From an uncultured Verrucomicrobia subdivision 3 bacterium (GTDB lineage Bacteria > Verrucomicrobiota > Verrucomicrobiia > Limisphaerales > UBA11358), in NCBI GenBank assembly GCA_903842235.1, contig CAIMLG010000324.1, positions 1 through 36,001 of the forward strand: a DNA stretch of 36,001 bases, read 5' to 3'. The notes below the pieces were generated by a model. That model saw only the letters and a program-made list of their open reading frames with translations. It ran no database searches and had not been told where the DNA came from. Both the position numbers and the translations under genes were made by a program. This document shows, in pieces, positions 1 to 36,001 of the stretch (position 1 is the stretch's first letter; each line of letters begins with the position of its first letter).

Positions 1-133
1 CCGCCGACTCGCGACGTGAACCGCGACAGCGGAACTGACAGCGCCAACGGCGGTTAGATGCCATGATGGGTTGAACGCGACACCACTCGGTGCCACGCTG
101 CGAACGTAGTTCAAACAATAAACAATCACATCT
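1..133 (+). other. Structured non-coding left flank of the IS110 transposase
   Basis: No gene is seen here. The sequence can fold: TTGAAC at 71-76 pairs with GTTCAA at 109-114, and inside that CACC (81-84) pairs with GGTG (89-92) around a four-base loop. In the IS110 subgroup the non-coding DNA 5' of the transposase encodes a bridge RNA that pairs with target and donor DNA. This stretch is a candidate for the 3' part of such an RNA. That role is inferred from position and foldability only, and the 5' part is off the window. Confidence 0.35.
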
Positions 134-1282
134 ATGAAAGAATACATCCTCAAACCCATCACGACACCCCCAACCGTAGCGCTGACGCCGAAGCCTGACA
201 AGCCCGCAGTGGGGCGGAACCTGCCACCGCGTCAACCGTTGCCCACGGCGGTGATTGATCCCGCCAAGCCCATGCTCCAGCTCGGTCTGGACGTGCATCT
301 CGAATTCATCATGGCCGTGGCCCAGAAAGACCACGCCAATCCGCACGCCCCCCGCAAGTTCACCCGGGAACAACTCGTCGCCCAGGTCAAGAAGTGGGTC
401 GCCGAAGGTTTCCAAGTCTACTGTGTGCAGGAAAGTTGCGGCTTTGGCTTCGTGCTCCATCGCGAACTCGTGGCCGCCGGCGCGCAAAGTTTTCTCATCA
501 CCCCCATCGCCCTCAACGGCAAACGCAAGACCGACAAGCTGGATGCGCGCGCCCTCTGCCGGCGCCTCTCCCGCTGGCTCGACGGCACCCGCGACGAACT
601 CGCCCCCATCCGCATTCCTTCCCCAGCCGAGCAACGCAACCGCGAAGGCACGCGGCGCCGGAAGTTTCTGGCCGGAGCCATCCGCAGTCTGGCCAATCGT
701 GGTCACGCCCAAGTTTCCGAGTATTGCCATGCCCAACTGCCGCATCGTTGGTGGGGTCCGCGCAACTGGCAGAAACTCGCCACGCTCGATCCGTGGGTGC
801 TGGGAGTGCTGGCCAAGCTGCGCGCCTTGATCGTGGAAATCGAGAGGCAACTGGCGGAACTCGAAGCCGAACTGCTCGCCCGCGTGCCAGCTCAGATCGC
901 GCCCAAAGGGCTGGGGGGCATAACGCTGGTGACCTTGGACGGCGAGGTGTGCGACTGGCGGCGGTTTAGCAACCGCAAACAAGTGGGCAGTTACACCGGG
1001 TGTTGTCCCGGCGAACACAGTTCCGGCAATAAACGGCGCGTGGGCGGCATTGACCGGCTGGGCAACGGGCGCGTGCGGGCGTTACTGGTCGAAGCCGTGT
1101 GGCGCTTCCTGCAATGGCAGCCCAACTGGAAGGCGGCGGTGAAAATGAAAACCAAACTGGGCGCGGGCACCGCCATGAAGAAGAAAACCGTGATCGCTCT
1201 GGCCCGGCAACTGGCCATTGACCTGTGGCGCTGGCGCACCGGCCGCTGCACGATGGCAGAACTCGGCTGGGTGCCGGCTTAA
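134..1282 (+). CDS. IS110-family transposase (DEDD recombinase)
   Basis: 382 aa, normal length for the family. The N-terminal RuvC-like DEDD domain (about residues 48-200) shows GLDVHLE with D53, VQESCGFG with E100, and TDKLDARALCRRL with D134 and D137, the expected acidic residues. The C-terminal Transposase_20 domain (about 250-345) has YTGCCPGEHSSGNKRR followed by GGIDRLGNGRVRALLVEA, with the serine (SSG) that serves as nucleophile in IS110 recombinases. The enzyme cuts and rejoins DNA guided by a bridge RNA in characterised members. The first 45 residues are a proline-rich leader that is not conserved, so a later start is possible. The frame is intact and may be active. It is the only plus-strand gene I support. 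Confidence 0.93.
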   Translation: MKEYILKPITTPPTVALTPKPDKPAVGRNLPPRQPLPTAVIDPAKPMLQLGLDVHLEFIMAVAQKDHANPHAPRKFTREQLVAQVKKWVAEGFQVYCVQESCGFGFVLHRELVAAGAQSFLITPIALNGKRKTDKLDARALCRRLSRWLDGTRDELAPIRIPSPAEQRNREGTRRRKFLAGAIRSLANRGHAQVSEYCHAQLPHRWWGPRNWQKLATLDPWVLGVLAKLRALIVEIERQLAELEAELLARVPAQIAPKGLGGITLVTLDGEVCDWRRFSNRKQVGSYTGCCPGEHSSGNKRRVGGIDRLGNGRVRALLVEAVWRFLQWQPNWKAAVKMKTKLGAGTAMKKKTVIALARQLAIDLWRWRTGRCTMAELGWVPA

Positions 1283-1761
1283 CCTTAACCCGGATTTGAT
1301 TTTGTCCGATTCCAGAGAACAGAGCGTGAGTGAATTTGCGATCGGGCGGTTCCTGCCCGCAGCCGGAGCTGGTAGGCGCAAGCCTTGCCCGTCGGTTAGA
1401 AGGGGCGGAACCCCCGGTCGCCGCAGTCACACAAGTATGACAACTTGGGCGTTGGCCTGCGTGCCAACTGTCCGGATAGGAGCTGGTGCGTGGCCCCCTG
1501 GCCAGGCATGCGTTCAAGCGGCGACACCGGTCGATCATCCTCACGCGACGAACTCAGGGAAAAACACTGCCATCACGGCGGGGAAAGGAACTTCTTGGTA
1601 GAGGAATAAGTGACCAGTGCTTGGAGCCAGCTGACAGCGTTTACAGGTTAGTTGAATTTCATCGCTGCGCGCACGTCTCCGCTCCCCTCCGTTGCGCTCC
1701 GCGTGACGAATATCTCACTCAACCAATCTTACTCGGATAACTATCTTCCAGTTGACAACCC
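1283..1761 (+). other. Non-coding stretch: IS110 right flank and convergent intergenic region
   Basis: No convincing gene. Short open frames here have no recognisable protein content. The DNA can form several small hairpins: GGGG/CCCC near 1402-1415, GTTGGC/GCCAAC at 1451-1468, and TGGCC/GGCCA at 1491-1504. GGAGCTGGT occurs twice (1365-1373 and 1479-1487). In the IS1111 subgroup of IS110 elements the long non-coding end that encodes the bridge RNA lies 3' of the transposase, so this is the alternative site for that RNA. I see no U-tracted terminator for the convergent nadE-like gene in 1620-1761. Confidence 0.4.
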
Positions 1762-2730
1762 TCATAGGAGCACCGGCGGCGCGTGCAGGTAACTGGCCAC
1801 CCGGCGCTTGGCTTCTATGTCGCGATAGACGCGTTCCACTTGCTCGGCTTTCAACCCGATGGCCCGGCCCACTTCCGCAGCGGCGCGGCCATGACTTTTT
1901 CCATACAAAACCAGATCCATCTGGTTGTAAGGCAGGGAAAAATAAAATTCTTCCTGCGATTGCGGGAGCGAATAAGTGTCGGTTGTCGGCGGCCGCTGGC
2001 AGATGCCCTCGGGCAGTTGGAGAAAACGGGCCATTTGATACACCTGCGTTTTGTAAAGGTGGGCGATGGGTTTGATATCCGCCGCGCCATCCCCCAGTTT
2101 GACAAAAAATCCCTGATCGTATTCCAAGCGATTCGGCGTGCCGGCCACGGCATAGTTCAAGCGGTCCGCATGATAATACTCCAGCATTTTGCGGGTGCGC
2201 TGTTTGAAATTGGTGGCCGCCACGATTCCGAAATACGCCTCCATCGTCAGGCGCGTTTCCGTGCGCTGGCCGGTCGGGGATTCGGCGACAATGGAAAAGA
2301 GGCGAAATTGTTCCTCGTCAAACAGCGTCGGCAGCACGATTTTGGATTTCCAGCCCAACCCATACGCCGGCACCACCAGCCGGATGGCGTCATCCCGCCG
2401 CCGGTAGCAGCCCACGGCTTCAAGCAGGCTGGTGATGTCTTCATGCACGGTTTCAATTTCCAGATGTTGGGCCAACTGTCGGCTTAGCGGCAATGTTTCG
2501 GCGGCCGAATCCTGTTCCGGCATCAACAGGCCCAACACGCGCTCCGGCCCCAGTGCCCGGACGGCCAGGGCGGCGACGGTGCTGCTGTCAATGCCGCCCG
2601 AAAGACCGATCACGAGGCCTTTCTTTCGGAAACGCCGCAGAACATGCTCCCGCAGCATCATGCCGATCCGGTCAGCTTCGCGGGCATAGTCCAGTTTCAA
2701 CGCGTCGGCGGAAAAGGATTTGGTGGGCAT
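1762..2730 (-). CDS. nadE: NAD synthetase (NadE-like, ammonia-dependent type)
   Basis: 322 aa. It belongs to the adenine-nucleotide alpha-hydrolase fold; the ATP pyrophosphatase loop SGGIDSS is at residues 44-50. Further family features are AVAGTPNRLEYDQGFFVKLGDGAADIKP written in two parts here (AVAGTPNR, then KLGDGAADIKP) and PPTTDTYSLPQSQEEF. There is no N-terminal nitrilase (glutaminase) domain, so ammonia or a partner would supply nitrogen. Known reaction: deamido-NAD + ATP + NH3 to NAD. It is the last gene of the operon, 15 bases after the acyl ligase. Its place beside an acyl ligase and ACP raises the possibility that it amidates another carboxylate. The C-terminus is complete or slightly short; the IS110 element follows at once. 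Confidence 0.85.
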   Translation of the reverse strand: MPTKSFSADALKLDYAREADRIGMMLREHVLRRFRKKGLVIGLSGGIDSSTVAALAVRALGPERVLGLLMPEQDSAAETLPLSRQLAQHLEIETVHEDITSLLEAVGCYRRRDDAIRLVVPAYGLGWKSKIVLPTLFDEEQFRLFSIVAESPTGQRTETRLTMEAYFGIVAATNFKQRTRKMLEYYHADRLNYAVAGTPNRLEYDQGFFVKLGDGAADIKPIAHLYKTQVYQMARFLQLPEGICQRPPTTDTYSLPQSQEEFYFSLPYNQMDLVLYGKSHGRAAAEVGRAIGLKAEQVERVYRDIEAKRRVASYLHAPPVLL

Positions 2731-2745
2731 ATTTTTAAACGGGGT

Positions 2746-4257
2746 TTACGGACAAACCGAGTTCGGCTGGGCTGGCTGGGCCAGCAGTTCCCGCAATTTG
2801 GTCTTCAAAACCTTACCCGAACCGTTGTGCGGCATGTTTTTGAGAAATACGATTTCCTCCGGCACCTTGAAAAGCGGGAGCCGTTGGCGGCAATGCAGTT
2901 CAATGGCCGTTGGCGTGATCGCTTCCTTTGCCACCACAAACGCCTTGATGGCTTCGCCCAGCAATTCATGGGGCGCACCCACCACCGCCACCTCGACGAT
3001 TTCCGGCAGTTCGGCAATGACCTCCTCCACCTCTTTGGCGCTCACCCGATTGCCACCGGACTTGATCAGCTCCCGCTCACGTTCCACGATGAAAATGAAG
3101 CCGTCGGCGTCCACGCGGGCCAAATCACCGGTGTGCAGCCGACCGTGCTTGAAATATTTCGCCGTTTCTTCCGGATCCTTCCAATAGCCCAAGGCAATGT
3201 TGTCGCCCGTCGCCACGATTTCCCCGGTTTCATCAGTGCCCGGCGTCACGGGCTGGCCATCCGGTTTCAGCACTTCGAGGCGGGTGGAACGCAACCCGGT
3301 GCCGATGGAACCCAACTTGTCCGCCAGCCGCACGGGCGGCAGATAACTCAAGCGCGCCGTGGCTTCCGTCTGGCCATACATCAGGAAATATTGCACCTGC
3401 GGGAAGGAAACCAGAATCTCGGCGATGCAGGCATTGGGCAGTTTTCCGCCGGCCTGCTGCAACCAGCGCAACGCCGGAAAGGCTAATTCGCGAAACCGGG
3501 ATTTGCGAAGTAATAACTGATACGTGGACGGCACCCCGGCAATCCCGGTGCAATCCCGGCGTTGCAGCTCTTGCAAAACTTCTTCCGGATACAGCCGGAA
3601 GCCGTTGTTCAGCACCACCGACGCGCCGGCCAGCAAGTGGGTGTGCAGCAGGGAAATTCCGAAACAATAGTGGAACGGCAGCACGACCATCACGCGATCT
3701 TGGGCCGTCAAACGCAGGTAGGCGATGATATCCCGCGTGTTGCACGCAATATTTTGGTGGCTGACCATCACGCCTTTCGGGGTGCCGGTCGAACCGGAGG
3801 TGAACATCAGTGCCGCGAGATCGCGCGCCGGATCAATTTCCGGCCAGTGAACCGCTTGGCCAGCCGTCAGCGGTTCCACCTCAGCCTCACCCAGCATAGT
3901 GACCCCGGCCCTTTCTGCCCAGGGCCGGAGCAGGGACTCATGGCGATTGGACACCAGCATTTCTTTGATCCCGGCGTTTTGGACAATCTGCGCAAACGTG
4001 GTCTGGCAAAGCTCGGTTGGAAACGGAACACTCACCAATCCGGCGCGGATCGTGGCCAGATAAGCCACCACAAAGAACGGACTGTTTTCAGAACAAAGCC
4101 CGATGCGGTCGCCCTTCACATGACCCCGTGCCAACAGCGCTCCGGCCAAGCGTTTGACCTGCCGCCGCAACTCGCGGTAGGTCAAAGTCTGGCCCCCGTG
4201 AAACACGGCGACCGCCGCGTCTTCACCAACGGACAGGATGGTTTTGGCGATGTTCAT
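2746..4257 (-). CDS. AMP-forming acyl-CoA/acyl-ACP ligase of the EPS locus
   Basis: 503 aa from ATG at 4257. ANL superfamily: the P-loop TSGSTGTPKG is at residues 153-162, YGQTEA near 297, LHTGDLARVD near 378, the hinge/C-terminal start KSGGNRVSAKEVEEV, and the catalytic lysine region NGSGKVLKT near the end. It activates a carboxylic acid as acyl-AMP and passes it to a thiol. The ACP stop codon overlaps this start by one base (TGATG), so the two are translationally coupled, and the ACP is the likely acceptor. Homologues occur in XrtA/PEP-CTERM type EPS loci together with an ACP and two hydrolases. A TTG one codon upstream is a less likely start. The substrate cannot be told from sequence. Confidence 0.88.
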   Translation of the reverse strand: MNIAKTILSVGEDAAVAVFHGGQTLTYRELRRQVKRLAGALLARGHVKGDRIGLCSENSPFFVVAYLATIRAGLVSVPFPTELCQTTFAQIVQNAGIKEMLVSNRHESLLRPWAERAGVTMLGEAEVEPLTAGQAVHWPEIDPARDLAALMFTSGSTGTPKGVMVSHQNIACNTRDIIAYLRLTAQDRVMVVLPFHYCFGISLLHTHLLAGASVVLNNGFRLYPEEVLQELQRRDCTGIAGVPSTYQLLLRKSRFRELAFPALRWLQQAGGKLPNACIAEILVSFPQVQYFLMYGQTEATARLSYLPPVRLADKLGSIGTGLRSTRLEVLKPDGQPVTPGTDETGEIVATGDNIALGYWKDPEETAKYFKHGRLHTGDLARVDADGFIFIVERERELIKSGGNRVSAKEVEEVIAELPEIVEVAVVGAPHELLGEAIKAFVVAKEAITPTAIELHCRQRLPLFKVPEEIVFLKNMPHNGSGKVLKTKLRELLAQPAQPNSVCP

Positions 4258-4508
4258 CAACCGGCGGATTGTTTGCTGGCGATGTAACGGGCCAGCTTGT
4301 TCACGGAATCAAAATTATCGCGCACCAGCTCCTGCGGTTTCACGTCGAGGCCATATTCTTTTTGGACAAAGGCCACCAGTTCCATGAAGCCCACCGAATC
4401 AATGATGGCCTGTTCCAGAAAGGACGCGTCGTCGTCGCACGGCAAGCCCGCATCGCTGAACAGGATGTCCTGCGCAATATACCGGCGGAGATTGTCTTTG
4501 ATCTGCAT
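4257..4508 (-). CDS. Acyl carrier protein
   Basis: 83 aa from ATG at 4508; the frame stays open further upstream, but that part only shadows the preceding hydrolase gene. Typical ACP features: acidic, four-helix size, phosphopantetheine attachment serine S38 in IIDSVGFMEL, then a short acidic helix (VQKEYGLDVKPQEL) and a final helix ending at the C-terminus. The motif is DSV with G after it, where many ACPs have DSL. It would carry an acyl or aminoacyl group on the phosphopantetheine arm, loaded by the adjacent AMP ligase whose start overlaps its stop. It is a dedicated ACP of this locus, since no fatty-acid synthesis genes are near. Confidence 0.88.
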   Translation of the reverse strand: MQIKDNLRRYIAQDILFSDAGLPCDDDASFLEQAIIDSVGFMELVAFVQKEYGLDVKPQELVRDNFDSVNKLARYIASKQSAG

Positions 4509-4531
4509 AGCTTCTGAGTGGGTTGGATGGT

Positions 4532-5587
4532 TCAAGTTGAGCTGGGGGTGGCGGGGGCGGGCTTGTCCAGCGGGAAGGATGCCACCGCCACCTGCCCCAG
4601 AGGGGTTTCCGGCATGACGGCCGCCCGGCAGGGTTGGCTTGGCGTAAAATTGTCGTCCAGCCAGGTCCCGACTAATTCCTGAACCGCCTGCGGTCCGGCT
4701 CCGGCCAAAAAGGAATGATTGGTGCCTTCGATCTTGTGGCACGTCACCGCGCCCTGACCGGTCCGCAAGATGTATTCCAGATAATCAAACGGCTTGCCCG
4801 TCCGGCGCGGATCTTGGGCCGTGATCACGAGCATGGGCAGGCCTGCCGTCCGCAGGTGTTCAAAGCTCTGAATCAACTTCCGGTTCGCCTCTTTGGGTAA
4901 ATCTGGCGAGGCCGGTTGGACGGCGGCTTTCCGGCTTTGAATTTTGGCGGCCTTCCACCGGGCGTGAATTTTTTGCAACGGCGCCCCGAGGCGCCGGGAA
5001 AGAATCCAAATGCGCAGCTCCTCATAAACCGCATTGACCCGCATCGCTAAGGATTTCCGCCAGCGCGCCCGCCGGGATATTTTTGACTGCAGCAATTCCT
5101 GGACTTGCACCAGATGGAAAATGGGGTCCAGCATGATGATCCCACCCACCCGGCTTTTATCCCGGGCCTGTGCTACGCTGAACAGCGCCGTGATGCCGCC
5201 GCCGCACAGCCCGCCCACGATGATTTTCTTCAAGCCGAAACGGCTGGCGAGCTCTCCGGATAACAGCGCGGCATACGGGGCGAAATCGCCTTGTTCAATG
5301 GCTCGGACAAACGTCACCGCATCTTCTGGCAACTTGCCGTCCGAATCGCCCAACCCGGGCAGATCGAAGCGGAATACCGGAAAGCCTATTGCCGCAATAT
5401 CATCGGCCACATGGGCTAGTAAATCGCCTTGGGCGGAGCGCGGCAGAAAGCCAGAATTGAAAAAGAGCACGCCCGGTTGGCCCGCCCCGGCAGTCGCCGT
5501 CGGCGCGCCGGCTGGCCCCGCCGCGGGCCGATGGAAGGTGCCGCTTAAGCGCAGGCCTTCGATCTCAATGTCAATGCATTGTCTCAT
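4532..5587 (-). CDS. Alpha/beta hydrolase with Cys at the nucleophile site (XrtA hydrolase-1-like)
   Basis: 351 aa. The alpha/beta fold is seen in GVLFFNSGFLPRSAQGD (oxyanion strand), FRFDLPGLGDSDG (residues 73-84), the nucleophile elbow GLCGGG (126-131) with C128 in place of serine, a likely acid D259 (TAQDPRRTG) and a likely base H291 (EGTNHSF). So a Cys-Asp-His triad is possible. It resembles the exosortase A system-associated hydrolase 1 group. The start lies one base after the stop of the other hydrolase, and the ACP starts 23 bases after its stop. It may release or transfer the ACP-bound group (inference). The last 40 residues are proline- and alanine-rich and probably disordered. Confidence 0.8.
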   Translation of the reverse strand: MRQCIDIEIEGLRLSGTFHRPAAGPAGAPTATAGAGQPGVLFFNSGFLPRSAQGDLLAHVADDIAAIGFPVFRFDLPGLGDSDGKLPEDAVTFVRAIEQGDFAPYAALLSGELASRFGLKKIIVGGLCGGGITALFSVAQARDKSRVGGIIMLDPIFHLVQVQELLQSKISRRARWRKSLAMRVNAVYEELRIWILSRRLGAPLQKIHARWKAAKIQSRKAAVQPASPDLPKEANRKLIQSFEHLRTAGLPMLVITAQDPRRTGKPFDYLEYILRTGQGAVTCHKIEGTNHSFLAGAGPQAVQELVGTWLDDNFTPSQPCRAAVMPETPLGQVAVASFPLDKPAPATPSST

Positions 5588-5588
5588 G

Positions 5589-6419
5589 TCAGGGGGCGGT
5601 CTTTTCCGTCGTTGGAATGTCCCGTATCCAGGCTAAATTGCTGGCAAAAAACTGGCTTAGATCCGGATTCAACGGGCAATGCCGCATGCGCGCGCGCGGA
5701 TTCAGCGCCTGCCACAACCCGCTGCCCGCCACCAGCGGCACTTCCGTTTGTTTTAATTTGATGATGCGCACCGGCCGCCCGTTGGCCGCTTTGTCGGCAT
5801 GGTTCGCCGTCAAGCGCAATGCCTTGCAGTCCTGCCAGAGCCGGGTCGTAATCCGATAGCCTTCGATGGAAACCGGCTCGCCGCCTTCGAGTTGGGCCAG
5901 ATAATCCACCGCACCCTTCGGCTCCGTCGCTCCCGCCTGCGCAAGATCAAACGACATCCGGCGGAGCAGCGCCTCGCGCACCGCCTGATCTCCGCTGGCC
6001 GGCGGGGACCAGAGCAGCAAGGCCTCACCGGCCCCGCGTTGAAAGGCTTCCGCCGCCAGCAGGGCGCCAAACCCCAGCCCCTGCCAGATCAGCGGCCGGC
6101 CGGGATGCTGCTGTTGCAACCATTGTCCGCAGAAATCCAAATCCGCCCGCCAGTCCGCCACGGACAGATCTTCAAACCGGCCGGTGCTTTCGCCGACGCC
6201 GCGATAATCAAAGCGCAAGGCGCTGACGCCATGTTGCGCGAGAAAGCGCGCCCACCGCACCCAGGGGGCATACGTCATCACCCGCTCGGTGGCAAACGGG
6301 CCGGCCAAGACCGCCACCGCCACCGGGGACACCGCCGGATGGTAAGCGTAATACAGCTGGCTGCCCAACTGCTCCCAATACCCGTTGGTTTCCTTGAGTG
6401 GCAATTCCAAAAGGGTCAT
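5589..6419 (-). CDS. Alpha/beta hydrolase-fold protein lacking the nucleophile (XrtA hydrolase-2-like)
   Basis: 276 aa. Fold marks: AVLAGPFATERVM, LRFDYRGVGESTG (residues 68-80), and the elbow at QGLGFGALLA, where the usual G-x-S-x-G reads G114-L-G116-F-G118. Glycine therefore sits where the catalytic serine belongs, and no clear late histidine loop is seen. It resembles the exosortase A system-associated hydrolase 2 group, which is typically found with hydrolase 1, an ACP and an AMP ligase. It may be a non-catalytic binding partner of the next gene's product; the two genes are one base apart. Family membership is fairly sure, while function is not known. Confidence 0.75.
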   Translation of the reverse strand: MTLLELPLKETNGYWEQLGSQLYYAYHPAVSPVAVAVLAGPFATERVMTYAPWVRWARFLAQHGVSALRFDYRGVGESTGRFEDLSVADWRADLDFCGQWLQQQHPGRPLIWQGLGFGALLAAEAFQRGAGEALLLWSPPASGDQAVREALLRRMSFDLAQAGATEPKGAVDYLAQLEGGEPVSIEGYRITTRLWQDCKALRLTANHADKAANGRPVRIIKLKQTEVPLVAGSGLWQALNPRARMRHCPLNPDLSQFFASNLAWIRDIPTTEKTAP

Positions 6420-6445
6420 AAACGATGCCGAAACGTCAGTTCAGT

Positions 6446-7894
6446 TTAACAAGCCGGTTTTGCCAGGCGCGCCTCGGCGGCACTCCACACCTTGCCCAAC
6501 TCGCCGCCGATTTCCGGAAATATTTTAACGAATAGAATCAGGGTTAACGCCGTGAGTGAAGCCAGCACCGTCAAAGTTGGCACCAGGCCCCCATCCGGCA
6601 CCAGCCAGCGGGCGACTACGGCAGCCAACCCCACGCAAACGGTTCCCGCCAGCGCCGGGCCGAGGCACAGGCCGATTTCCATACCGTGCCGGCGACGGAC
6701 TTTAGTGATTTGGATCAGGAGAGCCAGAACTTCCCCAACCACGCCCGCCGCCACCACCCAATACAACGAACCTTTCAGTAACACGACCGGCACCACCAAC
6801 GCCAACCCCAGCAACCGGACGATATTTCCAATCATCTGCGTGGTGGTTTCCCCCCGGGCCCAAGCCACGCCGCTCGGCGCCCCGCGAATGATGCGGATGG
6901 CGTGGCTGTAGGCCAGGCATGCCGCGAGCAGGCCGGTGCCGGCGTATTTGCTGCCAAACAACAACGTCAGCAGGCCTTCCCCGCACACCACCATGCCGAT
7001 GACGAACAGCGTGCCCGTCAGCGCGAAAACCTGCGCCAGCAAGGCGTAGCGGGAGCGCAGCAATTCGTGATTTTCTGCCGCCTGCGCCAGCAACGGCAGC
7101 GAGATGCCGCCGACGATTTTCATCAGCGCAAAACAGGGCGTGGCGGCCAGCGACCACGCCACCGCATAGGTGCCCAAATCCTGCATGCTGTAGGCGCGCG
7201 TCATCATCAACCGGTCACCTTGCGAACTGCAAAGCATGATCAGGCCGGAGATGATGAGCGGCCAGCTATACCGGAGAATTTCCCGGCAATAATCTTTCCG
7301 GAAGCCCAAGGTGTAGGCGTTTCCCGCCACCAGATAGGAGACCAAGGTGGACAACGCCGCTTTGCCGATTTGAATCCAGATGAACGCCCGGAAATCCTGC
7401 AGCCAAGCCGCCAGCGGCCAGGCGGCCAGGGTGATCAGGATTTGCGGAATGGCTTCGAGCGAGACCGAACGCTCGAAATGCACCTCCCGCGCGTAGGTGA
7501 AAGCACCCAGATTGCCCAGCGCCATGCAGGCCGGGACCAAGGCCAACAGTTGCAATCCCTCGGCCAGTTGCGGCACGGCCAGCAATCCCGCCAGCGGACG
7601 GGCGATGACGAGAAAGGTAACTGCACTTAAGAAACCCAAGATGAATTGCACGGTGTGGCCGGTGTTGAGGAATGTCCGGTCGCCGCCATGCTTGGAGGCG
7701 ATCACCTGCTGGCCAAACGCCATTTTGCTGATGATCTCCAAGAAATAGAACGCCACGGTCAGTGTTGCTGCAATGCCGAAGTCATCCTTGGAGAGCACGC
7801 GCGCCAGAATGTAATTCCGGACGAGCGAGCAAACGCTGCCCACCGCCTCATTCAGGCTAAGGACGGCAGAACCGCGAAGAATTCGTTTTTTCAC
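6446..7894 (-). CDS. Wzx-like polysaccharide flippase (MOP/MATE-like exporter)
   Basis: 482 aa, with hydrophobic segments throughout that fit 12-14 membrane helices. The N-terminus SAVLSLNEAVGSVCSLVRNY followed by ILARVLSKDDFGIAAT is typical of oligosaccharide flippases (Polysacc_synt family). It would move the lipid-linked repeat unit across the inner membrane. The start is GTG at 7894, overlapping the preceding glycosyltransferase stop by four bases (GTGA). An internal start is less likely because the conserved N-terminal helix begins here. It is the only flippase in the window, and together with the Wzy-like and Wzz-like genes it makes the locus Wzx/Wzy-dependent. Confidence 0.87.
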   Translation of the reverse strand: MKKRILRGSAVLSLNEAVGSVCSLVRNYILARVLSKDDFGIAATLTVAFYFLEIISKMAFGQQVIASKHGGDRTFLNTGHTVQFILGFLSAVTFLVIARPLAGLLAVPQLAEGLQLLALVPACMALGNLGAFTYAREVHFERSVSLEAIPQILITLAAWPLAAWLQDFRAFIWIQIGKAALSTLVSYLVAGNAYTLGFRKDYCREILRYSWPLIISGLIMLCSSQGDRLMMTRAYSMQDLGTYAVAWSLAATPCFALMKIVGGISLPLLAQAAENHELLRSRYALLAQVFALTGTLFVIGMVVCGEGLLTLLFGSKYAGTGLLAACLAYSHAIRIIRGAPSGVAWARGETTTQMIGNIVRLLGLALVVPVVLLKGSLYWVVAAGVVGEVLALLIQITKVRRRHGMEIGLCLGPALAGTVCVGLAAVVARWLVPDGGLVPTLTVLASLTALTLILFVKIFPEIGGELGKVWSAAEARLAKPAC

Positions 7895-8763
7895 GCGCTA
7901 AATCGGGGTTCGTTTTTGGGTAGGGCGACGGGCGCAGGGTTATCCGCCCTGACGCCCGTCGATAAATTCTCTCGCCGGTTGTTGGCCAAAAGCTGTTCGT
8001 AGAGCGCCGCCGGATCCGCGCAGCGGCCGCCCACCCGGCGATTTTGTAGCCAGCCCGCCAAGCTCTCAAGATAATGGCGCAGCAGCGGCATTCCCCACCG
8101 GGTAATTGTTAGACACGGCGTGAAGAGCGGCAGTTGCGTCCGCCATTTCCGGCGCAGATAAATCAGCGCCTGCAAATACGCCAGCGGCAGCCGAGCCACG
8201 CCGTTTGAATTGTGGAGGCAAAACGCGGAGATCGCATAACATTTCATCCCCTGCCGCCGCGCTTCGAGGCAAAGATCCGTGCCGTAAAGATGAAATCCCG
8301 GCAGGGCCGCATCAAAGCGCAGACCGGACGAACGGCGCACGATCAAAACCACTTCGTCCAGCGAGCAGACTTCCACCGGTTGATCAAAGGGGTGGCCCAA
8401 AACGGCTTGCAGGCCGGTGGAATACAGGTGGCCGGCCCCCGCGCCCGACGGGCAGACACCGTAAACCCCCAGCACGGCCCACTGCGAATCGTGATGGGCC
8501 AGCGCGGCGGCGGCCTGACTCACGGTTTTGAACCAGCCGTCCGGTAAAAAAACATCTTGATGTGCGAAAATCATGAGTTCGGCTTGGGCGGTTTGCAGGG
8601 CCGCATTGTAAGCCTGTCCGGCCGAGCGGGCCTCGCGCTGGATAAAAACTTCGCTGATGGACCGCAGTTCGGGCGACCGCAGCAGAGTGCTGTGGAGGAC
8701 GGCGTCATTGTTGGCCGCCACCACCACGGACATGGCGGAAAGCGCGTGGACTGAATTCGTCAT
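7891..8763 (-). CDS. GT2-like glycosyltransferase with an HQD motif
   Basis: 290 aa. MSVVVAANND and the later EARSAGQAYNAALQTAQ match the nucleotide-binding half of a GT-A fold. The metal-binding DxD position reads FAHQDVFLP (about residues 70-78), a variant known in a GT2 subgroup. FHLYGTDLCLEARRQGMKCY (about 157-176) corresponds to the acceptor-site ED motif, here TD. There is no strong membrane helix. It overlaps its neighbours by four bases on both sides, so it is embedded in the EPS operon and probably adds one sugar of the repeat unit in the cytoplasm. Donor and linkage are unknown. Confidence 0.75.
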   Translation of the reverse strand: MTNSVHALSAMSVVVAANNDAVLHSTLLRSPELRSISEVFIQREARSAGQAYNAALQTAQAELMIFAHQDVFLPDGWFKTVSQAAAALAHHDSQWAVLGVYGVCPSGAGAGHLYSTGLQAVLGHPFDQPVEVCSLDEVVLIVRRSSGLRFDAALPGFHLYGTDLCLEARRQGMKCYAISAFCLHNSNGVARLPLAYLQALIYLRRKWRTQLPLFTPCLTITRWGMPLLRHYLESLAGWLQNRRVGGRCADPAALYEQLLANNRRENLSTGVRADNPAPVALPKNEPRFSA

Positions 8764-10415
8764 TTACTGGCGGGGGAGACGGTTTGCGAGCGCAGACAGG
8801 AGCGGAGCGGAGCGAGCCGGTCGCGGACCTCGGAAAGCCAGCGCCGGGCCTTTAGCCACGCTTGCATCTGTGGCGGCTCCACGGTGTGAAAATCCACGGC
8901 ATCGGCGGCGGTCGAAATGAGTTCCATCCGTTGGTGGCCTTGGCAGGAAAGGACGTCCGAGTGGCGGCCAAACTGTTTGGTCCATCGCGCCTGCCCGCCG
9001 GCATGGCAAATCAGCAGTTCCTGGCTTTCGCCATCGGCCAGCCACGGCCGTTCCACGACCAGTTGCTTGATCTCCGCCGGCATTGGCAGCGCGATGTGGC
9101 GAGCCAACATTTTGACGATGAGCGTATCGTTCTCCCGCCGGGTCAGGTAATTGGAGTGACTGATGGCGGTCATGTCAGTCCAAGTCACCGCGCCGAGGTT
9201 ATTAATGCTGAGAGCAGCGGCGTCCAGCAGTTCCAGCCCGCGGGCGCAATCCTGATGATGCCCGTGCGGAATGATCGGCTGATTCAGGAACGCCGCAAGG
9301 CGATAACTGCCGGCGTGCCCCGGCGCCATCACTTGCCGGGGAATCACCGGCAGTCCACCACCGATGAATTCACTGATGCCATGCCCGAAAGTGGCCGGCC
9401 AGGCCTTCTCCGGATTCCAACTGGTGAGTGAAGCCCGCGAGACGCAGGCAGCTTCGTAGCCCAGGCGGCGCATGGGTTCCGCCACTTTTTCCTGAAAGGC
9501 ACCGTAGGGCGGCACCATCACGCGCGCCACCGGCACGCCAGTTTGTTTTTCAAATCGCTCAATCCGGCGCAGTCCCTGGGCGAGCATTTGGGTGAATTGA
9601 TCGGGGGCCAACGGGGCGGCCAATTCCAGCGGGGCATGATTGTTTCCGTGCATGCACAGGGAAAGTTGCGCGGCCTGGGCGCGAAAAAGGGCTTTTACCC
9701 TCGGATTAATGAGCCAGGCATCCAGCGGCACCATGGCAAAGGCGACGTGATAATTTAAGACCCGGGCGTGCCGGGCCACTTGCCGCAAATCCAAAAACCC
9801 ATACGTCGGCCAATGGAGATTGGGGTCGTCAAACATCAGGCAGGCCCGCACGGGCGGCGGTTCCCAAGCGTGATCCCGCGTGAGCTGTTTCAGAAAATGG
9901 AAGAACGGTAGCAGTTGCAGCCAGCGGCACCGGTTGAAGTGGGTGTAGACGGTCTCACCGTCGGCTATTTCTTCCGGACCCAGCGCAACGAGAGAGAGCG
10001 TCGCGGTGCCGTTTCGCCGGGTTGCCCAATATGGCAACGAAGCCAGCCGGCAAAGGACTTCATCGCCCTCGTGTAAAGCAAGCGCCGGAATTTTTACGAT
10101 GCCTTCTTCAGTCATCGTCTGGCCGCGAAACGCCGGATCCAGCCCGGGCGGGGTCGAAAATTGCACCGTGGGTTTTTGGCCCAAGGCGGCTGTTTTTTGC
10201 GATCGAGTCACGACGAGACATTCAAGATCGGAAATGGCCATCAGTTCCTTGGCTCCAGCCTCATCTTCCCAAAGAATCGCTCCGTCAAACGCGGCCGCCG
10301 CGCCGGGTTGCCAGGCGGTAAAGTCCACGGGATACAGTTCGCTCAACAAACTGAACAACCGGGGGCGGGCCTGAAACGCGGTGGCCGGAGCCACAACAAT
10401 GGATTTCCGTTTCAC
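8760..10415 (-). CDS. Large NodB-like polysaccharide deacetylase
   Basis: 551 aa from GTG at 10415, which overlaps the stop of the preceding FrhB-like gene as GTGA; the frame is open further upstream but that part lies inside the preceding gene. The NodB core begins near residue 190: CLMFDDPN with D196-D197, then SLCMHGNNH with H256 and H260 (the H-x3-H metal site), then VMVPPYGAF. Catalytic residues for metal-dependent de-N- or de-O-acetylation are thus present. About 185 residues precede the core and do not resemble a known domain to me. No signal peptide is seen, so a cytoplasmic role is possible. It differs clearly from the smaller deacetylase at 19563-20447. Confidence 0.75.
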   Translation of the reverse strand: MKRKSIVVAPATAFQARPRLFSLLSELYPVDFTAWQPGAAAAFDGAILWEDEAGAKELMAISDLECLVVTRSQKTAALGQKPTVQFSTPPGLDPAFRGQTMTEEGIVKIPALALHEGDEVLCRLASLPYWATRRNGTATLSLVALGPEEIADGETVYTHFNRCRWLQLLPFFHFLKQLTRDHAWEPPPVRACLMFDDPNLHWPTYGFLDLRQVARHARVLNYHVAFAMVPLDAWLINPRVKALFRAQAAQLSLCMHGNNHAPLELAAPLAPDQFTQMLAQGLRRIERFEKQTGVPVARVMVPPYGAFQEKVAEPMRRLGYEAACVSRASLTSWNPEKAWPATFGHGISEFIGGGLPVIPRQVMAPGHAGSYRLAAFLNQPIIPHGHHQDCARGLELLDAAALSINNLGAVTWTDMTAISHSNYLTRRENDTLIVKMLARHIALPMPAEIKQLVVERPWLADGESQELLICHAGGQARWTKQFGRHSDVLSCQGHQRMELISTAADAVDFHTVEPPQMQAWLKARRWLSEVRDRLAPLRSCLRSQTVSPASK

Positions 10416-11728
10416 AAAGTTTTGGGAAAGCTTTCCAATTCGCCGGTGATCGGGCGCGTTGGGGATTCCGCCGGGGACAAACGCAGGGGGCGGTGGTAGC
10501 GGCGAGCAAAAATACGCCGGGCGGTGCCAAAGGTGGAGCGCAGTTTCTCGGCAAACGAGAGCTGGCGCCAATTTTTCCAAAGCGAGAAGCCGCGTAGTTG
10601 GGGCACCGGCAGGCCCAGCAATCGCATAGTCGCCACGCGACCACCGATGGCCCCGCGCTTGGCCAGGAGATTTTTCTGGGAACGCAGCAGTTTCGACGCA
10701 TCGGCTGGCTGCAACGTCAGGTAACCTGCCGTCCGCGCCGCTTGCAGCAGACGGCGTCCGGTTTCCGTTCGGACCAGCACGAGCGAGGAACCCGGCTCAT
10801 TGTCCGCCGTGTCGCGATACCACGGATCGCCGCAGGCAATGTCCGCGTCTTCGCCGGTGCCGTCCGGGCAAAGATGCGTGGAGAACGGGCGAAACGCCTG
10901 AACCAATCCCCAAGACTCCTGATAGCTCATTTGCAGGGCTGGCTGAGTCTGCCCTTTCTCGGTGACGGAAAACAAACCCGGCCAGCCGCGCCCACGATAG
11001 CGCAGGTCGGAAATCTCATTTGGATTAAGGCCGGCATTTTTCAAGAGTTCAACGGTGCCTTGCGTCGCGGGCGATCCGGCGCAAAAGAAGGAAATCGCCA
11101 GCCCCACCTTTTCGCCGAGCGCGGGGCGCAGCCGAGCAGCCTTGCGCAGGGCGGTGACTTCGCTCGGTTGGCCGATGAACACGCAAGGCGCGGGCGCAGA
11201 CTCGATCATCTGGAGGTCGTCACAGGCGGAAGCCGGCGCATAGCGGGAGCCGGCGTTGCCCAGCAGGTCCGCCCGGGTGTGACTCATGCGGGTCTGGTTC
11301 CGCAGCGCATCTTGGGCATCCATCCCGATGTGCAAAGTTCCATGCATGGATTCTTTTTCCAGACAATACAGCGCCAGCGCGGTGATGACGCCGCCGGAAG
11401 CGCCAGTGAAGCGGATTTCCGGATCGGTGGCGTGCCCCTCCCAAATTTCCAGCACCGGCCCGCAAGTTGGCGTCAGCTCGGGAAGGATGCCGGACCGCCG
11501 ATTAATTTCCTCGTGGTCGTTTTCAAACGCCGGACAAACCGAGAGACAATCCGTGCAGGCACTGCATTGTTCGGTTTCCACCACCGGGCGAATGCCTTCC
11601 GCCAGAAAATCCACCAGCCGGATTTTTCGTTCCGGGCAGATGTAGGCACACGCTCCGCAGCCAAGGCACAAGCGCGCTTCGACAATTTGACGGACGTTTT
11701 TGATTGGCAACATACCCTCTGATCCCAT
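10412..11728 (-). CDS. FrhB-like iron-sulfur flavoprotein (coenzyme F420 hydrogenase beta-subunit family)
   Basis: 438 aa from ATG at 11728; ATG at 11713 (433 aa) is as plausible, and neither has a good ribosome site. Two complete 4Fe-4S motifs: C21, C24, C27, C31 and C55, C58, C61, C65, each followed by proline. The FrhB/FdhB N- and C-terminal domains follow (GASGGVITALA, then RYRGRGWPG and ACGDPWYRD). Family members in EPS loci commonly sit near polysaccharide pyruvyl transferases; one such gene lies at 14789-16318, separated here by the beta-helix gene. It may run a redox step on a sugar or the pyruvyl donor (inference). The stop overlaps the next gene by four bases. Confidence 0.83.
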   Translation of the reverse strand: MGSEGMLPIKNVRQIVEARLCLGCGACAYICPERKIRLVDFLAEGIRPVVETEQCSACTDCLSVCPAFENDHEEINRRSGILPELTPTCGPVLEIWEGHATDPEIRFTGASGGVITALALYCLEKESMHGTLHIGMDAQDALRNQTRMSHTRADLLGNAGSRYAPASACDDLQMIESAPAPCVFIGQPSEVTALRKAARLRPALGEKVGLAISFFCAGSPATQGTVELLKNAGLNPNEISDLRYRGRGWPGLFSVTEKGQTQPALQMSYQESWGLVQAFRPFSTHLCPDGTGEDADIACGDPWYRDTADNEPGSSLVLVRTETGRRLLQAARTAGYLTLQPADASKLLRSQKNLLAKRGAIGGRVATMRLLGLPVPQLRGFSLWKNWRQLSFAEKLRSTFGTARRIFARRYHRPLRLSPAESPTRPITGELESFPKTL

Positions 11729-11753
11729 GGAATTGTTGAAGCCGGCGCGCGCT

Positions 11754-14669
11754 TCAAGGAACCGTGTTGGTGTCCACCACCAGGCTGGACGGGGCGGTGG
11801 GCGGGATCGCATTTACCAGGATCTGGATTTCCGCCGCCGTCAGGGCGCGGTTGTAAATCCGCAGGTCATCAATGAAGCCATTCACGGCTTCCCCTACATT
11901 GCCATAGCGGCCGACGCACAAAGGCTGGGTGGTTTGTAACAAGGTTCCCGAAAAAACCGAACTGGATTCCAGCACGCCATTCACATAAATCCGCACCGCC
12001 AAACCGTCATAAACCCCCGCCAGATGATACCAGGAACCATAAGCATGCGCCGCGCCCCAGTCGGAGGTTCCCCGAGTGGAGTCGCCGGCCCGGGTGACGC
12101 CCATGCGGGCTTTGAATGTGCCGCTGCCAAAATCTTGCACCACCAAATCGTAGGCGGAATAGGGGGAATTATTGTTGGACAGGCTGATGACTTTTCGAAC
12201 GACGTCCTGCATATCGCCCGCGGTGTGGGCGATATTGGTGCCCAATTTCACCCAGCCACAAATGGAAACCGCGCTGACCACTTGCTCCAATTGGGGGGTG
12301 CTGGGCACCTGCACATATCCGGTGAGACCGCTGAGCAACAAGGCACTGCGGATCCGCCCAGGGCCGCGCGTGGCATCGCCAACCAGCGTTCCATTGTTTC
12401 CGTTGTCGGACGAATCCAGGGCGACCGTTCCCGATGTCTCCTCAAAGGGCCAATAGCCAATCAGGCCGCTCAGGGGGTTCGGACCAGCGTTCTGCACCGT
12501 CAACGCCACGCTGCCGGACAAGGTTTGGTTGCCGGCCAAATCCAGCGCCCGGGCCTGCAAGGTGTGTGCGCCATTCAAAACGGATTGGCTGTTCCAGACC
12601 AACGAGTAGGGAGCGGTTGAACTGCTCCCCATGACGACGCCATCCAACAAAAAAGTGACGCTCGCGAGGCCCACGTTGTCGCTGGCGGCCACCGTCAAGG
12701 TGAGGGTGTTGGAAACCACCGCGCCCGCCGTCGGGCCGGTCAGACTGACGACCGGCGGCGTGGTGTCGGGAACCGGATTAAGCACGGTGACCGTCACAGT
12801 GCTGGAAAGCGCCTGATTGCCGGCCGCATCCTGGGCTCGGGCTTGCAGCAAGTGGCTGCCATTCAACCCCGCCGTGCTATTCCATGAAACCGAATAAGGC
12901 ACGCTGGTGCTGGTGCCCAACGTCACCCCATCCACAAAAAAAGTGACGTTGCTCATCCCGGACCCATTGATGTTATCCGTTGCCGTGGCGCTCAGGGTGA
13001 CCGAGTTGGAAACCACGACGCTGGCGGTTGGGGCGGTCAAACTGACTGTGGGCGGCGTGGTGTCGGACAGATTATAAACCGTCACCGCCAAGTTGCTGGA
13101 AGCGGCTTGATTGCCGGCTGCGTCCTGCGCTTGCACCTGAAGCGTGTGGGCGCCGTTGGTCATGCTCTTGGTGTTCCAAGCCACCGAATAAGGTGCGGTG
13201 GAAGTGCTGCCCAGCGTAACGCCATCCACCAGAAATGTAACACTCGCGACCCCAGTGTTGTCGCTGGCTGTGGCGGTGAGCGTCACGGTATTGGAAACGG
13301 TCGTGCTGCCGGCGGGCGAGGTGAGGCTCACGGATGGCGGCGTGGTGTCGGAGGTTCCCGCGTTGTATTCATAAGCTCCGATGTCCCAAGTCCCGTCCGC
13401 GCCCCGCACGTTGCCGTCCAGATCCACGTTAAACGGGACCCCCAAAGCCGCGCCTTTGTTGCGCGGCAGGGTGGCGCTGAGGTTGCTGACAATGTGGTAA
13501 TTCTGGCCGGAGTAATTGACGAACGGATTGGCGCCATTGGCGATGCCGCTAGTTTCGCTCAAAGTGCTGTTCGCAAACTCGTAATCATTATCCGGCAAAC
13601 CGCCCGCCGCCGAATTCCAATACAGGTTGTTCCGCGCCTGGGAACCGGCGGCGTAAATGCCGCCGTTCGCCACCCGATTTCCCATCGGCACATTGACGAC
13701 GGTGTTGTTGTAGAAATAGACCGGTCCTTCGACGCCGTCCTGCGCCTCGACGACGCGGCTGACACCTGTCATGCCGTCATGCCACACGTTCCCGTAGATA
13801 TACCAGTTGGCTGCGCCGCCCGAGATGAACATGATGCCCTCGACCTGATGGTTGTAGATTTCATTGTAACGCCAGGTGATATTGGTGCTGCCCGAGGTGG
13901 CGCAGACGTTGGCGTGGTAAGTGGTGGAATTGGCGGCGGCGGCATCATACATCTTGGTGTATTCAATGGTGGAATTGTAACAGTTCAACAGCCAGAGGTT
14001 GTTGACCTGCCCATGAATCCGGCAATGGCTGACCACCAGATAATTAATGGGCGCATATCGCCAGGTATTACCATTGTCCGGGGAAGACCAGGCGGTGGCG
14101 TCAATGCCCCGGTTGTCGCCATTCATGTTGATGGCCGTGGCTCCGCCCGGCCCGGCGAGGTCGAGGTTGGTCAGCGTGATGTAATTTACGCTATCATCAA
14201 TGCCCACGCTGGCACCGTCATTGTTGGGGGTCACGAGTTGCATGCCGCTGTCGATGCGGCCGTCCACGCTGATGCAGCTGAGCCCGGCGATGTTAAACAC
14301 CAGGGCGTTGTTCCCGCCGGCATTGATCACCACTTGGGAATCGTAGGCGCTGTTCCAGCCCGCCGCACTCGTCGGGGCCGCATCGGTGGCGCGCACCCGC
14401 TTGATGGAAATCCAGGCACTGGAAGTTCCGCTGACGGCGGGCTTCAGCGTGGTCGTGTAGGTGCCGCCGGCGAACCAGACCGTGTCGCCCGCCACCACGC
14501 CTGAGCCGCCCCAGACAATGGAGGAACATTCCGTCCACGCATTGTTCCAATCGGAGCCGTTGTTGGAACCGGTGGCGCCTTTGCGGACGTATAAATTTTT
14601 GGCGGCGGCGGAAAGAGCAAATCCCACCACGAGCGAACAGACGATGAACAGATATTTGTAAGAGCGCAT
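11754..14669 (-). CDS. Secreted beta-helix / triple Ig-like / LamG protein
   Basis: 971 aa. A signal peptide is clear (KYLFIVCSLVVGFALSAAA, cut near residue 23). Residues 25-440 look like a right-handed beta-helix rich in N, G and T with repeated short strands (polysaccharide lyase-like or adhesin fold). Three Ig-like modules follow, each starting DTTPP (441, 536 and 635), about 95 aa apart. A LamG/concanavalin-like domain covers about 735-945 (YWPFEETSG to DDLRIYNRALTAAEIQ). It lacks a PEP-CTERM or other sorting tail. The end, PPTAPSSLVVDTN, reads like the start of a fibronectin type III domain cut short. It could bind or modify the EPS outside the cell. The ribosome site GGAGGT lies 5 bases before ATG. 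Confidence 0.85.
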   Translation of the reverse strand: MRSYKYLFIVCSLVVGFALSAAAKNLYVRKGATGSNNGSDWNNAWTECSSIVWGGSGVVAGDTVWFAGGTYTTTLKPAVSGTSSAWISIKRVRATDAAPTSAAGWNSAYDSQVVINAGGNNALVFNIAGLSCISVDGRIDSGMQLVTPNNDGASVGIDDSVNYITLTNLDLAGPGGATAINMNGDNRGIDATAWSSPDNGNTWRYAPINYLVVSHCRIHGQVNNLWLLNCYNSTIEYTKMYDAAAANSTTYHANVCATSGSTNITWRYNEIYNHQVEGIMFISGGAANWYIYGNVWHDGMTGVSRVVEAQDGVEGPVYFYNNTVVNVPMGNRVANGGIYAAGSQARNNLYWNSAAGGLPDNDYEFANSTLSETSGIANGANPFVNYSGQNYHIVSNLSATLPRNKGAALGVPFNVDLDGNVRGADGTWDIGAYEYNAGTSDTTPPSVSLTSPAGSTTVSNTVTLTATASDNTGVASVTFLVDGVTLGSTSTAPYSVAWNTKSMTNGAHTLQVQAQDAAGNQAASSNLAVTVYNLSDTTPPTVSLTAPTASVVVSNSVTLSATATDNINGSGMSNVTFFVDGVTLGTSTSVPYSVSWNSTAGLNGSHLLQARAQDAAGNQALSSTVTVTVLNPVPDTTPPVVSLTGPTAGAVVSNTLTLTVAASDNVGLASVTFLLDGVVMGSSSTAPYSLVWNSQSVLNGAHTLQARALDLAGNQTLSGSVALTVQNAGPNPLSGLIGYWPFEETSGTVALDSSDNGNNGTLVGDATRGPGRIRSALLLSGLTGYVQVPSTPQLEQVVSAVSICGWVKLGTNIAHTAGDMQDVVRKVISLSNNNSPYSAYDLVVQDFGSGTFKARMGVTRAGDSTRGTSDWGAAHAYGSWYHLAGVYDGLAVRIYVNGVLESSSVFSGTLLQTTQPLCVGRYGNVGEAVNGFIDDLRIYNRALTAAEIQILVNAIPPTAPSSLVVDTNTVP
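12492..13349 (-). repeat. Three tandem Ig-like module repeats within the secreted protein gene
   Basis: Three coding repeats of about 285-297 bases begin near 13349, 13064 and 12767. Shared features of each unit are DTTPP, a VSNTVTLTA-like strand, ASVTFLVDGVTLG, APYSVAWN, NGAHTLQ and DAAGNQ. The middle unit carries a three-residue insertion (INGSGM). The units differ in many positions, so this is not a very recent duplication, but recombination between them could change the copy number. Confidence 0.85.
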
Positions 14670-14674
14670 AAATT

Positions 14675-14680
14675 ACCTCC
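14675..14680 (-). promoter_or_regulatory. Strong ribosome binding site of the beta-helix gene
   Basis: GGAGGT lies five bases before the ATG at 14669. Most genes in this operon lack such a good site and depend on overlapping stops and starts. The gap of 119 bases to the preceding pyruvyl transferase gene (14670-14788) is AT-richer than the rest and may hold a separate promoter, but I see no convincing -35/-10 pair. Confidence 0.7.
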
Positions 14681-14788
14681 AGTTTTAGAGCAGTGTTTAT
14701 GCCTATCGACGGGAAATATACACCCGATTCGGCTGAATTTTAGCAGATCTTCGCAACTGGTTTACGCTAGCCATAATATTGTCCGGCT

Positions 14789-16318
14789 TCATTGGGCGGG
14801 GGCGGCGTTCGCAGTCCCAAATTCATCCGCCCGCGTTCCAATTTGGTGCGGGGCTGGTTTGCTTTCAGACACGGCAGCCGGTCGGCGGGCGCGGTCGGCG
14901 GCGAACAGATTAGCCACGCTTTGCCGGACGGCCGGCATTTTGGCCGCCAGCCGCGCGTGAATTTCCGACCGCGCAACATAGGCGCGGTCAAGCAACGCGA
15001 TAATTTCCGCCGCGTCCGCCGCGCGCAAATCGGCGACCAGACTTTCCGCTCCGACCGTGCGCAGCACGCCGAGGAATTTTTTGCTGTAGGCCAGCCCCAC
15101 GGCGGGCACACCCTGCGACAATGCGGCAATGCAGGCGTGCATCCGCGAGCCGAGGAAAAAGTCGCAGCGACCAATGAGATATTTCATTTCATGCTGGTCG
15201 TAGGCTTCCGTCACGGCCAGCAGTTTCCCGGGAAACTGCTTTTCCAGGTCGCGAAGCACCGCGGCGTTGGCCGCCGGGTCGCTCTCCAAATTGCCTGGCT
15301 GGCCAAACACATGCGGCACCAAAACCACCCGAGCCCCTTTTTCAAAAATGAAAAACTCCACAATCTGCCGAATCAGCGCCTTGTAATCCGCCTTCAAGCC
15401 AAACATGTTTTTACCGGTGTAGCCGCCGGCATACAGCAGCCCGCTCACATTGAGTCCCACGAGGGGCGAGGTTTGCCCACCCGCTGCCAACCACTCCGGC
15501 AGGTTGGCGGGCGCAAAGGGTTCCAGCAGGAATGCCATATCGTGGGCGAAATCGGCCTTGGCAGAATGCTTATTCAAAAGCGGATGGATTTCCGCCAGAC
15601 TTTCTGCGTCCCGCGCATAAACCCGCTCCGAGCGACGCAAAATAGTGCCCGCCACTGCGCGCGCCAACCGGCTTTGGAAGGGTCCGTAGGTTTGCGGCAG
15701 AAGCGTCAGCGGTTTGCCCAGCAAGAGCACAAGCAATTGCGGCAGCGCGATATAAATAAACCGGCGCATTCCATAGATGTCACTGAAACTGTCCCCACCC
15801 GCCAGCGAGCCAACAATGTCGGCCTTCACAATTTGGCTGAGGTATGGATTTTTCTGAATCCACCGCTCACGGAGGGTTCTCGACGGCACCAATTTCAAAA
15901 TCAAGGCGGCGACCAGCAGGCGGGCGATATTGTTCCGCAAATGCAGCTTCCAAGAAAAACGGAGATTCACCCATTCCACGGAAGCGACGCCGGCGCGGTG
16001 TTTGACCGGATAGGTCGCGGAGGTTTCACCGTAATCGAGGAGGAATACCCGCGCGTTGGGAAAGGTGCTGACCACCGAAGCGACCGTGTTGGCGGCCAGC
16101 GCGCTGACGCCCAAATTTCCGGTGCCGAAGGCCGCGCCCAGAATACAGCAGACCGGCTGGCCCGACAGCCCGGAGGCCGGACAATGACGAGACGCTGGAT
16201 CCGTGCGGAGATTCGCATTTTTGCGAAAAGCCGACCGCGCCCGTTCGCCGACCAAGGCGACTCCCGGTGACGGATAATCAGGCAAGGTTTGCTTCAATGA
16301 TGGGCTCATCACTTTCAT
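14789..16318 (-). CDS. Polysaccharide pyruvyl transferase (WcaK/CsaB family)
   Basis: 509 aa from ATG at 16318; ATG at 16309 is an alternative, and both overlap the end of the preceding polymerase gene. The family domain starts near residue 56 (VCCILGAAFGTGNLGVSA) and ends with the hallmark GSRMHACIAALSQGVPAVGL (about 392-411), where the R and H are the conserved active-site residues. It would transfer pyruvate from phosphoenolpyruvate to a sugar to form a ketal, adding negative charge to the EPS. A poorly conserved leader of about 50 residues precedes the domain, and the C-terminal 30 residues are low complexity. Its FrhB-like partner lies beyond the beta-helix gene. Confidence 0.87.
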   Translation of the reverse strand: MKVMSPSLKQTLPDYPSPGVALVGERARSAFRKNANLRTDPASRHCPASGLSGQPVCCILGAAFGTGNLGVSALAANTVASVVSTFPNARVFLLDYGETSATYPVKHRAGVASVEWVNLRFSWKLHLRNNIARLLVAALILKLVPSRTLRERWIQKNPYLSQIVKADIVGSLAGGDSFSDIYGMRRFIYIALPQLLVLLLGKPLTLLPQTYGPFQSRLARAVAGTILRRSERVYARDAESLAEIHPLLNKHSAKADFAHDMAFLLEPFAPANLPEWLAAGGQTSPLVGLNVSGLLYAGGYTGKNMFGLKADYKALIRQIVEFFIFEKGARVVLVPHVFGQPGNLESDPAANAAVLRDLEKQFPGKLLAVTEAYDQHEMKYLIGRCDFFLGSRMHACIAALSQGVPAVGLAYSKKFLGVLRTVGAESLVADLRAADAAEIIALLDRAYVARSEIHARLAAKMPAVRQSVANLFAADRARRPAAVSESKPAPHQIGTRADEFGTANAAPAQ

Positions 16319-17654
16319 CGGTCTCTTCGCTGGCTACCGGGCAGGGCTCCGTCTGGCTCGCCAGAATGGGCAGCCGGGCGCCTAAGGTGGCCACGGTTAA
16401 AAACAGGCATTTCAGTTGGGGGCTGAACATGTAAACATTGGTCAAGGCCACCACATAAACCACCGCCGCCGCCAGAAACGCGGCGGCGATATTGAGATAT
16501 TCCGCCGGCGCGTCCCGCACGGAACGATAAAGGCTCCAGAGGACGGCCGCGTAAAAGAACACTTCGATGCCCAGGCCCCCATAGCCGAATTCCACGAGAT
16601 CGCAGGCATAGTTGTTGTCCCAACTACTGAAGCCAGTGTGAAACGTGCTCCCGCCGTATTCAAATCGGTCCGAGAGATCCATGGCTTCAGTGGATAATCC
16701 GCCGTGACCGAACAAAGCGCGAACCGGCGAGGTTTGCGCCAGGCTGACCGCCACAGGCCACAGCTCTTTGCGATAATAATACGAGCGACCCCGATACGAA
16801 TCCGGATCAAACGTGCTTTCAGTCAGATCCACGATGGTGGCCCGGACGCCGGGGCGGACCACCACCATCACTAGCGCCAGATAGGCAAAAACCCGCAGAA
16901 ACTTGCGCACCTGCTGGTTCGCAAACACATACATCACCGCGCCCGCAATGGCGGAGGCGAACCACGGGCCGCGGCTGCCGGAAAAATAGCAGGCGGCAAT
17001 GGCCAGCATGACAATTCCCGTCATCAGGGCTAGTCTGGCCTTGCTCTGGGCCTGACAGGCCCAGGCCAGCAGCAGGGGAAAACTCATGGCCATGGAATAG
17101 CCAAACAGGATGCGATGGCGGAAAGTCACGATTACGTCCGTCGGATCCTTCGGTTCCACAATGCCCATCCAATCCAAGGCGGGATTGAACTGCGTGTAAT
17201 ATTCCATCACGCCGAGAACGGCAATGATTGCGCCGCTGAGGCACAGCGCGCGGAACGCGTCTTTCAGTCTTTCGCCATTCGTCAGCGTGGTGCTGATGAT
17301 CAGGTAAAACAGCACGATTTCCGTGCTGAAAGAGAGCAGCCATTTGACGCTCAGGCCCCGGTCAATGGCGAACCCAAGTGAGAGCAGGTTGGCCACCCAC
17401 CAAGCCAGCACCAGGCGAAGAAAGGGAATGGGGATGGGCTCGCGATGGGCCGCCAGCCAGCGAATCCACGACCACGTCACCACGATCAGGAGGATGCGCT
17501 GATAGGTTAATTCAAAGGCCCCGGCTTGCAGGGCCAGTGTGCTTGGCATCAGGGTGAACAAAACCAGCGCAGCGCATAATCCCTTCGGGAAATCGCGCTG
17601 GAGCATCACCCAGACCGGCACGATGAACAGCGCTATGGCGAGATACGTTTGCAC
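16278..17654 (-). CDS. O-antigen ligase/polymerase-like membrane protein (Wzy_C family)
   Basis: 458 aa from GTG at 17654. About ten to twelve hydrophobic helices are seen. The family marks are SGSRGPWFASAIAG (about residues 225-238), followed by a large periplasmic loop with RGRSYYYRKELWPVA and ALFGHGGLSTE, and then further helices. The arginine of SRG and the histidine in the loop (GHG) correspond to residues needed for activity in WaaL/Wzy proteins. It probably polymerises the flipped repeat units. It starts 16 bases after the stop of a glycosyltransferase, and its end overlaps the start of the pyruvyl transferase by about 40 bases. The C-terminal tail is acidic. Confidence 0.85.
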   Translation of the reverse strand: MQTYLAIALFIVPVWVMLQRDFPKGLCAALVLFTLMPSTLALQAGAFELTYQRILLIVVTWSWIRWLAAHREPIPIPFLRLVLAWWVANLLSLGFAIDRGLSVKWLLSFSTEIVLFYLIISTTLTNGERLKDAFRALCLSGAIIAVLGVMEYYTQFNPALDWMGIVEPKDPTDVIVTFRHRILFGYSMAMSFPLLLAWACQAQSKARLALMTGIVMLAIAACYFSGSRGPWFASAIAGAVMYVFANQQVRKFLRVFAYLALVMVVVRPGVRATIVDLTESTFDPDSYRGRSYYYRKELWPVAVSLAQTSPVRALFGHGGLSTEAMDLSDRFEYGGSTFHTGFSSWDNNYACDLVEFGYGGLGIEVFFYAAVLWSLYRSVRDAPAEYLNIAAAFLAAAVVYVVALTNVYMFSPQLKCLFLTVATLGARLPILASQTEPCPVASEETDESDEPIIEANLA

Positions 17655-17670
17655 TTGGATTTAACCATAT

Positions 17671-18582
17671 TCACGCGGAAAGCGGTTTGGCCGGCGCGCC
17701 CGTTGGGGACAGCGACGGCGACGGGAATTTCCGCAGCTTGAGAATTTGTTCCCGCCGGAGGAAAGCCACTTGCGCCGCCGAAATCAGCGGCTTGCGTCCG
17801 GAAAGCCTCCACCAGAGATATCCGCCCAACCGCACCGCGCTGCCCAGCAGCACGGGCGGGGCACCAATGCGTCGGCCGCATTTGACCAGTTCAAACAGCG
17901 GATGTGAACCGAATGACGCGTCCATCATCCCCAGCCGGAATAATCCCGGCCAACGACCGCCGGCGCTGGAGGTGGGCCGGTAATGCCAGGCGTGGAGTTC
18001 TGGACAGGCCTGAACCTGCCAGCCCGCCCGACGCGCTTCGATCTGCGCCAACCAATCTTCGCCACCGTGGCGCATCGGAGTGTAGCCACCGATTTGTTCG
18101 AAGCATTCGCGCCGGAACAGTTGCAGCGCGCCGGCGACAGAATCCGCCGAATTGCCCTTGCGACATTGCCAGGCGCCCCGGGATTGTTCGTAAATGTAAC
18201 CGCCCGTAATGCCGAGCCGGGAATTCATCTGAAACTGGCTCAACAATGATTCGTAGTAATCGTTCCGCTCCAGCGCGATGTCCGCGTCCAAAATGCCGAT
18301 CGCGTCAAAATCCAAGGTTTTGGCTAGGTCATAGGCCGCGTTGATGGCTTTGTCTTTGGCCCCAAAACATCGCGCTGTTCCGCTCTCGGAAGCAATGAGG
18401 CGGATGAAAGGGTGTCGTTCGGCGAAATACTTTATGAGCTGCGCCGTCGAATCTGTGGAACCATCATCCACAATAAACCACGCCCGCGGCAGCACACTCT
18501 GGCGGGTTACAGAGTTGATTGTCTCAGCGATATATTCCGCCTCGTTCTTCGCCGCAGTCAGCAAAATGTAGGGAAATTCCAT
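17671..18582 (-). CDS. Family 2 glycosyltransferase
   Basis: 303 aa. Standard GT-A motifs: ILLTAAKNEAEYIAETINSV, then FIVDDGSTDST (about residues 36-46), then ILDADIALE with the DAD metal site (about 97-105), and HGGEDWLAQIEARRAGW (about 171-187) with the ED catalytic motif. A hydrophobic stretch near residues 240-260 may touch the membrane. It is a cytoplasmic enzyme that adds one sugar of the EPS repeat unit; donor unknown. It follows the other GT2 gene by 12 bases. Confidence 0.88.
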   Translation of the reverse strand: MEFPYILLTAAKNEAEYIAETINSVTRQSVLPRAWFIVDDGSTDSTAQLIKYFAERHPFIRLIASESGTARCFGAKDKAINAAYDLAKTLDFDAIGILDADIALERNDYYESLLSQFQMNSRLGITGGYIYEQSRGAWQCRKGNSADSVAGALQLFRRECFEQIGGYTPMRHGGEDWLAQIEARRAGWQVQACPELHAWHYRPTSSAGGRWPGLFRLGMMDASFGSHPLFELVKCGRRIGAPPVLLGSAVRLGGYLWWRLSGRKPLISAAQVAFLRREQILKLRKFPSPSLSPTGAPAKPLSA

Positions 18583-18594
18583 AACGACAAAGTT

Positions 18595-19566
18595 TCAGGA
18601 AATATGCGCCACCGGCTCGCGCCCCGTGAACATCCATTTCAAACAGGCGACGCTGCGGGCCACCTTCTGCCGATAAGTCGGGCGTTCGTGCCGGTTAAGG
18701 CCGAGGGCGAGCGTGTAGCCCAGCGCCCGCAGCGCGAGGTGGAGCAGGGAAATCAGGAAGAAGGCCGCCACCGCCGGGCGCGCGTGGTGCTTCCGCCAAT
18801 ACTGCAAATCAGCCCGCTGCCGTTCGATGAAAAACCGCAGCGGCGCATTGGCTGAACTGGCCCCGCCGTAGTGAATGGCTTCCGCCGTGGGCACATAGAC
18901 CACTTTCCAGCCCCGGTTCCAAAAACGTTTGCACCAATCCAAGTCTTCGCCATACATGAAGAAAGCTTCGTCGAGCGGCCCCACCTGATTCAATGCATCC
19001 CGGCGGACAAGCCAGAAGCAGCCGCTTAAAATATCCACCGCCCGCAGTTCTTCCTGAGACCAGTGGACCAGCGAATAGCCGGTGAACAGTCGGCTGCCGG
19101 AGAACAAAGTGTCAAGCGCCAGCGCGCGGCAGAGCATGTTCCAGAGGCTCGGGAAACCCCGGCAGGAACGCTGCAACCGGCCGTCGCCGCCGACGATGCG
19201 GGGGCCGGCCATCCCGACGCGCGGCGCTTGCTCGCCATAATCCACCAGGCGGCTGATGCAATCCGTGAGCACTTTCACGTCGGAATTAACGTAGCAGAGA
19301 TACCGGCCCGTGCTGGCGGCGGTGCCGAGATTATTGGCCCGGGCGAATCCGAGGTTGGCCGAGTTTTGGATCAGCCGCACCTGGGGGAATTTTTTATTGA
19401 CGGCCGCAACCGAGCCATCGGTCGAGGCGTTATCCACCACGACGATTTCCATGGAATGGCAGCAGGCTCCGGCATAAAGCGAAGCCAGACACGACAGCAG
19501 GAACTCGCGCGCGTTCCAATTCACGATGATCACCGAGACCATCACCGATGCCGTGTGCTTGTTCAT
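18595..19566 (-). CDS. Family 2 glycosyltransferase, rhamnosyltransferase (WbbL)-like
   Basis: 323 aa. VSVIIVNWNAREFLLSCLAS starts the GT-A domain, followed by VVVDNASTDGS (about residues 42-52), NLGFARANNLG, YVNSDVKVL (about 92-100), GCFWLVRRDAL and FFMYGEDLDWCKR (about 203-215). This layout matches the WbbL/RfbF group, which often transfers rhamnose. A C-terminal hydrophobic segment (AAFFLISLLHLALRALGY) may anchor it. The start overlaps the stop of the deacetylase gene by four bases (ATGA). The rhamnose assignment is only by resemblance. Confidence 0.85.
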   Translation of the reverse strand: MNKHTASVMVSVIIVNWNAREFLLSCLASLYAGACCHSMEIVVVDNASTDGSVAAVNKKFPQVRLIQNSANLGFARANNLGTAASTGRYLCYVNSDVKVLTDCISRLVDYGEQAPRVGMAGPRIVGGDGRLQRSCRGFPSLWNMLCRALALDTLFSGSRLFTGYSLVHWSQEELRAVDILSGCFWLVRRDALNQVGPLDEAFFMYGEDLDWCKRFWNRGWKVVYVPTAEAIHYGGASSANAPLRFFIERQRADLQYWRKHHARPAVAAFFLISLLHLALRALGYTLALGLNRHERPTYRQKVARSVACLKWMFTGREPVAHIS

Positions 19567-20447
19567 GGAGCGGAAGTTTCGCTCCCACGCGGAGCGGATT
19601 GGCCAGTCAAGCGTTTGACCTGGCGGACGAGGCGTTGCGCGGATCCCAGCCAGTCGTAGTTGCCCTGCAACTTGGCAAGAAACAACGCTTCGTCATCGCA
19701 GGAATTGACCGGCAAACGTTTCAAATTAAACCAGTCATCTTGTGGCCGAACCCGCCCGACCACCGTGGTAACACAGCTTTCATAACCGAGCCCGCGTAGC
19801 AGTTCGGCCAAGCGATTGCTGAAGCGGCGGTCTTCTTGCGGAAACGCATACGGGTAGGCAAAGCTGACAATGGGTTCCGCCAACTCCCGGGCCAGGTGCG
19901 ATTGCGAAAGCTTCAGTTCATCGCTAATCGCATTCCAGGGCAAATCGTGAAGTTTGGAGTGGTTGACGGTGTGCGAGCCGAACCGGATGCCTTGCGCCCG
20001 CAGTTCCCGCACTTCGTTCCAAGTCAGACATTCCTTGCCGTGAAAGGATTTCCGCTGCGCCCCGATAAAACCGGTTGGCAAATACATCGTGGCGGTGAAG
20101 TTGTGATTTTGCAGCACCGGCCAGGCAGCCGTGTGGAAATCGCGAAAGCCGTCGTCAAAAGTGATCGCCGCCAGGGGTTCCAGGCTGGCTTCGCCATCGG
20201 CCAGCGCGGCCAGCGCTTCGTCGAGTGCCACCCCACGGAAGCCGGCGTCGGCGAGCCAATTCATTTGTTCGGCGAAGCGCTGCGGGCTTGTGGCCAGCCG
20301 GTAATACGGCGGAACGTCTTTTTCCGCGTCGTCCGAGATGCTGTGATACATCAAGACCGGCACGCTGGGATCTGCCTTCACCCAACCCGTGCGGCTTAGC
20401 GGCCGGAACAGCGAGAGCGTTAAATGACGATCAAGGCGGGCAGTCAT
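19563..20447 (-). CDS. NodB-type polysaccharide deacetylase
   Basis: 294 aa from ATG at 20447, 13 bases after the preceding gene's stop; the frame is open upstream but that part lies within the preceding gene. The NodB domain carries ITFDDGFRDFHTAAW with D98-D99, GSHTVNHSKL with H159 and H163 (metal-binding H-x3-H), and a later FAYPYAFP (the usual P-Y-G motif reads P-Y-A). VPVLMYHSISDD at the start is also typical. No signal peptide is seen. It would remove an acetyl group from an amino sugar or other acylated sugar. XrtA-type EPS loci often contain such a deacetylase. Confidence 0.87.
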   Translation of the reverse strand: MTARLDRHLTLSLFRPLSRTGWVKADPSVPVLMYHSISDDAEKDVPPYYRLATSPQRFAEQMNWLADAGFRGVALDEALAALADGEASLEPLAAITFDDGFRDFHTAAWPVLQNHNFTATMYLPTGFIGAQRKSFHGKECLTWNEVRELRAQGIRFGSHTVNHSKLHDLPWNAISDELKLSQSHLARELAEPIVSFAYPYAFPQEDRRFSNRLAELLRGLGYESCVTTVVGRVRPQDDWFNLKRLPVNSCDDEALFLAKLQGNYDWLGSAQRLVRQVKRLTGQSAPRGSETSAP

Positions 20448-20460
20448 GGAGCGAGCGGGA

Positions 20461-21687
20461 TTAATTTTGCCGGCACAGTGAATCCACCAAGCTGAGGTAA
20501 CCGGCTTTCCGGTTGCTCCAACTATTGCGGGAAACATATTCGGCGGCCCGGGTGACCAAACCTTGCCGCAGTTCTTCATTGCTCAACACGTCCAGCATTG
20601 CGCCGGCCAGCGAGGCAGAATTGCCGGATTCAAAAAAGCGCACCACGGAATCATCGAAATAATATCGGTCAATTTTCGTGTTCGCCACCACCATCGGCAC
20701 CCCCAGCGACATGAATTCCATGATCTTGGTGCTGTAAGCTTCGTTCCCGAAAGAGTCGGCGCGTTTGGGCACCACGCCCAAATCCGCCGCGCCCATCACC
20801 TCCGCAATTTGCTCGATGCGCAGCGGATTGAAGAAGCGAACGCTGCCGTTCAACGCCAATTTCCGGGCCAGGGAAATCAATTCGGGCTTCATGTTGCCGT
20901 CACCGTAAATGTGAAACTCCGCGTCTGGCAATTGCTGGCGCAGTTGGGCGAATGCCTGGACGGCAATGTCCACCCCCTGGTGCCATTGCAAGCCGCCGGG
21001 GAACATGACCACGGGTTTGCGGCCGGAACGGGTCGGCTGGCGGGGGTGGAAGATTCGTTCATCCACATGGTTGATGAAGACGGAGCACTTGGCCGGGCGA
21101 GCCGAGCGGGCGGTATATTTTTCCAGCCAGAGGTGGTTGGCGAGAATGACGTGACTGGCAAACGCGGCCGAAAGTTTTTCCACCAGTTTCAAGGCCCGCA
21201 CCAGCACCGCGCGGTTGGAAACCTTGAACTTGCTGCCGAAAAATTCCGGGACGATGTCGTGAATGTCGAGGATGACCTTGGTGCCGGTCAGCTTGGGATA
21301 CCACGCGGCGAAGACGAGGAAATCGGGAATGTTGTGGACATGCACCAACTGATAGCGCTGCCGCAGATGCCGGCGGGTGAGCCACCAGGAAGACACGATT
21401 AGGAAGCGCAACAGCGGCCACAAAAAATCCGTCGCTTGGGACTGCTGATCTTTGCTGAAGCGATTTTGAATCCGGAAGACTTTAACGCCGGCAATGGTTT
21501 CTTCAACGGGGGTTTCCGGACTGCGGCGCAAGGCCAGCACCTCCACCGAATCCCCGCGTTGGGCCAAGGTTTCGGCGTAGCGGATCACCCGATTGTCACT
21601 CTCGTAGAACGAATGGGTGATCATGCAAATCCGTTTGCCCCTGGCTGGCGGATTCGATACTTCCGAAGTTGTAGTATTGTCTGGCAA
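20461..21687 (-). CDS. Family 4 (GT-B) glycosyltransferase
   Basis: 408 aa from TTG at 21687, chosen because AGGAGGT sits four bases before it; the frame extends 11 codons further but without a site. The GT-B N-terminal domain begins ICMITHSFYESDNRVIRYAE, and VHVHNIPDF and LDIHDIVPEFF are the usual acceptor-side motifs. The C-terminal donor domain has VVMFPGGLQWHQGVDIA, HIYGDG, and GNEAYSTKIMEFMSLGVPMV, a version of the EX7E motif (E in NEAYSTK and E in IMEFMS). It is a retaining enzyme that uses a nucleotide sugar, acting in the cytoplasm on the lipid-linked repeat unit. Confidence 0.85.
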   Translation of the reverse strand: MPDNTTTSEVSNPPARGKRICMITHSFYESDNRVIRYAETLAQRGDSVEVLALRRSPETPVEETIAGVKVFRIQNRFSKDQQSQATDFLWPLLRFLIVSSWWLTRRHLRQRYQLVHVHNIPDFLVFAAWYPKLTGTKVILDIHDIVPEFFGSKFKVSNRAVLVRALKLVEKLSAAFASHVILANHLWLEKYTARSARPAKCSVFINHVDERIFHPRQPTRSGRKPVVMFPGGLQWHQGVDIAVQAFAQLRQQLPDAEFHIYGDGNMKPELISLARKLALNGSVRFFNPLRIEQIAEVMGAADLGVVPKRADSFGNEAYSTKIMEFMSLGVPMVVANTKIDRYYFDDSVVRFFESGNSASLAGAMLDVLSNEELRQGLVTRAAEYVSRNSWSNRKAGYLSLVDSLCRQN

Positions 21688-21691
21688 GCAA

Positions 21692-21698
21692 ACCTCCT
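21692..21698 (-). promoter_or_regulatory. Ribosome binding site that sets a TTG start
   Basis: AGGAGGT, a near-perfect anti-rRNA match, lies four bases before the TTG at 21687. This decides the start of the GT-B glycosyltransferase. The gap from the preceding gene's stop at 21757 is 69 bases. Confidence 0.65.
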
Positions 21699-21756
21699 GT
21701 TCCCGATCCGGCGCGCACAACCAACGTCCCGGAGCCCCTTTTTCCGCGAATCCGGC

Positions 21757-23997
21757 TCAAAGCTCCTGATGCAGCCACCGGGGCACGTAGGTGCGTTTCC
21801 GGTTGAGCACGACTCCCACGTTGGCCTTGGATCCGGAAACCAGAACACTGGCCTGTTTGACCAGATCCACGGCCGTTTTTTCTGACTGAACCACCATCAA
21901 GTTTACATCCATGAACCGGCCCAGCTTGGAGGTTACGCTGATCTGGCTGACGGGGGGCATGTCAAAAATAATGTAATCGTAGTCACTGGCCTTCAGTTGG
22001 GGGATCAAGCCGGCAAATTGTTTGGGCAAGGTGCCGACGGTGTTTTCGCTGTTCATGCCGTCCCGCACGACGTAAAGATTTTCCTGCACTTGCGCGCCGT
22101 CAATTTTTTGATCCGCCAGCAATTCGGACAAGGTGCAGGCGGGTTTGCCTTTGTGAAACGGATGCGCGGCCCCCTGCTTCAAGGTCATGTCCACCAGCAG
22201 CACATTGCCTTCGCCGGTTTCCGAAAGCGAGGCCGCCAGGCCGGAAGCGATCGTGGTCACGCCCGCCCCCTTGGTGCAACCGGTCACGGCCACGAGCTTG
22301 GGGTTATGCGTGAGGTTGTTGGCATCGAAGTGGGCGATCAACCGGTCGCGCAACGCTTCAAAAAACGGATGCAAATCATGGTTGGCATCCCAAAGCGCGA
22401 GACCTGTTGCGTCCGGGATTTCGGATTCGCCCACCCCATTCCGCCGCTGTTGCCCATGGCCATTGCTGCTGGTCATGGGAAGTCGGCGGCCGTTTTTACC
22501 GGTATCGGGGATGGTGAGAAACAGCGGCAGATGCAATCGCGCTTCCACTTCCTGCGGTCGTTTCAGCGTTTGATCCAGATACAGCTCCAGGAGGAAAGCC
22601 AGCGCCAAGCCCCCTAACACGCCGCCGGCGGCGACCATCAGGAGCAGTTTGTAAAGCTGGCCCATATCCCGGTAGGGGGAGGAAGGGGCCTGGGCCACGC
22701 TGATGTTGGAAATTTTTCCGGAGCCCAAAGCCTCATCAAAACGGGCTTGTTCCAAACTGGAGGAAAAATACCGGAATTTACCCTCTTCCAAATCCTTCTT
22801 CCGCTGGAGTTCTACGATGGTGGGTTCCATTTCACCGATCCTGGCCTGCTCCGTCAGAACTTGGTTCAGTTGGGAATTGAGGTAATCAATTTTGGCGGTC
22901 AGGGCCTGGGATTCGACGGCTTCGGCCGGCAAATCCACCGGGTTTCCCACCGGTTGAGCACTCAGATTGGCGCGGGGACTGGCTAGGCTGGCGACGCTGG
23001 GATATTTCGTCTCAAAAACTTTTTTAAGCTGTTCGGTTTCGGTTAATTGCTGCCGCAGCGCCAAAACCGGCGTGCTATCCTCCTTGAATTGCGTCAATAG
23101 TTCCTGTTCTTTTCGCGATAGCACATCAAGCCGTAGCAACAGGCTTTTATACCGGTTCACCTGTTCTGCCGATAAACCCGAGTCGGCATTGGTGCTCCCG
23201 GCGGTAGCCGGCACGATTTTGGCAAATCCTTTCAATCTGGCCTGATGCTCCGCCAAGCCAGCCTCGGCGCTCAAGATGTCGGAGCGCAAGGTGGCGATGC
23301 GGGCGGCGTTGACGGCTTTGGCCTCCTCCAAACTCGCCGTGACCCCGGCTTTGGCCTTGGCCAGCCGCAATTCCTCCTCGGTTTTTGCCAGTTGCGTCTG
23401 GAGGGTGGCGGTTTGCTCGGTCAGGAACGCATCCGTCACGCCCAGATCGCGGTGAATCTCCGCATGTTTTTTTAGATAGCTCGCCACCAACTGGTTCAGC
23501 ACCGGCTGCACGATCTCCCGGTCCGGGTGTTGGAAGAAAATTTTCAAAACATCACTGCGTTTTGGCACATCCACGCTGGTATATTTTTTGACGATGCCCG
23601 CAGCCTGGTTGGCATTGGTTCCACCGCCGATCTTGGCCAGAATCTTCTCGGCCCCAATCGCGGCCACCACTTCGTGGGCAATATCCAAGCTCGTTAAGAT
23701 TTCCACCTCGGAATTGATGATGTTATCCCCCCGGGAATCCGGTGACTTAATTTGGTTGTTCCCCGACCGATTCGGCAGTCGGGCATCTTCGATATATCGG
23801 ATGTAGAGCTTGGTGGAAGAAGTGTAAAGCGGCGGCTTGATGACATAAATAACGCTGGCCGCCAACAGACCAGCGACGGACAAACCGAGGATGAGCCATT
23901 TGTGTCGAAAGAGAATGTAGTAAATATCCGGCAAACCCAGGCCGGGGGATGAGCCAGCTTGCGCGCCCGGTCCGCTGCCGTGTTTCTTGTCGTTCAT
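21757..23997 (-). CDS. Wzz/GumC-type chain-length protein fused to a tyrosine-kinase-like ATPase with altered P-loop
   Basis: 746 aa. Membrane helix 1 at about 34-53, a Wzz N-terminal domain, a long periplasmic coiled coil (about 180-420), helix 2 at about 449-471, then a cytoplasmic BY-kinase-like domain (about 540-746). The Walker A region reads GCTKGAGVTT (573-582): the P-loop lysine normally found before the threonine is V580, though K576 keeps the ParA-type signature lysine. Walker A' is LLVDMTL (D603, T605 where Asp is usual), and Walker B is IIFDMPPV (D679). No tyrosine cluster ends the protein. It would control chain length and export in the inner membrane; kinase activity is doubtful. 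Confidence 0.85.
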   Translation of the reverse strand: MNDKKHGSGPGAQAGSSPGLGLPDIYYILFRHKWLILGLSVAGLLAASVIYVIKPPLYTSSTKLYIRYIEDARLPNRSGNNQIKSPDSRGDNIINSEVEILTSLDIAHEVVAAIGAEKILAKIGGGTNANQAAGIVKKYTSVDVPKRSDVLKIFFQHPDREIVQPVLNQLVASYLKKHAEIHRDLGVTDAFLTEQTATLQTQLAKTEEELRLAKAKAGVTASLEEAKAVNAARIATLRSDILSAEAGLAEHQARLKGFAKIVPATAGSTNADSGLSAEQVNRYKSLLLRLDVLSRKEQELLTQFKEDSTPVLALRQQLTETEQLKKVFETKYPSVASLASPRANLSAQPVGNPVDLPAEAVESQALTAKIDYLNSQLNQVLTEQARIGEMEPTIVELQRKKDLEEGKFRYFSSSLEQARFDEALGSGKISNISVAQAPSSPYRDMGQLYKLLLMVAAGGVLGGLALAFLLELYLDQTLKRPQEVEARLHLPLFLTIPDTGKNGRRLPMTSSNGHGQQRRNGVGESEIPDATGLALWDANHDLHPFFEALRDRLIAHFDANNLTHNPKLVAVTGCTKGAGVTTIASGLAASLSETGEGNVLLVDMTLKQGAAHPFHKGKPACTLSELLADQKIDGAQVQENLYVVRDGMNSENTVGTLPKQFAGLIPQLKASDYDYIIFDMPPVSQISVTSKLGRFMDVNLMVVQSEKTAVDLVKQASVLVSGSKANVGVVLNRKRTYVPRWLHQEL

Positions 23998-24004
23998 GAA
24001 AATT

Positions 24005-24493
24005 TTAGGCGTGCGGTTTAATGATACGGGCCGGATTACCCGCCACGACGGCGCCAGCGGGAACGTCGCGGGTGACCACGCTGCCGGCGCCGATCAGGGC
24101 CTTTTCCCCGATAGTGATGCCGCAGAGCAAGGTCGCGCCCGAGCCGATTGAAGCCCCTTGCTTGACGCGCGTCGGGGTGCAAATCCAATCCGACTGGGTC
24201 TTCAATTGGCCGGAGCCATTCGTGGCGCGGGGATAGCGGTCGTTGATAAAGGTGACATTGTGGCCGACGAAAACATCGTCCTCCAAGGTGACCCCTTCGC
24301 AGATGAACGTGTGGCTGGAAACTTTGCAGCGGTTGCCGACCTTGACCCCTTTTTGAATTTCCACAAAGGTGCCGATCTTCACGTCGTCTCCAATTTCGCA
24401 TCCGTAAAGGTTGGAAAAACCATGAATACTGACGTTTTTACCCATTTTAACGTCCGGGGCAATGCGCTGAAACCAATCCTGCGGTGCGTTCAT
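24005..24493 (-). CDS. Left-handed beta-helix N-acyltransferase (WbpD/WlbB-like)
   Basis: 162 aa from ATG at 24493; a TTG four codons upstream is possible. Hexapeptide repeats run through the protein (for example VKMGKNVSIHG, CEIGDDVKIGT, VTLEDDVFVGHN, ASIGSGATLLCG, ITIGEKALIGAG). GHNVTFINDRYPRA carries the asparagine/histidine region typical of enzymes acetylating 3-amino sugars on UDP (UDP-GlcNAc3NA). The neighbouring oxidoreductase is the matching dehydrogenase type. Together they suggest a 2,3-diacetamido-uronic acid or similar sugar. The stop lies 7 bases before the chain-length gene. The exact substrate is inferred. Confidence 0.83.
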   Translation of the reverse strand: MNAPQDWFQRIAPDVKMGKNVSIHGFSNLYGCEIGDDVKIGTFVEIQKGVKVGNRCKVSSHTFICEGVTLEDDVFVGHNVTFINDRYPRATNGSGQLKTQSDWICTPTRVKQGASIGSGATLLCGITIGEKALIGAGSVVTRDVPAGAVVAGNPARIIKPHA

Positions 24494-24544
24494 AAATAAT
24501 GGCAATTTTTGCTCTCTGCTGGTCGCGCCGGAAAAAGAGTCCGC

Positions 24545-25696
24545 CTATGGGGCGAGGGGCGCCGTGGTCACCTTCGTATTGGTCGAGCCATTGCCTCGAG
24601 CCTCGCCGTGGCCATGGGGCTTGCCGTTGCCATTGTTGCGAATGCGAATGTTGATCCGAATCGGGTCGCTCAGGCCCAGCGGCAATTCGACCGGCCCGCC
24701 CCCGCGTTTCAGGGATTCAGAGGAAGCCTCCAGAATCTGCACGAGCTGCATCCCTTGCTTGCCATCCGACAGCGGCACGGTGCCATTCTGGATGCAATCC
24801 AGAAAATGCTGGCACTCCAGCTTGAGGGGCTCTTCCTGCTTGATGTAGGGGGCATAAACGTCGCCGTAGTGGTAGGCGTAATGAAATTCGGCAAACGTAT
24901 CATAATGCGGCGGGCGCTCCACCCGGGAATCGAAAATCTTAATCTTTTCCAGCGGGGCCAGATCGTCATAAACAATCATCCGCTGGCTGCCCACAATGGT
25001 CATCTCCCGCACTTTTCTCGGGTCCAGCCAACTGCTTTGAATGACGGCGGTTTGTTGTTTGCGGAAACTGAGGCACATGGTGGTCACGTCCTCCACGCCC
25101 GGCGTGATGTGGGCGCTCCCACGGCAGTTCACCGCCACCGGCTGTTCGTCCATGATGTATTGAATGATGGAAATGTCGTGTGGCGCGAGGTCCCAGGCCA
25201 CATTGATGTCCTTCTGGAACAGCCCCAGATTCAGCCGCCGCGCGGAAATATACCGGATTTCACCAATGTCGCCGGCATCCACAATTTCCTTAATTTTTCT
25301 GACGGCGGGCGAGTAAAGAAAGGTGTGGCCGACCATGAGAATCAACCCGTTTTTCTCGGCGATTTCGACCAGTTCCTCACACTGCTCGGCGGAACTGGCC
25401 AGCGGCTTTTCGATCAGTGTGTGCTTGCCGGCCAGCAGGCTGGCCTTGGCGAGCGGGTAATGGTCTTTAACGCTGGTGGCGATAACGACGGCATCCAGCC
25501 CGATGCCGTTCAGCATGTGGCTGTAATCCATCGAGCCTTCCACCTCGGGATAGAGCGACCGGAGATGCGTCAGGCGCTGCACGTTCATGTCGCACATGAC
25601 TTTCAAATCGCAATCGCCCAACGACCGGAAATTGCGCACCAAGTTGGGCCCCCAATAGCCACAACCCACCACGCCGATTTTTATTTGTTTTTTCAT
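24545..25696 (-). CDS. Gfo/Idh/MocA-family sugar-nucleotide dehydrogenase (WbpB/WlbA-like)
   Basis: 383 aa from ATG at 25696, which overlaps the preceding gene as ATGA and has AGGAGG six bases upstream (25703-25708). The NAD(P)-binding loop is IGVVGCGYWGPN (residues 7-18), and the catalytic EKP motif is at 96-98 (TLIEKPLASS). GHTFLYSPAVRKIKE and DLAPHDISIIQYI also fit this group. Likely it oxidises the C3 hydroxyl of a UDP-sugar before amination and acetylation by the next gene's product. No matching aminotransferase is in the window. The last 35 residues form a G/N/H-rich low-complexity tail not normal for the family. Confidence 0.85.
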   Translation of the reverse strand: MKKQIKIGVVGCGYWGPNLVRNFRSLGDCDLKVMCDMNVQRLTHLRSLYPEVEGSMDYSHMLNGIGLDAVVIATSVKDHYPLAKASLLAGKHTLIEKPLASSAEQCEELVEIAEKNGLILMVGHTFLYSPAVRKIKEIVDAGDIGEIRYISARRLNLGLFQKDINVAWDLAPHDISIIQYIMDEQPVAVNCRGSAHITPGVEDVTTMCLSFRKQQTAVIQSSWLDPRKVREMTIVGSQRMIVYDDLAPLEKIKIFDSRVERPPHYDTFAEFHYAYHYGDVYAPYIKQEEPLKLECQHFLDCIQNGTVPLSDGKQGMQLVQILEASSESLKRGGGPVELPLGLSDPIRINIRIRNNGNGKPHGHGEARGNGSTNTKVTTAPLAP

Positions 25697-26487
25697 CTGA
25701 TGCCTCCTGCTCTTTCGTTTGGTTTGGAAATAACGCCGATGTTTTTGCGCATAATTTTGGTAAAAACGGTTGTCGGCAACTCCTCTGGCCCGACTGGCGA
25801 AGGAGGCCGATGGCGGGTTCGCGCCTCCCACATTTGTCCCATCAGCGCGGGAAGAGTTTTAAGAATAATTTCGAGATCCTGACTAAGCCTCAGGTTCTGT
25901 GCGTAGGCAATGTCCAACCGGATCATCTCGACAAAAGTGGTCCGGTTCTTGCCGCTGACCTGCCACAGGCCCGTCAGGCCGGGAACGGTGTTAAAGCGCG
26001 CTTTCTGCCCGGGCTGGTATTGTTCGTATTCGTAGGGCAGGCAGGGGCGCGGTCCCACCAGGCTCATTTCGCCTCGCAGGACATTGATCAATTGGGGTAG
26101 TTCGTCCAGCCCGGAAGATCGCAGCAGGGAGCCGAAACGAATCACCCGCGGATCGCCCTGAGCATCCATTTTTATCATCGGCACATTCGCGTTCATCAAG
26201 TGGTTCAAATACTCCTGATGGCAAGTGGTGTCGGCTTTGACAACCATGGTGCGAAACTTGTAGCACAGGAAGCGTCCCCCCCGATACCCCACCCGCTCCT
26301 GCTTGAATAAAACCGGACCGGAGGAAACCGCGCGAATCAAGCTGGCAATGCTCAAAGCGAGCGGAATCAGCAGGGGCAAGGCTGCCAGAATCAGGAGAAT
26401 ATCCAGAGTCCGTTTCCAACGCGGTATGGGCGCCCAAGCCAAAGCGGCCGTTTCTCCTTGATGACAATTTGCGTCGAGAGAGGTCAT
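25693..26487 (-). CDS. Initiating sugar-phosphate transferase (monotopic polyprenyl-phosphate PGT)
   Basis: 264 aa from ATG at 26487; a longer TTG form exists but has no support. One N-terminal hydrophobic hairpin (about residues 28-50, LDILLILAALPLLIPLALS), then the bacterial sugar transferase domain: KFRTM (about 78-82), SLLRSSGLDELPQLINVL with the catalytic D-E pair, GEMSLVGPRPCLPYE, and GLTGLWQVSGK. It moves a sugar-1-phosphate from a UDP-sugar to undecaprenyl phosphate and so starts the repeat unit. It lacks the large four-helix N-terminal part of WcaJ/WbaP. About 45 extra residues (RHRPPSPVGPEE to the end) follow the domain. It is the first biosynthetic gene after nusG. Confidence 0.88.
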   Translation of the reverse strand: MTSLDANCHQGETAALAWAPIPRWKRTLDILLILAALPLLIPLALSIASLIRAVSSGPVLFKQERVGYRGGRFLCYKFRTMVVKADTTCHQEYLNHLMNANVPMIKMDAQGDPRVIRFGSLLRSSGLDELPQLINVLRGEMSLVGPRPCLPYEYEQYQPGQKARFNTVPGLTGLWQVSGKNRTTFVEMIRLDIAYAQNLRLSQDLEIILKTLPALMGQMWEARTRHRPPSPVGPEELPTTVFTKIMRKNIGVISKPNERAGGIR

Positions 26488-26694
26488 GAAAAGATTTAGG
26501 AAAAGTTCAGGAATCCGCCAAATGTTACCAATGGAGAAACCCGGAGATAGGTAAAACAAGATAGCCCGATTTCTGATAAAAGCTCCGCACGTGCAGGATT
26601 TGGCGGTTTTCAGCCAATCTCCATTCCCCTGCCCCGATCCACAAATGGGCGCTTGATTTTAACCCAACCACAAATTTCCCCCCGTAACTTTGGA
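26488..26694 (-). other. Leader between the antiterminator gene and the EPS operon
   Basis: A gap of 207 bases, unusually long for this tightly packed locus. It is AT-richer than the genes. I see the palindrome GCACGTGC at 26587-26594 but no clear -35/-10 pair, no U-tracted terminator and no match to the E. coli ops element. A promoter or an element for NusG-like recruitment may lie here. Confidence 0.3.
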
Positions 26695-27348
26695 TTATGA
26701 ATGTGTTGCTGCCAGACCTGGCACCAGCTCCGCCAAGGTGTTCTTTTTCAAAACGATTGAACTCCGATCTACTTCCACCGGCGTTGGCCCACCCAATATA
26801 TCCAGCAATATCTGCACCCGCTGTCGGGCTGGCAGCACGCGCAAAACATACGCAGACATTCCGACAAACCCACCGTCCCCCACGGTCACTTCATCACCCG
26901 GTGCCAGCCGATCCTCAATGGACATGGGTTTTTCTGCCTCAAAACATTCCTGCAACTCCCAAATGGCTTGATCCGGCACCGGCGGAATCCGGTGTCCGAA
27001 ACAAACCAGGCCATTAATGCCCTCGGTGCGGCCGATTTCATTCAGCCGGTCTTCAATGACACAATGGATAAAAATGTAACCAGGAAACAGAGGCTCGACG
27101 ACGCGCACCACGCCGCGCCGGGTGGCTCGTTCCACCCGCAAGCGGGGATGAAACACACCCAAATGCAGGCGCTTGCTCACATTGGCGGCGGCGATGTGCT
27201 CGTGCTTGGGTTTCGTGCGGGCGCAATACCAAGCCAGCCCGCTGGCCGACCGATGCACCGCCTCCATGACCTCGGAATCCCGCCACGCCGCATTCGCTGG
27301 GTGGCGATGGATCGCCGGCCAATCGGAGGTATGTTTTCGATGCATCAT
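26695..27348 (-). CDS. Specialised NusG-like transcription antiterminator (RfaH/UpxY type)
   Basis: 217 aa. The NGN domain (about residues 38-140) begins LAWYCARTKPKHEHIAA and includes LFPGYIFIHC (87-96), both typical of NusG paralogues. The KOW domain (about 148-200) has GDEVTVGDGGFVGMSAYVLR. The protein lacks the normal housekeeping NusG context (secE, rplK). Such paralogues bind RNA polymerase and let it read through long EPS operons. It sits as the first gene of the locus, in the same direction. ATG at 27348 or 27345 opens the frame; M28 may be the true start, since the first 35 residues are not conserved. Confidence 0.85.
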   Translation of the reverse strand: MMHRKHTSDWPAIHRHPANAAWRDSEVMEAVHRSASGLAWYCARTKPKHEHIAAANVSKRLHLGVFHPRLRVERATRRGVVRVVEPLFPGYIFIHCVIEDRLNEIGRTEGINGLVCFGHRIPPVPDQAIWELQECFEAEKPMSIEDRLAPGDEVTVGDGGFVGMSAYVLRVLPARQRVQILLDILGGPTPVEVDRSSIVLKKNTLAELVPGLAATHS

Positions 27349-27515
27349 GCGGTGATCGAGGTTGGTAGGCAGATGCTCCAGCCGACCGGCATCCTTGTGT
27401 GCTGGCGAATATTTCCTTCGCCGTGGGAACCAATGGGTTCAAGGCATGACCCGTCAGTCGACTGGATATTTAGCGGCCCCTCTCTCATGTAGGAGATAAT
27501 AATGGGTATGCCAGA

Positions 27516-27546
27516 TTTGAACCATCGGGAGACCGACTGATTCAAA
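27516..27546 (-). promoter_or_regulatory. Long dyad/hairpin upstream of the nusG-like gene
   Basis: On the minus strand TTTGAATC and GGTTCAAA are the outer arms (with one T-G pair), and TCGG/CCGA pair inside around a TCTC loop, giving an almost continuous 31-base hairpin. It is not followed by a T-run, so it is not an ordinary terminator. It could be an operator (for example for the adjacent response regulator) or an RNA leader structure. The role is inferred; the dyad itself is visible. Confidence 0.4.
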
Positions 27547-27575
27547 CTCATCCAAATGCCTAGATGATTTTCCGT

Positions 27576-27606
27576 AAAACCGGAGCCGTCGGCAGCGACC
27601 GCCGGC
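27576..27606 (-). terminator. Possible weak terminator of the two-component operon
   Basis: On the minus strand GCCGGCGG and CCGACGGC (one G-A mismatch) form a GC-rich stem with a six-base loop, followed within five bases by GGTTTTA. The T-run is short. A second hairpin, CTAGCC/GGCTAG at 27630-27648, precedes it without T-run. Read-through from the two-component genes into nusG is possible. Confidence 0.3.
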
Positions 27607-27664
27607 TGAGGGATAAGAGCTGGAAACAGCTAGCCCAGGGCTGGCTAGAAAGCCGTTGGAGCGA

Positions 27665-28369
27665 TCAGATCAACTGGTTGGTGACGGCCCAGCGAACCGC
27701 GTGTTTGACGAGTTCGGTGCCGTTTTTGAGGCCGAACTTCGCCTTGATATTCATGCGGTGCGTCTCGACGGTTTTAGGGCTGATGTGCAGGCGGGCGCCA
27801 ATGTCCCGGGCGCTTAAGCCCTGCCCCAGTAAGGCAAAAACCTCAAATTCCCGATCCGTCAGCAGATTCAGTTGAATGTCTTTGCGATTTCGGTTGGTCC
27901 GGCCCAGGACGATCTCATTCAGCAGCGTGTCGGACATGTTTTGGCTGAGGTAATTTTTCCCGGACAACACCTGGCGGATGCCCGCCAACACTTCTTCGCC
28001 GCCCACATTTTTCATGATATAGCCACTGCCGCCGACCCGGAGCACCCGCTCGGCGTAGAGGCTTTCGTCGTGCATGGACATGACCAGCACGGTGGCCTCC
28101 GGATGCAACGCCTTGAGGTCCTTGATGAATTCCAAACCGTTCTTTCCGGGCATGGTGATGTCGCACAAAATGAGATCCGGGAGCGGGGGCTTGAGCCTGG
28201 TCATGGCCTGCTGGGCGTTTTCTGCCTCGCCACAGACCATCATGTCCGGTTCATTTTCGATCAACTGCGCCAACCCGCTTCGGGTTATGGGGTGGTCATC
28301 CAGAATGAAAATTCTTTTCCGCGCCGGGGCGTTTGCCGGATGACGAGGGCGTTTAAGGGGAACTTTCAT
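27665..28369 (-). CDS. NarL/LuxR-type response regulator
   Basis: 235 aa from ATG at 28369, overlapping the kinase stop as ATGA. The receiver domain (about 18-135) has the acidic pair D24-D25 (FILDDHP), the phosphorylated D70 (LILCDITMPG), and the conserved lysine in GYIMKNV. The LuxR helix-turn-helix (about 168-228) shows LTDREFEVFALLGQGLSARD then HISPKTVETHRMNIKAKFG. It is phosphorylated by the adjacent kinase and binds DNA as a dimer. Being directly upstream of the EPS locus it is a likely regulator of it, but no proof of targets is visible. Confidence 0.92.
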   Translation of the reverse strand: MKVPLKRPRHPANAPARKRIFILDDHPITRSGLAQLIENEPDMMVCGEAENAQQAMTRLKPPLPDLILCDITMPGKNGLEFIKDLKALHPEATVLVMSMHDESLYAERVLRVGGSGYIMKNVGGEEVLAGIRQVLSGKNYLSQNMSDTLLNEIVLGRTNRNRKDIQLNLLTDREFEVFALLGQGLSARDIGARLHISPKTVETHRMNIKAKFGLKNGTELVKHAVRWAVTNQLI

Positions 28370-30456
28370 TTTTCTTGCGGGTGGTTGGGAGGACATTGAC
28401 TGTGGTTGACGGTGCAGATCACGACGGTGCCGCATTTTGGGGTGCGCTCCACCACCAGTGATCCGCCGATGATCCCGGCGCGATACTGCATGATTCGCAG
28501 CCCCATGCCTTTTGGTTTTTTTTTCGGGCGGGGAATGCCGATGCCGTCGTCGCTTACGGTCAGCACCACCATGTTGCCGTAGACGGCCAGGTCGATCTCA
28601 ATGCGCCGGGCCTTGCTGTGCTTAACGGCATTGCTGACGGCTTCCTGCGCGATGCGATAAAGATTGATGCCGACCGTGTGATTCGGCACCAGCACCGATG
28701 GCTCGCCGCGCAAACCGCAATCGAGACGGAAAATTTTCTTGGTGTTCGCGGCCAGCTGTCGCAAGGCGATCATCAAGCCGTCCGCCTCCATGCTCACCGG
28801 GGAGAGCCCCCGGGCAATGCCACGCGTCTGATCCATCGCCTCGCGCGTCAGCCGGGCAATTTCCCGCGCCTCGGCCGCCAGCTCCCGGGTGGGGTTGGCC
28901 AGCTTTTTGGCCAGCGAGTCCGCGCGGAACTGGATGCCGGCCAGTTGCTGGCATAGGTCGTCGTGCAGATCGTGGCCTATCCGTCGTTGTTCCCGTTCGC
29001 TGATGGCCAGGATTTCCCGCTCCAGCTCCACGCGCCGGGTAATGTCGCGCACCACCCAGCGGGAGTGCACGAGCCGGTCCTTTTCCCATAGCCCATTGGC
29101 GTCAATCAGCACGTGCAGAATATCGCCGTTCTTGCGCCGGATGCGGGCCCGTTGGTTTTGGATGGTCTCGCCCCGGGCCAGCCGATGTAGGAGCTCGTTG
29201 GCTGCTTCCGAATTGGCGTGAAACCGGGCGATCGGCCGCCCCAAGACGTGTTCCGCCGGAGAGCCGATCAATTCCAATTGCGCGTGGTTCACCCGCAAGA
29301 TACGCCCATTGGGGCCCACCCAGAGCAGGCCCAGCGGGGATTTGTTGAAAAAATCCGCCAGTTCCTTTTCCTGCTGTTGCAAGGCCTTCTCGGCACGTTT
29401 GCGTTCAGTAATATCCTCCAAGGTGATCAGCACATGGGGCAACTCCCGCACTTTGACGGGCGTGGCCGAAAGATGGAACGTCATCACCTCGGCCTCGCCT
29501 TGTTGGGATCGCAATAAGTTCACCTCCACCTGATGATAAACGCGGCCGGTTTCCAGGGTGTCTGCCAAAATCTGGTGGATCGTGCAATTTTGGCAGTGCG
29601 CGCCTGACCCGCAGCCTTGGGGATGTTCGGTGGCATAGAGGCAGCTGAGCGCTTCGCCGGGCCGCCGGCCGAGGGGATTCGTCTCAATGTCGCGGGCCAT
29701 GTCTTCCACAAATTTGTTAATCTTGCGGATTTCATGATTGCGGTTCACCAGCATCATGAAGAAGGGCGCATTCTCGTATATGGCCGCCAGTTCGGTTTCA
29801 TTCTCCCGCAAGGCCTGTTCGGCGTGTTTGCGGTGGGTGATGTCGCTAAAAGTGATCAGCCATTCCTGCTGGTGGTAACGGGGGGTATTCCGGGTGGCCA
29901 CGCTCTCCAGCCCGGCGGTAAAGCGGGTGCCGTCCTTTCTCCGCATCGGCATTTCGCAGGCCTCCTTGGCCCCGGAGTGGAATACTTTCTGGCGATGAAT
30001 ATGAAAGGCTTCCTGCGCCTCACGCGGGATGAAGTGCGTCAGCTGTTTTGCCAGCAATTGCTGGTGGCTGATGCCCAGCAGTTGGGCGGCGGTCAAATTG
30101 GCGTCCAGAATGACTCCCGCCGGATCCAAAGCCACATAGCCCAAAGGCAAAAAGACGCAGAGCCGGGCAAAGTGGTCCAGCGAGACTTCCACTTCCGGCT
30201 GGGAGCGGCGCATTGTTTTGAGCAGGGAATCAAAAACCTCCGCTGTCGTTTTTTTGGACAGCGGCCGCAGACGCACGCTCCGGATTGACGAGGCGGAACG
30301 GCCATTTACCGGGGCGACCGAGGCGGCCGGTTTGCCCGTGGGATCGCCCCCCTCAATCGTCAAAGAACACTTTCCGGCCAGCCTTGGCCCTGTCGCCAGA
30401 ACCGAGGCCGAAGCCTTGTTTTTTTTGACCCGGGTAGTTTTTCTGCTCCAAGCCAT
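28366..30456 (-). CDS. Three-PAS histidine kinase of the NarL (HisKA_3) type
   Basis: 696 aa, no membrane helices, so it senses inside the cell. About 85 basic, disordered residues come first, then PAS 1 (about 95-205), PAS 2 (about 220-350), and PAS 3 (about 365-475). The dimerisation region EREQRRIGHDLHDDLCQQLA has the phosphorylated H498, followed by a HATPase: N609 (SNAVKHSKA), DDGIG (636-640) and GMGL (650-653). PAS 2 carries four cysteines, C272, C282, C288 and C291, in an otherwise usual fold, which may bind a metal or respond to redox. It is coupled to the response regulator by a four-base overlap. Confidence 0.92.
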   Translation of the reverse strand: MAWSRKTTRVKKNKASASVLATGPRLAGKCSLTIEGGDPTGKPAASVAPVNGRSASSIRSVRLRPLSKKTTAEVFDSLLKTMRRSQPEVEVSLDHFARLCVFLPLGYVALDPAGVILDANLTAAQLLGISHQQLLAKQLTHFIPREAQEAFHIHRQKVFHSGAKEACEMPMRRKDGTRFTAGLESVATRNTPRYHQQEWLITFSDITHRKHAEQALRENETELAAIYENAPFFMMLVNRNHEIRKINKFVEDMARDIETNPLGRRPGEALSCLYATEHPQGCGSGAHCQNCTIHQILADTLETGRVYHQVEVNLLRSQQGEAEVMTFHLSATPVKVRELPHVLITLEDITERKRAEKALQQQEKELADFFNKSPLGLLWVGPNGRILRVNHAQLELIGSPAEHVLGRPIARFHANSEAANELLHRLARGETIQNQRARIRRKNGDILHVLIDANGLWEKDRLVHSRWVVRDITRRVELEREILAISEREQRRIGHDLHDDLCQQLAGIQFRADSLAKKLANPTRELAAEAREIARLTREAMDQTRGIARGLSPVSMEADGLMIALRQLAANTKKIFRLDCGLRGEPSVLVPNHTVGINLYRIAQEAVSNAVKHSKARRIEIDLAVYGNMVVLTVSDDGIGIPRPKKKPKGMGLRIMQYRAGIIGGSLVVERTPKCGTVVICTVNHSQCPPNHPQEK

Positions 30457-30483
30457 AAGCGATCCTCGAACGGGACCAGCTTA

Positions 30484-30511
30484 GGGGGTGGTTGCCCTTT
30501 TGTCCACCCCC
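30484..30511 (-). other. Hairpin in the 5' leader of the kinase gene
   Basis: GGGGGTGG at 30484-30491 pairs perfectly with CCACCCCC at 30504-30511 around a 12-base loop. It lies between the secretin terminator and the kinase start at 30456. It has no T-run on the minus strand. It could be a leader structure or a second stop signal. The promoter of the kinase operon has to fit within about 60 bases if it lies here; I do not recognise one. Confidence 0.4.
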
Positions 30512-30515
30512 GCAG

Positions 30516-30553
30516 GCAAAAAGTTCGGCCCCGCGCTCACGGGGTCGAACTTT
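30516..30553 (-). terminator. Intrinsic terminator after the secretin gene
   Basis: On the minus strand AAGTTCGACCCCG pairs with CGGGGCCGAACTT (one A/C mismatch) around a short loop, and the 3' arm runs straight into TTTTTG. This is a strong rho-independent terminator 38 bases after the secretin stop. It separates the secretion operon from the two-component operon. Confidence 0.8.
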
Positions 30554-30591
30554 GATGCCGAAGCGCCTTCGCCCGGCGGGCGGAACACAAT

Positions 30592-32925
30592 TTATTTTAA
30601 TTCGGCGAGGATTTTTGTGCAGTCGGCCTCGTATTGTTCTTTGGTAATCTGGCCGGCGGTATAACGATTGAGCAAGACATCCAACTGCTTGGATTGTTCC
30701 GGGGTCAAGGTCAGCACCGCTGGCGCGGGTGATGTCTCCGGCTCCGCCGTGACGCTGGGGGCGTTGGTGCCGGGAACCTTGTTTTCATCCGGCAACGGGT
30801 TGAAAAAGCCGTCGTATTGTCCGGTCTTTTTGAAATCGGCCTTTTCGCGTTTGCTTTGGGCTTCAATCAGCTTGCGCTCATCGCGGGCATTCTCGGCGGC
30901 CGCGTCGGAAACGCCGGGCAGGCGTTGGGTCTCCTTGACGGTGTTTTTCGCCGCGATTTCCGGCGTTTTCAAAACGGTCGGGCGCATGAGAACGACAAGC
31001 TCGGTCCGGTCCTTTTCGTCGGCACGTTTGGTGAAAAGATTGCCGAGCAGAGGAATGTCCATTAGAAATGGCACCCCCGACTTGGAGTTCGACTTCTTGG
31101 TTTTGACAAAGCCGCCGAGGATGACGGTATCTTGGTCGCGCACCGTAATCATTGTGTTGAGTGTGCGTTTGATGGTGCTCGGCTGGTCGGTGTTATTGTA
31201 GTTGGGGTTGTCAATTTCATCAATATTCTGCTGGATTTGCATGGTGACCACGCCATCGGGGTTGATGAACGGCGTCACGTCAAGTTCCACCCCCACTGAA
31301 AGCTGGGAATAGGAATTTTGCGGGCCACCGCCATAGTAGCTGTAATTGCCGGTGATATAGGGCACGGTGGAGCCGACGAAGAATTGCGCCGGTTGCGCCT
31401 GCGAAGTCTGGATGCGCGGGCGCTGGATGATGTTGGCATGGGAATCGGCTTGCGCAGCCTGCACGGCGATGTCCCAAGTGTTGCCGATGTTGGCAAAATA
31501 ACTGCTGCCGGACGGCAGCGAGTTGGGAGAAAAGGCATTGGTTGCCGCGGAGCTTAATAAATTCAAAAACGGCTGGCCATTGTTCACGCCGCCGGCCCCC
31601 ACTGCGGATCCCGAAAAATTCTTAGGGGACTGCGCCGCCGAAACGCCGAAGTCGAAGGTATGACCCAAGTTTACGTCCATGATGATGGCCTCAATGAGCA
31701 CTTGCGCCAGCGGCACGTCCAGCTTGGCGATGATGTTGGTGATCACCGCCATGTCCTGCCGGGTGGCATAGATGAGCAGCGTGCTGGAGCTTTCGTTGGG
31801 AATGATCTTGGTCTGGCCGAACAACTGGATTTGATCGGCTCCGCTCCCGCCAGTGGGGGTGTTGGCGCGATTGATAATATTATTCAAGCGCGACACAAAT
31901 GAGCTGCCGCTAGTGGGGGTGCCGTTGGGATTCATGGTCGCGCCACCGAGGCCGCTGGTGGTGCGGGAACCCAAACCGCTCGAGCTGCCGCCGTAGCCGC
32001 TGTTCATGTTTCCACCCATGCTGCCCATTCCGTTCATGCCGCCGCCGAGGCTGCTAGTGCGGTTGGCGGCCACCCCGCTAATTGGCGTGCTGCTCGATCG
32101 GCTGCCAATGCTGACGGTCGAGCCGCCGCCGCTGCCGCCGAGGCTGTTCAGTGCCGAGGCGATTTCATCCACCATCGCATAGCGGATCGGGATGACTTCC
32201 GAGATGTATTCCGCCGGCACGCTGACGTCAATTTGCTCGATCAGCTCCAGCATGCGCTTCACGTTTTCCGCGTAGTCGCGAATGATCAGCATGCCGTTGT
32301 CGTCAATGGGGAACACCGCGTTCGGCAGCTTGGCAAATTGCTGCAGGTAAGGGGCCATCACGGTCGGTTTGACGTAGTGCAATTGGGTGATGTGGGTCAC
32401 GTAGGAGCCCATCGCCGGCAGGTTGGTTGAGTTGGAGTGGTCCAGTTCCGCCGCGCCCTGCTGGGCTTCGGCGGACGGCAGCACTTTCACAAACTTGTCG
32501 CCGATGGGAATCAACGAAATGCCGTTGAGCGCCAGCACCGCCTCAATGGCCTGAATGGTTTCCGTTTTGGTCAGCGGCGTATCCGAGGTGTTCAGGGTGA
32601 TTTTGGCATCCGGGAAATTGCCGCGAATGAGCGTGCGCTTGACGTATTTGGCATAGATGCCCAGCACCGTGTTTAAATCCACTGCCTCCCAGCGAAGGGT
32701 GGGTTGGATTTCATTCGCCTGCGGATCCGCCGGCGTGGGCTTGGCGGGAACCGGCTTGGTGGCGGTCGTAACCGGAAACCGCGGCAGGGTGCCGGGAACA
32801 TTGGTGCCGCCCAAACGGGGTAGCGGGCGGTTGGTCATCGCGGCGGGCAGGCCCGGGGGCGGCACTTGCGCCCATGCGACGAAACCGGCGAGGGCCAAAA
32901 CCAAGGTTAGAAGGGTCGTTTTCAT
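30592..32925 (-). CDS. gspD: Type II secretion secretin (GspD-like) with SHOCT-like tail
   Basis: 777 aa. Signal peptide (KTTLLTLVLALAGFVAWAQ), a proline-rich linker, N-domains (about 72-260) and the secretin core (about 405-670) with VPLAQVLIEAIIMDVNLG, the VPYITGNY region and the hallmark VPFLMDIPLLGNLF. It forms the outer-membrane pore of a type II secretion or related system. Two features are unusual: a Gly/Ser/Met/Asn-rich insertion at about 262-345 between N-domains, and a C-terminal stretch (about 745-777, LLNRYTAGQITKEQYEADCT) like a SHOCT domain. The start overlaps the GspM-like stop by four bases (ATGA). A terminator follows. Confidence 0.9.
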   Translation of the reverse strand: MKTTLLTLVLALAGFVAWAQVPPPGLPAAMTNRPLPRLGGTNVPGTLPRFPVTTATKPVPAKPTPADPQANEIQPTLRWEAVDLNTVLGIYAKYVKRTLIRGNFPDAKITLNTSDTPLTKTETIQAIEAVLALNGISLIPIGDKFVKVLPSAEAQQGAAELDHSNSTNLPAMGSYVTHITQLHYVKPTVMAPYLQQFAKLPNAVFPIDDNGMLIIRDYAENVKRMLELIEQIDVSVPAEYISEVIPIRYAMVDEIASALNSLGGSGGGSTVSIGSRSSSTPISGVAANRTSSLGGGMNGMGSMGGNMNSGYGGSSSGLGSRTTSGLGGATMNPNGTPTSGSSFVSRLNNIINRANTPTGGSGADQIQLFGQTKIIPNESSSTLLIYATRQDMAVITNIIAKLDVPLAQVLIEAIIMDVNLGHTFDFGVSAAQSPKNFSGSAVGAGGVNNGQPFLNLLSSAATNAFSPNSLPSGSSYFANIGNTWDIAVQAAQADSHANIIQRPRIQTSQAQPAQFFVGSTVPYITGNYSYYGGGPQNSYSQLSVGVELDVTPFINPDGVVTMQIQQNIDEIDNPNYNNTDQPSTIKRTLNTMITVRDQDTVILGGFVKTKKSNSKSGVPFLMDIPLLGNLFTKRADEKDRTELVVLMRPTVLKTPEIAAKNTVKETQRLPGVSDAAAENARDERKLIEAQSKREKADFKKTGQYDGFFNPLPDENKVPGTNAPSVTAEPETSPAPAVLTLTPEQSKQLDVLLNRYTAGQITKEQYEADCTKILAELK

Positions 32926-33503
32926 TTTGCCTTTGCGGTTGGAGTATTCGTGGTCGTGGCGGAAGTCGGGTTTCTCTGGTAGCTGGCCGCGAGCCGGATC
33001 TTGGCGCTCAGATGCTGTTTCGGTTGGTCGGGTTGAAGTTCCAGATCCCGGACGCGGATCATCGAGGAGCCGGAGCCGAGCTTGTAGAGAAAATCCACCA
33101 ATTGCGGCTCGGTGGCCATCGCGTCAATGTTCTGTACCTGCTCAATAAACAGCACGTCGTTGGTGTGCGTTATCTGGCGCGAGGTGTTCGGGATAGTCAC
33201 GCCGCTGGCCCCGGCCTGCGTCATGATGGTACGCAGAAAATTGATACCCTGATCTTCCAGCGCGACAAATTCGCCTTCGCTCTCAAATTTCTTCACATCC
33301 GCCTGCAAGGCGGGAATCTGGTTGGTGGCTGCCTGATAAAGCTTCAGCTTGCGGTGCGCCTCGGCGTTCCGCCGTTGCAGGTTGCCCCAGTCGGAAAAGT
33401 GCGGCCAGATGAACACCGCATTGAGGACGATCAACAACACCACGGCCGTGCCAACGACGAGCCGGCGTTCCATGGGGCGGAGTTGGGCGAAATATTTTTT
33501 CAT
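32922..33503 (-). CDS. GspM/PilO-like inner-membrane protein
   Basis: 193 aa. A short cytoplasmic start (MKKYFAQLRPMERRLV), one membrane helix at about 15-34 (VVGTAVVLLIVLNAVFIW), a coiled-coil stretch (about 38-75), then an alpha/beta periplasmic domain of ferredoxin-like type. This is the plan of GspM and PilO, which bind GspL or PilN to link ATPase and secretin. It overlaps both neighbours by four bases. The C-terminal tail is T/A/K-rich. Sequence conservation is low in this family; gene order supports the call. Confidence 0.75.
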   Translation of the reverse strand: MKKYFAQLRPMERRLVVGTAVVLLIVLNAVFIWPHFSDWGNLQRRNAEAHRKLKLYQAATNQIPALQADVKKFESEGEFVALEDQGINFLRTIMTQAGASGVTIPNTSRQITHTNDVLFIEQVQNIDAMATEPQLVDFLYKLGSGSSMIRVRDLELQPDQPKQHLSAKIRLAASYQRNPTSATTTNTPTAKAK

Positions 33504-34897
33504 TGGGCCTCCGCCTCCGAGCGCAATAGTTCCAGGCTGAAATTCCAGGACAGAACCATGCCCTGTTGGCGCGTTTGGGGTTGCTCCCCGCCAGCGAACA
33601 TCGGCTGGCCGCTCAGCTTGGCCTTCCGCAGGGCGTCATAAAAATCATAAATTTTTTGGACGTCTCCGCTGCCCGCCGTGCCGCTGAGCGACAGTTTTTT
33701 GCCATCCACAAAGCTGGAGCGCTGCAGGGTGATGCCTTCCGGGATTTCCTGCGCCACAAGCTGCCAGCAGTCCAGCGCGGCATATTTCAATTGGGACCGT
33801 TCCTGTAGAATGCTGTAACGCATCTTGAGTTGGAGGGCGTTGGTGTAGCTGCCGCTGAGGCTGGCCACGGCGCTTTCCACCCGGCCGGTTTGGTAACCGA
33901 GCATGCCGACGGCGCCGAAATAGATGGCCACGGCCACGGCGTAGGTCAGGCCGGCGTAGGCCAGGGCGCGCAGCCACAGCCGGTCCACAAATTGCTGGCG
34001 ATACTGGGCGGTGAATTCGGCGGGCAACAAATTGGCCTGCGCCGCCGAGGCCGCGCGCCGGGCCGTGCGACCGGCCAATTCTGCCAGGGGCGGGGGCGCG
34101 GTCACGGCCACCGGCTCATTCACCGCCGCCCGCAAAACCGTTTCCCATTCCACCGCCTTCACCGGGTCGGCCATCAGATGCCATTTCGGCGGCGCGGTCA
34201 GCCAGCCTTCCAGCTCACCGGACCAGGCCAGATGCGAAAGCTGCTCCTGCAATTCCTTGGCGCGCTCGCCGGCGGTCGGCAGCGTGACAAAACTCAAATT
34301 CCGCAGCGCGCCGCCATACCACCACGCCACCAGCGCGGCGCTCTGCCCGCCGAGGGACAAGGGAAATAGCCAGGCGCCGTCTTCCTTCGGGTCCACGGCT
34401 TCCAGTTGGTCGAGCATCGGCGTTTCCAAGCGGTCGGCGAGAAACCCATCGCGCTCCAGTTTGCCCAGCACTTCCTCCACCCCCTTGCGCTCGGCGATGA
34501 CCACCACCACGGTTTGCAAGTGTTCCGGCCCCGCCTCGCCTTTGACGGGCGCGGTGCGGCTTCCGATGACGTGCATCGTCCAGACAATCTGAGCGACGGG
34601 GAACGGCGAAAATTTTTCCAGCTGCAGCTCGACCATGGCGAGCGTTTCCGCAAGGTTGCTGGCCGGCAGTTCCACGACGCGGAGGAAGACGCTTTCCGCC
34701 GGCAGCCAGGCGATGTTCAGCTTGGGCTGCCAGAGGGAGGACCAGTTTTTGGCGACCCATTTTCCGGGCAAGGCTTCGGTGTGCGGCACGCGCTGCTCGC
34801 GGGTCAGAGCCAGGCTGCCGCCCTTGGCCTCGAATTGCCAGAGCCGCTTGGCGTCCGGAGCGAGGTGCAGGAGATTGCAGAAATTGAAACGCGCCAT
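33500..34897 (-). CDS. GspL-like (PilM-PilN fusion-like) inner-membrane protein
   Basis: 465 aa. The N-terminal part (about 1-260) resembles the actin-like cytoplasmic domain of GspL/PilM (WLPAESVFLRVVELPASN, then LQLEKFSPFPVAQIVW). A PilN-like junction follows (QANLLPAEFTAQYRQQ, about 287-302), a membrane helix at about 310-334, and a periplasmic coiled coil and ferredoxin-like domain at the end. It would anchor the GspE ATPase to the membrane and bind the GspM-like protein. It lies 50 bases after gspE and overlaps the next gene by four bases. The choice between GspL and a PilM-PilN fusion is a matter of naming. Confidence 0.75.
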   Translation of the reverse strand: MARFNFCNLLHLAPDAKRLWQFEAKGGSLALTREQRVPHTEALPGKWVAKNWSSLWQPKLNIAWLPAESVFLRVVELPASNLAETLAMVELQLEKFSPFPVAQIVWTMHVIGSRTAPVKGEAGPEHLQTVVVVIAERKGVEEVLGKLERDGFLADRLETPMLDQLEAVDPKEDGAWLFPLSLGGQSAALVAWWYGGALRNLSFVTLPTAGERAKELQEQLSHLAWSGELEGWLTAPPKWHLMADPVKAVEWETVLRAAVNEPVAVTAPPPLAELAGRTARRAASAAQANLLPAEFTAQYRQQFVDRLWLRALAYAGLTYAVAVAIYFGAVGMLGYQTGRVESAVASLSGSYTNALQLKMRYSILQERSQLKYAALDCWQLVAQEIPEGITLQRSSFVDGKKLSLSGTAGSGDVQKIYDFYDALRKAKLSGQPMFAGGEQPQTRQQGMVLSWNFSLELLRSEAEAQ

Positions 34898-34947
34898 GGG
34901 CTAATTACGATAAGGGGCTGGCCGGCGGCGATGTTGGCGGGCGAAAA

Positions 34948-36001
34948 TCATTGGCGCGGGATGAATTGGGTCCGGTCGTCGCCGCCGGCCAGGGCTTCCA
35001 TGTGTTCTTCCATCTGCGTCACGCGGAGGATTTCCTCAATCGTCGTCTCGCCGGCTTTGACCTTATTCCAGCCGTCGGTGCGGAGCGTGCGCATGCCATG
35101 CTCAATGGCGCGCTGGGCAATGGTGGAGGACGGCGCGCGGTTCATGATGAGCGGCCGCAGCGCCTCGGTGACGATGAGCAATTCGTAAATGCCTTTGCGG
35201 CCTTGATAGCCCTGCTGGCGGCAATGTTCGCAGCCGCCGCCGCGCCAGATTTTGGCGGTGCTGATGTCCGCTTCCGGAAACCCGATCTTGCGCAGGTAAT
35301 CGGGATCCACGATCTGCTCGGTTTTGCAGTGCGGGCAAATCGTGCGGATGAGCCGCTGCGCCATCACTGCCTCGACGGACGACGCGATGAGAAACGGCTC
35401 AATGCCCATGTCCGTCAAGCGCGTGAAGGCGCTGGGGGCGTCGTTCGTGTGCAGGGTGGAAAAGACCAAATGGCCGGTCAGCGAGGCGCGGATGGCGATA
35501 TCGGCGGTTTCCGAATCGCGGATTTCGCCGACCATCACCACGTTCGGGTCCTGGCGCAAAATATGGCGCAAACCCATTGCGAAGGTGAGGCCGATGTCCG
35601 GCCGCACGGCGATCTGGTTGATGCCCTTCAGCTCGTATTCCACCGGTTCCTCAACCGTGATGATGCGCTTGTGCACGGAATTGATCGCCGAGAGAAACGC
35701 GTAGAGCGAAGTGGATTTGCCGGAGCCCGTTGGGCCGGTGACGAGGAAAATGCCGTGCGGCTTGACGATGATGTCGCGGATGGCGTCTTCTTCGAGCTTG
35801 GAAAAGCCGAGCTTGTCGAGCGACAGAAAGATTTTGCCGCGCGTCAGCAAGCGGAGCGAGACCGATTCGCCATAAACCGTCGGCACGGTGGAAACGCGGA
35901 TGTCAATTTCCTCGCCCTTAATGCGGACATTGATGCGTCCGTCCTGCGGCAGGCGCTTTTCGGAAATGTTCATTCCGCTCATCACCTTGATGCGCGAGAT
36001 A
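34948..36001 (-). CDS. gspE: Type II secretion ATPase GspE (5' part cut by window edge)
   Basis: About 350 C-terminal residues are visible; the frame continues past the window edge (the first bases read [20 protein letters not shown]). Walker A is [10 protein letters not shown]; the Asp box is in [11 protein letters not shown]; Walker B is [16 protein letters not shown]; the His box is [12 protein letters not shown] tetracysteine zinc motif is present: CPHC and, about 40 residues on, CEHC. These mark GspE/PilB rather than PilT. It hydrolyses ATP to drive pseudopilus assembly. It is the first visible gene of the secretion operon, whose earlier genes lie to the right of the window. Confidence 0.93.

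Follow-up and report, generated by a model that had tools for sequence, protein, structure and literature searches.

An AMP ligase, carrier protein, and amide-ligase gene set in a verrucomicrobial exopolysaccharide cluster, widespread in bacteria and apparently undescribed

Described relatives of the module

The exopolysaccharide (EPS) loci of the exosortase A (XrtA)/PEP-CTERM type contain a TIGR03098 ligase, the two proteins here called hyd1 (TIGR03100) and hyd2 (TIGR03101), an acyl carrier protein (ACP), and a TIGR03108 amidotransferase. The window analysed here, a whole contig of 36,001 bp from an uncultured Verrucomicrobia bacterium, shares these gene types. It resembles the XrtA loci in its ACP-hyd2-hyd1 neighbourhood, the Cys of hyd1, the absence of Ser or Cys in hyd2, an AsnB relative, and the EPS context. 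In contrast, the ligase, hyd1, and hyd2 of the window score below the curated cut-offs, the contig has no exosortase, and a NadE-like gene is added that is absent from the canonical loci examined. No functional study of the XrtA-locus ACP, ligase, and hydrolase set was found in the open literature, and its chemistry therefore appears unsettled. The terms 'hydrolase', 'acyl carrier', and 'ligase' do not appear anywhere in the main text of Haft 2006 (PMC1569441).

The TIGR03108 family includes WbpS and WbqG, the makers of uronamide sugars (PMC7468200). The AsnB-like amidotransferase that accompanies the module in related loci also lies in a surface-glycan cluster. However, its representative in locus L057 scores 454 bits against TIGR03108, where the cut-off is 817, and uronamide formation is putative here.

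In two further systems a ligase loads a carrier protein. D-alanylation by DltA and DltC modifies a cell-surface polymer, and its AMP ligase loads a dedicated small carrier protein, a pairing that is also present in the window. Partners of the DltB/DltD type were not recognised among the window proteins scanned, which sets the module apart from a Dlt system. The butirosin side chain is made by the ligase BtrJ, the ACP BtrI, and the acyltransferase BtrH, and an ACP-loaded amino acid is modified and then moved to a sugar. The window module may be likened to this pathway in logic only. A PLP decarboxylase was not recognised among the window proteins scanned, and an AsnB/NadE-like pair is found instead.

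Gene cluster in the window

The module lies on the minus strand. The initial annotation described four genes, namely hyd2 (5589-6419), hyd1 (4532-5587), the ACP (4257-4508), and an AMP-forming acyl (or aminoacyl) ligase (2746-4257), and the reality of these open reading frames, their order, and their stop/start contacts are borne out. The gap from hyd2 to hyd1 is +1, and that from hyd1 to the ACP, with its ATG at 4508, is +23. The stop of the ACP and the ATG of the ligase at 4257 overlap by one base (TGATG, 4259-4255; gap -1), and a TTG at 4260 is an alternative start. These four genes do not make up the complete set, since a fifth, co-directional gene went uncounted. It lies 15 bp after the ligase stop and encodes a NadE-like amide ligase (1762-2730, minus strand), an N-type ATP pyrophosphatase of the PRK00876 subfamily. 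A sixth gene, likewise uncounted, probably belongs to the set as well.

The next gene upstream of hyd2 encodes a Wzx-type flippase (6446-7894, minus strand; PF13440, 149 bits). A flippase of this type also stands directly before hyd2 in L057, where both are joined in one open frame. With Wzx, Wzy, Wzz, a sugar transferase, glycosyltransferases, and a NusG paralogue in the cluster, the proposed EPS-operon setting holds. A remote polysaccharide-deacetylase-like protein of 606 aa (8760-10580, minus strand; marginal PF01522 match) has a 305-bit homologue within the L078 cassette, and is a possible further cassette member. A PADLOC scan of five module-area proteins gave no matches.

The ligase comprises AMP-binding (PF00501, 249 bits) and AMP-binding_C (PF13193, 68 bits) domains, and its subtype motif PFHYCFGISLLHTH is common to some cassette ligases. 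It scores 734 bits against the ligase of L078 and 341 bits against TIGR03098, under the curated cut-off of 592. The ACP has a DS phosphopantetheine attachment motif and matches PP-binding (PF00550) at 29.6 bits, with a cut-off of 20.8, and the DltC model at 25 bits, under the cut-off of 68. The NadE-like protein reaches 497.5 bits against NF002048, over the curated cut-off of 313, and contains the PP-loop SGGxDS, which is kept as SGG.DS in 68 clustered homologues. Its identity is 62-74% to the cassette members of L057, L078, L079, and L080, and 50% to that of L051.

The closest curated models of the two hydrolases are TIGR03100 for hyd1 (48 bits, cut-off 168) and TIGR03101 for hyd2 (76 bits, cut-off 203). 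Their earlier description as serine-less is literally true, but hyd1 carries Cys128, in the nucleophile elbow GLCGG, in serine's stead; this residue and His291 are invariant across 11 homologues. Judged from its sequence, hyd1 looks like a Cys enzyme, and it is proposed to be an acyltransferase or thioesterase. The corresponding position of hyd2 is Gly116 (GLGFG), with Gly or Arg there in 11 of 11 homologues, and hyd2 is probably a catalytically dead pseudo-enzyme partner. Canonical XrtA homologues have a like pattern, GLCDG in hyd1 (where read) and GLRxG in hyd2, and the combination of a Cys hyd1 with a serine-less hyd2 is thus a family trait. In the wide sense the window genes form a TIGR03100/TIGR03101-like pair, with adjacent hyd2 and hyd1 beside the ACP, Cys in hyd1, and no Ser or Cys in hyd2. 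The AlphaFold2 model of hyd1 (pLDDT 75) has an alpha/beta hydrolase fold, and its closest folds are mostly hydrolases; the hyd2 model has a pLDDT of 83. Fold comparison of hyd1 and hyd2 returned generic alpha/beta hydrolases and no decisive transferase match.

The AsnB orthologue of this genome is found on another contig, truncated at the end of C206. Of the four genes of the cassette described below, the window contig has the ligase, ACP, and NadE-like gene, and C206 has the cut-off AsnB orthologue. Comparison with L057 places the expected AsnB at the site of an IS110-family transposase (134-1282, plus strand; NF033542, 166 bits, cut-off 140), between the module and the contig end. At k = 15-31, the left end of the window and the right end of C206 show no overlap. 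A break of the contig at a multi-copy IS110 element was also considered and rejected, as the genome has only short partial matches to it elsewhere.

Distribution of the cassette and of exosortases

The loci sample comprised 80 loci, only the closest NadE-like relatives, of which 64 had enough flank; neighbours were taken within about 10 kb. Among these 64, AsnB occurs in 55, the ligase in 56, the ACP in 54, and all three in 47. At 24 control loci, all from one phylum, that have hyd2 without the NadE-like gene, the respective counts for AsnB, ligase, and ACP are 0, 0, and 5. Clustering of every neighbouring gene, with no preset queries, gives the ligase at 65 loci and AsnB at 61 of 86, far above every other family. 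The hyd1/hyd2 genes are present in only 4 of the 64 cassette loci. The broadly conserved unit is the ligase, ACP, AsnB, and NadE-like gene, with hyd1/hyd2 optional; the four genes of the initial annotation are not supported as the unit, and the NadE-like gene is the more informative partner. SGNH proteins occur in 15 cassette loci, and hexapeptide transferases in some.

The closest NadE-like relatives span about a dozen phyla, and the cassette is found in named strains, e.g., Nocardioides luteus and Geothrix rubra. Within the phylum of the window the NadE-like protein is rare, being over the cut-off in 6 of 289 genomes, and at each of the other five loci AsnB is accompanied by a nearby AMP ligase or adenylation gene. 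The gene set is widespread across bacteria and apparently undescribed; no paper describing it was found in the open-access PMC literature, a scope that makes this weak evidence of absence. A tentative reading, favoured somewhat less than evenly, is that the quartet represents an undescribed, widely spread pathway for an amidated ACP-derived surface-glycan substituent, and that the set seen at XrtA loci descends from it as one specialised branch, not the reverse.

Wzz, Wzx, sugar transferase, and glycosyltransferase genes surround the module here and in many loci, and a natural-product-type export or resistance gene was not recognised in the window. It is thus unlikely that the ligase, ACP, and amide ligases make a small diffusible or lipid product, such as an amidated acyl or aminoacyl compound, with an EPS neighbourhood that is positional only. 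Such a product would fit L051, where proteins of the NRPS type (A-PCP and C-A-PCP) and a PPTase accompany the same genes, the NRPS-like gene in L104, and the KAS III genes in 7 loci. It would also fit the best curated matches of the window ACP, the cispentacin and ornithine-lipid ACPs, both under cut-off.

As initially stated, the window proteins scanned include no exosortase or PEP-CTERM match, and no exosortase was recognised on C206. The genome search called for at that stage shows that the genome is not exosortase-free, with three exosortase-family loci and 11 PEP-CTERM matches over cut-off, all on other contigs. The claim of an XrtA-related module in an EPS operon without a local exosortase is thus supported as far as the cut contig reaches, the window being its whole length, but does not extend to the whole genome. 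A co-occurrence survey finds no significant association of hyd2 with exosortase in the phylum (31/38 vs 212/289; Fisher p = 0.24). An exosortase lies within 10 kb in 11 of the 64 cassette loci and is undetected in 19 of the 48 cassette genomes searched, so the cassette can exist without exosortase. Locus L096 of G301, a genome without a detected exosortase, has the ligase, ACP, AsnB, NadE-like gene, hyd1, and hyd2 together.

These results bear on whether the window is part of an ordinary XrtA EPS locus, with the exosortase and PEP-CTERM genes placed on a different contig of the same chromosome region. The genome's own exosortase-family loci and PEP-CTERM matches, the 11 loci with a nearby exosortase, and the kinship of the ligase, hyd1, hyd2, and AsnB to XrtA-locus families are consistent with this. 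It is nevertheless quite improbable, given that no exosortase was recognised on the window contig or C206, that the canonical loci examined have no NadE-like gene, and that 19 cassette genomes have no detected exosortase. The scores also argue against it, as the proteins of L182 reach 808, 350, and 318 bits where the window ligase, hyd1, and hyd2 all fall far short of the TIGR03098, TIGR03100, and TIGR03101 cut-offs.

Proposed amide formation and mechanism

It is very unlikely that the NadE-like protein is a plain NAD synthase, with the ligase, ACP, and AsnB beside it as incidental operon traffic. In favour of this, the protein retains the PP-loop and many NadE-type positions, and its profile aligns with PDB NAD synthetases in two blocks that flank a long insertion. 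Against it, the same genome has a separate canonical NadE (at C246), as do at least 15 of the 25 cassette genomes tested; the NadE-like protein is also rare in the phylum, and the cassette association recurs across phyla.

The preferred reading, given about an even chance, is that the genes represent a form of the XrtA-type acyl-ACP set that works independently of exosortase, coupled with two amide-forming enzymes, AsnB and the NadE-like protein, for the modification of EPS. The ligase would load the ACP with a small (hydroxy- or amino-) acid that it first adenylates. AsnB and the NadE-like protein would activate carboxylates as acyl-AMP and form amides, converting a uronic acid to a uronamide and/or placing an amide on the acyl group. 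Cys128 of hyd1 would take the acyl group off the ACP and transfer it to one of the sugars in the EPS repeat unit before Wzx export, with hyd2 as a putative non-catalytic partner. The acyl group may be attached to the EPS or its lipid carrier. The scarcity of hyd1/hyd2 among cassette loci implies another protein as the transferase in most of them, with the SGNH proteins and hexapeptide transferases as candidates, and weakens the hyd1 step. The placement of AsnB on C206 and the mostly hydrolytic folds closest to hyd1 also count against this reading.

The existence of relatives in genomes where no exosortase was detected sets the sugar chemistry apart from protein sorting, and the presence of NadE-like and AsnB partners suggests that amide formation is a common step. 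Since the cassette is found in named strains, the question is testable without a Verrucomicrobia host. Exosortase has been suggested to be a possible conjugator of proteins to a sugar modified with an amino acid (PMC7468200). Should the cassette yield an amidated acyl or aminoacyl sugar, this would also bear on that suggestion.

EPS cluster and NadE-like gene

The window fills contig C324 (36,001 bp), which belongs to a draft assembly with 4.32 Mb, 354 contigs, and 89% completeness. Between a NusG paralogue (27348) and position 1762, all recognised genes are minus-strand genes of an EPS pathway, comprising sugar transferase, Gfo-type oxidoreductase, hexapeptide transferase, Wzz/kinase, glycosyltransferases, deacetylase, Wzy, pyruvyl transferase, FrhB-type protein, and Wzx. 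The AMP ligase (2746-4257), ACP (4257-4508), and alpha/beta-hydrolase-fold genes hyd1 (4532-5587) and hyd2 (5589-6419) are present as the initial annotation described, with contacts of -1, +23, and +1 bases. Its observation was real and partly misread: both hydrolases were called "serine-less", and the NadE-like gene (1762-2730) was left out. This gene starts 15 bp after the ligase, scores 497.5 bits against NF002048 (cut-off 313), and is of greater interest than the hydrolases. A canonical NadE is a separate gene on contig C246 of the same genome. In a sample of 289 genomes of the phylum, only six contain a NadE-like match over the cut-off, and the nearest named relatives by similarity are Verrucomicrobia MAGs.

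The other five NadE-like loci of the phylum vary in gene order: Wzx/hyd2-hyd1-ACP-NadE-ligase-AsnB (L057), ligase-deacetylase-like-hexapeptide-ACP-NadE-AsnB (L078), ligase-ACP-AsnB-NadE (L079), and AsnB-ligase with NadE on the opposite strand (L080). L051 contains A-PCP, NadE, AsnB, C-A-PCP, PPTase, hyd1, and hyd2. A 606-aa remote deacetylase-like protein of the window (8760-10580) has only a marginal Pfam match. It may also belong to the module, since the L078 cassette has a 305-bit homologue of it that separates the ligase from the ACP.

The best AsnB match in the window's genome (63% identity, 940 bits) lies at C206:21908-23863 and continues past the end of this 23,864-bp contig. As read from the sequence, C206 has genes of EPS type in the same orientation (polysaccharide export, DegT aminotransferase, UDP-sugar dehydrogenase), and Pfam adds GNAT and GDSL proteins. 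The gene order would equal that of L057 were C206 joined to the window's left end; no overlap between the two supports a join.

The EPS cluster also has an FrhB-type iron-sulfur protein (10412-11812) and a polysaccharide pyruvyl transferase (14789-16318), with a 971-aa Ig/laminin-G protein between them. The region upstream (26695-36001) comprises the NusG paralogue, a PAS histidine kinase, a LuxR-type regulator, and then secretin, T2SS-M-like, and T2SSE genes.

Hydrolases hyd1 and hyd2

In hyd1, a GxCxG elbow holds Cys128; this residue and His291 do not vary across 11 homologues. The position of Cys128 is taken by Gly in hyd2, whose homologues have Gly or Arg. Authentic XrtA-type loci from the taxonomic order to which L156, a Nitrosomonadales relative, belongs have GLCDG and GLRxG wherever the pattern search located the elbow. 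The "serine-less" character is thus a trait of known XrtA-locus families. Of the two proteins, hyd2 alone looks inactive. Both structure models have the alpha/beta hydrolase fold (pLDDT 75 for hyd1, 83 for hyd2). Their nearest folds are those of feruloyl esterases and lipases, with the thioesterase DcsB in addition for hyd1.

In several phylum genomes, open frames of about 550-680 aa span the hyd2 match (L047, L050, L052, L053, L063). Two hyd-type matches within one frame in G098, G202, and G210 suggest hyd1-hyd2 fusions.

Spread of the cassette and exosortases

The genome collection was scanned once with the NadE-like alignment. Judged by their record titles, the 80 best-matching loci that it kept are spread over Verrucomicrobia, Planctomycetes, deltaproteobacterial lineages, Actinobacteria, Nitrospira, Acidobacteria, Spirochaetes, Armatimonadetes, Myxococcales, Rokubacteria, Gemmatimonas, KSB1, Fibrobacteria, and other Proteobacteria. 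Among the 64 with enough flank, AsnB was near in 55, the ligase in 56, ACP in 54, and all three in 47, whereas control loci (hyd2 without NadE-like) had AsnB in 0/24, this ligase in 0/24, and ACP in 5/24. Fisher p is ~1e-14 for AsnB and for the ligase, with related genomes not independent. Neighbour clustering without preset queries ranks the same two partners top. hyd1 and hyd2 occur near NadE-like in 4/64 loci, and an exosortase in 11/64.

The cassette ligases form two subtypes, PLSFDYGLYQ and PFxYxxGxSLLxTH, the latter including the window's ligase. Transfer or chain-building partners seem to differ between loci: SGNH proteins occur in 15 cassette loci and KAS III genes in 7, and hexapeptide transferases adjoin the ACP in some. 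The recurrent GDSL/SGNH family (L107 17301-18098 and 15 relatives) is a possible alternative acyltransferase where hyd1 and hyd2 are absent.

The module had been placed in an EPS operon without an exosortase. Other contigs of the genome carry three exosortase-family loci and 11 PEP-CTERM matches over cut-off, so the source organism is not exosortase-free. The case for general independence comes instead from other genomes. Among 48 cassette genomes, 19 gave no match to an exosortase, although MAG gaps could conceal some. One of the 19 has a locus (L096) with all six genes: ligase, ACP, AsnB, NadE-like, hyd1, and hyd2. Across the phylum, the association of hyd2 with exosortase is not significant (p = 0.24). 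L065 (G000:C180), with an exosortase-family gene near a sugar transferase and a PEP-CTERM match ~7 kb off on the same contig, is another EPS locus of the window's genome, distinct from this one and associated with an exosortase.

Proposed pathway

An AMP ligase with an ACP implies acyl-thioester formation. For the NadE and AsnB families alike, it is established that a carboxylate is activated to an acyl-AMP and then converted to an amide. It seems about evenly balanced whether the set is an exosortase-independent XrtA-type acyl-ACP system with an AsnB/NadE amide-forming pair that modifies EPS. The NadE-like protein would take part in this pathway in a putative role. More doubtfully, hyd1 may transfer the acyl or aminoacyl group to an EPS sugar. 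The AsnB relatives WbpS, WbqG, and PGN_1234 produce uronamides (PMC7468200).

The catalogued genes of XrtA loci already include relatives of the ligase, hyd1, hyd2, and AsnB. In contrast, the description of those loci covers, as far as found, neither the NadE-like partner nor contexts free of an exosortase. In L051 (6934-17315), NRPS-like A-PCP and C-A-PCP proteins and a PPTase adjoin NadE-like, AsnB, hyd1, and hyd2. Its first A domain, which we take to be Ser-like from a code read by eye, is a lead to the identity of the loaded acid.
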